From Terebella lapidaria (lineage: Eukaryota > Annelida > Polychaeta > Terebellida > Terebellidae), in assembly GCA_949152475.1 (NCBI GenBank), contig CASCJZ010000014.1:62001-126000 (forward strand): DNA of 64,000 bases. Reading direction: 5' to 3'. Positions within the stretch are counted from its first letter, which is position 1. Each line of letters starts with the position of its first letter. The notes below the pieces were generated by a model. It had not been told where the DNA came from, ran no database searches, and saw only the letters and a program-made list of their open reading frames with translations. The translations under genes were made by a program, and so were the position numbers. Positions 1-64,000 of this stretch are shown in pieces.

Positions 1-784
1 ATTCTCACACCTTGGACAGACCTCATAAGTAATTCTCACACCTTGGACAGACCTCAGAAGTAAGTCTCACACCTTGGACAGACCTCATAAGTAACTCTCA
101 CACCTTGGACAGACCTCAGAAGTAAGTCTCACACCTTGGACAGACCTCATAAGTAACTCTCACACCTTGGACAGACCTCATAAGTAACTCTCACACCTTG
201 GACAGACCTCATAAGTAATTCTCACACCTTGGACAGACCTCAGAAGTAATTCTCACACCTTGGACAGACCTCAGAAGTAAGTCTCACACCTTGGACAGAC
301 CTCATAAGTAACTCTCACACCTTGGACAGACCTCAGAAGTAAGTCTCACACCTTGGACAGACCTCATAAGTAACTCTCACACCTTGGACAGACCTCAGAA
401 GTAAGTCTCACACCTTGGACAGACCTCAGAAGTAACTCTCACACCTTGGACAGACCTCAGGAGTAAGTCTCACACCTTGGACATACCTCATAAGTAACTC
501 TCACACCTTGGACAGACCTCAGAAGTAATTCTCACACCTTGGACAGACCTCAGAAGTAATTCTCACACCTTGGACAGACCTCAGAAGTAAGTCTCACACC
601 TTGGACAGACCTCATAAGTAACTCTCACACCTTGGACAGACCTCAGAAATAAATCTCACATCTTGGACAAACCACAGAAGTAAGTCTCACACCTTGGAAA
701 GACCTCAGAAGTAATTCTCACACCTTGGACAGGCCTCAGAAATAAATTCCACACCTTGGACAGACCTCAGAAGCAAGTCTCACA
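1..784. repeat. 31-bp minisatellite array A (left end outside window)
   Basis: About 25 head-to-tail copies of a 31-bp unit built around CACCTTGGACAGACCTCA followed by GAAGTAAGTCT or ATAAGTAACTCT. Copies alternate between these two endings, so the repeat also has a loose two-unit pattern. Copies after about 640 diverge and the array fades out near 784. It begins at base 1, so its left end lies outside the window. The unit is clearly related to that of array D (32258-41008). Confidence 0.97.
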
Positions 785-897
785 CACGATTGTTCAACAT
801 TAATTCAAACTTATGTCAAAATTATTTCACACTTATAGTCACCATTATTTCACACAAATCTTTCATTTCACACAAATGTTCAACAATAATTCACAGG

Positions 898-993
898 TTT
901 ACACACTGTTCGAGACCAACTTGTCTGCCGTTGCCAATTCACACATTTAGGGTTTACATGTTACACACTGTTCGAGACCAACTTGTCTACAGT
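898..993. repeat. Direct repeat spaced 62 bp, in unique DNA after array A
   Basis: The word CACACTGTTCGAGACCAACT occurs twice, 62 bp apart (902 and 964), in the AT-rich stretch 785-1471 that has no supported gene. The spacing equals two 31-bp units, but the sequence is not visibly array A. The rest of 785-1471 shows only short TTCACAC-like echoes of the array. Confidence 0.6.
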
Positions 994-1471
994 GGCATAT
1001 GTAAATAGTTCAGGTTACTGTTTGCAGTCTATTACAATCATTGATTATACTGCACTAGATGTGAATTTCCTTGAACTGCTCAACACGCCAAAAATCTAAG
1101 TCCAAATTGTTAAAGGAACCAAAAAGAAATGCCTCGAATTGCTTGAAGGGCCCAGCTCAAGACCACAGCTGATTTAAAAAAACATTTTGCTCACAAACCA
1201 ATTTTATATAATGACCTCAGATACATGTAACAGTTTAATCTGAAGGTCATACAGTATATCACCAGCAATATTCACACACAAAATTCTTCGGTATTACCCC
1301 ATGGTGTAATTTTAAAATCAGCATACATTGTACATGTACATTTCTACACAAGAAAAAACATCCAAACTTTTGCCCTCAAAAGGATAAATAAATCGAAATG
1401 AATTCTAGGATTAAAAACCTTTTACACATGAAGTTATTAACATGCCTTTTTGAATCTATAGCCAGATTTGA

Positions 1472-1759
1472 CTATGTCATGAATTCTCTGAGTCTTAAAT
1501 TCGTCATGTCGTGTAGGATAGACTTCCTGCATGATCTGCGTAAGGCAAGATTCATGGATTCCTCAGACCGGACCCGTGCAAACGTGATTTTTTTCTCCAG
1601 GATTTCCTTGGCGAAAAGGGATCTTATGAACTGCCGTTCATTTGATGACATCATTTTCACAGATTTTGTTTGGGCTGCCTTGGGCTTTGTCTCCACTGCC
1701 ACTGGAACTGGGACTGGAGCTGGTGCAGGTGGTGCGGCATCACATTCTTTTGGGTCCGC
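1472..1759 (-). CDS. Possible terminal exon of an unidentified minus-strand gene
   Basis: On the minus strand a good splice acceptor (TTTACATTCAG) ends at 1760. It opens a phase-0 frame of 95 codons that stops at 1472. The exon starts with a proline/alanine/valine linker (PAPAPVPVPV). A lysine-rich region follows, then a charged helical stretch that includes ERQFIRSLFAKEILEKKITF. There is no ATG near the start, which fits an internal or last exon rather than a whole gene. I do not recognise the family; the helical part loosely resembles small helical domains at the ends of transposon-derived invertebrate proteins, but this is a guess. No upstream exon can be assigned, because array B begins about 300 bp away. 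A chance frame cannot be ruled out. Confidence 0.3.
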   Translation of the reverse strand, partial: ADPKECDAAPPAPAPVPVPVAVETKPKAAQTKSVKMMSSNERQFIRSLFAKEILEKKITFARVRSEESMNLALRRSCRKSILHDMTNLRLREFMT

Positions 1760-1942
1760 CTGAATGTAAAAAACAAAAATACATTGCTTCCATTATAACA
1801 TATTTTTTTGCATTGGGTAGGTTTTATTTCAATATATCATTGTTCACGTATAGCTACCGTAAATTTTTCTTCCAAGTACAAAACAGAACGCTTATTTAGA
1901 TGCATGTTATTTATGCACAAAGGGAACATTTTTTTATGAGCA

Positions 1943-1998
1943 CCTCATGTCTAGCTCAAGGTCAATGGTACCTCATGTCTAGCTCAAGGTCATAAAGA
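1943..1998. repeat. Tandem duplication of 28 bp
   Basis: CCTCATGTCTAGCTCAAGGT appears at 1943 and again at 1971. It is a simple two-copy tandem repeat in the short spacer between the putative exon and array B. Confidence 0.8.
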
Positions 1999-2059
1999 AT
2001 GCATTAACATGATTAATGGATGCTTGTCTTGTATTTTAGCACTCAATGTCACTTGAAAT

Positions 2060-5000
2060 AAAGCCAAGTATACACTACAAAGAGGTAACACAAGCCAAGT
2101 AGACACTACAGAGAGGTAACACAAGCCATGTATACACTACAGAGAGGTAACACAAGCCAAGTAGACACTATAGAGGGGTAACACAAACCATGTATACACT
2201 ACAGAAAGGTAACACAAGCCAAGTATACAATGCAGAGGTAACACAAGCCAAGCACACACTACAGAGAGGTAACACAAGCCAAGTAAACACTACAGTGCGG
2301 TAACACAAGCCAAGTATACACTGCAGAGAAGTAACACAAGCCAAGTATACACTACTGAGAGGTAACACAAGCCAAGTATACAATGCAGAGAGGTAACACA
2401 AGCCAAGTATACACTACTGAGAGGTAACACAAGCCAAGTATACAATGCAGAGAGGTAACACAAGCCAAATATACACTACTAAGAGGTAACACAAGCCAAG
2501 TATATACTACAGAAAGGTAACACAAGCCAAGTATACACTACTGAGAGGTAACACAAGCCAAGTATACAATGCAGAGAGGTAACACAAGCCAAGTATACAC
2601 TGCAGAGAAGTAACACAAGCCAAGTATACACTACTGAGAGGTAACACAAGCCAAGTATACAATGCAGAGAGGTAACACAAGCCAAGTATACACTACTGAG
2701 AGGTAACACAAGACAAGTATACAATGCAGAGAGGTAACACAAGCCAAGTATACACTACTGAGAGGTAACACAAGCCAAGTAGACACTACAGAGAGGTAAC
2801 AAAAGCCAAGTAGACACTACAGAGAGGTAACAAAAGCCAAGTAGACACTACAGAGAGGTAACACAAGTCAAGTATACACTACAGAGATGTAACAAAAGCC
2901 AAGTGGACACTACAGAGAGGTAACACAAGCCAAGTAGACACTACAGAGAGGTAACACAAGCCAAGTAGACACTACAGAGAGGTAAAACAAGCCAAGTATA
3001 CACTACAGAGAGGTAACACAAGCCAAGTAGACACTACAGAGAGGTAACACAAGCCAAGTAGACACTACAGAGAGGTAACACAAACCAAGTAGACACTACG
3101 GAGAGGTAACACAAGCCAAGTATACACTACAGAGAGGTAACGCAAGCCAAGTAACCACTACAGAGAGGTAACACAAGCCAAGTAGACACTACAGAGAGGT
3201 AACACAAGCCAAGTAGACACTACAAAGAGGTAACACAGGCCAAGTAGACACTACAGAGAGGTAACCCAAGCCAAGTATACACTACAGAGAGGTAACACAA
3301 GCCAAGTAGACACTACAGAGAGGTAACACAAGCCAAGTAACCACTACAGAGAAGTAACACAAGCCAAGTAGACACTACAGAGAGGTAACACAAGCCAAGC
3401 AGACACTACAGAGAGGTGACACAAGCCAAGTAGACACTACAGAGAGGTAACACAAGCCAAGTAGACACTACAGAGAGGTAAAACAAGCCAAGTAGACACT
3501 GCAGAGAGGTAACACAAGCCAAGTACACACTACAAAGAGGTAACACAAGCCATGTATACACTACAGTGAGGTAACACAAGCCAAGTAACCACTACAGAGA
3601 GGTAACACAAGCCAAGTAGTCACTACAGAGAGGTAACACAAGCCAAGTAGACACTACAAGGAGGTAACACAGGCCAAGTAGACACTACAGAGAGGTAACA
3701 CAAGCCAAGTATACACTACTAAGAGGTAACACAAGCCAAGTAGACACTACAGAGAAGTAACACAAGCCAAGTGGACACTACAGAAAGGTAACACAAGCCA
3801 AGTAGACACTACGGATAGGTAAAACAAGCCAAGTAACCACTACAGAGAGGTAACACAAGCCAAGTAGACATTACAGAAAGGTAACACAAGGCAAGTAGAC
3901 ACTACAGAGAGGTAACACAAGCCACGTCGACACTACCGAGAGATAACACAAGCCAAGTAGACACTACAGAAAGGTAACACAAGCCAAGTAGCCACTACGG
4001 ATAGGTAACACAAGCCAAGTAACCACTACAGAGAGGTAACACAAGCCAAGTAGACACTACAGAGAGGTAACACAAGCCAAGTAGACACTACAGAGAGATA
4101 ACACAAACCAAGTAGACACTACAGAAAGGTAACACAAGCCAAGCAGACACTACGGATAGGTAACACAAGCCAAGTAACCACTACAGAGAGGTAACACAAG
4201 CCAAGTAGACACTACAGAGAGGTAACACAAGCCAAGTAGACACTACAGAAAGGTAACACAAGCCAAGTAGACACTACGGATAGGTGACACAAGCCAAGTA
4301 ACCACTACAGAGAGGTAACACAAGCCAAGTAGACACTACAGAGAGGTAACACAAGCCAAGTAGACACTACAGAGAGATAACACAAGCCAAGTAGACACTA
4401 CAGAGAGGTAACACAAGCCAAGTAGACACTACAGAGAGGTAACACAAGCCAAGTAGACACTACAGAAAGGTAACTCAAGCGAAGTAGACACTACAGAGAG
4501 GTAACACAAGCCAAGTAGACACTACAGAGAGGTAACACAAGCCAAGTAGACACTACAAAGAGGTAACACAAGCCAAGTAGACACTACAGAGAGGTAACAC
4601 AAGCCAAGTAGACACTACGGAGAGGTAACACAAGCCAAGTAGACACTACAGAGAGGTAACACAAGCCAAGTAGACACTACAGAGAGGTAACACAAGCCAA
4701 GTAGACACTACAGAGAGGTAACACAAGCCAAGTAGACACTACGGATAGGTAACACAAGCCAAGTAACCACTACAGAGAGGTAACACAAGCCAAGTAGACA
4801 CTACAAAGAGGTAACACAAGCCAAGTAGACACTACAGAGGGGTAACACAAGCCAAGTAGACACTACAAAGAGGTAACACAAGCCAAGTATACACTATAGA
4901 GAGGTAAAGCAAGCCAAGTAAACACTACAGAAAGGTAACACAAGCCAAGTATACACTACAGAGAGGTAACACAAAGCAAATAGACACTACGGAGAGGTAA

Positions 5001-6646
5001 CACAAGCCAAGTAGACACTACTGAGAAGTAACACAAGCCAAGTAGACACTACAGAGAGGTAACACAAGCCAAGTAGACACTACAGAAAGGTGACACAAGC
5101 CAAGTAGACACTACAGAAAGATAACACAAGCCAAGTAGACACTACAGAAAGGTAACACAAGCCAAGTAGCCACTACGGATAGGTAACACAAGCCAAGTAG
5201 ACACTACAGAAAGGTAACACAAGGCAAGTACATGTAGACACTACAGAGAGGTAACACAAGCCACGTCGACACTACCGAGAGATAACACAAGCCAAGTAGA
5301 CACTACAGAAAGGTAACACAAGCCAAGTAGCCACTACGGATAGGTAACACAAGCCAAGTAACCACTACAGAGAGGTAACACAAGCCAAGTAGACACTACA
5401 GAGAGGTAACACAAGCCAAGTAGACACTACAGAGAGATAACACAAACCAAGTAGACACTACAGAAAGGTAACACAAGCCAAGCAGACACTACGGATAGGT
5501 AACACAAGCCAAGTAACCACTACAGAGAGGTAACACAAGCCAAGTAGACACTACAGAGAGGTAACACAAGCCAAGTAGACACTACAGAAAGGTAACACAA
5601 GCCAAGTAGACACTACGGATAGGTGACACAAGCCAAGTAACCACTACAGAGAGGTAACACAAGCCAAGTAGACACTACAGAGAGGTAACACAAGCCAAGT
5701 AGACACTACAGAGAGATAACACAAGCCAAGTAGACACTACAGAGAGGTAACACAAGCCAAGTAGACACTACAGAGAGGTAACACAAGCCAAGTAGACACT
5801 ACAGAAAGGTAACACAAGCGAAGTAGACACTACAGAGAGGTAACACAAGCCAAGTAGACACTACAGAGAGGTAACACAAGCCAAGTAGACACTACAAAGA
5901 GGTAACACAAGCCAAGTAGACACTACAGAGAGGTAACACAAGCCAAGTAGACACTACGGAGAGGTAACACAAGCCAAATAGACACTACAGAGAGGTAACA
6001 CAAGCCAAGTAGACACTACAGAGAGGTAACACAAGCCAAGTAGACACTACAGAGAGGTAACACAAGCCAAGTAGACACTACGGATAGGTAACACAAGCCA
6101 AGTAACCACTACAGAGAGGTAACACAAGCCAAGTAGACACTACAAAGAGGTAACACAAGCCAAGTAGACACTACAGAGGGGTAACACAAGCCAAGTAGAC
6201 ACTACAAAGAGGTAACACAAGCCAAGTATACACTATAGAGAGGTAAAGCAAGCCAAGTAAACACTACAGAAAGGTAACACAAGCCAAGTATACACTACAG
6301 AGAGGTAACACAAAGCAAATAGACACTACGGAGAGGTAACACAAGCCAAGCAGACACTACTGAGAAGTAACACAAGCCAAGTAGACACTACAGAGAGGTA
6401 ACACAAGCCAAGTAGACACTACAGAAAGGTGACACAAGCCAAGTAGACACTACAGAAAGATAACACAAGCCAAGTAGACACTACAGAAAGGTAACACAAG
6501 CCAAGTAGCCACTACGGATAGGTAACACAAGCCAAGTAGACACTACAGAAAGGTAACACAAGACAAGTAGACACCACAGAGAAGTAACACAAGCCAAGTA
6601 AACACTACAGAGAGGTGACACAAGCCAAGTAGACACTACTGAGATG
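2060..6646. repeat. 31-bp minisatellite array B
   Basis: About 148 head-to-tail copies of a 31-bp unit with the core AAGCCAAGTAGACACTACAG followed by AGAGGTAACAC. The period was read directly from successive GTAACA starts, for example 2889 and 2920. The first units (2060-2880) carry the variant core AAGTATACACTAC; later units carry AAGTAGACACTAC or AAGTAACCACTAC. Long open frames seen on the minus strand in the first part are by-products of the repeat. Confidence 0.97.
3885..6562. repeat. Duplicated 43-unit block inside array B
   Basis: Rare variant units recur with a constant offset of 1339 bp. The CACGTCGA variant lies at 3923 and 5262, and ACAAAGCAAA at 4971 and 6310. 1339 equals 43 units of 31 bp plus 6 bp, and the 6 bp are explained by a small insertion (ACATGT-like) near 5228. 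The first block is roughly 3885-5223 and the second 5224-6562. Confidence 0.85.
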
Positions 6647-6661
6647 TACAATTAGCCTTAA

Positions 6662-7078
6662 GGTAGTCCGCTCCAAACAGTGAGGGGAGGGGGTCAAAGA
6701 GTTTTAAAAACTAAATGACTGCATTAACAAAATCTAGAGCTTCAAAATGACATATTTTATAGAGTAACTGATCAGCATCCTAAAACTGAAAAGAAAATAG
6801 GGGGTCACCGTATCCGTTCTCTTGCAAAACAAGATACAAGATGTGAATATGGGCAAAAAAATGTGTAAGAATACCATAAATTAAGTCATTTTAGTAAAAA
6901 TTTGTGATTTTTTATCGAATATGTCGAGGAAACCAGCACGGTGACCCCCTATTTTTCTTTTCAGTATTAGAATGCTGATCAGTTACTCTATAGAATATAT
7001 TATTTTGAAGAGATAATATTCAAGATATAACTTTTAAATTTTGACTTTTCATTATTTCTATGTTTGTAGCGGACTACG
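6662..7078. mobile_element. TTAA-flanked palindromic MITE (417 bp)
   Basis: The ends are inverted copies: GGTAGTCCGCTCCAAAC at the left, and the reverse complement of CGTAGTCCGCTACAAAC at the right. Inner arms also pair: the stretch around 6756-6810, with GAAAATAGGGGGTCACCG, pairs with 6937-6990. TTAA lies directly outside both ends (6658-6661 and 7079-7082). No coding capacity. The TTAA duplication points to mobilisation by a piggyBac- or Kolobok-type transposase. It sits 15 bp past the end of array B. Confidence 0.85.
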
Positions 7079-8561
7079 TTAAAAAATGTGAAAAGGTGAC
7101 AAACGGGGGCGTGTATAGAGGGGGGGTGCAAGGGGTGCACGCTCCCCTCAATTTCCGAAGAATATTATCGTATGACATTCAAATGAATAGCGTAGGGATT
7201 CCTGAACGTTAAAATTGCTGCGATATTGGCCTTTGAGCCCCCCCCCCCCCCCCCCCTCAAAATAAATCCTGCACATGCTCCGGAATCGGCTTAAAATTGA
7301 GCTTCATACTATTTTTCTGTAATTACCCTGTACTGAATCTGTTACAAGCTTCTGATTCACATACTTGCACAGAAATGACGTCGTAGAGCTGTCAAAATTA
7401 GCTGTCAAAATTTCAAATGTGAATAGTGTAAACAGGTGTCAATTTACAACATGATTTTCAATGGATATTTGGGCGGTGAAAGGGTCCTCTCGAGAAGAAG
7501 GCCTTAGCTGTAGCGGAACAATTTATGAAAGAAACAGGCAGGGAATTTAGTTCGTGACAGCTTGTACCCCCCAACTCAGCCGCACCCCCTTTCAACCGCA
7601 TACGAAAAACAGAGGCCACTTATTCCATGTGTTGTATAGATCTGTATAGGCGCGGTTGAATGGGGACGCAGTTGAACTGGGCTGAGCCTGAGAGTGACTA
7701 GTCATACAGCCGCAACACTGGCAACTGTTGGGGTAGGGACCAGTTCAACCGCCAGCCAAGTTCACCCGCCAGCAGGCCCAATTCAAGTAATCTTGCATAA
7801 ACACAGGCAATCAAACATGATACATGTTATTATCATGATTATTATATAGCTACGAGTGACAGTACCGTCTTATAGGAATCGACTTAAGTGTAATTTTTTC
7901 CCTGTATTCCACCCTAGCAACCATCCATATTCCACCCTGGTCTGATTTGTCAAAGATCATTTTCATTCATGAATTTCACAAACTGAAATAAGTGAACTAC
8001 ATGTATGAGCAAGATTACGTACTATGTAACGTAAAGTTGCCTGGCAACCATACTTGTCGATTTGTATTCGAACGCCATTCATAATTTTTCTGAGCAGGTT
8101 TTTACACTTCGATGGCTATTTCCTGCATTTTAACGAATAAATTCCAATAAAATTATTTGTCGGTAAACAGAAAAGATAAATCTAATCAGATAATAGCGAT
8201 ATGTTGTAATAATCAAATACCGCCCTATTAAATCTAATCAGATATTAGCTCGCAAGCTCGGGCTCCGTGAAATGAACGCAGGCAGAATAAAACCACATAT
8301 AGCATGTATAGGTCAGTATTTGATTATTACAACATACAAACACATATCAAATATTGGCAATTTTTTGCTGGATGCAATTGCAATTCAATGATTATGTGAA
8401 TTCCTTTACAAATAAAGTGTGATTGGGTAAGGTTTGGTGTGGTGGGTTCTTGTAGCTGGTAAGTAAAGCCTACTAAACATGCTAAAGGGTATTGAACAAA
8501 CACACTTGACAACTTTGCCTGGGAACATGATCAGTCTGTTTGGGAGAAATGCCTGCCCACA
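7079..8561. other. Non-coding spacer with a C-tract and one arm of an inverted repeat
   Basis: No supported gene. A run of 19 C lies at 7238-7256. About 7690-7830 is an inverted, diverged copy of 9657-9790: AATCTTGCATAAACACAGGC at the left matches the reverse complement of GCCTGTGTTTATGCAAGATT at the right, and both carry GTTCAACCGCC-like words. The pair brackets the MITE at 8566-9460, so an older foldback element probably took a younger one. Confidence 0.55.
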
Positions 8562-8565
8562 TTAA

Positions 8566-9460
8566 AGTACTAGGAACATGAAAATATGATGTGAACTCAA
8601 ATGAGAGACCTGGTATTGCTGAGTAAAATGCAGTTTACTGCATGCCAATATCTCTATTGGTTAAAAAGTTATGGCCATTTGAATGTCACATTTTGGCAGG
8701 TTTGACATATATGCTGGATTGAACACTTCTAGATTTTACGAGAAGCTAATTAGTATGCAAATGAGGTATTCGTGACGTAGAAGGGGGAATATTTTTAATT
8801 AGGGAAGTTTGAGTCTTAATATAATTGATCTGGTCAGAATTATTGCAAACCTAAACTTCAAACATTGATAGGCATGGTCAATATTCAGTGTTGTTCAAAG
8901 TGTTACTGTTGCTATGGTTACTATTCACCTGCTGGAGTCCCTAGCAACCATTGGTTACTATGGGTCCTAACTGCCAGAAAGAGGGGTTTTGACAGAATTT
9001 GATTATTGCATATTAATTATGCATGTGGAGTCAATCCATTTTCACCTTTGGCTTTGTTTGCATATCGATATGACTGTGGATTTGGGCCATAGCAACCCTG
9101 GTTGCTAGGGGCCTTATATCAATACTGGTGACCTTGGCAACTATCCGGATGTGAAATTCATTGACTATCAATTATGTATAGCATGTGGAAAAAGCTTTGT
9201 TGAATAATTGCAATTTCTCAAGACTTTAATATGCCATTAAAACCATCTAATTAAAACATTTTCCCCCTGTGACGTCATGCATACAAATTTGCATATTAAT
9301 GAGCTATATGATTTTTCAAATTGTAATTTGGGCAATTTGAACTTTGAAGCACTGTAACTTTTGAAGGAATCGAGATATTCACATGCTGTAAAAACCGTTC
9401 TGATCAGCTCTCATGGTGCTTTAATTTGAGCTCACATCATATTTTCATGTTCCTAGTACT
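8566..9460. mobile_element. TTAA-flanked palindromic MITE (895 bp)
   Basis: The termini AGTACTAGGAACATGAAAAT (left) and its inverted copy (right, ending 9460) pair. They are flanked by TTAA at 8562-8565 and 9461-9464. The arms stay alignable for some 250 bp with many differences, for example the GACGT-GGGGGAA stretch near 8775 against its counterpart near 9265. No reading frame of note. It has a different family of ends from the element at 6662. Confidence 0.8.
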
Positions 9461-9958
9461 TTAATCGCCATTAACACTCATCATTCTTTTGACCTGGGGG
9501 AGGGGGGGGGGGGTTTGACATGGACCCAATCTAAACTGGTGACATTTCTATTTGTATCCAGCATGATGATGCTGCATCAATTGCCCGGGTCCATGTTTTA
9601 GATTATTATCATTGATGATTGAAGCAATACCCAATGGCCCATGGTAAATGAGATATCATGTATCATGCTTGATTGCCTGTGTTTATGCAAGATTATCAGG
9701 GCGGTTGATTTTGGCCTGCTGGCGGTTGAACTTGGCCTGCAGTTGAACTGGGCCTGCTCCCAACTGTTGACTTGAAGAACCCGACCAGCCCACCCCTCCC
9801 CTAAGGCTACCCCTCTCCCAAGGCTGCGCACTGCTGTCCTGTCGCAGTGTAACGTAATTATCTTGTGCCGGGGCCTCTTCGGGTCCGGCACAGCACAGGT
9901 CAGGACACAGGACAGACAGGTCCGATTCGCCGCTCATAGTATTAGATCTAGTAAAGTC

Positions 9959-10770
9959 AAGTTCAACACAAAACCTCCTATGATTTTTGGCCATAACTTC
10001 CTTTAGGATGGTCGGATCAATTTGAAATTTTGTTTGTTTCTATTTGGCATGAAACCGTATTTTTTCACCAAATTTCAGATTTCTATCTTGAAAATTGAAA
10101 AAGTTGGCAATCTACTCTAATGTTAAATTTCACTTCAAACATGAAATTTGTGAGTCTGAACAAATTTTGGAATGTTGTTTGATGTTCGCATTGCACAGTT
10201 CTTTGTCAGAATGATATATTATTAGAATATATCTGTATGATCCCTCCAACTCAAAAGCTTTCCTCATATTACATTTCTTAGTGGAATGAAGATCATGAAA
10301 TCCACAAATTTGCTTGAACTCCCATGATCCGATTTGGGTCCAACATTTAAAGGGCCACTGTATGGGATTCGGCTTTTAGGGGATTTCCAAGATTTCTCTC
10401 CCGACGCTTCTATTTATAGAACAAAACGTCAGATGACGTTTTTGGCCTAGGATCTCTGCCGAGCCGACCTGGGCTGATCTGACAATTGGCTCGGCAGAGA
10501 TCCTGGGTCAAAAACGTAATCTGACCTTTTGTTCTATAAATAGAAGCGTCGGGAGAAAAATCTTGGAAATCCCCTAAAAGCCGAATCCCATACAGTGGCC
10601 CTTTAACATTGAGGTAGATTGCCAACTTTTTCAGTTTTCAAAATAGAAGTCTGAAATTTGGAGAAAAAATATGGTTTTGTTCCAAATGGAAACAGATAAA
10701 ATTTCAAATTGATCCGACCATCCTAAACGGAGTTATGGCCAAAAATCATAGGAGGTTTTGTGTTGAACTT
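9959..10770. mobile_element. Foldback element with ~170-bp inverted arms
   Basis: AAGTTCAACACAAAACCTCC at 9959 is matched in inverted orientation by the arm ending at 10770. The arms also share the words ATTTTTGGCCATAACT, GATCCGACCATCCT (inverted) and TTGCCAACTTTTTCA. Many substitutions mark it as fairly old. No clear target duplication was found. A younger MITE (10351-10602) sits in its middle. Confidence 0.7.
10351..10602. mobile_element. TTAA-flanked near-perfect palindromic MITE (252 bp), nested
   Basis: The ends AGGGCCACTGTATGGGATTC and their inverted copy pair almost perfectly. Pairing continues inward through GGAAATCCCC-type sequence, GTTCTATAAATAGAAGCGTC-like sequence and a central GCTCGGCAGAGATCC. 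TTAA lies on both sides (10347-10350 and 10603-10606). The high arm identity suggests a recent insertion. It lies inside the older foldback at 9959-10770. Confidence 0.85.
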
Positions 10771-10789
10771 AGAATCTAGTACGGCCAGT

Positions 10790-12317
10790 CCGGGACCGGT
10801 CGCACTGTAAGTTACTGTTGACGTCACAACAAGTCACAACCTGCGGCCGCTAGAATATCGAACTAGATCTAGTCCTACATATATTCTTCATATTTGACAA
10901 GGCACACCATAAACATTGTGCAGTTATGGAATAAAAGAAAATAAACACACACCTAGTCACTCTTCACTTTAAAGACCTAGTAGCATGCCGATGAAAGTGC
11001 TTTTCATTTAGTCCATTATGAATAGTTATCTGTAAATTCGAACGAATTTTACAAATACAATCAATGGGTTTCGAGATATTGAATCAAATAGGCACTCATT
11101 CCGTAAATTGCCGAAGATTTTGATCACGATTTTAGTATGGGTCACGTGGTTTGTGACGTCATTTGAGGCAGTACTGAAAGTACATGTAGCCAGCAAGGTA
11201 AACTGCATGTCGCATATTCATTCTCGTTGTGTATGTTTGACAATTCAAGTAAACGGGTGAGATGGTTGGAATACGGCATTTCTTGTCTTGATATTTAGAA
11301 TCAGTACTATTCATTCTCCCAGAAGGGAGGTATGTTGAACTACGAGATGTCCAGTATTTGTTGGGTTTCATGTGTTTTCTTTTGAATCTCGTGCATTTTG
11401 GAGTGGTTTTTCTATCTTTGAGCTGACCGCCCAAATTACGTGTTTTACGTTTTTGGCCAGCCATCAAAGCACATTTTGCCTCAACTGACGTCACGATTAC
11501 GGAAACTGCCGAAGCTATTTTTTTCATCGGCATGAGAAGGCGATTGCAATACTGGCTCAATATACTCGATTATATGTCGCTGTTATTAATTACCAATTAA
11601 CGCGAACATCTTTTTTATCACCAAATGTCCACAATGCCTTTATCTGAACAGGAATAAAACCATATAATGGTACCTTGCTACTATGACTTTAAAGGTTTTG
11701 TCAACGACAAAGGGAGCGACACGGGCGCCGTAAGTCATGTAACGAGGTGTTGCAACGCTCCAATATTCGCCAGGGGGCAGCACCATCGGCTTAAAATTTG
11801 AAGCGCAGGTAGTAATAACTCTGAACATATATTACCATACCTCAGTAATTTATAGAGGATTATATTGATGCCATGTCATGTATGATGTAAAGGAGAAATA
11901 AATGATTCTATTCAATATTATAAATCGTTATATACTGTGAAATAAATGGTTAATTGTAAATAAATTCGTGTTGGTCATTTGGTAACATGAAAGCACCAAA
12001 AAAGGGACTTTTTTGAGGGTCTGGGAAAAAATATCCGATTGTATAATATTGATGATTTTCAATTGAGAGCTTTGCAACAAAAGTGTTTATCAATAAAAAT
12101 TACCATTTTTCGAACTGTGTGTCACATGTATCGATATTTCGTACCTATGAATACAACATGTCCCGAGTATGTGGGACATACCATGAATAGCCATCCTGGA
12201 TGCTATGATGTCGTACTTGAAACCAAAATGCACTCAAATATATAGTAGATAACTTCAACAAGTATTGTTTGAAGCAAAAGTCGTGAGAATGGATGGAAAC
12301 TTGTCCGAGATACACCC
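10790..12317. other. Spacer without a supported gene
   Basis: Only short open frames occur, without start codons or family resemblance. One minus-strand frame at about 11660-11825 has balanced composition and a possible donor (AAG|GTACC) and could be an exon, but nothing else supports it. CG-containing words such as GTGACGTCA recur near 11152 and 11487. I see no RNA gene. Confidence 0.5.
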
Positions 12318-12885
12318 CGAGGAGTTTTCGCTATTTTGGGTTACGAAATGACCACACCCTAAAATAGGAAAGACCCCATAATTTTTTTATTATTAACTTC
12401 ACAATCACAATAAATGGACATATTACATCTTATATATAGCCACTTAACTGTGTATGTCTCGTTCGGTCCAAAAAGCATGTATTAATTTTTTACCAAATAA
12501 CATTGTATAGTGAAAGCGGGAATGTGTGATAGTTATACCCAGAACATGACTTTTTTCCTTTACAAAAAATAGTCGAACACACGATTGTGAAATTAACTTA
12601 CATCCAATAAATAATCATTTAGGACCATATGAGGCCATTTGATTGTGCAAATATAGCATCTGTGGGATATATTTCAAGGCAAGTTACCAAAAGACCAGTT
12701 TCATTACTACCTGAGGTGCCTCAGCTATATGGAACACGCTAGAACACAACGGCACAGGTAACTGAAATAAGCTTCCTTATAACTATAATATTGTACCGTT
12801 ATCTTAACATCGTATGCAAATATCGATCTAAAAATGGCTAAAAATGCATTAGGTTACCAAAAGACCAAATAAGAATGACAGGATA

Positions 12886-12926
<41 letters not shown>

Positions 12927-12927
12927 C
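12318..12927 (+). repeat. Dispersed repeat, copy 1, ending in (TAG)n
   Basis: The start (CGAGGAGTTTTCGC, then GGTTACGAAATGACCAC) and later part (GTTACCAAAAGACCAGT near 12687, then GGTTACCAAAAGACC near 12852 and a TAG run at 12884-12927) align in order with 61517-62104. They are therefore two diverged copies of one dispersed family. No reading frame is conserved. The TAG run is flanked by inverted copies of the GGTTAC-GACCA motif, so the end of the repeat can fold. Confidence 0.6.
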
Positions 12928-12935
12928 TTATTATT

Positions 12936-13112
12936 TGGTCCTTTTGTAACCTGCACAGGTTACAAGAGGACCAAAAGTGGTCCTTTCGTAACCCGACCGA
13001 GTGACGAGTGGTCCTCTTGTAACTTGTGTGGTCCTCTTGTAACCTGATGTGGTCCTCTTGTAACCTGCATGGTCCTTTGGTAACATGTGTTATCAAGTGG
13101 TCCTCAGGTACC
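12936..13112. repeat. Cluster of eight or more TGGTCCTCTTGTAACC motifs
   Basis: Within 177 bp the 16-mer TGGTCCTTTTGTAACC and close variants occur at about 12936, 12978, 13009, 13029, 13050 and 13070, with an inverted copy at 12958 and a degenerate copy near 13096. Spacing varies from about 20 to 42 bp, unlike a simple tandem repeat. The same word occurs singly at 57855, 61539, 61884 and 62051. The following 13113-13451 is AT-rich spacer with nothing recognisable. Confidence 0.75.
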
Positions 13113-13451
13113 TTCTCCACCATACAGTCAGGTATGATATAGTGTTACAATAATCAAACGAATGTCATTGCTATTGAACAGGTTGCAAGAAAATTAATTT
13201 TCTATCTCTGTGCTTGCACTGCACTGAACTAATCCATGATTTGATCAAAGAAATACAGAGCAAAGGCATTGTTTGTATATACATGTAAACTTAGTTGTGC
13301 TCTACATCTACTGCTGGGATGTTGATTATTCAACAACCTGAACGACACAAAATAATCCCTGGATTCTGACTTTGACTTACACGTAGAGTATTACATATTC
13401 ATAATTAAGTATTAAGTATTATTATGCAATGGTGTGATATACATTTAATCT

Positions 13452-15811
13452 GGACTACAGTACGAAGGGCTACAGTACAGTGGACTACAGTGCAATGGCC
13501 CACAACACAGGACTACAGTTCATAGGATTACAGTACAGTGGGCTACAGTACAGAAGACTACATTACAGTGGGATACAGTATAGTGGGCTAAAGTACAGAG
13601 GATTACAGTACAGAGGACTATAGTACAGTGGGCTACAGTACAGAGGACTACAGTACATAGAATTACAGTACAGTGGGCTACAGTACAGTGGGCTACAGCA
13701 CAGTGGGTTACAGTACAGAGGACTACAGTACAGTGCTACAGTACAGAGGACTACAGTACAGAGGGCTACAGTACAGAGGACTTTAGTACAGAGAACTACA
13801 GTGCAGTGGGCTAGAATACAGAGGACTATAGTACAGAGAACTACAGTAGTGGGCTACAGTACAGTGGACTAGAGTACAGAGGGCTACAGTACAGAGGACT
13901 TTAGTACAGAGAACTACATGCAGTGGGCTAGAGTACAGAGGACTACAGTAGTGGGCTACAATACAGTGGGCTAGAGTACAGAGGACTACAGTACAGAGAA
14001 CTGCAGTACAGTGGGCTACAGTACAGAGGGCTACAGTACAGTGGGCTGCAGTACAGAGGACTATAGTACAGAGAACTACAGTACAAATGACTACAGTACA
14101 GTTGGCTACAGCACAGTGGGCTACAGTACAGAGGACTTCAGCACAGAGAACTACAATGCAGTGGGCTAGAATACAGAGGACTATAGTACAGAGAACTACA
14201 GTAGTGGGCTACAGTACAGTGGACTAGAGTACAGAGGGCTACAGTACAGAGGACTTTAGTACAGAGAACTACATGCAGTGGGCTAGAGTACAGAGGACTA
14301 CAGTTGTGGGCTACAATACAGTGGGCTAGAGTACAGAGGACTACAGTACAGAGGACTATAGCACAGAGAACTGCAGTACAGTGGGCTACAGTACAGAGGG
14401 CTACAGTACAGTGGGCTACAGTACAGAGGACTATAGTACAAAGGGCTACAGTACAGTGGACTATAGTACAAAGGGCTACAGTACAGAGGACTATAGTACA
14501 GTGGGCTGCAGTACAGAGGACTATAGTACGAAGGGCTACAGTACAGAGAACTACAGTACAGTTGGCTACAGCACAGTGGGCTACAGTACAGATGACTATA
14601 GTACAAAGGGCTACATTACAGTGGACTACAGTACAGAGGGCTACAGTACAGAGGACTATAGTACAGTGGGCTGCAGTACAGAGGACTATAGTACGAAGGG
14701 CTACAGTACAGAGCTACAGTACAGAGGACTACAGTGCAGTGGACTACAATACAAAGGGCTGTTGTACAGAGGACTATAGTACAATGGGCTACAGTACAGA
14801 GGACTATAGTACAAAGGGCTACATTACAGTGGGCTACAGTACAGAGGACTATAGTACAGAGAACTACAGTACAGTGGGCTACAGAACAGTGGGCTACAGT
14901 ACAGTGGACTATAGTACGAAGGGCTACAGTACAGTGGACTAAAGTACAGAGGACTATAGTACAGAGAACTACAGTACAGTGGGCTACAGAACAGTGGGCT
15001 GCAGTACAGAGGACTATAGCACGAAGGGCTACAGTACAGTGGACTACAGTACAGAGGGCTACAGTACAGAGGGCTACAGTACAGAGAGCTACAGTACAGA
15101 GAACTATAGTACAAAGGGCTACATTACAGTGGGCTACAGTACAGAGGACTATAGTACAGTGAACTACAGTACAGTGGACTACAGTACAGAGGGCTACAGT
15201 ACAGTGGGCTACAGTACAGAGGACTATAGTACAAAGGGCTACATTACAGTGGGCTACAGTACAGAGGACTATAGTACAGAGAACTACAGTACAGTGGGCT
15301 ACAGTACAGAGGGCTACAGTACAGAGGACTATAGTACAGTGGGCTGCAGTACAGAGGACTATAGTACGAAGGGCTACAGTACAGAGGACTACAGTGCAGT
15401 GGACTACAATACAAAGGGCTGTTGTACAGAGGACTATAGTGCAAAGGGCTACAGTACAGAGGCCTATAGTACAGAGAACTATAGAACAGTGGGCTACAGT
15501 ACAGAGGACTACAGTACAGAGGATTATAGTACAGAGGGCTACAGTACAGAGAGCTACAGTACAAGAGACTAGAGTAGAGAGAGCTACAACACAAGAGACT
15601 ACAGTACAGTGGGCTAGAGTACAATGGGATGCAGTACAGTGGGCCACAGTACAGAGAACTACAGTACAGTACGCTACAGTACAGAGGGCAATAGTACAGT
15701 CGGCTACAGTACAGAGAACTACAGTACAGAGAACTACAGTACAGAGGACTACATTACAGTGGACTACAGTACAGTGGACTAAAGTACAGAGGGCTACAGT
15801 ACAGAGGACTA

Positions 15812-15813
<2 letters not shown>
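13452..15813. repeat. 15-bp minisatellite array C, left part
   Basis: Head-to-tail copies of the 15-mer CTACAGTACAGAGGA and its variants (GTGGG, GAACT, GGACT endings). It continues at 21564 after the LINE insertion and was clearly one array before that. Because the unit is five codons long, frames stay open for hundreds of codons and give pentapeptide repeats such as YSTED or QRATV. These have no start context, and equally long frames occur on the other strand, so I do not treat them as genes. Confidence 0.97.
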
Positions 15814-15853
<40 letters not shown>

Positions 15854-15987
15854 TATGACGCTTTATTTCTACAAAATACAGTGCAATGCAAGCACAAAAA
15901 TGTTACATGTAGAGATACAGTTTAGGCAATTCGCAGTTTTCACATTATATATATCAGAGCAGTATATATGACGATAGTACAGGGTAT

Positions 15988-18900
15988 TTACATTTTACTT
16001 AAGAGTTCTGCCCATTCGATTCTCTTTACACATTGTTTTTTTTCGCTGATCAATTGTTGAAGATAAATTTTTTCCTTCAAATATCGTATATATGTTGTGA
16101 ATAGTATAGCGTCGCTGTTTCGTTTACATTTGTATATATAATATTTTCCATATATTAGACAAAAATTTAAAAATATAGATTCTGCACATGTACAAGGCAG
16201 TCCTAACATTATTAATTCGTCTTCGATTGACGGCAGTTCAAAAATTTCCATCGCATTCCACCAAGTACAAAAAGAATTCCAGAAAATTTTAACAGGTTTG
16301 CACGATACTAAGAAATGTTGTATGTCATCTATATATGCACCGTTGCACTGGCTGTATGTGCACAGGTTTGAGTCACCAATTCCACGTGTATAGAGCCATT
16401 TTCTACAAGGTAGAGCGCGATGGATTACACGGTATTGAAACGATTGAATTGAGGTTTGCGTGCATGATATAAAAGGTGCGCTATAAATATCTGCCCAATT
16501 TTCCAAGACTATCCCATTACATTTTTCCCAACTTGAGATACAAACCGGAACGTGATTTTGGGTTTTTTTCCCGATATACATCCAATAAATATCCTTACAA
16601 GTTAGTTTAGATATGTTATGTACTGTGCCATTATATTCAAAATACATAACTGTTTCCACATTCTCTGTTTTATATATACTCTCTGTTTTTGGTATACTTT
16701 TTACCAAATTTTGGACGGCATGTTTTATTTGATTATATCGCAGAAAATTGCATCTAACGCCATATAAAGAATTAATCTGTGCCATTGTTAGGAATTTACC
16801 TGCACAAAAAATGTCACCAACACTTCGTATCCCATTATCATACCATTTTTTCCAAAATATAGTGCTATTATCACATGTGACGTTTCTGTTGTACCAGAGA
16901 TTTTCATGAATTATTGTTTTACTATCGCTTACTTCTCCATCAGCTATTATATCGAGGTCGCTCAAAATTTCAGCATAAAATTCGGGGAGCTTTTGAACTA
17001 GCTTGTGGGCCCCTCTGCATTTGATCAAGTAATCAAAGCTTATTTCTCCAATAAATTCGTCAAGTATGAGCTTCCATGACGCTGATGGAGATGTAACAGC
17101 TCTTTTGAGCCACGTTATTTTCAAGGATTTTATTTTGCTCTCTAAATCGATCATCTTCAGTCCGCCATCAGGAATGTTTTGTATCATTGTTAGTTTTGAT
17201 ATTTTATTGGTGTTGCTGTTCCAAATGAAATTAAAAAACAGTTTGTCCATTTCCTTTATGACTTTTTGTGGTGTTCTTAATACCGTAAACGGGTATATCA
17301 ACATCGAAGCTGCTAATGCATTGATGACAACTATTTTTCCTTTCAGGGACAGGTTACGCATTTTCCAAATATTCAAAAGATTTCTAATTTTTTTCAGTTT
17401 GGGGGCAAAATTCATCATATACGAATCATTTTCATTATCGCAAATATGGATGCCTAATGTATTGATCGGTCCTTTACACCAGTTAATATCATATTTATCT
17501 TTGAACCTCATGTGTTTTCCAATCAGATACGCTTGAGTTTTGTCTATGTTCGTTTTTAATCCGGAACATTTTTCAAAATTCTTCAGAAATAATAAGACGT
17601 TTGGTATTGAATCATAATCCTGTATGAACAAAGTAGTGTCATCTGCTAGTTGACTGATTTTTATTTCTTTTTTCTTTAGTTGAATACCTTTAATATTGTT
17701 ATCATGTCGAATATTGCATGCCATTATTTCTACTAGTAATAGGAATAAAAAAGCAGAAGCGGGGCAACCCTGTCGTACACCTCTATCAATTGAAAAATAT
17801 TCTGAAAAGTAACCATTGTTCATTACTGTGCTTTTAATATTTGCATAAAGAATTTTGATCCATTTAATGAATAAAGGTCCAAAGTTTAAAGCTTCCAAAG
17901 TTTTGTGCAAGAATACCCAATTAACAGTATCGAACGCTTTTTCGAAGTCGATCAATAGGATAATTGCGGACATTTTCTTAAAGTTACAATAATCAATTAC
18001 ATCTGTGATAGTTCTAATATTTTCGCCTATATAACGGCCTTTAATGTATGCATTTTGATCAGTGTTAACAATCTTATCGATTGTTTTAGCTAAACGAAGG
18101 GCTATTATTTTTGCCATTAATTTATAATCAGTGGTTAACAAGCTCAATGGTCTCCAGTTTTTAATCAAGGTGCGATCTTTGTCTTTCTTGGGTATTAGGG
18201 ATATTATTCCTATTTTTTGATTTATTGACAATTCACCCTTAGTGAGACCATATTTCAAAGAGTTAAAGACTAAATCTTTTATGTCATTCCAGAAGAATTT
18301 ATAGAAATCAGCAGGAAGTCCATCGATGCCTGGTGTTTTGTTATTTTTCATTTCTTTCAAGGCTTTACTACATTCATCTTGGGTTAATTCACAATCACAA
18401 TTTATTTTCTCTTCATCCGTAATTTGTTGGAGTTTACCTGTATCGAGGAGTCGTTTTAGAATAATTCGTTTTTCATGCGCTGATGGGATATCAGTTTCAT
18501 TTTCACTGTATAATTTCTTATAGAAGACCATTTCAGCATTCAAAATTTTTTTAGGATCATTCGTTAGAGTGTTTTCAATATTTAATTGCGTTATATGTTT
18601 ATTTACATAGTTGCGTTTTTCCAAATTTAGGAAATACGAGGAGTTTTTTTCTCCTTCTTCTACCCATTTTGCTTTCGACCTGATCATAATACCAGTAATT
18701 TTGTTGTCTTGGATAATTTGCAATTCGTTTTTGATTACGTTCAGCCTATCTATTACATCTTCTGGTTGACTTAAATCTGGTAGAATATTCTGTAGTTTTT
18801 TCAACTCATTTTCTAACTCGTTTTCTCGATTGTTTCTGGTACGCTTCAGGAAGGAGCTATATGATATGGATGCTGAGCGGATATCCATTTTTATCATTTC

Positions 18901-19779
18901 CCATAATAGGCCTTTATCATCTAGGGAATATTTGTTCCTTCCCTGTTCTATTACTTTTTTTATACATTTGATATAATCTTCGTCCTTTAATAGAGATAGA
19001 TTAAATTTCCAATAAGAGGGGCCTCGGTGTTGAGCATTAGGATTTACAAGAGTCATTTGTATCATGTTGTGATCGGAGATTATATTTGAAGAAATATCAA
19101 CGAGTGATACTATATTGGACAATTCCTGTGATATAAGCCAATAATCCAACCTAGTGTAGATTTTCTTTTTCTTACAGTGCCATGTGTATGCAAATTTATC
19201 TTCATTTTTTACACGCCATATGTCACATAGCTCATAAGTATCGATCATTGCTTGAAGTTCTGTTCGATACTTTACATGTTTGGAATTATTATTAGCACCG
19301 CCCTTTTTATCCTTTACAGGGTTCAGAACGACATTTAGGTCCCCACCTATTATAATATTATTTTCGATATCACTAAGTCTGCTCCTGATGCTGTTGAGAA
19401 ACGATATTTGATCGTTTTCGTGTGTTTGCGTTGGGGCATACACATTGACAAGCGTAAAATAATTTCCAAAATATTCTACTTGCAACAGAATGTATCGCCC
19501 TTTAGGGTCTGATATAATCTTACATTTGTTGCCTTCAATCGCGCGCGGCAGCAATATTAACGTACCTCTACTGTTTGACGTACCGTGAGAGAAAAACATG
19601 TCACCTTCCCATTCATTTCGCCAAGTTTGTTCGACGTCTGGTGTACTGTGCGTTTCTTGCAAAAAGATAATCCCTTTATATTTTGATTTAAACATTTCGA
19701 AGATCATTCTGCGTTTTTTCTTGTCGGATCGCATACCCCGTACATTTAGTGAGAACAGTTTCATGCATTGCTCAGCCAT
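15988..19779 (-). CDS. LINE ORF2: endonuclease-reverse transcriptase (L1/Tx1 group)
   Basis: This is a single uninterrupted frame of 1263 codons. It acts in target-primed reverse transcription: the endonuclease nicks target DNA and the polymerase copies the element's RNA there. An APE-type endonuclease spans about residues 7-240, with SLNVRG (10-15), QETH (41-44), GGDLNVV (145-151), RLDYWLIS (210-217) and SDHNM (235-239). A coiled linker follows, then a reverse transcriptase at about 525-780. This has LIPKKDKD (528-535), FEKAFD (612-617), RGVRQGCPAS (666-675) and the catalytic LADD (711-714, where most relatives have FADD or YADD). A C-terminal knuckle-like CTYSQC...HFLVSC lies near 1140-1160. 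The start at 19779 is an ATG just before the first endonuclease motif. Length and motif order are usual for L1/Tx1 ORF2. All key residues seen are present, so it looks potentially active. Confidence 0.95.
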   Translation of the reverse strand: MAEQCMKLFSLNVRGMRSDKKKRRMIFEMFKSKYKGIIFLQETHSTPDVEQTWRNEWEGDMFFSHGTSNSRGTLILLPRAIEGNKCKIISDPKGRYILLQVEYFGNYFTLVNVYAPTQTHENDQISFLNSIRSRLSDIENNIIIGGDLNVVLNPVKDKKGGANNNSKHVKYRTELQAMIDTYELCDIWRVKNEDKFAYTWHCKKKKIYTRLDYWLISQELSNIVSLVDISSNIISDHNMIQMTLVNPNAQHRGPSYWKFNLSLLKDEDYIKCIKKVIEQGRNKYSLDDKGLLWEMIKMDIRSASISYSSFLKRTRNNRENELENELKKLQNILPDLSQPEDVIDRLNVIKNELQIIQDNKITGIMIRSKAKWVEEGEKNSSYFLNLEKRNYVNKHITQLNIENTLTNDPKKILNAEMVFYKKLYSENETDIPSAHEKRIILKRLLDTGKLQQITDEEKINCDCELTQDECSKALKEMKNNKTPGIDGLPADFYKFFWNDIKDLVFNSLKYGLTKGELSINQKIGIISLIPKKDKDRTLIKNWRPLSLLTTDYKLMAKIIALRLAKTIDKIVNTDQNAYIKGRYIGENIRTITDVIDYCNFKKMSAIILLIDFEKAFDTVNWVFLHKTLEALNFGPLFIKWIKILYANIKSTVMNNGYFSEYFSIDRGVRQGCPASAFLFLLLVEIMACNIRHDNNIKGIQLKKKEIKISQLADDTTLFIQDYDSIPNVLLFLKNFEKCSGLKTNIDKTQAYLIGKHMRFKDKYDINWCKGPINTLGIHICDNENDSYMMNFAPKLKKIRNLLNIWKMRNLSLKGKIVVINALAASMLIYPFTVLRTPQKVIKEMDKLFFNFIWNSNTNKISKLTMIQNIPDGGLKMIDLESKIKSLKITWLKRAVTSPSASWKLILDEFIGEISFDYLIKCRGAHKLVQKLPEFYAEILSDLDIIADGEVSDSKTIIHENLWYNRNVTCDNSTIFWKKWYDNGIRSVGDIFCAGKFLTMAQINSLYGVRCNFLRYNQIKHAVQNLVKSIPKTESIYKTENVETVMYFEYNGTVHNISKLTCKDIYWMYIGKKTQNHVPVCISSWEKCNGIVLENWADIYSAPFISCTQTSIQSFQYRVIHRALPCRKWLYTRGIGDSNLCTYSQCNGAYIDDIQHFLVSCKPVKIFWNSFCTWWNAMEIFELPSIEDELIMLGLPCTCAESIFLNFCLIYGKYYIYKCKRNSDAILFTTYIRYLKEKIYLQQLISEKKQCVKRIEWAELLSKM

Positions 19780-21124
19780 TATGATGTTTGCCTTCCATCA
19801 CATATTTCGCGAAAAATACCATTAATGTGCGACGGTACATCGAGTGCATATTGCAGAAAAAAAGCGACATATATATATATGATTATCAATTACTATACAA
19901 TTGTACATGTGTGTAGCTCGTTTCTCCACAAAAAACACAAAAAAAAGGAATCGAAAGGTGTTGTGAACCCCCGATTTCCCTGTACTACAATTTTGTTACA
20001 TATGCCCAGTTCGACAGTTTTTTTTTTATGGTACAAATCGCCAGTGAACTGTTGAGACACATGACCATATTTGTTTGTAAACATTGCGCTTCATGACTAG
20101 GGCCTGTACGCCACGTGGCACCGTTTGCAAGAAGTAACGCGAGGGACACAGTGTGGTAAGGGGTCAGTGTGATAATACTCATGAGTTGTGGACGAGAAAG
20201 GCTCAACACCACTCACCGTGGTTTATGTTAATAGCACAGTAACAGGGACAATGTACAGTGCTCAATCTTCGGTCTACATATTTGTTTTCTGAGTTGTGTG
20301 GCAGGCAATATCAATAGTTCAATTGTGACACACTGACCGAGTTCCCACGCTGTCATTCACGTGTATGTAGTTACCTTTTGTTTTCAATGGATTCTCTGTT
20401 CAATTTGCGTGTGACATGTCCCGGGTCATCTCAACAGTGGTACCGCCTCCTCCAAGTGGGTTCTGTAGCTTATCGTGTTTATCGGATACTGACAAATGTG
20501 GTCGTTTCGTGTGCAAACTTCATGACCGCAACTCAGGAAGAACAAATTTAACATGCTTATTTTTTCATAGACATTAGTGATGCAGTCAGTTCCATTTTGA
20601 TACACGATCGATCACACGGTTTGTGATAGTCTCACTTGTACATATACTTATACTTATTGTACATATAATTATTTCATACACGATCATATTGTTCTGTAAA
20701 TATCAGCATGTAGTACACGTTCCGAAGCACACACTTTCGCAAGATGCACTTTGATTATTACAAGCATACTAAAATATTGTCATACTCCTTCGCCTTTGCA
20801 TGGTTTTATCGGTCGATGTAAAATGCAGTTGTATTGATTGTTGTACAAAATATTTATACTTATATTATACAAGTCATATTTCCGTGCATACTATACATGC
20901 CTTGCATTCCTGCTGATACCACACATTTTTACATCATATGTTCTCATTGTCCTGGGTGTTATTTCGAATTGTTCTTGTGATGTTCATGTATATGCGTGCG
21001 TTATAGATTATCTAATACCATACACTTTCACCTCATATCTTTTGATTTCTGCAACAAAACATATAAACTCCATAGTCTGATAGTCTAACGAATATATTTA
21101 GACAGATGTGCGTCAGTGATGTAG
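19780..21124 (-). other. LINE 5' leader without ORF1
   Basis: About 1.35 kb lie between the ORF2 start and the duplicated 5' segments. Longest frames are under 100 codons and none resembles an L1 ORF1 (no coiled coil, RRM or zinc knuckle). It is AT-rich with many ATAC words. Either this lineage dispenses with ORF1, ORF1 has been replaced, or it is supplied by other copies. Confidence 0.55.
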
Positions 21125-21500
21125 AATATTACTACTATATAGGCCTACGGCATTTGAATGCGGTTTTTAAAAAAAATACACTTGATGTATGTGTAGACCA
21201 TACATACTTTCCATACACATACATACATACGACCATTCATACATATATTCGTACATAAGACACTCACTCTACAACATATATACGACTCTCACTCTACAAC
21301 TTGTATACCCAGGCACGTACATAGATTTTACTATATATAGGCCTACAGCATTTGAATGTGGTTTAAGATACACACTTGATGTATTTTTTTTGTATCACAC
21401 ATACTTTCCATACACATACATACATACGACCATTCATACGTATACTCGCACATATATATGACACCCACTCTACAACATTTATACCTATAGGCATGTACAT
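21125..21500 (-). repeat. Two ~198-bp direct repeats at the LINE 5' end
   Basis: Two diverged copies in the same orientation are offset by about 198 bp. AGGCCTAC lies at 21141 and 21339. GGCATTTGAATGCGG/CAGCATTTGAATGTGG, CACACTTGATGTAT, ACTTTCCATACACATACA, CGACCATTCATAC and CACTCTACAAC follow in the same order in both. They sit at the very 5' end of the element in its own orientation, as promoter monomers do in mouse L1. A promoter role is inferred, not shown. Confidence 0.75.
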
Positions 21501-21563
21501 TGCCTATGCACACACCTGCATCTAGATATACCCTCACAAACACACACCCACATCTGTGTCCCC

Positions 21564-24500
21564 ACAGAGGACTACATTACAGTGGACTACAGTACAGTGG
21601 ACTAAAGTACAGAGAACTACAGTACAGAGGACTACATTACAGTGGACTACAGTACAGTGGACTAAAGTACAGAGGGCTACAGTACAGAGAACTACAGTAT
21701 AGTGGGCTACAGTAGAGTGGACTACAGTACAGAGAACTACAGTACAGTGGACTAAAGTACAGAGAACTACAATACAATAAAACTACAATACATTGGACTA
21801 CAGTACAGTGTACTATAGTACAGAGAACTACAGTACAGTGGGCTGAAGTACAGTGGACTACATTACAGTGGACTACAGTACAGAGGGCTACAGTACAGTG
21901 GACTAAAGTACAGAGGACTACAGTACAGAGGACTACATTACAGTGGACTACAGTACAGTGGACTAAAGTACAGAGGGCTACAGTACAGAGGACTACATTA
22001 CAGTGGACTACAGTACAGTGGACTAAAGTACAGAGAACTACAGTACAGAGGACTACATTACAGTGGACTACAGTACAGTGGACTAAAGTACAGAGGGCTA
22101 CAGTACAGAGAACTACAGTATAGTGGGCTACAGTAGAGTGGACTACAGTACAGAGAACTACAGTACAGTGGACTAAAGTACAGAGAACTACAATACAATA
22201 AAACTACAATACATTGGACTACAGTACAGAGCTACAGTACAGTGGACTATAGTACAGAGAACTACAGTACAGTGGGCTAAAGTACAGTGGACTACATTAC
22301 AGTGGACTACAGTACAGAGGGCTACAGTACAGTGGACTAAAGTACAGAGGACTACAGTACAGTGGGCTACAGTACAGAGGGCTACAGTAGAGTGGACTAC
22401 AGTACAGAGAGCTACAGTACAGTGGGCTAAAGTACAGAGCTACAGTACAGTGGACTATAGTACAGTGGACTACATTACAGTGGACTACAGTACAGAGGGC
22501 TACAGTACAGTGGACTAAAGTACAGAGCCACAGTACAGTGGACTAAAGTACAGTGGACTATAGTGCAGTGGACTATAGTACAGTGGACTACAGTACAGTG
22601 GACTAAAGTACAGAGGGCTACAGTACAGTGGACTACATTACCGTGGACTACAGTACAGTGGACTACATTACAGTGGACTAAAGTACAGAGGGCTACAGTA
22701 CAGTGGACTACATTACAGTGGACTACAGTACAGTGGACTACATTACAGTGGACTACAGTACAGAGGGCTACAGTACAGTGGACTAAAGTACAGAGCTACA
22801 GTACAGTGGACTAAAGTACAGAGCTACAGTACAGTGGACTATAGTACAGAGGGCTACAGTACAGTGGACTAAAGTACAGAGCTACAGTACAGTGGGCTAA
22901 AGTACAGAGCTACAGTACAGTGGACTATAGTACAGAGAACTACAGTACAGTGGGCTACAGTACAGATGACTATAGTACGAAGGGCTACATTACAGTGGAC
23001 TACAGTACAGAGGGCTGTTGACTAAAGTACAGAGAACTACAGAGGACTACATTACAGTGGACTACAGTACAGTGGACTAAAGTACAGAGAACTACAGTAC
23101 AGAGGACTACATTACAGTGGACTACAGTACAGTGGACTAAAGTACAGAGGGCTACAGTACAGAGGACTACATTACAGTGGACTACAGTACAGTGGACTAA
23201 CGTACAGAGAACTACAGTACAGAGGACTACATTACAGTGGACTACAGTACAGTGGACTAAAGTACAGAGGGCTACAGTACAGAGAACTACAGTACAGAGA
23301 ACTACAGTATAGTGGGCTACAGTAGAGTGGACTACAGTACAGAGAACTACAGTACAGTGGACTAAAGTACAGAGAACTACAATACAATAAAACTACAATA
23401 CATTGGACTACAGTACAGAGCTACAGTACAGTGGACTACATTACAGTGGACTACAGTACAGAAGGCTACAGTACAGTGAACTAAAGTACAGAGGACTACA
23501 GTACAGTGGGCTACAGTACAGAGGGCTACAGTACAGTGGACTACAGTACAGAGGGCTACAGTACAGTGGGCTAAAGTACAGAGCTACAGTACAGTGGACT
23601 ATAGTACAGTGGACTACATTACAGTGGACTACAGTACAAAGGGCTACAGTACAGTGGACTAAAGTACAGAGCTACAGTACAGTGGACTAAAGTACAGTGG
23701 ACTATAGTACAGTGGACTATAGTACAGTAGACTACAGTACAGTGGACTACATTACAGTGGACTAAAGTACAGTGGACTACATTACAGTGGACTACAGTAC
23801 AGTGGACTACAGTACAGAGGGCTACAGTACAAAGGGCTACAGTACAGTGGACTATAGTACAGTGGACTACATTACAGTGGACTACAGTACAAAGGGCTAC
23901 AGTACAGTGGACTAAAGTACAGAGCTACAGTACAGTGGACTAAAGTACAGTGGACTATAGTACAGTGGACTATAGTACAGTAGACTACAGTACAGTGGAC
24001 TACATTACAGTGGACTAAAGTACAGTGGACTACATTACAGTGGACTACAGTACAGTGGACTACAGTACAGAGGGCTACAGTACAGTGGACTACAGTACAG
24101 TGGACTAAAGTACAGAGCTACAGTACAGTGGACTAAAGTACAGAGCTACAGTACAGTGGACTATAGTACAGAGGGCTACAGTACAGTGGACTAAAGTACA
24201 GTGGACTATAGTACAGTGGACTATAGTACAGTAGACTACAGTACAGTGGGCTACATTACAGTGGACTACATTACAGTGGACTACAGTACAGTGGACTAAA
24301 GTACAGTGGACTATAGTACAGTGGACTATAGTACAGTAGACTACAGTACAGTGGGCTACATTACAGTGGACTACATTACAGTGGACTACAGTACAAAGGG
24401 CTACAGTACAGTGGACTACAGTACAGAGGGCTACAGTACAGTGGACTACATTACAGTGGACTACATTACAGTGGACTACAGTACAAAAGTCTACAGTACA

Positions 24501-27500
24501 GTGGACTAAAGTACAGAGCTACAGTACAGTGGACTAAAGTACAGTGGACTATAGTACAGTGGACTATAGTACAGTGGACTACATTACAGTGGACTACAGT
24601 ACAAAGGGCTACAGTACAGTGGACTAAAGTACAGAGCTACAGTACAGTGGACTAAAGTACAGTGGACTATAGTACAGTGGACTATAGTACAGTAGACTAC
24701 AGTACAGTGGACTACATTACAGTGGACTACATTACAGTGGACTACAGTACAGTGGACTACAGTACAGAGGGCTACAGTACAGTGGACTACATTACAGTGG
24801 ACTACATTACAGTGGACTACAGTACAGTGGACTACATTACAGTGGACTACAGTACAGAGGGCTACAGTACAGTGGACTAAAGTACAGAGCTACAGTACAG
24901 TGGACTAAAGTACAGAGCTACAGTACAGTGGACTATAGTACAGAGGGCTACAGTACAGTGGACTAAAGTACAGAGCTACAGTACAGTGGGCTAAAGTACA
25001 GAGCTACAGTACAGTGGACTATAGTACAGTGGACTACAGTACAGTGGACTAAAGTACAGTGGACTACATTACAGTGGACTACAGTACAGACGGCTACAGT
25101 ACAGTGGACTACAGTACAGAAGGCTACAGTACAGAGAACTACAGTACAGTTGACTACAGTACAGTGGACTAAAGTACAGAGAACTACAGTACAGCGGACT
25201 ACAGTACAGTGGACTAAAGTACAGAGAACTACAGTACAGTGGACTACATTACAGTGGACTAAAGTACAGAGGGCTACAGTACAGTGGACTACATTACAGT
25301 GGACTACATTACAGTGGACTACAGTACAGTGGACTACATTACAGTGGACTACAGTACAGTGGACTACAGTACAGTGGACTACATTACAGTGGACTAAAGT
25401 ACAGAGAACTACAGTACAGTGGACTACATTACAATGGACTACAGTACAGTGGACTAAAGTACAGAGGGCTACATTACAGTGGACTACATTACAGTGGACT
25501 ACAGTACAGTGGACTACATTACAGTGGACTAAAGTACAGAAGGCTACATTACAGTGGACTGCATTACAGTGGACTACAGTACAGTGGACTAAAGTACAGA
25601 GGGCTACACTACAGTGGACTACAGTACAGAGGGCTACATTACAGTGGACTACAGTACAGTGGACTACAGTACAGTGGACTACATTACAGTGGACTACAGT
25701 ACAGTGGACTAAAGTACAGAGAACTACAGTACAGTGGACTACAGTACAGTTGACTACATTACAGTGGACTACAGTACAGTGGACTACAGTACAGTGGACT
25801 AAAGTACAGAGGGCTACAGTACAGTGGACTAAAGTACAGAGGAATATAGTATGGAGGGCTATAGTACGGAGGGCTATAGTACAGAGGGCTATAGCACGGC
25901 GGGCTATAGTACCGAGGGCTACAGTACAGAGAGCTACAGTACAAGAGACTAGTCTAAGAGTACAGAGAGCTACAATACAAGAGACTATAGTACAGTGGGC
26001 TACAGTACAATGGGATACAGTACAGTGGGCTACAGCACAGAGAACTATAGTACAGTGGGCTATAGTACAGTGGGCTACAGTACAGAGGACTACAGTACAG
26101 TGAGGTACAGTACAGTGGACTACAGTACAATGGGATACAGTACAGTGGGCTACAGCACAGAGAACTATAGTACAGCAGGCTGCAGTACAGTGGACTAAAG
26201 TACAGAGGGCAACAGTATAGTGGGCTACAATACAGAGGACTACATTACAGTGGGCTGCAGTACAGTGGACTGAAGTACAGAGGGCAACAGTACAGTGGGC
26301 TACAATACAGAGGACTACAGTACAGCAGGCTACAGTACTGTGAGCTACAATACAGAGGACTACAGTACGGTGGGCTACACTACAGTGGGCTACAGTACAG
26401 AGAACTACAGTACAGTGGGCTACAGTACAGTGGGCTACAGTACAGTTGCCTACAGTACAGTGGGCTACAGTACAGACGCCTACAGTACAGTGGGCTACAG
26501 TACAGAGACATATAGTATAGTTGGCTACAGTAGAGAACTACAGTACAGAGGACTACAGTACAGTGGACTACAGTACAGTGGGCCACAGTACAGAGAACTA
26601 CAGTACAGTGGGCTACAGTACAGAGGAGTACAGAAGAGAGGACTACAGTACAGAGCTACAGTACAGGGGGCTACAATACAGATGACTAAAGTACAGAGGA
26701 ATATAGTACAGAGGGCTATAGTACAGAGGGCTATGGTATGGAGGGCTATAGTACAGAGGGCTACATTATAGAAGGCTACAGTACAGCAGGCTACAGTACA
26801 GTGAGCTACAGTACAGAAGGCAACAGTACAATTGGCCACAGTACAGAGAACTACAGTACAGTGGACTAAAGTACAGAGGAATATAGTATGGAGGGCTATA
26901 GTACGGAGGGCTATAGTACAGAGGGCTATAGCACGGCGGGCTATAGTACCGAGGGCTACAGTACAGAGAGCTACAGTACAAGAGACTAGTCTAAGAGTAC
27001 AGAGAGCTACAATACAAGAGACTATAGTACAGTGGGCTACAGTATAATGGGATACAGTACAGTGGGCTACAGCACAGAGAACTATAGTACAGTGGGCTAT
27101 AGTACAGTGGGCTACAGTACAGAGGACTACAGTACAGTGAGGTACAGTACAGTGGACTACAGTACAATGGGATACAGTACAGTGGGCTACAGCACAGAGA
27201 ACTATAGTACAGCAGGCTGCAGTACAGTGGACTAAAGTACAGAGGGCAACAGTATAGTGGGCTACAATACAGAGGACTACATTACAGTGGGCTGCAGTAC
27301 AGTGGACTGAAGTACAGAGGGCAACAGTACAGTGGGCTACAATACAGAGGACTACAGTACAGCAGGCTACAGTACTGTGAGCTACAATACAGAGGACTAC
27401 AGTACGGTGGGCTACACTACAGTGGGCTACAGTACAGAGAACTACAGTACAGTGGGCTACAGTACAGTGGGCTACAGTACAGTTGCCTACAGTACAGTGG

Positions 27501-30500
27501 GCTACAGTACAGACGCCTACAGTACAGTGGGCTACAGTACAGAGACATATAGTATAGTTGGCTACAGTAGAGAACTACAGTACAGAGGACTACAGTACAG
27601 TGGACTACAGTACAGTGGGCCACAGTACAGAGAACTACAGTACAGTGGGCTACAGTACAGAGGAGTACAGAAGAGAGGACTACAGTACAGAGCTACAGTA
27701 CAGGGGGCTACAATACAGAGGACTAAAGTACAGAGGAATATAGTACAGAGGGCTATAGTACAGAGGGCTATAGTATGGAGGGCTATAGTACAGAGGGCTA
27801 CATTATAGAAGGCTACAGTACAGCAGGCTACAGTACAGTGAGCTACAGTACAGAAGGCAACAGTACAATTGGCCACAGTACAGAGAACTACAGTACAGTG
27901 GACTACAGTACAGAAGGCAACAGTACAGTGGGCCACAGTACAGAGAACTACAGTACAGTGAGCTACAGTACGGAGAACTACAGTACAGTGGGCCACAGTA
28001 CAGAGAACTACAGTACAGTGAGCTACAGTACGGAGAACTACAGTACAGTGGACTACAGTACAGTGGGCCACAGTACAGAGAACTACAGTACAGAGGACTA
28101 CAGTACAGTGGGCTACAGTACAGAGAATTACAGTACAGTGGACTACAGTACAGAAGGCTACAGTACAGAGGTCTACAGTACAGTGGGCTACAGTACAGTG
28201 GGCTACAGTACAGAGAATTACAGTACAGTGGGCCACAGTACAGAGAACTACAGTACAGTGAGCTACATTATGGAGAACTACAGTACAGTGGGCCACGGTA
28301 CAGAGAACTACAGTACAGATGACTACAGTACAGTGGGCTACAGTACAGAGAATTACAGTACAGTGGGCTACAGTACAGAGGACTACAGTACAATGGGCTA
28401 CAGTGCAGAGGACTACAGTACAGAGGGCTACAGTACAGAGGACTACAGTACAGAAGACTGCAGTACAGAGCTACGGTACAGAGGACCACAGTGCAGAGGG
28501 CTACAGTATAGTGGACTATAGTTCAGAAGGCTACAGTACAGATGGCTACAGTACAGTGGGCTACAGTACAGAGAACTACAGTACAGAGGACTACAGTACA
28601 GTGGGCTACAGCACAGAGAACTACAGTACAGTGGACTACAGTACAGAAGGCTACAGTACAGAGGTCTACAGTACAGTGGGCTACAGTACAGTGGGCTACA
28701 GTACAGAGGACTACAGTACAGATGGCTACAGCACAGAGGGCTACAGTACGGAGACTACAGTACAGATGGCTACAGTACAGAAGACTACAGCACAGAGCTA
28801 CAGTACAGAGGACTACAGTACAGAGGACTACAGTACAGAGGACCACAGTGCAGAGGGCTACAGTACGGAGACTACAGTACAGATGGCTACAGTACAGAAG
28901 ACTACAGCACAGAGCTACAGTACAGAGGACTACAGTACAGAGCTACAGTACAGAGGATTACAGCACAGAGCTACAGTACAGAGGACTATAGTACAGAGGA
29001 CTACAGTACAGAGGACTACAGTACAGAGCTACAGTACAGAGGACTACATTACAGAGGACTAGAGTACCGAGGGCTACAGTACAGAGGACTGCAGCACAGA
29101 GCTAGAGTACAGAGGAATACAGTACAGAGGACTACAGCACAGAGGACTATAGTACAGAGCACTACAGTACAGAGGACTATAGTACAGAGGACTATAGTAC
29201 AGAGGACTACAGTACAGAGCTACAGTACAGAGGACCACAGTACAGAGGATTACAGCACAGAGCTACAGTACAGAGGACTATAGTACAGAGGACTACAGTA
29301 CAGAGGACTACAGTACAGAGCTACAGTACAGAGGACTACAGTACAGAGGACTACAGCACAGAGCTACAGTACAGAGGCCTATAGTACAGAGGACTACAGC
29401 ACAGAGCTACAGTATAGAGGACCACAGTACAGAGGATTTCAGCACAGAGCTATAGTACAGAGGCCTATAGTACAGAGGACTACAGTACAGAGGACTACAG
29501 TACAGAGGGCTACAGTACAGATGACTATAGTACAGAGGACTACAGTACAGAGGACTACAGTACAGAGGGCTACAGTACAGAGCTACAGTACAGAGGACCA
29601 CAGTACAGAGGATTACAGCAGAGAGCTACAGTACAGAGGACTACAGTACAGAGCTACAGTACTGAGATCTACAGTACAGAGGGCTACAGTACAGAGGACT
29701 ACAGTACAGAGGGCTACAGTACAGAGCTACAGTACAAAGGGCTACAGTACAGATGGCTACAGTACAGAGCTACAGTACAGAGGACTACAGTACAGAGGGC
29801 TACAGTACAGTGGGCTACAGTACAGAGGACCACAGTACAGAGCTACAGTACAGAAGGCTACAGTACAAAGCTACAGTACAGAGGACCACAGTACAGATGG
29901 CTACAGCACAGAGGGCTACAGTACAGAGCTACAGTACAGAGGACCACAGTACAGAGGGCTACAGTACAGAGGGCTACAGTACAGATGGCTACAGTACAGA
30001 GCTACAGTACAGAGGACTACGGTACAGAGGGCTACAGTACAGTGCTACAGTACAGAGGACCACAGTACAGAGGGCTACAGTACAGAGCTACAGTACAGAG
30101 GGCTACAGTACAGAGGACCACAATACAGAGGGTATATTAAAGAAGACTACAGTACAGAGGGCTACAGTACAGAGGACCACAGTACAGAGGGCTACAGTAC
30201 AGAGCTACAGTACAGAGGACTATAGTACAGAGGACTACAGTACAGAGCTACAGTACAGAGGACCACAGTTCAGAGGACTACAGTACAGAGGACCACAGTA
30301 CAGAGGGCTACAGTACAGAGGGCAACAGTACAGAAGGCTATAGTACAGAGGACTACAGTACAGTGGGCTACAGTACAGAGCTACAATACAGAGGGCTACA
30401 GTACAGAGCTACAGTACAGAGGATTACAGTACAGAGGGCTACAGTACAGACTACAGTACAGAGGGCTACAGTACACAGCTACAGTACAGAGGACCACACT

Positions 30501-32257
30501 ACTGAGGGCTACAGTACAGAGGACCACAGTACAGAGGGCTACAGTACAGAGCTACAGTACTGAGATCTACAGTACAGAGGGCTACAGTACAGAGGACTAC
30601 AGTACAGAGGGCTACAGTACAGAGCTACAGTACAAAGGGCTACATTACAGAGCTACAATACAGAGAACCACAGTACAGCGGGCTACAGTACAGAGCTGCA
30701 GTACAGAGGACTACAATACAGAGGGCCATAGGACAGAGGGCCACAGGACAGAGCTAGAGTACAGAGGACTACAGTAGAGAGCTACAGTACAGAGGGCTAC
30801 AGTACAAAGCTACAGTACAGAGGACCACAGTACAGAGGGCTACAGTACAGAGCTACAGTACAGAGGGCTACAGTACAGAGGTCCACAGTACAGAGGGCTA
30901 CAGTACAGAGCTACAGTACAGAGGGCTACAGTACAGATGGCTACAGTACAGAGCTACAGTACAGAGGACTACAGTACAGAGGGCTACAGTACAGAGCTAC
31001 AGTACAGAGGACCACAGTACAGAGGGCTACAGTACAGAGGGGTACAGTACAGAGGGCCACAAAACAGAGGGCTACAGTACAGAAGACTACAGTACAGAGG
31101 GCTACAGTACAGAGCTGCAGTACAGAGGACCACAGTACAGAGGGCTACAGTACAGAGCTACAGTACAGAGGACTATAGTACAGAGGACTACAGTACAGAG
31201 CTACAGTACAGAGGACCACAGTACAGAGGACTACAGTACAGAGGGCTACAGTACAGAGCTACAGTACAGAGGACCACAGTACAGAGGGCTACAGTACAGA
31301 GCTACAATACAGAGGGCTACAGTACAGAGCTACAGTACAGAGGATTACAGTACAGAGGGCTACAGTACAGCGGATTACAGTACAGAGGGCTACAGTACAG
31401 AGGGCTACAGTACAGTGGGCTACAGTACAGTGGGCCACAGTACAGAGGGCTACAGTACACAGCTACAGTACAGAGGACCACAGTATAGAGGGCTACAGTA
31501 CAGAGGACCACAGTACAGAGGGCTACAGTACAGAGCTACAGTACAGAGGACTACAGTACAGAGGGCTACAGTACAGAGCTACAGTACAGAGGGCTACAGT
31601 GCAGAGCTACAGTACAGAGGGCTACAGTACAGAGCTACAATACAGAGAACCACAGTGCAGAGGGCTACAGTACAGAGCTACAGTACAGAGGGCTACAGTG
31701 CAGAGCTACAGTACAGAGGGCTACAGTACAGAGCTACAATACAGAGAACCACAGTACAGAGGGCTACAGTACAGAGCTACAGTACAGAGGGCTACAGTAC
31801 AGAGCTGCAGTACAGAGGACTACAGTACAGAGGGCTACAGTACAGAGGGCTACAGTATAGAGGGCTACAGTACAGTGGGCTACAGCACAGAGGGCAACAG
31901 TACAGAGAACTACAGTACAGAGGGCTATAGTACAGAGCTACAGTACAGAGGACTATATAGTACAGAGGACTACAGTACAGAGGGCTACAATACAGAGGGC
32001 TACAGTACAGAGGACCACAATACAGAGGGCTACAGTACAGAGCTACAGTACAGAAGGCTACAGTACAGAGGACTACAGTACAGAGGGCTACAGTACAGAG
32101 CTACAGTACAGAGGACCACAATACAGAAGGCTACAGTACAGAGCTACAGTACAGAGGACTACAGTACAGAGCTACAGTACAGAGGACTACAGTACAGAGG
32201 ACAACAGTACAGAGGACTACAGTACAGAGCTACAGTACAGAGGACTACAGTACAAAT
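21564..32257. repeat. 15-bp minisatellite array C, right part
   Basis: The same 15-bp unit as 13452-15813, roughly 710 copies here. Subregions differ. 21564-25840 is rich in CTACAGTACAGTGGA and CTACATTACAGTGGA; 28000-32257 is rich in GAGGACTACAGTACA and contains many shortened 10-bp units (GAGCTACAGTACA junctions) that shift the phase. A marker string with CAATACAATAAAACTACAAT recurs near 21760, 22190 and 23384, showing block duplications. Open frames in it are repeat artefacts. Confidence 0.97.
25842..27900. repeat. 1037-bp block duplicated in tandem within array C
   Basis: A distinctive run of variants (TATGGAGGGCTATAGTACGG at about 25848 and 26885; AGACTAGTCTAAGAG at about 25946 and 26983) and all following variants up to about 26830 recur 1037 bp later with very few differences. 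1037 is not a multiple of 15, so the copy boundary broke the phase of the array. Confidence 0.85.
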
Positions 32258-32760
32258 TACAACAGGCCTCAGAAGTCATTCCTTGACCATGAACAGACCT
32301 CAGAAGTCACTCCCTGATGATGAACAGGCCTTAGAAGTCACTCCCTGGCCATGGGTAGGCCTCAGAGGTCACTCCGTGACCATGAACAAGCCCCAAAAGT
32401 CACTCCCTGACCATGGACAGGCCTCAGTAGTCACTCACTGACCATGAACAGGCCTCAGAAGTCATTCCCCGACCATGAACAGGCCTCAGCACAGAGCTAC
32501 AGTACAGAGGACTACAGCACAGAGCTACAGTACAGAGGACTACAGTACAAATTATAACAGGCCTCAGAAGTCATTCCTTGACCATGAACAGACCTCAGAA
32601 GTCACTCCCTGACCATGAACAGACCTCAGAAGTCATTCCCTGGCCATGGGTAGGCCTCAGAGGTCACTCCGTGACCATGAACAAGCCCCAGAAGTCACTC
32701 CCTGACCATGGACAGGCCTCAGTAGTCACTCCCTGACCAAGGATAGGCCTCAGACATCAT
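32222..32760. repeat. Duplicated junction between arrays C and D
   Basis: The C-to-D boundary (GGACTACAGTACAAATTACA followed by the D unit) is present at about 32240-32275 and again at about 32535-32570 with one difference. A short island of array C (about 32487-32545) therefore lies inside array D. The D units after each junction match in order (ATTCCTTGACCATGAACAGA, then a TGGCCATGGGTAGGCC variant), so about 290 bp spanning the boundary was duplicated. Confidence 0.8.
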
Positions 32761-35700
32761 TCCCTGACCATGAACAGGCCTTAGAAGTCACTCCCTGGCC
32801 ATGAACAAGCTTCAGAAGTCACTCCCTGACCATGAACAAGCCTCAGAAGTCACTCCCTGACCATGCACAGGCCTCAGAAATCATTCCCTGACCATGAACA
32901 GGCCTCAGAAGTCACTCTCTGATCATAAACAAGTCTTAGAAGTGAATCCCTGACCATGAACAAGCCTCACAAGTCACTCCCTGACCATGAACAGGCCTCA
33001 GAAGTCACTCACTGACCATGAACAGGCCTCAGAAGTCATTCCCCGACCATGAACAGGCCTCAAAAGTCACTCCCTGACCATGAACAGGCCTCAGAAGTCA
33101 TTCCCTGACCATGAACAGGCCTCAGAAGTCACTCACTGACCATGGATAGGCCTCAGAAGTCACTCCCTGACTATGAACAGGCCTCAGAAGTCATTCCCTG
33201 ACCATGAACAAGCCTCAGAAGTCATTCCCTGACCATGAACAGGCCTCAAAAGTCACTCTTTGACCATGAACAATTCTTAGAAGTGAATCCATGACCATGA
33301 ACAAGCCTCAGAAATCACTCCCTGACCATGAACAGGCCTCAGAAATCACTCACTGACCATGTACAGGCCTCAGAAGTCATTCCCTTACCATGAACAGGCC
33401 TCAAAAGTCACTCCCTGACCATGAACAGGCCTCAGAAATCATTCCCTGACCATGAACAGGCCTCAGAAGTCACTCCCTGACCATGAACAGGCCTCAGAAA
33501 TCATTCCCTGACCATGAACAGGCCTGACCATGAACAGGCCTCAGAAGTCATTCCCTGACCATGAACAGGCCTCAGAAGTCATTCCTTGACCATGAACAGG
33601 CCTCAGAAGTCACTCCCTGACCATGAACAGGCCTCAGAAATCACTCACTGACCATGAACAAGCCTCAGAAGTCACTCCCTGACCATGAACAAGCCTCAGA
33701 AGTCACTCCCTGACCATGAACATGCCTCAGAAGTCACTCACTGACCATGAACAGGCGTCAGAAGTCGCTCACTGACCATGGATTGGCCTCAGAAGTCACT
33801 CATTGACCATGAACGGGCCTCAGAAGTCACTCCCTGACCATGAAAAGGCCTCAGAAGTCACTCACTGACCATGAACAGGCCTCAGAAGTCACTCACTGAC
33901 CATGAACAAGCCTCAGAAGTTACTCCCTGACCATGATCAGGCCTCAGAAGTCACTCACTAACCATGAACAGGCCTCAGAAGTCACTCCCTGACCATGAGC
34001 AGGCCTCAGAAATCACTCACTGACCATGAACAAGCCTCAGAAGTCACTCCCTGACCATGAACAAGCCTCAGAAGTCACTCACTGACCATGAACAGGCCTC
34101 AGAAGTCACTCACTGACCATGAACAGGCGTCAGAAGTCGCTCACTGACCATGGACTGGCCTCAGAAGTCACTCACTGACCATGAACGGGCCTCAGAAGTC
34201 ACTCCCTGACCATGAAAAGGCCTCAGAAGTCATTCACTGACCATGAACAGGCCTCAGAAGTCACTCACTGACCATGAACAAGCCTCAGAAGTTACTCCCT
34301 GACCATGATCAGGCCTCAGAAGTCACTCACTAACCATGAACAGGCCTCAGAAGTCACTCACTGACCATGAACAAGCCTCAGAAGTCACTCACTGACCATG
34401 AACAGGCCTCAGAAGTCACTCACTGACCATGAACAAGCCTCAGAAGTCACTCCCTGACCATGAACAGGCCTCAGAAATCACTCACTGATCATGGACAGGC
34501 CTCAGAAATCACTCACTGATCATGGACAGGCCTCAGAAGTCACTCCCTGACCATGAACAGGCCTCAGAACTCACTCACTGATCATGGACAGGCCTCAGAA
34601 GTCACTCCCTGACAATGGACAGGCCTCAGAAGTCACTCCCTGAGCATGAACAAGTCTCCGAAATCACTCCCTGACCATGAACAGGCCTCAGAAGTCACTC
34701 CCTGACCATGAACAAGCCTCAGAAGTCACTCCCTTACCATGAACAGGCCGCAGAAGTCACTCACTGACCATGAACAGGCCGCAGAAGTCACTCCCTGACC
34801 ATGAACAGGCCGCAGAAGTCACTCACTGACCATGAACAAGCCTCAGAAGTTACTCCATGACAATGATCAGGCCTCAGAAGTCACTCATTAAGCATGAACA
34901 GGCCTCAGAAGTCACTCACTGACCATGAACGGGCCTCAGAAGTCACTCCCTGATCATGGACAGGCCTCAGAAGTCACTCCCTGACCATGAACAGGCCTCA
35001 GAAATCACTCACTGATCATGGACAGGCCTCAGAAGACAAGTATGATACCAAACACCAAACAATCCGCAAGACTAAACTCAAAATCCATGGACAAAATTTA
35101 CACAATCGGTATGTTAAGGATGGACAAAAATTCAACATTGGTGATCAAGGTCCGAGCAATTTGAATATCACAGACATCCGGCGAAGCCAAATGTGAGATC
35201 AGGTGTACCAGTAAGAGAAAGCTTCTCTTGCCTCGCATGCGACACTCACTCCCTGACCATGAACAGGCCTCAGAACTCACTCACTGATCATGGACAGGCC
35301 TCAGAAGTCACTCCCTGATCAGGAACAGGCCTCAGAAGTCACTCACTGATCATGAACCAGCCTCAGAAGTCACTCCCTGACCATGAACAAGCCTCAGAAA
35401 TCACTCCCTGACCATGAACAGGCCTCAGAAGTCACTCACTGACCATGAGGAGGCCTCAGAAGTCAATCCCTGACGATGAACAGGCCGCAGAAGTCACTCA
35501 CTGATCATGGACAGGCCTCAGAAGTCACTCCCTGACCATGAACAGGCCTCCGAAATCACTCACTGATCATGGACAGGCTTCAGAAGTCACTCCCTGACCA
35601 TGAACAGGCCTCAGAAATCACTCACTGATCATGGACAGGCCTCAGAAGTCACTCCCTTACCATGAACAGGCCTCAGAAGTCACTCACTAACCATGAACAG

Positions 35701-38700
35701 GCCTCAGAAGTCACTCACTGACCATGAACAGGCCTCAGAAGTCACTCACTGACCATGAACAGGCCTCAGAAGTCACTCACTGACCATGAACGGGCCTCAG
35801 AAGTCACTCACTGATCATGGACAGGCCTCAGAAGTCACTCCCTGACCATGAACAGGCCGCAGAAGTCACTCACTGACCATGAACAAGCCTCAGAAGTTAC
35901 TCCATGACAATGATCAGGCCTCAGAAGTCACTCATTAACCATGAACACGCCTCAGAAGTCACTCACTGACCATGAACAAGCCTCAGAAGTCACTCACTGA
36001 CCATGAACAGGCCTCAGAAGTCACTCACTGACCATGAACGGGCCTCAGAAGTCACTCCCTGATCATGGACAGGCCTCAGAAGTCACTCCCTGACCATGAA
36101 CAGGCCTCAGAAATCACTCACTGATCATGGACAGGCCTCAGAAGACAAGTATGATACCAAACACCAAACAATCCGCAAGACTAAACTCAAAATCCATGGA
36201 CAAAATTTACACAATCGGTATGTTAAGGATAGACAAAAATTCAACATTGGTGATCAAGGTCCGAGCAATTTGAATATCACAGACATCCGGCGAAGCCAAA
36301 TGTGAGATCAGGTGTACCAGTAAGAGAAAGCTTCTCTTGCCTCGCATGCGACACTCACTCCCTGACCATGAACAGGCCTCAGAACTCACTCACTGATCAT
36401 GGACAGGCCTCAGAAGTCACTCCCTGATCAGGAACAGGCCTCAGAATTCACTCACTGATCATGAACCAGCCTCAGAAGTCACTCCCTGACCATGAACAAG
36501 CCTCAGAAATCACTCCCTGACCATGAACAGGCCTCAGAAGTCACTCACTGACCATGAGGAGGCCTCAGAAGTCAATCCCTGATGATGAACAGGCCGCAGA
36601 AGTCACTCACTGATCATGGACAGGCCTCAGAAGTCACTCCCTGACCATGAACAGGCCTCAGAAATCACTCACTGATCATGGACAGGCTTCAGAAGTCACT
36701 CCCTGACCATGAACAGGCCTCAGAAATCACTCACTGATCATGGACAGGCCTCAGAAGTCACTCCCTGACCATGAACAGGCCTCAGAAGTCACTCACTAAC
36801 CATGAACAGGCCTCAGAAGTCACTCACTGACCATGAACAGGCCTCAGAAGTCACTCACTGACCATGAACAGGCCTCAGAAGTCACTCACTGACCATGAAC
36901 GGGCCTCAGAAGTCACTCACTGATCATGGACAGGCCTCAGAAGTCACTCCCTGACCATGAGCAGGCCTCAGAAGTCACTCCCTGGCCATGAACAATCCTC
37001 AGAAGTCACTCCCTGACCATGAGCAGGCCCCAGAAGTCACTCCCTGGCCATGAACAATCCTCAGAAGTCATTCCCTGACCATAAACAGGCCTCAGGTTCA
37101 CTTCCTGATCATGAACAGGCCTCAGAAGTCACTCACTGATCATGATCAGGCCTCAAAAGTCACTCCCTGACCATGAACAGGCCTCAGAAGTCACTCACTG
37201 ATCATGGACAGGCCTCAGAAGTCACTCACTGATCATGGACAGGCCTCAGATGTCACTCCCTGACCATGAACAGGCCTCAGAACTCACTCACTGATCATGG
37301 ACAGGCCTCAGAAGTCACTCCCTGACCATTAACAGGCCTCAGAAATCACTCACTGATCATGGACAGGCCTCAGAAATCACTCCCTAACCATGATCAGGCC
37401 TCAGAAGTCACTCCCTGACCATGAACAGGCCTCAGAAGTCACTCCCTGACCATGAACAGGCCTCAGAAGTCACTCACTGACCATGAACAGGCCTCAGAAG
37501 TCACTCCCTGACCATGAACAGGCCTCAGAAGTCACTCACTGGCCATGAACAATCCTCAGAAGTCACTCCCTGACCATGAGCAGGCCTCAGAAGTCACTCC
37601 CTGGCCATGAACAATCCTCAGAAGTCACTCCCTGACCATGAGCAGGCCTCAGAAGTCACTCCCTGGCCATGAACAATCCTCAGAAGTCACTCCCTGACCA
37701 TAAACAGGCCTCAGATTCACTTCCTGATCATGAACAGGCCTCAGAAGTCACTCACTGATCATGATCAGGCCTCAAAAGTCACTCCCTGACCATGAACAGG
37801 CCTCAGAAGTCACTCACTGATCATGGACAGGCCTCAGAAGTCACTCACTGATCATGGACAGGCCTCAGAGGTCACTCCCTGACCATGAACAGGCCTCAGA
37901 AGTCACTCACTGATCATGGACAGGCCTCAGAAGTCACTCCCTGACCATTAACAGGCCTCAGAAATCACTCACTGATCATGGACAGGCCTCAGAAATCACT
38001 CCCTAACCATGATCAGGCCTCAGAAGTCACTCCCTGACCATGAACAGGCCTCAGAAGTCACTCCCTGACCATGAACAGGCCTCAGAAGTCACTCACTGAC
38101 CATGACCAGGTCTCAGAAGTCACTCCCTGACCATGAACAGGCCTCAGAAGTCACTCCCCGACCATGAACAGGCCTCAGAAGTCACTCCCTGACCATGAAC
38201 AAGCCTCAGAAATCACTCACTGACCATGAACAGGCCTCAGAAGTCACTCACTGACCATGGACTGGCCTCAGAAGTCACTCACTAACCATGAACAAATTTC
38301 AAAAGTCACTCCCTGACCATGAACAGGCCTCAGAAGTCACTCTCTGAGCATGAACAGGCCTCAGAAGTCACTCACTAACCATGGACTGGCCTCAGAAGTC
38401 GCTCCCTGACCATGAACAGGCCTCAAAAGTCACTCCCTGACCATGAACAGGCCTCAGAAGTCACTCCCTGACCATGGACTGGACTCAGAAGTCACTCCCT
38501 GACCATGAACAAGCCTCAGAAGTCACTCCCTGACCATGGAGAGGCCTCAGAAGTCACTCCCTGACCATGATCAGGCCACAGAAGTCACTCCCTGACCATG
38601 AACAGGCCTCAGAAGTCACTCACTGACCATGAACAGGCCTCAGAAGTCACTCCCTGACCATGAACAGGCCTCAGAAGTCACTCCCCGACCATGAACAGGC

Positions 38701-41008
38701 CTCAGAAGTCACTCCCTGACCATGAACAAGCCTCATAAATCACTCACTGACCATGAACAGGCCTCAGAAGTCACTCCCTGACCATGGACTGGCCTCAGAA
38801 GTCACTCACTAACCATGAACAAATTTCAAAAGTCACTCCCTGACCATGAACAGGCCTCAGAAGTCACTCTCTGAGCATGAACAGGCCTCAGAAGTCACTC
38901 ACTAACCATGGACTGGCCTCAGAAGTCACTCCCTGACCATGAACAGGCCTCAGAAGTCACTCACTGATCATGGACAGGCCTCAGAAGTCACTCCCTGACC
39001 ATGAACAGGCCTCAAAAGTCACCTATTATCCATGAACAAGCCTCAGAAGTCACTCCCTGACCATGAACAGGCCTCAGAAGTCACTCCCTGACCATGGACT
39101 GGCCTCAGAAGTCACTCACTAACCATGAACAATCCTCAGAAGTCACTCCCTGACCATGAACAAGCCTCAGAAGTCACTCCCTGACCATGAACAGGCCTCA
39201 GAAGTCACTCCCTGACCATGAACTGGCCTCAGAAGTCACTCGCTGACCATGAACAGGCCTCAGAAGTCACTCGCTGACCATGAACAGGCCTCAGAAATCA
39301 CTCACTGACCATGAACAGGCCTCAGAAGTCACTCCCTGACCATGAACAGGCCTCAGAAATCACTCACTGACCATGAACAGGCCTCAGAAGTCACTCACTG
39401 ACCATGAACAGGCCTCAGAAGTCACTCCCTGACCATGAACAGGCCTCAGAAGTCACTCACTGACCATGAACAGGCCTCAGAAGTCACTCCCTGACCATGA
39501 ACAGGCCTCAGAAGTCACTCACTGACCATGAACAGGCCTCAGAAGTCACTCCCTGACCATGAACAGGCCTCAGAAGTCACTCACTGACCATGAACAGGCC
39601 TCAGAAATCACTCACTGACCATGAACACTGAACAGGCCTCAGAAGTCACTCCCTGACCATGAACAGGCCTCAGAAGTCACTCCCTGACCATGAACAGGCC
39701 TCAGAAGTCACTCACTGACCATGAACAGGCCTCAGAAGTCAATCCCTGACCATGAACAGGCCTCAGAAATCACTCACTGACCATGAACAGGCCTCAGAAG
39801 TCACTCACTGACCATGAACAAGCCTCAGAAGTCACTCACTGACCATGAACAGGCCTCAGAAGTCATTCCCTGACCATGAACAGGCCTCAGAAATCACTCA
39901 CTGACCATGAACAGGCCTCAGAAGTCACTCACTGATCATGGACAGGCCTCAGAAGTCACTCCCTGACCATGAGCAGGCCTCAGAAGTCACTCACTGATCA
40001 TGGACAGGCCTCAGAAGGCACTCCCTGACCATGAACAGGCCTCAGAAGTCACTCCCTGACCATGAACAGGCCTCAGAGGTCACTCATTGATCATGGACAG
40101 GCCTCAGAAGTCACTCACTGATCATGGACAGACCTCAGAAGTCACTCCCTGACCATGAACAGGCCTCAGAAGTCACTCCCTGACCATGAACAGGCCTCAG
40201 AAGTCACTCCCTGACCATGAACAGGCCTCAGAAGTCACTCACTGATCATGGACTGGCCTCAGAAGTCATTCCCTGACCATGAACAGGCCTCAGAAGTCAC
40301 TCACTGATCATGGACAGGCCTCAGAAGTCACTCCCTGACCATGAACAGGCCTCAGAAGTTACTCACTGATCATGGACAGGCCTCAGAAGTCACTCACTGA
40401 CCATGAACAGGCCTCAGAAATCACTCACTGATCATGGACAGGCCTCAGAAGTCACTCCCTGACCATGAACAGGCCTCAGAAGTCATTCACTAACCATTAA
40501 CAGGCCTCAGAAGTCATTCCCTGATCATGGACAGGCCTCAGAAGTCACTCACTAACCATGTACAGGCATCAGAAGTCAATCCCTGACCATGAACAGGCCT
40601 CAGAAGTCACTCCCTGACCATGAACCGAACTCAGAAATCATTCATTGACCATCAACAGGCCTCAGAAGTCACTCACTGGCCATGAACAATCCTCAGAAGT
40701 CATTGCCTGACCATGAGCAGGCCTCAGAAGTCACTCCCTGACCATGAACAGGCCTCAGATTCACTTCCTGATCATGAGCAGGCCTCAGAGGTCACTCACT
40801 GATCATGGACAGGCCTCAGAAGTCACTCACTGATCATGAACAGGCCTCAGAAGTCACTCACTGATCATGGACAGGCCTCAGAAATCACTCACTGATCATG
40901 GACAGGCCTCAGAAGTCACTCACTGATAATGGACAGGCCTCAGACGTCACTTCCTGATCATGATCAGGCCTCAGAAGTCACTCACTGACCATGAACAGGC
41001 CTCAGAAT
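32258..41008. repeat. 31-bp minisatellite array D
   Basis: About 270 copies of a 31-bp unit, CTCACTGACCATGAACAGG then CCTCAGAAGTCA, with common variants CCCTGACC, GATCATGGACAGG and AACAAGCCTC. Three-unit and longer patterns recur (for example AATTTCAAAAGTCACTCCC near 38290 and 38822). It is homologous to array A: both read CC-T/A-TG-G/A-ACAG-A/G-CCTCAGAAGT in register. The array ends in AGAATTCAACAG near 41008. Confidence 0.97.
35036..36353. repeat. Two copies of a 209-bp non-array insert, in a 1109-bp duplication
   Basis: A non-repetitive segment of about 209 bp (35036-35244), beginning ACAAGTATGATACCAAACAC and ending CTCGCATGCGAC, replaces part of an array unit. It recurs at 36145-36353, 1109 bp later, differing at about one base. 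Surrounding D units are duplicated with it; markers just upstream recur at 1047 bp, so two 31-bp units were gained or lost. The origin of the insert is unknown; its short plus-strand frame (about 50 codons) resembles nothing I can name. Confidence 0.85.
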
Positions 41009-42167
41009 TCAACAGTGTTTACATGAACTTAGTTTAATAAGTAGCTTTTCAATGATGATTCCATACATCATTTATCATGATCTTTGCTTGACAACCTCAT
41101 AGTGCGAGATGGGTTTTACCCACCCATTGTGTCAAGTGGTGAGATAAATATAGGGCCAGAAGCCATGCTCTGTGATGCTCGATCAAGAACCTGCATGGCA
41201 GACTGACCACAAGCTTGGAATCAGCCACAGACCATTTGTACATGTATGACCATCGTCAAGCATGAGTTTTACATCACAATGCACGTTAACGTACAATGCA
41301 TGCTTCGAACTTGAGGTAAATAAAAATATGGGGTATAATTATAGACAACTACTGCATTATGGTGCGAGTTATCTCGCATGGGTAATTTCATCGAGCATAA
41401 CTTTACGAGTGCTCCGCAGAACGAATAAATGTGAAACAAATCCCAGTGTAATACAGCATTTGGTTTAATATAAGTCCACAATAATGTTTTTCAGCACACA
41501 CAAAATATTTAAAACAACAATAACAATGCAATATGGATATTTATTGCACTCATCAAACTACATTGAATAAACTACATCCTGGTCCCTGATATATGTCGTA
41601 ACATGTATTTATTCATCACGTGTATATTGACATATTGTTTGATTGTATTTCTTGTGATGGACAGTTGGCTTCTGTTACATTTATTTCGGCCAGATTATAT
41701 CAACAGGCATCATCAAAAAGTGTAAATGTCATTTCGACCATTCATACATTGTTCTAGTTGCATAGAAACATGATTGAACGAAATATGTGGAAAATTCTTA
41801 TAATTTGTATCTTTTCATTATGTACATTTCGGGCGAGTGGTTGATTTCCGATCTTGTGCTGGTTTTGGTAACTAGTTCATCTATTATTATTGAATTGTGT
41901 CAAGAGACACCCACTTAGAAGTGTAAATACCAACTGAACCATGTAGGCATTATTTTGGTGGCATTGAAATAAGATAGGATGAAATGTGCAAAAAACACAA
42001 ATTTCAGCGAAAAATTTGGCCGAAAAACCAATTCCCCAGCTTGTCATCAACCAGATTCAGTACCTAGGGACCCTAATGATCAATTTCAGCTATGTGGACA
42101 AATGTTGTACCGCCGGTTTAGGCATCTCCTCAAATATGACTCTCTGCTGCTCCACTACATGTGGATA
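41009..42167. other. AT-rich spacer, no feature recognised
   Basis: Follows the end of array D. Only short frames occur, without family resemblance. No tRNA, rRNA or palindromic element was seen. Confidence 0.5.
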
Positions 42168-42171
42168 TTAA

Positions 42172-42710
42172 AGCTGCTGCCTTCGAAACCAGTCAATATT
42201 TTTTGAAAACTATATTTCATATTAAACCTGCTAAACTAACTGAAGGAAACATACTCACATCAAATGTAATGAAAATAACCAGTCCTCAGGGAAATTTTGC
42301 TCAATTGAACAGGCAATTCTCGCGTAAATACAGGAACTGTATCCATCACACGCAGATGTAAACAAAACATAGAAGTGCGAGACAGACTGACAATTTCACG
42401 CACATCATGGTATATCACTGATTATTTTCTCACAACTACACTATATATGCACATACGATCTGGAAAATGTACTCAATGTGGATTTTTAAGCGCGATTTAA
42501 GCATTTGTTTACAATCGGGTTTGATGGATACACTTCGTTTGTTTATTTACAAAAGCGGTACAAAATGGGCGCTAAAACGGATGAAAAGACATCTCGGACG
42601 GACTATAATCGTCAAAATCATTGAGCACACCTTTCCTTATATTGATTAAGATGTGTTCAACAAAAGTTGGTTTTGAAAAAATATAGTGCGTACATTCTAA
42701 GGCAGCAGCT
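42172..42710. mobile_element. TTAA-flanked MITE (539 bp)
   Basis: The ends AGCTGCTGCCTT (left) and AAGGCAGCAGCT (right) are perfect inverted copies flanked by TTAA at 42168-42171 and 42711-42714. A little further in, ATATTTTTTGAAAAC at the left matches the inverted ATATTTTTTCAAAAC at the right. The interior has no coding capacity. Probably mobilised by a piggyBac/Kolobok-type transposase. Confidence 0.75.
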
Positions 42711-42714
42711 TTAA

Positions 42715-44637
42715 ACTGCTTTTTGGGGCAGCATTCTGGATGTCTACCATTCTTTATCAAATACATGTATGATCCTTTGGACAGAGATCCTCTGAAATAA
42801 GATTTTTCATGCCAGTATGTAATTGATAAAAGGGGCAAATGGGTCCTACATTGTACAACGCTAATGAACAAGGGTTCACGAACATAAAGATGACAAAGTC
42901 TGTCCACTAGAAGTTATCGATCCCATTCACTGCCATCTGACCCTGAACTTGGAACCAGTATTCATTGTATTTGTGTCCTGTTTTCAGCAATGGGTTTCCC
43001 TGCTCATCAACAGTGTCACAGAAGGGGGCCTTCTGGTTGACCGCTTCATTTGCTTGAAGATATCTGTTGAAAGAAAAACAGACCTTTCAAAATATTGTGT
43101 CACAAAACATATTATTTTTATTGATTAGATGCATTGTGGATTTTGAAACATCCTGCATGGCACTATTCATACACCTCTTCATGATACATAAGAAATTCCT
43201 AAAATGCAGTCATGACTTATGTCTAATCAGGTATCAACAATATTTGTCAAATCTACGTGTTTTAGGTTGTGTTAATCACAGTTAAGTCAAATACCAGAGC
43301 ATGTTTGTCTGGTCTCCACATCAGGTGTTTCTTCACTCAAACACTGAATCACCGTCATTCCCTTGCATGACATGCAGTGTTATTTTGTGAGCACATTCAT
43401 TCTTCTTGCAGTGTTTGGGACCTTACATGTCATCGTGTAATACAACCATTCTCCATGGCAGCTTGAGTCCACCCAAGAAACTCTTCGAGATTGGCTCTGC
43501 AAGTGCACATTCGTCCTTCTCACTCATACAGAGTAGATGTGATAACCATGCCTACTAGATAATACCCGATGTGATGGTGGCTTGATGTCACTGCAGTGAA
43601 ATCAACAAAAATGATATCAAACAATTGTTTTTCATGTAAAAACTAGTTAGGGTTGAATACATTCTAATGGACTTGAGTATGAGTACTTTTACCTGTGAAT
43701 TCAATGAGTACAAGTACAGGTATGAGACTACGAGTACACAATTAGCAAAAGGAATTGAGTATACATGTAAGTACTTTGGAAAGTACTCGTGTACAAGTAC
43801 ATGTACGAGTACATTTCACATATAGTTAAATTCAGTTCCATTTACTGAATAAATCTTCAGAATAATAGTATTCATTTTCATACATGTACGCAATATTATT
43901 TATGTACGGAATCGTAGAAGGGCCACCCAGGAATTTTTTTTTAAATTCTCGACTTAGTAACTCTATAATATAGACTTAGTATCTCGATACTATTGACTTT
44001 TAACTCGATAATATTGACTTTTAACTCGATAATATCAACTTAAACATGGAACAGGCACAGGAAGAAGATTTATTTCTTGAAATTCCCAAGATAGTTACTC
44101 AATAATATTGACCTATTAACCATGTTAACACGATCATGTCAAGTTGGTATCTCGATAATATCGACTTATTAACTCGACTTATTAACATCATAAAGGTGCA
44201 TGAGGGAAATCTTTTGAGATGAAAATCTCAAAACTGATGTGGCAGTTTTTGAGAAAATGTCCGCTAAGGTCCAAAACTGGCCGCCATTTTGGAAAAAAAT
44301 GCAAAAATAAGAAAAATAAAAAAATAAAACCCTCTTGAATCATTTTTTAGGCATTTTTGTGTGAAATTTCAGAAAAAATTGCCCATAAACTTCAAAAATA
44401 AAATTGTGGGCAGACGACAGACGTCCGGTAGCCTAGAATAATTTGAGGACTCGTGTTGAGTTTGACTTTTAATTAGAAAGAATAAAAGCATTCTCTGTTC
44501 ATATATGTACGTTTACGCCCCTAGAAGAGCACACGAAAGTACACACACTTATTTCCAATGGGCTCCTGTTTTGTGTGGTGTATGTACTGCATTGTCAGAA
44601 TTTCTATAAGGGCCTGAAGCAGATCAGGGTACATCAG
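42715..44637. other. Spacer with low-order repeats
   Basis: No gene is supported. 43675-43815 is dense in AGTAC/GTACTC palindromic words (such as GTGTACAAGTACATGTACGA). 43965-44165 holds about six imperfect copies of a 20-22 bp unit like AACTCGATAATATTGACTTT. 44265-44430 resembles a decayed dispersed repeat (CCGCCATTTTGGAAAAAAATG ... GACGACAGACGTCC), related in style to 55743-56140. Confidence 0.55.
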
Positions 44638-44842
44638 ATTCTATTAGCTTCGCCATTACAAAAACTGATAATCCCAGTGCAGCAACCGTAATCCTCACCA
44701 AGCACCAAGTTTAATGTCCTTTCCAGGACCAAGGACAACATATCAGGTGCCAAATTCGCCAGTGAGGGAGACCTGAAATCGAACCCGGGACAAGTCGTTT
44801 GTGATGCTGTGGGTGTTCTACCACCACTGAGCAACTGACACC
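44638..44842 (-). mobile_element. tRNA-derived SINE
   Basis: Read on the minus strand from 44842, the head has an A-box-like GCTCAGTGGTGGTAGAAC and a clear B box GGTTCGATTTC at tRNA spacing. A body containing GTCCTTGGTCCTGGAAAGGA follows, and an end near GCGAAGCTAATAGAA. This layout is standard for tRNA-head SINEs transcribed by RNA polymerase III and moved by a partner LINE. The A box carries two extra bases and the cloverleaf is not kept, so it is not a functional tRNA gene. Confidence 0.7.
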
Positions 44843-44994
44843 CGATAAATCTTTTTTCATCAAAATAGATAGCTCTCTATTAATAGAAATTCTTTAAAAA
44901 TTTTTTTAATAAAATGTCCATGTACTCGTAATGTACTCTAAAATCTGAGTGCTCTTCCTGATCTGCTGATGATGTACCAGTACTAGGGCCCGGA

Positions 44995-45395
44995 CGAGTC
45001 GACGGCTACCCAAATTCGGATCAGGTCATACAATTAGCCGGGTCGGAATTTTGTTACCCATACCCGAGAAAGAATAGATATATACATGTAGTTTTGAATA
45101 TTTGCCTTGAATATTTGCGATAAACACTAGTAAAATCACAAGAATGACAAGGAAATCATTGGGGAAAAAATGAAGTAGTTTTATGAGGTCATGTGATCTC
45201 TCTTGAAATTGAAATTAAAAACCAACGAAACAAATACTCGTATGTGTCCTATATCGACGACTGGCGTTGACATGATACACATTGCTCCAGTGCATATCGT
45301 TCAAATTTTGATATATTTGGACCAGTTACCCGGGGCATGTAAGGTCAGACAAAACAGGTACTCGGGTTGGGGTTGGGAATTTTCGACTCGTCCTG
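44995..45395. repeat. Possible ~400-bp element with GGACGAGTCGA inverted ends
   Basis: CCCGGACGAGTCGA at the left is matched by the inverted TCGACTCGTCCTGG at the right. Inside, GGGT-CGG-type words pair loosely. Arm similarity fades quickly, so this is a weak call. Confidence 0.35.
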
Positions 45396-45586
45396 GCGAC
45401 CATATTGTGAAATAGATCCTGCTTATTTCGGAAGTTATGATTTCAGTGTGCTCCAGGATTGACCAAGATATAGAAGTTGACTGAAAATATCAAAATGGTG
45501 TTACTGTTTCAACTGAATAAGTCTTGTCATGATGTACAAATAATGTAGTGGGACCTATTTAACGAGAATGCCATCCATGCCCTAAC

Positions 45587-45696
45587 CAGTACTGAGTAGG
45601 TAAAGTTAGGCCTACTTCCCTCTGGGGTGGATGGCCCGATCTGTGGGTCGGGCCATCCACCCCAGAGTGAAATAACTTTACCTAGTTCTAGTACTG
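45587..45696. repeat. 110-bp foldback with a 20-bp perfect hairpin
   Basis: CTCTGGGGTGGATGGCCCGA (45620-45639) is followed after 8 bases by its exact inverse (45648-45667). Outer arms CAGTACTGAGTAGGTAAAGTTA-like and their inverse extend the fold to 45587 and 45696. It is either a tiny MITE or a structured transcript. Confidence 0.7.
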
Positions 45697-46062
45697 AGTC
45701 ACTGAAAGATTCTGAAGTGGCTCTCCAACCTACACGTTGTTATCTAGCCGACGTTGCTATGTGTTGAACTGGTCTATTATCAGGATTATAGGGGTTACAG
45801 GTCCACGTCGGCTAGTAGTTATCCATGTGGAGTTGTGGACGGTTGGAATTGTCGCGGACACTCTCGCCTCCATCATGCTCGCCTCGGCACTGCTCGTGGA
45901 GGTGGGCGATAATAGAGTTAACGGTAACATTTCCTCATATTGTAATCATTATCAGTGATTATGTCCCAGATTAAATACATATTATAGCAATGTTAAAAGA
46001 TAATAACCGTCTATAAATGCTTCCTAATTTACAACACGAAATGTACAACTGTAATACCGGCT

Positions 46063-46618
46063 TCACAGGCATTTGTCTCAGGACAGGCGCGAGGGAGTGG
46101 GTTGGGGGGGGGGGGGGGGGGGGTGGCATCAGGAGTAAAAAAACAAGAAGGTATGAAACGAACGTTGATTTCAGATACTGTGATGATGAATTCAATGCGC
46201 TGCTGTGACAGAAATAATACGAATAAAAACGAAATTCTTTCACAGTATACTTCGTTTGTCTTTTCTCAACCAGGAAAGACCTTAACATCAACAATTGGGC
46301 ACTTGTACACGGGGATATGACCATCGGAATGAAGCTACCACCCCCTTTTCCCGCGTCTTCTACACTCCTTCATGACACTCGCAAGCCCAAAAATTACAAA
46401 GATCACGACTTTACTGCCAATCATCTCATCGTACATACCAAAACCCGTACATTAAATAATTCCCAGTGATGATATCTTCCTAAATTGAACAAGTTTTTCG
46501 CAGACTTCCGTCCAAGACGTAGACGTTTAGAGGATTTCGACAAGATTTCTGTCAATAAAACACCAGAACATTTCAGCGGTCACATGATGCATCGTGCTGC
46601 GCCGCAGTGAATAAATAA
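46063..46618 (+). repeat. Left terminal inverted repeat (~556 bp) with 6-bp target duplication
   Basis: Begins TCACAGGCATTT directly after CCGGCT (46057-46062). Contains a run of 20 G (46104-46123) and ends at GCAGTGAATAAATAA. It matches the right arm in inverted orientation apart from the G-run surroundings and isolated bases such as position 46601. Fossil arms would have drifted, so the two have not diverged for long or were homogenised. Confidence 0.95.
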
Positions 46619-46901
46619 AACGGGTCATACAAAAACGAGCGCGAAGTGCGGGCGTCACGGAAAGCAATGTGATAAACTCGCCCAGGCCAATGTGTCACTC
46701 ATTCAGATTCGTTCTGAAACCGCAGGTTATTCAAAGTATCCTATAATGTATGGAATAAAATACACGAAGAGTGAAGCTATTGAGCCTATATATTTATGCA
46801 TGGAATTGTAATAAATTTGATATATATATACATAGTATTATAGATAATGACCTCGATCGTGAAGCTTCTTGGCACACACTTTTGGCAAAGATTTGGACGA
46901 T

Positions 46902-49900
46902 ATGGATAAACACCAAGAAGGTGTGATCGGTTTGGCCCGCCAAGGTCACAATCTATTTATATGTGGCCAAGCCGGGAGTGGTAAAACCTTCACAGTGAAA
47001 GCCATTCAGGATATTTTAACCAAAGATGGCAAAATATGCCAGGTTACGTGCACAACTGGCATTGCGTGCTTGCAATATGAGCGTGCCATGACCATACACA
47101 GGTAGGCTTAACATGAGCATGTGCACATGTAAAAATAGTTACCGTATGTCTTGATAGATTATCCTGGTTGCAATACCAACTAAAATAGCTACTAGCCCAA
47201 TTACTAGTACCATGATCTAAAATATAATTTATGACAGTATGAAGTAGATATATTTATTGCAAACAAATATTATTGCGCTCATCAACCGTCTTCCAAAACC
47301 ACCACAACCACAGGTGGAGCGGAATTGAAGACGGCAGGTACACGGGAAGCCAGCTGGTGGCGCAAATATGGAACAATGAAAAATTTATCTCAGCAAGGGA
47401 AAGAATACTTCAAACTGACGTCCTTTTCATTGACGAGGTGATTTAGAGATACATTTCATTCTACATTCTAATTAGTCACATTACTGTGACAGAACAAAGG
47501 TGACGTTCGAATATTACCCAAAATAAATATAGGAACAGGCCATTTTATGAACTTTTTCAATGAATATCGCTCAGTGTTTCTTTTCCTGATGCTAACACAT
47601 TCTTGTGGATTGTTTACCACAGATATCCATGCTGAGCGCTAAGCTGTTTGAAGACATACACAATATTTGTACGAGTGTCCGGCAAAACAACAAACCTTTT
47701 GGAGGCCTTCAGGTGGTCTGCATCGGGGATTTCTTTCAACTGCCTCCAGTACCTAGCGTTAGGTTTGGAGATCCTGGGAACTTTGCGTTTACTTCCCGTC
47801 TGTGGGTTGAGACCTTCCATAGAGTGGAGTTGAAAGGATGCCATCGTCAAAGTGAAAGCGATCTTTTAAAGGTATCATTACCATTTATAGGGGAAAAAAA
47901 TTGTGTGCATGGGTGAACACCATAAAATTCCAGGCCCATTTGGCCTGAACCCTCCTCCTCTCCCCACACTTGCAGGGATCATATACCTTTGTCTAAGATA
48001 CAGAGTTTTACTGAAGTTATTGGTGCATATAATCCAGTTTATCGTATTTTATAGTGTAATTAAAAAAGACATATTTATTTGCAACATTTTTAGTTAATCA
48101 ATGAAGTCTCTAAAGGCATCATCACTGAAAGCAGACAGTGTCTGCATAGTCTGACCCGAAACACCGATGACACCAGAGATGCAGTACATTTATTTGCCAC
48201 AAACTTGGAAGTGGACTGTTTCAACACCGACATGCTGCTTCAGGTATAGCATAGTAAAAATCCTAATTTGCTCACAAGGATTATTTTACAATTTTTCGAT
48301 ATTCGAGATTATTCATACACAATATAAAATAAAAATGTTACTATTACTCATACCCTAATACACAGTGAATGACTGGTGCAATGCCGAATTGCTACTTCAT
48401 AGTTGATGACTGTGAATTTGACAATCATGTAATACATCGATATGAAATAAACGCAAATGAAATAAATTTTTCACAATATATTCTCATTTATAGACACCTG
48501 GCCAGGTCCACAACTTTAAGGCCGACGACAGCGGTGATAAAAAACTATTGTCCACTAGAGAAGGCATCATGGCTCCGAAGTTGCTGTCTTTAAAGATTGG
48601 TTCCCCAGTGATGCTGCTCCGAAACTTGGACATTTCATCAGGGCTGGTTAACGGTACGATGGGGGAGGTGGTTGACATCACCAATGATGGACCGGTCGTT
48701 CATTTTTCATGCGGCCCCACATTGAAACTGAAAAGAGAATCATTCTCAGGTATACTAGCATACTTTGTCAGGGGATCACGAGGAGGGGTTGAAAAGGTTT
48801 CCAAGACTATCGTAACTTTGCCAATACTTCACAGACATATATTAACCATTTTGGTCGAATAAACTGTTCAAAGATTGAGTGTCCTGTCGCACATTTTTTT
48901 CTTTCAGTATTTGACCCAGCACTCAACTCTACTATTGCAAAACGAACACAATTCCCAATTAAACTTGCTTACGGCATTACAATCCACAAATCTCAGGGCA
49001 TGACAATCGAGCGTGTAGTGATAAATTGTCAGTCTATTCAAACACCAGGACAGTTGGGTGTTGCACTTGGCAGGGGTACTCAAATTAGTGGGATAGAAGT
49101 GCAGAACTTCCGCGACCGGCACATCATCCGGCAACCCGAGTGTATATTTGAATACTACAGTACTTCTTCACTTTCTCTCGATGAAGACTTATCCTGCTGC
49201 AGAAACAAAACACAACAGGCCACGACGATGTGCTCAAAGGAAATTGTGCCATGCACCGATGTTCACAGCGATGAAGAATCAGATGACTCGGAAGATAGCT
49301 TGGGAAATTATGCAAATATGAGTAACATCTTTGATAAGAGACTTACTGCATGCGTTGAGGCAGATGAAGTACACATTGACCTCGAAGGTTTAATCTCAGA
49401 AACAAAATACACTTCAGAGATCACGAATCTACATGAGAAAACTAACCAGATTCTGGATTCGTTACCACAGCTTGGTGATAATTTGGAAAACTTCTGCAAA
49501 TTAAAGATGAAAATCTTCAATGACCTCTTCAAAATTCACAAACACACCCAAGGAGAGCTCACCTCCTTCTTCACAGGTGTTCACTTGCATCTCAGCAGTG
49601 AGGAGCACAAGACTGATGTTATGCAGCTATTTGGTAAAACCAAACTTGGAATGGAGCATCACCATGCTGCACAGAGATTATTCACTAAACTACGAACGAA
49701 GTTTTTGAAGGAAAAAGAGCCTTCCGTAGACAAAACTAGCACAGATACAAGTCAGAGATGTGTTACACCAAACATGACCACAACAGAGCGCGGAAAAATA
49801 AGGTACCTTGGAGGTTACTGCTTGGCTAAGATCAAACACAAACTGACAAAACGTCTAAGAACCATGTCAACTTCAGCGAAAAAAGTGCACAGACAAGAAG

Positions 49901-50838
49901 TCCAGGACATTCAGTTCAAGTTGTCCATACTGGACATTGCGGTACGGTCCCAGGCACAAATTTTGTCAGACAGTAAAGACCCACAAAGTCTTGATGTAAC
50001 CATTAACAAGCAGAATGTTCGACTTGGTTTGACGCACATCACTGATAACTGCTTTGACTTTTTTGTAAATCTTTGTCAGAAATGCCTTCGAATCAACAAC
50101 CTCAGTGAATTGAATAGACTTGGTGAGAACATCCATAAGGACACCGTACACGCCCTGTGTTCTGATATGGACTTATTTGAAGAATTCTATATGATATTCT
50201 GTGAAGAACTTGAGTACGCAGAGGGGGTAGAATTGATTGTGCATACGTTGTACAGTGAATCTATTAAGCTACTTGTATCAACTCTAACAGATCAGCTTAG
50301 GCGAGACTTTCTTGATGTCATCGCAATTGAAAAGAAGGCTGCTCACCGCAAGGATATCTTGCAAAAAAAGTCAACGCTGACATATGCTCTGATCACTGAG
50401 GATAATTCCCCCCATAAGTCCATTTCTCATCAGCTCATATCAACATACATAAAGGAACACAACACAATGCCGGCAGCAATAACCAAATCACAGTTGCAAA
50501 CACTTTGCCAGGCTTATGGTCTGACAACTGTCACAAAAGAAACGAAGAAGGATTTGGTTCAAAAACTTGTACAGAAGATCCCCAAGGAAAATTCAATGTC
50601 AAATTTGGATGCCTTTCCATCGACATCAGGGGGGACCAATGCCCCTCGGACAAGTGTTCGATCAAAAAAAGCCAAAAACGATATCTGTAGGATATGTCGA
50701 CAAGCTGGGGAAGACACGTGGGTGCAATGCAACATTTGTGAATATTGGTATCATCGTAACTGTGCCGAGATTTTCGATGAGGATGAATGGAACAATCTAC
50801 AAAAGCCTGATGTTGAGTTTCGGTGCAACTTTTGTTGA
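46902..50838 (+). CDS. PIF1-type DNA helicase with SAP-like motif and C-terminal PHD finger (transposon gene)
   Basis: Six exons with GT-AG junctions: 46902-47101, 47314-47437, 47623-47871, 48094-48243, 48494-48749 and 48908-50838. Joined, they give 2910 bp, exactly 969 codons plus stop, with no frame break. Superfamily-1B helicase motifs appear in order: Walker A GQAGSGKT (22-29), Walker B VLFIDE (103-108), IGDFFQLPP (142-150), a CHRQ motif IV-like segment (181-184), and LAYGITIHKSQGMT (346-359) with GVALGRG after it. These span exon borders, which confirms the splicing. PIF1 helicases unwind DNA 5' to 3'. A 450-residue extension of unknown fold follows, with an acidic patch (SDEESDDSEDS), a SAP-like helix pair (SQLQTLCQAYGLTTVTKETK) and a C4HC3 PHD finger in the last 53 residues. 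A TATA-like ATATATATATACA lies near 46820 and AATAAA at 50941. The first ATG is just before Walker A, so an upstream exon is possible. Confidence 0.88.
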
Positions 50839-50988
50839 GAATGTACCATCAGTTTGTATATACTAGTATCCAGCGTACTAGTATCCCATGATCATGCTTC
50901 ATGTCACTGTCACAAAACCTTGTATTTCTGTTTAAGTGAGAATAAACATGCATTTGGAATATATATGTTTTTTCTTAGTATTTGTACC

Positions 50989-53900
50989 TTATAGACATGT
51001 CAGGCGAGTTTTAGCAGATCTCTGGGTGTCGTGATATGAAACTCCGGTATAATTCCGTTTTAAGGGTCGCAATGTTAGGTTGACTGAGTATGGAGCTGCT
51101 CCAATCCCACCTGTGTTCCCTTTCTTGGATACCGATGACTGTCCAAGAATTATCGAGTTCATTGATTTTGCATACTGTGCATAGTTTGGATTCGAACTCG
51201 CTCCATTGTGCAGGCCTATTAAAGTGCAAAGAGTACAACATCATAAATGGACATCTAGTGATGTTTGAAAACAACATACACATGTTACCAATTCCTACAT
51301 CAACATTGCCCATAAGCTAACCTCTTTGTTGACAAAAGGTGTTCTCTATAACATCACTGTTGAGTCTTGATGGTGTGATGGAGCTTCCTGGATTCTGCCT
51401 TTGACGGATGTTCACCAACTGGATGAAGCCTGTGATACAACTGTCCAGGTCTTCTCGTGCCTCAGCAGTCATCAACAGTGTTGTGTTATTTCTGGGGTGT
51501 TTGGCGATTACTGCTGTTTCCCAGTCCTTGAACCACTGGTTCACCTTTTGTAGGGTCTCAATACGAGGATCATCGACATTGTATAGTGGTCGTGGGTCTC
51601 TGAAAACCTCAATCAAGGCACTGGTCTGTGTGATGAGTTCAATACACGGATCCAGGAATTTTCCTTTGTGACCCAGTGACACTTTCATATCATACATTAG
51701 TTGCAACATGTCTTTATTGAGTACATCTTCCGCCAAATGATTGCGCATTTTGTCCGCATTGTCTAGTCGGAGATGTTCTAAGGTCAGTCTGTGATGGATC
51801 TTGATGGGACTGGATTGATTGTGTTCATAAGCCTCCCACCACGTTTGCCATCGAATTGGTTGGCCTCTGTTTGACTCAATTTTCCGAGTGCCCGATTGGC
51901 TGCTGTTATACAGACTGTTCCTGATCTTTTTTATCGTGTGGGAGTAATCCATGATGAAAACCATTTTTTTGCTTGGATCGACCGGGTTGTATGCAAGAAA
52001 GGATTCCTGAGAGGGTGATGCTGGGAAATGAATTTTCATAAATTGTCTGTTAGTCAGGGCACCGTCCATGTTTGTGTAGAGCACATCGAACCCATATGAG
52101 GCAAGTTCCTGAACGGCATCCCAGAAAGTTATGTACAAGTCGGTAGCAGTTGCTTGTGTACATGGGTAATGTGCAATGGGAAATCTGAACCCATCAAATC
52201 CGAGATATAGTAGTTGCAAAACATGGGTTGCTAGTACTCGTTTGGAATCTTGTTTGTGTATCAACTGCAGTGAATCTGCTTCATTACCAAGGGATGCGAA
52301 TCCCACAAGTTTATATCCTTCTGCACTGCGCACCATTTGTAAATCGGGTTGTATGGCCATTTCGTCCAATATCAATCCCCCCTTCCTGTTACTAGCCGAT
52401 ATTTTCAACCGCTCTGCTTCAGCGTGCATCCAAATGAATGTGCTATCTTGTAACCCTAGGAACGAAAGACACAAGATAATTTGGGTTGATTGAAGGTCTG
52501 ACTGAAGACCTTCATAACATATATCATATAAGAGTAAAACTTTTGAAATTTGGTGTCACAAACTTTGTGATGTACTGTAAAAGAAGACGTTTGAGATGAA
52601 AATCAATTCCAGCTATGTCCATTCTACAGTACCGATTTTGCAAAACCTCACCAAAATGTTAGCACGATGAACCTAGTGTAAAGTTTGACGCCGCCTGCTT
52701 TCCTGAATCCTCACAGATAGTCCGCTCACCTTGGGTCACTGTGGGTGCACGCCCGCTATCCCGGATCCTCGCGGATAGTCCGCTCACCGAGGGTCACTGC
52801 GGGCGCAGTATTTACTTTAGGATGTTAACCAGGCAGCAGTCTGCCGAGCAAACCCTTACGTAAGGACATCACTCAGATACAGGATCATCACCATGGACAG
52901 CCCGACTGTCTGCCAGAGCCTGTGTAGCACCATCCCAGGGCGAGAGACCGGTGATCACAGGGACAAGTCCTGTTCCAGCACGGTCCCCCTCCTGGGCCCC
53001 CGATTAGAAATCGTCACCAGGGCCTTACATCCCATTTCTAACCGGACGGAAGGGACGTGGAGCTCGTGGTCGAGCTCACCCATTGTCCTCTCACTTTGCT
53101 AGCTCTGAGACCACTCTGAACACACAAATCGGCTTGGTAGTATTTATAACCCCAAGCACGAGACACGAGGGATGACGTAACACCATTGTTACAGTATAAT
53201 GGAGCGAGAGGATTAGAGAGCGTTACCATGCAACGAACATGCTTCGAACACGAAGCGGCCAAAACAAGAATAGTGTTAACAATGAAACTCCTGCCGTGAT
53301 CTTTGGGCAAATCGCCACACTAGCATTTAGCATGTGCTAGGCCAACTTCGCCTGACCTAGCATCGTGCGATTTGATGCTAGCATCGTGTGTGCAAGCATC
53401 GCCTGATGCTAGCATTGCTTCTTGGCACTGTGGCACACTAAACGCATTTTTTTTTTTGTGAAGGTCAGTATATGCTCGCATATGCTCACAAGCACATGGT
53501 TGAATGGTTTATAGAAAGTCTGTATTTTGTACATCGTATTGGCAATTGCAGTGTTCAAGTTCAGTTCATATTAGAGTCTGTATTTGCATCTGAAATATAG
53601 GATGTGCGCATCTGTGCGAGACAATGCTCGGCTGTTCGACTGAGACAGCAGCCTGATGCATTGGCTTCATGCCTCCTCCACTGTTCGCACTGTGCGAATT
53701 CATGTTAGCACCGAGTCACATGTAATTGCACGGGCTAGCAATTAGCATGGCTAGTGAGGTTTTGTGAAATCGTTACTGTAACTAGACGTCAATGCCTAAA
53801 GGCCTTGGAGACATTTCAGGATGAAAAAACAAATTGCTGGTTCAGGAATAACATGACGAAAGTCCCATTTACATGATGAAAGTAACATGACAAAAGATAT

Positions 53901-55471
53901 ATCTAAGACATATCTGTCTAGGGCGACGATTCCGAAACTGACCCTCTAGTAAGCACTGTTTCTGAGATATCGATGAAAATAAAAAATGCAGGCTCAGCTG
54001 AAAATATCGCAGGTCAAGGTCAAACTCAATACCCTTCAAGCCTAGAATAGTTTTAGTTTCAAAATAATGTCTGTTTTGTTATAGATCGCACCGTTTCCGA
54101 GATATCGATAAAAATGAAAAATGCCGACTCAGCATAAAAATTTCAGGTCAAGGCCTGCCTCGAAATGGATAGGATTCTTCTCTGTTATTATACGAACCAC
54201 CATGCAAAGTCCCGCAGTCATTGCCCAAATACTCCTTGCAATATCATGCCGAAATCGGACAGATTGATTTCATCTTCACGGACCCTGGAGCCAGCTCAAA
54301 AACAAATAGATTCTTCTGCACAACATTATTAACCAACAATAAACATTTGGCAAAGATACATTGAGGCAAACTGAACTCATCGTATGGCAACCAACAAGTG
54401 AAGGAGAAGAAGAAATTTTCTTTTGACAAAACCATAAAGGCATTTCTGCTGAAATGCATTAATTAGATAATGGTATATCAGTAGTTCAGTAAAGAAAATA
54501 CCAGATTCTTGTGGCACTGCGTTTTTATACATGGACAAGAGACGACCAGATGGTAATCTTAGAAACGAGGAGTTGGCCAGTTCTTTGTATGTTCCAGGAC
54601 TTCGAGCATACAGACATAGGCATAGTTGAATCATCTCTCTGCTCCACTTAGTAGACCTCTTGTCTTTCATCTCACATGCAGCTTTCTGCTCCAAAATCAT
54701 GTCCTTGAACTGGTCTGGGCATTTTGGAAGAATGATATTCAAAACATCTTTCAGGTCATCCTTGTCAAGATCTCCTATGTCCAAGGGAGTGCTGCGCACC
54801 GGTTCACACATTTTCATCCCCTGACATGGCCTGCAACAGTTTGATTTGGACAGAGGAGACACACATGTCAAACACTGTTTTGTCCTCATTCTCCCAACTG
54901 GATTTTCATCACCAGGGATCAGCCAGCTCTCGACGTAACTTGATTTAACTGAAACAGTGTGTGGCCTCTCCTTGCCTGTGCACAACTTGAGTTTGTCTAC
55001 GAATATCAGTGTTTCAATGATTGTGCAAATTGGTAGCTGTTCACTCAGTCCGAATCGACCCACGTCCAAACGATTTTCGCCAACTGACAGTGACCAATTT
55101 CCGTCTGGATGCAGGACAACAGTTTTAACGACCTCGTGTCCATTGACGTAGTACATTGTTGGCAACAGAATGGTCACAGTTTCTTGCGACCACGACACAA
55201 AGTAGTTTTGTTGGTTGAGGTCCAAGTCTGATAACTTGGTTGTCATTTGTTATCACCAGGGATAAACTGAATTCCTGCGTAATAGTATTTCACTTTCTTT
55301 CCATGTCGTTTCTGGGTTACTTTTGGCTTGAAGACCTTCTGCATGTACTGACCGAATATCTTACTGTTTACTGGCGTGTGTCCATCAAACAACATTTGTT
55401 CTCTGTATGAGTAGTAAACTTCTTCCTGGCAAACACTGCCATCTGACTTGCGCTCAAGGTTGGACAATATC
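50989..55471 (-). CDS. Transposase: RFX-like winged helix + cysteine cluster + P-element/THAP9-like catalytic core
   Basis: Minus-strand exons, 5' to 3': 55471-55243 region, continuing in another frame to 54502; then 52455-51322; then 51215-50989. The last two junctions (TCTG|GT...TAG|GG and AGAG|GT...TAG|GC) restore ESGLQDST and CQQRGLHNG in frame. The N-terminal part, EVYYSYREQM...NSKIFGQYMQKVF...KKVKYYYAGI, matches the RFX DNA-binding fold. Next comes a cysteine cluster CLTCVSPLSKSNCCRPC, then a helical KWSREMIQLCLCLYARSPG block as in THAP9. The core has GLILDEMAI, LYTNMDGALTNR, IMDYSHTIKKIRN and SDVIENTFCQQRG, which correspond to the acidic residues and DxxHxxK-RN signature of P-type RNase-H-fold transposases. 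The RFX frame ends in a stop overlapping the ATG of the next frame by 4 bases (55243-55246): a one-base indel in an A run, or a tiny intron. A 5' exon is probably missing. Confidence 0.8.
52456..54501 (-). other. 2-kb intron of the transposase gene, with GC-rich repeats
   Basis: Contains two tandem ~55-bp copies with GATAGTCCGCTCACC (52720-52800), a GC-rich block to about 53300 that I could not assign, many GCTAGCATCG-like words (53320-53420), and two direct copies about 130 bp apart that share GAGATATCGAT-AAAAT-AAAAATGC (53965 and 54095). No exon signal. The block may be a foreign insertion, since the other introns of both genes are under 300 bp. Confidence 0.5.
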
Positions 55472-56856
55472 CTATGAATAAAAGTCATGACATGCATGAG
55501 GACACTGTACTGAATCCTACATTAATTGTGACACATACCATCCCCTTCCCTTTCTAAAAAAACAATCTCGAACAAAAAGAAATCAGCCTAAGGGCTAAGA
55601 TACTTTACCAGACAATGGTAAATTGACAAAGACAATTTTTAGTTCATTAATTCTTCACTTGAATGGTCGTTCTGAGGTTTCGGTATAGTTAGAAAATCAG
55701 TTTGTGGGACTATCCCATAATATCACCATGTCCAAATTTGGGCGTTTATCAACGAAAATGGCTGCCCAGTATTTTATTTCAAAATTTCAGAAAATTTTCA
55801 CTGTAAACTTTACAATTTTTTTCTATTATCAATAATTGACATTTCTCAAAGTTGAAAAAACAATAAACAAATTCTTAAAATATCAGTTTGTGAAGACTAT
55901 CCCTTCGTATCAATACAAAGTTTTGGAAGATTTCATTAAATGATCTCAACGGAGAAGACGTTCGAATATTGCAAAGCCCAAAATGGGGTATTTTTCAGCA
56001 AATATGGTCTCCATCTTGAAAACAATGCGAAAATTATTATTAAAACCCCCCTCAGTCTTAGACTATTTTAGAGAGATTTGACTGTAAACTTTTAGGGAAA
56101 AAATGTGGACGGTGGACGAAGGGCGATGGATGCAACACCATGCCAATAGGTTAGCAGATCAAAAGGTTCAATAGCCTAAAAACAGGCAAAATACGAAAGA
56201 ACAGTTTGGACATATAGGGACACGTATTTTTCCCCTTCATTATTTCATAGACTTATATTTATTTGTTGGTACCCTAAAATAGTCGATAGGCCTACACACT
56301 TTGACAAGTTCATTATTGTTAAACAATGCATTTTCAGCAAACTGGGTGAAGCAGCGAGAATATAGTGTGCAAATATACACTAGTGTTCTTACCAAGTAAC
56401 AATCATTTTTGCGTATGGTTCATGTAGTTTTTGCAAATTCAAATTTCCCTCTGCCGTCTGCGACCCTCATTGGGCAAAGTATACCGTAATTCCTTCACTT
56501 TATATTTTTGCATTAGTCCCCTAAATGCGTGAAAGATAATCGCAGAAAACCAAAGTCAGAAAAATAACGTAGGTTGCTATAGTTTATTATGCACTAACGA
56601 CAGTATGTGATACGGCATAAGTATGCTTGAGTGCATGACTGAATGTATGTAGGCGTGAAATAAAATATTGCCGTACGTGTGCGAACGCGCAATTGTGGTA
56701 GCCAAAAAAGCTTGTTTCTTCAAATGTCAATGTAATTAATTCAACAAGAGTTTGTTGACAATTATTTCACTGGGAATAAACATAGAGATGTCATATATTG
56801 CTAAGTATTATTATCAACGTAGTATTTGAATTTCCATGTAAACTTACTTCAAAGTA
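55472..56856. other. 5' region of the transposase gene with decayed dispersed repeats
   Basis: Should hold the transposase promoter and any first exon, but no frame could be linked. 55690-56170 contains repeated ATCAGTTTGTG-GACTATCCC words (55697, 55884), ATGGCTGCC/ATGGTCTCC stretches and a GGACGGTGGACGAAGGGCGA tail, typical of old dispersed repeats in marine invertebrates. Confidence 0.4.
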
Positions 56857-57409
56857 TTATTTATTCACTGCGGTGCAGCACGATGCATCATGTGACCGCT
56901 GAAATGTTCTGGTGTTTTATTGACAGAAATCTTGTCGAAATCCTCTAAACGTCTACGTCTTGGACGGAAGTCTGCGAAAAACTTGTTCAATTTAGGAAGA
57001 TATCATCACTGGGAGTTATTTAATGTACGGGTTTTGGTATGTACGATGAGATGATTGGCAGTAAAGTCGTGATCTTTGTAATTTTTGGGCTTGCGAGTGT
57101 CATGAAGGAGTGTAGAAGACGCGGGAAAAGGGGGTGGTAGCTTCATTCCGATGGTCATATCCCCGTGTACAAGTGCCCAATTGTTGATGTTAAGGTCTTT
57201 CCTGGTTGAGAAAAGACAAACGAAGTATACTGTGAAAGAATTTCGTTTTTATTCGTATTATTTCTGTCACAGCAGCGCATTGAATTCATCATCACAGTAT
57301 CTGAAATCAACGTTCGTTTCATACCTTCTTGTTTTTTTACTCCTGATGCCCCCCCCCCCCCCCCCCCCAACCCACTCCCTCGCGCCTGTCCTGAGACAAA
57401 TGCCTGTGA
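56857..57409 (-). repeat. Right terminal inverted repeat (~553 bp) with 6-bp target duplication
   Basis: Inverted copy of 46063-46618, ending ...ATGCCTGTGA at 57409 and followed by CCGGCT (57410-57415). Contains the C run 57349-57368 that mirrors the G run of the left arm. Confidence 0.95.
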
Positions 57410-58479
57410 CCGGCTTACCTGCTTACGCCGGCTTGTAACACCACTCCAAACAAATACAACCGTAAATAACCGGATGTTGACAAGGCCACAATACCGTACT
57501 TGTGCGTATATTATGGATTATGAAATTGATCATGGCCCTAGAGTAATAGGGATCTGCATACAGGTGTTTTGAATAGTCCAATATGGTGAACGGTGATGAA
57601 ACGGTATTTTCGTGTAATTTGACACCATGAAATGGGCGATAGATCTGATTAAGTTAGCCCTGTGGCATGGCCTACAAATACAATGATTTTTCAACGCAAG
57701 TAGTAATAACTATTTTTTTTTGCCGAAGCACTATTATTTTTCTGTAACATATATTTCGGCAATAACCAGTTGATATGAAAACACCCTTAAATGACTAATA
57801 TATTCCAGAAAAAATATATCATAATCCATGGCATGTCATAATTATCAGCGAAATATTGCCTTGGTCCTTTTGTAACCTGAGCACGGTTAAAATGGGAAAA
57901 TTCCAAGTAGAATTATCTGTATGGAGATGATTATTTAAAACAGTTTGTTTGTTCCTCTGATTTACCATATAGTCCAGTTGCCAAATGACTATTTTCTTGT
58001 GAAGCATGTTTTGGCGTCATTATGAACTTTTTTTGTTGATTCATCATCTCTGGGCATTCCTGAGTCAGAATCAGCCGGGTGCCACCTTGGCACCCTTGGG
58101 GAATTTTTTTCAGAGCCGAAAAACAAAATGGCTGCCACCGAATACCGCTGAATTTACTTCTTTGACAATATCTCCGCTTCTAGGCCACTTAGAAGCACAA
58201 ACTTGGTGTCTACTACTAGGTTTTCATGGTCAAGGAATCCAAATATAATACTGCCAAACTTGTATACATAACAGCTTATCCGGTTTTCGAGACTGACGAA
58301 CCCGATTCTTAAAAAAAATTGGTTCTGCTCAAGTCATATGTATTTTCCACTTTAATTAACAATCTTGGTGTTCACTACTGGGTTAGTGAATCCATAGTAC
58401 TGACCCAACAAAAGCTGTATGATTTTTACTCATCAACTGTTACATGTGACAACACTGTGGGCCATTTACAGATCATAAC

Positions 58480-58800
58480 TTGATCAGTCATCATTATCGC
58501 CTTCCTGAACAGGTTTCTTCTTTGTATATTCGTTGCAACAATCTTGGCTTAAAAACAGCCACGGAACTTTGAACAGCACATCTGTTGTTGAGCAGCGGAC
58601 TTCCACAAAACTTGCATTCGAGCACGATGTACATGCTGAGCAAAGGCATTTTGTGATGGGGCAATACCTTCAGTTTTGCAGCTGATGTGATCTTCGAGTT
58701 TGCCATCTTCACTTTCCGTACAAATGTCGGTAAACAGACTTTGATCACTTCTCCGTTTGGAACAATAACAGGCAGCAATAAAGGCAGTCGTTGTTCTTAG
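58480..58800 (-). pseudogene. 3' remnant of a cysteine-rich (CXC-like) gene, left arm
   Basis: On the minus strand, a translated stretch near 58690-58570 reads like APSQNAFAQHVHRARMQVLW, the helix that precedes a cysteine-rich tail in a large family of invertebrate transposon-associated proteins. Compared with the right-arm copy (60371-60811), the middle with the cysteines is missing, though flanking DNA still aligns (GAACCTGTTCAGGAAG-like end). It is broken in several places. Function unknown. Confidence 0.5.
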
Positions 58801-59045
58801 TTAACCAAGTTGGTTGAGGCGATGTCCTCCCATATGGGACTTCAATGGTGAGGCATTCACAAACAGATATCAAGATACAACATTGCACAGTATGGCCAGC
58901 ATAATATACCGTTTGGGGTGCTGTGAGCTGATCACACTCTGGGGAAGGCCATTTCACTCAGGTGTTGTGCCGGAATAAATGACTGGTACATGTTGACAGT
59001 TGTTTGATATTGTGCGAACTGCTGATCGTTTGGTCGCCTGGTCCT

Positions 59046-60060
59046 TGTCTGAGACAACTCAGAAGGATGATGGTCAATCCATTGGCCATCTTATAGAAAC
59101 GGGTCAGCGTCATTCTCCTTCTCCACTCCGTGATTGATATCCATCCGAGGTCATTAGGAATAGCTGTAATGCTGTCTGAATGACGATTGTCATAGGGCTC
59201 GTTTGCTAGAAATCTGGCCGCAGATCACTGAACCTTTCCAAGCTGGTTTTATAGCTTGGCCTGATGTGGGCACCGGACCACACAGCAATATTAAATGAGG
59301 ACAGATGAGAGCGAAATTTTTCCTTTGGCTTGGATGGCTTGTCACATCGAATAAGGTTCCTACAAAGGAAGCATAATGCCAGAGTCGCCGTCGTTTATGG
59401 GTTATCATCCTGTACTGTCCTGCCACCTATGGAATATTGATACATGTAGGTAGCAATAGGTTTTGTGGCCAGTGAAATTCTTACAAAGTAACAGTTTTCA
59501 GTATTGAAATCCATTTTCCTTTTGTGAATTCAGGCTACCAGTCTGTCAATGTCATTATGAAACAGAATGTGATCCTCAAAGATCGAACAAATATCTGCAC
59601 GCAGCCTAGTGGTTGATGTTAAATTTATCGTGATGTCATCTATGAAGAGTAGAAACAGCAGGTACTAAACATTCAGAAGCCAGATTTCCATCCACGTAGA
59701 TCTTTTGGGTTCACTGATCCTTAAATGAACCAATCCATAGAAGATGTTTGTTTCTGATTCCATAATAGTCCAGTTCTGCTTTTTAGTCTGGAGTGTAGGA
59801 CCCGATCATGTGTCTTGCTGAAGTCTAGTATGGTCATATGTACTTGTTTGAACCTGTTTGGGGAGAATCGCAATGATGATTGCGTGAATCGCAATGATGA
59901 GTTGGGAATGATGATATGGACATTTAGCTCGGAATCTGTGTTGGCAGTGGACTAGGATATTGTGTTCGTCAAAATGGTCCATCATGTTGCTCACCAGAAT
60001 ATGTTCCATCACTTTGCAAATCACGGTAGTGCCGCTATATCTTTATCACATCCACACTGG
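59046..60060 (-). pseudogene. Decayed non-LTR retrotransposon (RT fragment)
   Basis: Minus-strand pieces in changing frames read like a reverse transcriptase and its C-terminal part: CKVMEHILVSNMMDHFDEHN with QHRFR (59960 region), a TILDFSK remnant of motif A near 59820, FLLFIDDI near 59650, and a C-terminal stretch near 59200-59390 like SGQAIKPAWKGSVICGQISS. The order fits a CR1/jockey-type ORF2. Several frame shifts, stops and a loss around motifs B and C make it dead. It lies between the inverted arms. Confidence 0.6.
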
Positions 60061-60210
60061 GACCACATTAGCTTTCCCCCAGCATTCGTCAAACTGCTCA
60101 AACACACCGAAGCATAGCTAAATATATGCCAGGTGTACATGTCTCAATGGGGTAGGTGGGTGTGACACTGTGTACTACAGTATCTGTTTGGCATTGGAAA
60201 GGCCACAGCA

Positions 60211-60811
60211 TTGAAGACCCCCAAGAGGGGAAATCACCTAATCTCAATTGGTCAACCAGAAGCAGATGAAACAAACCTGATGCCAGAAACGACTGCTTCT
60301 TTTGCTGCCTATCATGGTTTCAAACTGAGAGATGATATGTTTGTTCACCACCATCCTGTGAAGAACACATTAGCCTCGAAACTGAAGGTATTGCCGCTAT
60401 CACAAGATGACTTTGTTCATCATCTACATCGTACTCAATTACAATTCTCATGTATAAATCCGCTGCTCAATCAGATCCTCCACACTTTGATCCGACCCGA
60501 TATGGTCGGAATACAGATGGAGACGGCACAACATGCGTCCAACCCCGCTTCCAACTGGTGTATACACTGTACCTGTCGCCATTCTACAAACAGTCGAATG
60601 TGGATGCTCCACCAGCCGGCCATATTACACTGGGAGATGTGGCTGTGTAGTGCCACAGATGTCTTGTTCAAAGTTATGTGCCTGTTATTCTGGACCAGAT
60701 TGTTGCAATGAACATACCAAGGAAGAACCTGTTCAGGAAGATGATGTTGATGTCGGCTCAAGTTATGAAGAATTGCCAATGACTTGTGACGTTGCCACAT
60801 GTAACACCTAA
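60211..60811 (+). pseudogene. 3' remnant of a cysteine-rich (CXC-like) gene, right arm
   Basis: Plus-strand frames together resemble the C-terminal part of a common invertebrate transposon-associated protein. A helix LPLSQDDFVHHLHRTQLQ (60391 region) comes first, then SDPPHFDPTRYGRNTDGDGT in another frame. A cysteine-rich tail follows at 60599-60706, with CGCSTS, RCGCVVPQMSCSKLCACYSG and CC, like tesmin/CXC-type zinc-binding repeats. Frame changes between the parts show it is broken. An acidic end (EEPVQEDDVDVG) follows. It points outward toward the right arm end. What the intact protein does is not established. Confidence 0.5.
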
Positions 60812-61516
60812 TTTAATAGTGAAAACATATTGTCATATTTATTGTCATTGATTTATTGAGCCTGAATGCATAGTAGTGGACAGCAATAAATTTTGTACTG
60901 AGTGGCAAATGCATGAGCATTTAATGACTTGACCAAAACCAGATTTTTCAAATATCTGGGTGGTTAATCTCGAGAATCTGATGAGCTGTTATATATACAA
61001 GTTTGGCAGTATTATATTTGGATTCCTTGACCATGAAAACCTAGTAGTAGACACCAAGTTTGTGCTTCTAAGTGGCCTAGAAGCGGAGATATTGTCAAAT
61101 TAGTAAATTTAGCGGTATTCAGTGGCAGCCATTTTGTTTTTCGGCTCTGGAAAAAAATCCCCAATGGTACCAAGGTGGCACCCGCCTGATTCTGACTCAG
61201 GAATGCTTAGAGATGATGAATCAGCAAAAAAAGTTCATAATGACGCCAAAACATGCTTTTCTGCTGTTCTGCTGGACTAATATGAACGCCAAAAATTCAG
61301 ACATGCAGAAAATATGGTAGGTTCAGATGCGTTGATGCAATAAGACATTAAAATTATGATGTATTTAAAATAAAATATCATCTCTAAATACGTATGATTC
61401 TACTTAATTCTTGGCAGATTTAATATTTATTGACATGATACACTGAAATAGGTGTATCTCTTTTGTCTTGATATGATTACCAGCTGGTCTGTCAAGTTTT
61501 TCTATACGGTACGATT

Positions 61517-62104
61517 CGAGGAGTTTTAGCGATATTAGGTTACAAGAGGACCACCACCTTATACTGAAAATCATCGATATATTTTTAAATAATGCATTGT
61601 TTCTCAAGAAAATTGCATGACATGTTGACTATATGATATGCTTTTGGATTGTCATATTCGATTCACTTGAAATAACGTTCAAATAGAAAAAGGCTTCGAG
61701 ATCGGTTTACGAGAATAGGTGTATTGAAACTGTATACCATATAATGCATTTTTTGCGGGACATAAAAATTCTCGAAATTTAGAATGGTATTGCGAAAAAT
61801 ATCTGCAGTATATATCTTTAGGACCATTGGAAGGTGTTTAAACGATTTTTTCTGCTTAGCTGAATCATTATAATTAGGGCATGTTACCAAAGGACCAGTA
61901 GTATTACTACTGAGTTTATATATAGCACGTCGCACAACATTGATGAAGTTTGTCTTGATGACATGAAGCAGGTACTTTATATGTGCAACTTCAGTAAATG
62001 TGTAGTTTATTTATTCAAAAATACTATTAAAAAAATCAAAATATGTGTCAGGTTACCAAAGGACCATCGGAAAATAAGAAGGTAGTAGTAGTAGTAGTAG
62101 TAGT
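61517..62104 (+). repeat. Dispersed repeat, copy 2, ending in (TAG)n
   Basis: Starts CGAGGAGTTTTAGCGATATT then GGTTACAAGAGGACCACC. Continues with GTTACCAAAGGACCAGTAG (61884) and GGTTACCAAAGGACCATC (62051) and ends in TAG repeats (62082-62104). It matches copy 1 (12318-12927) in order and orientation. A stray GGTCCTTTTGTAACC at 57855 may be a displaced end, separated by the inverted-arm element. Confidence 0.6.
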
Positions 62105-64000
62105 TTATATACAACTTCAATATACAAAAAAACATTAATCACATTCATTCATCTCAACATCAAAACTATTGGTATATCTATTAGTAAATAAAATGATTTG
62201 TACATGTTAAATGATTTGAATGACAAAATATTTCATTAATGCATGAGATAGAACAAGATATTGAGGTCGTGGGATTGAATTAGCTGTAGCTGTCTTCCAT
62301 TCAACCCCAAAATAGATGTAATATTTTGATACATAATATAGGATAAGTTATAAATAATAAAGGAATTTGCGATGCTGCATAACGATAGATGCCACAAAAG
62401 ACCCCAAGCCACACCACGAGACGCCACGGGAGATGGAAGGCTAAGTGTATGGGGAATGAACACTGGACCAAGTCGACTTTCAAATAAATGGTGGAATATT
62501 TGAAGAAGAAAAAAACAGATTCAATTCATACTGTTGTGAGAGTTATTTTTATGTTACTTCGTGGCAGTCAGTGCAGAATATGTTTGTACAAGTTACGGTT
62601 CTGTTATATGAAGCGAACAGTAGAGATTTTATTTTCCTTTTGACTTGTTGTTTGGAAATAATGTTTTGGAGATTCAAAGCAGTTTGATTCCATACAGTTG
62701 GGAAATTGAACAACGGAAGTCTCCCTGCGAACCAAGAATCGCAGCGCTTGATGCAATAAATTTGACTGCCTTGCATGATATTTGTCACTCACCTCGTGGT
62801 TGTATTTGAATAATTCGTTGAAAGAAGCTGGTAGTTTGTTCCTGACATAATCATGCATGAAAAGTAATATTTCATATCTGTGTTGATCGAGGATATTTAA
62901 AATATTAGATTTGATAAACAATGGATCGGTGTGACTATTGTATGATGCATTATGTATGGTCCTTATTGCCCGTTTTTTGCAGAATTATAGATCTTTTCAT
63001 TTTAGAGGGGTTTGCATTGCCCCAAGCCAGAATTCCATACAGTATATATGGGTGTATTAGAGCATAATACAGTGTTTTCAGACTGTCAGGAGGCAGGATC
63101 TTCTTGACTTGTTTGATTTGGAAAAGCCCTCTGGAAATTTTGCTATCAATGTGAGATAAATGATACTTCCAGGACAAATGTTCATCGATGTGTAATCCTA
63201 AGAATTTAGTACTGTGTTCTTGATAATTTTCACCAATTTGTTGCAACGATGTGCCATTTATTTGCAGTGACAGGTTATCAGAATTATATTTCGTGTGTTG
63301 ACTTCTAAAAATAACAAATTTGGTTTTTGTTGCATTCAGAGACAGTTTGTTGGCACAAAACCATATGTACAGTTTATTTATTTCTGCATTTGCGCGTTCA
63401 AAGAGGTTAGTTATGCTAATATCAGAGATTAATAGGGATGTGTCATCGACGAATGATAATATGCTGGCATTAGTCGAGTTGGCTATGTCGTTTACGTAAA
63501 TTAAATATAAGAGTGGTCCTAGTATTGATCCCTGAGGGACACCACAAGTGATGTCTTGCATATCAGATTTTTCATTGTCAAATTGGACATACTGCTTACG
63601 ATTTGATAAATAGTTGATGAGCAATACTTTTGCGATCCCTCGAATGCCATAGTGATCTAGTTTTTTAAATAAAATATCATGATTGATAACATCAAATGCT
63701 TTAGAGAGATCGCAGAAGATTGACATCGTCAAATATTTAGAGGATAAGTTAATGTTGCTGGCTATGTCATTTAATAAATGTATTATTGGGTGGATTGTTG
63801 AGTGGTTAGGGCGAAACCCATATGGATGATTGTAGAATAAATTTTGACTATTCATAAAGGATAGTATCTTATTGAACATGACTTTTTCAAGTATTTTAGA
63901 GATTGCCGGGAGTAAACTAACTGGTCTGTAATTGTTAAGTAATCCAGAGTTAGAAGCTTTATAGATTGGAATAACCTTTGCAATTTTCAGTTCATCTGGT
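62105..64000 (-). mobile_element. Jockey/CR1-type LINE, 3' part (5' end outside window)
   Basis: Minus-strand element entering from the right edge: reverse transcriptase to 62950, its C-terminal part to 62604, then about 500 bp of 3' UTR. It appears to end against the TAG run at 62082-62104 rather than in poly(A), as CR1/L2-type elements with short-repeat tails do. Confidence 0.7.
62604..63999 (-). pseudogene. LINE reverse transcriptase, C-terminal part, one frameshift
   Basis: From the window edge the frame reads PDELKIAKVIPIYKASNSG, NYRPVSLLPAISKILEK, motif A FCDLSKAFDVINHDI, motif B CGVPQGSILGPLLYLIYVND and motif C SFVDDTSLL (FVDD where FADD is usual), then the thumb region WCANKLSLNATKTKFVI and FLGLHIDEHLSWKYH. 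It breaks at a six-base A run (plus-strand T run 62973-62978). One extra base turns LQKRAIRTIHNA into an early stop at 62950, and the true tail continues in the next frame (FIKSNILNILDQHRYEILLF, to 62604). Apart from this it is well preserved, so the insertion is fairly young. Typical jockey/CR1-group polymerase. The endonuclease lies outside the window. Confidence 0.85.

What the first reader, a model, noticed from the sequence alone, without database searches (positions are those of the whole stretch)
46063..57409. An 11.35-kb transposon pairing a PIF1-PHD helicase with an RFX-headed P-like transposase
Seen: 555-bp near-identical inverted ends, a perfect CCGGCT duplication, and two spliced convergent genes filling the inside. 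Known: P-type transposases usually travel alone, and PIF1-type helicases are hallmarks of Helitrons, which have no TIRs. Inference: this is a self-mobilising TIR element of a lineage I cannot name, with its own helicase and chromatin reader. It is the best candidate for an undescribed system here.
Basis: partly seen in the sequence, partly recalled or inferred. Interest (0 to 1): 0.92.

Follow-up and report, generated by a model that had tools for sequence, protein, structure and literature searches.

The report
P-like transposon carrying its own helicase
A complete-looking 11.3-kb jumping gene of the P-element kind carries, besides its P-like transposase, a second spliced gene for a DNA-unwinding PIF1 helicase, a pairing I did not find described in the papers I could search.

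Summary
The element is 46064-57408 (11,345 bp). Its inverted ends (558/555 nt, 98.9% identical) begin CA and end TG, and are flanked by a perfect 8-bp duplication, ACCGGCTT, not the 6-bp CCGGCT reported. Eight base pairs is the P-element length.

Plus strand: a six-exon gene model (GT-AG introns) gives a 969-aa PIF1 helicase with a sub-threshold SAP match and a C-terminal PHD finger. By score it is nearer solved Pif1 proteins than the one Helitron protein matched.

Minus strand: a three-exon model gives a 701-aa transposase with the P-type RNase H domain, candidate D-D-E residues and a weak GTP-binding-insert match. An RFX domain lies directly upstream in another frame; its stop overlaps the transposase start (ATGA), so "RFX-headed" is not shown as one protein. 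No THAP match was found.

Best reading: an autonomous P-superfamily cut-and-paste transposon that acquired a PIF1 helicase. Each end holds a G20 tract, a potential G-quadruplex and possible target for it. One copy only: no relatives found in the collections searched, which hold no eukaryotic genomes, so co-inheritance of the two genes is untested.

The parts
46056..46063 (.). left target-site duplication ACCGGCTT (8 bp)
   Evidence: read directly; identical to 57409-57416
46064..46621 (+). left terminal inverted repeat, 558 nt, starts CACAGG, with a G20 tract at 46104-46123
46902..50838 (+). helicase gene model: exons 46902-47101, 47314-47437, 47623-47871, 48094-48243, 48494-48749, 48908-50838; 969 aa; PIF1 helicase + sub-threshold SAP + PHD
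   Evidence: all five introns GT-AG (158-250 nt)
50941..50946 (+). AATAAA poly(A) signal-like site after the helicase gene
50989..55246 (-). P-like transposase gene model: exons 55246-54502, 52455-51322, 51215-50989; 701 aa; candidate D279, D379, E619
   Evidence: introns GT-AG (2,046 and 106 nt); no profile match spans either splice joint
55243..55497 (-). RFX DNA-binding-domain frame (first ATG at 55497), stop overlapping the transposase ATG (ATGA)
52625..53780 (.). probable nested short inverted-repeat insertion in the transposase intron
   Evidence: 27-nt inverted arms, 89% complementary; ends TACAGTA/TACTGTA
56854..57408 (-). right terminal inverted repeat, 555 nt, with a C20 tract at 57349-57368
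57409..57416 (.). right target-site duplication ACCGGCTT
   Evidence: read directly

Best explanation
An autonomous cut-and-paste DNA transposon of the P-element superfamily, in a eukaryote, that carries its own PIF1-family helicase. Shown: boundaries, 8-bp duplication, P-type RNase H domain, an open 969-aa helicase model, an adjacent RFX domain, no THAP match in the frames scanned. Inferred: the transposase excises and integrates the element by the P mechanism (GTP-assisted D-D-E chemistry, 8-bp staggered integration). The RFX domain, made by coupled translation or by splicing, recognises the ends in the role THAP plays in P elements. The PIF1 helicase opens or helps repair structured DNA at the ends, most simply the G20 tracts present in both TIRs, during replication or gap repair after excision. 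SAP and PHD would tether the helicase to chromatin.
For: TIR identity and 8-bp duplication. PF21787 at 41.7 bits against a cut-off of 24.6 (41.3). Candidate D279, D379 and E619 compare with D230, D303 and E531 of Drosophila P (PMC7776569, passages). A GBD match sits at the expected place, but weakly (0.041; 0.013). Helicase: the best solved Pif1 matches at 1.5e-59 in two stretches (residues 2-305 and 326-414); another (6hpt) matches 3-412 in one stretch, which spans all five splice joints; the Helraiser (Helitron) protein reaches 57 bits over 264-392 against 205 for the best Pif1. The two genes' stop codons lie about 150 bp apart, tail to tail, between the TIRs. Of four G or C runs of 8 or more in 64 kb, two are the mirrored TIR tracts; of five G-quadruplex-type motifs, two are in the TIRs.
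Against: One copy only; no relative found in 5 protein scans and 1 DNA-pattern scan of viral contigs, 2 scans of prokaryote genomes and 1 of phages, none of which is a eukaryote collection. PF21788 (GBD) is below its cut-off, and no match was found for the HTH or the RNase H C-terminal part. The PF21787 match begins at the first splice joint and does not cross it, so the transposase exon joins rest on GT-AG and open frame alone. phmmer found no P transposase in the PDB and only non-significant RFX hits (RFX5 E 0.21, RFX1 E 0.63); the RFX frame also matches Pox_D5 weakly (0.013, below cut-off). AlphaFold models were poor (mean pLDDT 36.2 and 36.6), so no fold was confirmed. A poly(A) signal was found for the helicase but none for the transposase in the short stretch scanned. 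The G-tract role is a guess: two other long G/C runs and three other quadruplex-type motifs lie outside the element.
Confidence: 0.69

Rival explanations
1. A P-superfamily transposon that incidentally captured a helicase gene (host or other TE) in this copy; the helicase plays no part in transposition.
For: Only one copy is seen; TEs capture genes (general knowledge); by score the helicase is closest to solved Pif1 proteins.
Against: The helicase frame is open over six exons, the two genes are packed tail to tail about 150 bp apart, and the ~550-aa tail ends in a PHD finger, which host PIF1 lacks (recalled).
Confidence: 0.18
2. The pairing is already catalogued (Repbase or Dfam P families) and is an ordinary member of a known sub-lineage. 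This does not exclude the best explanation; it would only remove the novelty.
For: Repbase holds many animal P families (recalled); helicase-bearing sub-lineages are already named for Academ and Kolobok.
Against: The listings of ten paper searches showed no title or abstract start describing a P-superfamily element with a PIF1 helicase; Repbase and Dfam could not be searched.
Confidence: 0.3
3. A Helitron-type element, or a composite of a Helitron helicase fragment inserted into a P element.
For: PIF1-type helicases are the hallmark of Helitrons (recalled).
Against: No Rep/Helitron_like_N match in the proteins scanned; clean TIRs and 8-bp duplication; Helraiser scores far below Pif1 proteins (57 vs 205 bits), though no tree was built and only one Helitron protein was matched.
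Confidence: 0.05

Closest known systems
Drosophila P element / vertebrate THAP9 (P superfamily)
   Same: P-type RNase H domain, candidate D-D-E order with a (weakly matched) GTP-binding insert between D2 and E, 8-bp duplication; CA..TG ends (those of Drosophila P recalled)
   Different: No THAP match; RFX domain adjacent; 555-nt TIRs instead of 31 bp; extra PIF1-PHD helicase gene; 11.3 kb
Galileo (P superfamily, Drosophila)
   Same: Long TIRs, P-type transposase, 7- or 8-bp duplications (PMC4168063, passages)
   Different: Galileo has THAP in its transposase; the passages seen mention no helicase, but I did not search that paper for the word
AcademH and KolobokH (helicase-bearing cut-and-paste transposons)
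   Same: DNA transposons with an added helicase; Kolobok-1_CCri from a red alga has its helicase on the complementary strand (PMC9587614, passages)
   Different: Kolobok helicases are RecQ type; AcademH makes 9- or 10-bp duplications (PMC10045372, passages); other transposase superfamilies. The AcademH paper itself was not held, so its helicase type was not seen. PMC10799480 (passages) lists PIF1 among domains of AcademH, KolobokH or Helitron without saying which
Helitron
   Same: PIF1-family helicase
   Different: No TIRs or duplications in Helitrons (recalled); no Rep-type match here

Membership tests
P-element superfamily | P-type RNase H transposase domain | tested here: met
   PF21787 E 1.7e-10, 41.7 bits vs cut-off 24.6
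P-element superfamily | GTP-binding insertion domain in the RNase H fold | tested here: inconclusive
   PF21788 at E 0.041 and 0.013, below cut-off, at the expected place
P-element superfamily | catalytic D-D-E | tested here: inconclusive
   candidate D279/D379/E619 by position and by eye; no alignment to a P transposase was obtained
P-element superfamily | 7- or 8-bp target-site duplication | tested here: met
   ACCGGCTT on both sides, one insertion
P-element superfamily | N-terminal THAP domain (in P, THAP9 and Galileo) | tested here: not met
   no THAP match in the 701-aa protein, its parts, the RFX frame, or in 10 of the 18 minus-strand frames of 25 aa or more between the RFX frame and the right TIR; the other 8 were not scanned and a split exon could be missed. 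THAP is typical, not required, in my reading
Helitron | Rep (HUH) domain fused to PIF1 helicase, no TIRs | tested here: not met
   no Helitron_like_N match; 555-nt TIRs
AcademH | 9- or 10-bp duplication | tested here: not met
   8 bp here; AcademH lengths from PMC10045372
Academ / Kolobok | Academ or Kolobok transposase | tested here: inconclusive
   the transposase matches the P-type profile; no Academ or Kolobok sequence was compared directly
KolobokH | RecQ helicase | tested here: not met
   helicase is PIF1 type
PIF1 helicase family | PIF1 helicase core with 2B domain | tested here: met
   PF05970 and PF21530 above cut-off, alignment to solved Pif1; motifs GQAGSGKT, FIDEISML, GDFFQLPPV, GITIHKSQG, GVALGRGT recognised by eye against recalled motifs and placed

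The most novel reading that the evidence does not exclude
A distinct lineage of P-superfamily transposons in which THAP end recognition is replaced by an RFX domain, translated from the same message through an ATGA stop-start overlap, and in which a transposon-encoded PIF1-SAP-PHD helicase unwinds G-quadruplex-prone tracts built into both ends, making the element partly independent of host repair helicases.
Probability: 0.25. Interest if true: 0.78.

Novelty: new variant of a known kind. Interest (0 to 1): 0.62.

Why it matters
After excision, repair of the Drosophila P donor break involves host factors including a Bloom-type helicase (PMC7776569, passages). A P-type element that carries its own helicase would be a natural test of which host step limits P transposition, would add a superfamily to the cut-and-paste ones known to have acquired helicases (Academ, Kolobok), and would suggest that the end-binding domain of P transposases can be exchanged.

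Tried and rejected
Tried without result: whole-genome search (no genome held); relatives in viral contigs by protein and by a 24-nt TIR pattern, in prokaryote genomes and phages; P transposase in the PDB by sequence; AlphaFold without an alignment for the transposase core and for the helicase tail (mean pLDDT 36.2 and 36.6), so no fold search was run. NCBIfam gave only two below-cut-off TraA relaxase matches, to the helicase's last exon; PHROGs gave a Dda-like helicase match there (8.4e-9) and a weak DNA primase match for the RFX frame (7.8e-4). No tRNA or Rfam feature in the window. X-box-like sites (a recalled RFX consensus, at most one mismatch, plus strand only, no shuffle control) occur at seven places in the element, none in the TIRs; this does not support a canonical RFX target there.

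Considered and rejected: Helitron; a host gene pair (both genes lie inside TIRs with a duplication). A random one-base indel as cause of the RFX/transposase frame break is unlikely: of 7,606 simulated single indels that gave a defined overlap (about 7,620 tried, by my arithmetic from the script), 0.84% gave a stop-to-stop overlap of 7 nt or less, 4.5% an ATGA overlap, and 0.11% both, as seen here. This tests random indels only. Splicing that joins the two frames stays possible: 21 in-frame GT-AG combinations exist in the stretch examined, so that test does not discriminate. The check for THAP upstream covered 10 of 18 frames.

Changed on recheck: the statement that the RNase H profile match crosses the first splice joint was wrong (it begins there); for that, confidence went from 0.72 to 0.69 and the passenger rival from 0.17 to 0.18.
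Full report
Boundaries. The inverted ends are real. The repeat tool splits them into a 515-nt block at 99% and an 85-nt block at 88%, shifted against each other; alignment joins them into 558 and 555 nt, 98.9% identical. Both begin CACAGGCATTTGTC. The flanks show ACCGGCTT ending at 46063 and ACCGGCTT beginning at 57409. The duplication is therefore 8 bp, longer than the CCGGCT reported, and the element spans 46064-57408. A self-comparison found no second copy of the TIR or the inside elsewhere in the 64-kb window.

Helicase gene. Six exons with GT-AG introns of 158-250 nt give a 969-aa frame. PF05970 (5.7e-29) and the Pif1 2B domain (6.4e-13) are clear. Among solved structures the best Pif1 (8xak, 5o6b) matches at 1.5e-59 in two stretches, residues 2-305 and 326-414; 6hpt matches 3-412 in one stretch at 6.5e-59, which spans all five splice joints (only the first alignment was printed). 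The Helraiser (Helitron) protein reaches 57 bits over 264-392. No tree was built. Helicase motifs were recognised by eye and placed. The last 50 residues match a PHD finger (21.8 bits in the whole protein, below the cut-off of 24; 26.5 bits when the tail is scanned alone), preceded by a sub-threshold SAP match. The stretch of several hundred residues between helicase and SAP gave only sub-threshold matches in Pfam. A Helitron Rep-type domain was not found.

Transposase gene. Exons 55246-54502, 52455-51322 and 51215-50989 on the minus strand give 701 aa. PF21787 (P-type RNase H, N-terminal part) matches at 1.7e-10 in the exon frame and 2.4e-10 in the joined protein. That match starts at residue 248, at the first splice joint, and so does not test the join; both joins rest on GT-AG sites and frame continuity. 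The GTP-binding insert is matched only weakly (0.041, 0.013), and the HTH and RNase H C-terminal regions gave no match of their own. Candidate catalytic residues are D279, D379 and E619, with the insert starting near 418; in Drosophila P they are D230, D303 and E531 (PMC7776569, passages). These residues are assigned by position and by resemblance to recalled motifs, not by alignment.

RFX. The RFX domain (PF02257, 36 bits vs cut-off 27) is encoded just upstream on the same strand but in a different frame. The same frame matches Pox_D5 weakly (0.013, below cut-off) and a phage primase family (7.8e-4), so a winged-helix domain is safer than a precise RFX function; solved RFX proteins are hit only at E 0.21 and 0.63. 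The frame starts at an ATG at 55497 (or 55488), or continues from an unseen upstream exon, and its TGA at 55245-55243 overlaps the transposase ATG at 55246-55244. A random single indel would rarely leave such a junction: 0.11% of 7,606 simulated cases (4.5% for the ATGA overlap alone). Coupled translation and splicing are both open; 21 in-frame GT-AG combinations exist. No THAP match was found in the proteins scanned, nor in 10 of 18 minus-strand frames upstream of RFX.

Context. The window looks eukaryotic (inference): spliced genes, a 1,269-aa LINE-type protein with endonuclease and reverse transcriptase domains, and long satellite arrays. The source is not named and no genome is held. The 2,046-nt intron of the transposase contains a probable nested insertion, 52625-53780, with 27-nt inverted arms and ends TACAGTA/TACTGTA, which would suit a TA-targeting element (inference).

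Mechanism. The superfamily assignment rests on the RNase H domain, residue spacing and duplication length. How the helicase acts is inference. The TIRs each hold a run of 20 G (46104-46123) or C (57349-57368) within a G-quadruplex-type motif; two other runs of 8 or more and three other such motifs occur elsewhere in the window. PIF1-family helicases are known to unwind G-quadruplexes (recalled). An element with such tracts at both ends may gain from its own PIF1 during replication or during gap repair after excision, a stage at which Drosophila P involves host factors including a Bloom-type helicase. Equally, the helicase may be a passenger.

Novelty. DNA transposons with helicases are known in Academ (AcademH) and Kolobok (KolobokH, RecQ type) (PMC10799480, PMC9587614, PMC10045372, passages). 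Long TIRs with 7- or 8-bp duplications are known in Galileo (PMC4168063, passages). The listings of ten paper searches showed no P-superfamily element with a PIF1 helicase or an RFX domain; I saw titles and abstract starts, and passages of the four papers named here and of the P review only. Repbase and Dfam were not searchable, so this is no proof of absence. I file it as a new variant of the P superfamily.

Noticed in passing
window 15988-19797 (-): Open 1,269-aa LINE-type frame with endonuclease and reverse transcriptase domains and a sub-threshold zf-RVT match.
   Followed up: partly
window 13452-15813, 21564-32254: Arrays of one 15-bp satellite unit (ACAGAGGACTACAGT and rotations), about 158 and 723 copies, with long open frames in several reading frames.
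   Followed up: no
window 3-785, 2061-6648, 32261-41011: Three arrays of 31-bp units with different consensus sequences; the shared 31-bp period is unexplained.
   Followed up: no
window 52692-52807: Two tandem 58-bp GC-rich copies (83% identical) inside the nested insertion.
   Followed up: no
window 53953-54153: A 67-nt direct repeat (84%) in the transposase intron beyond the nested insertion.
   Followed up: no
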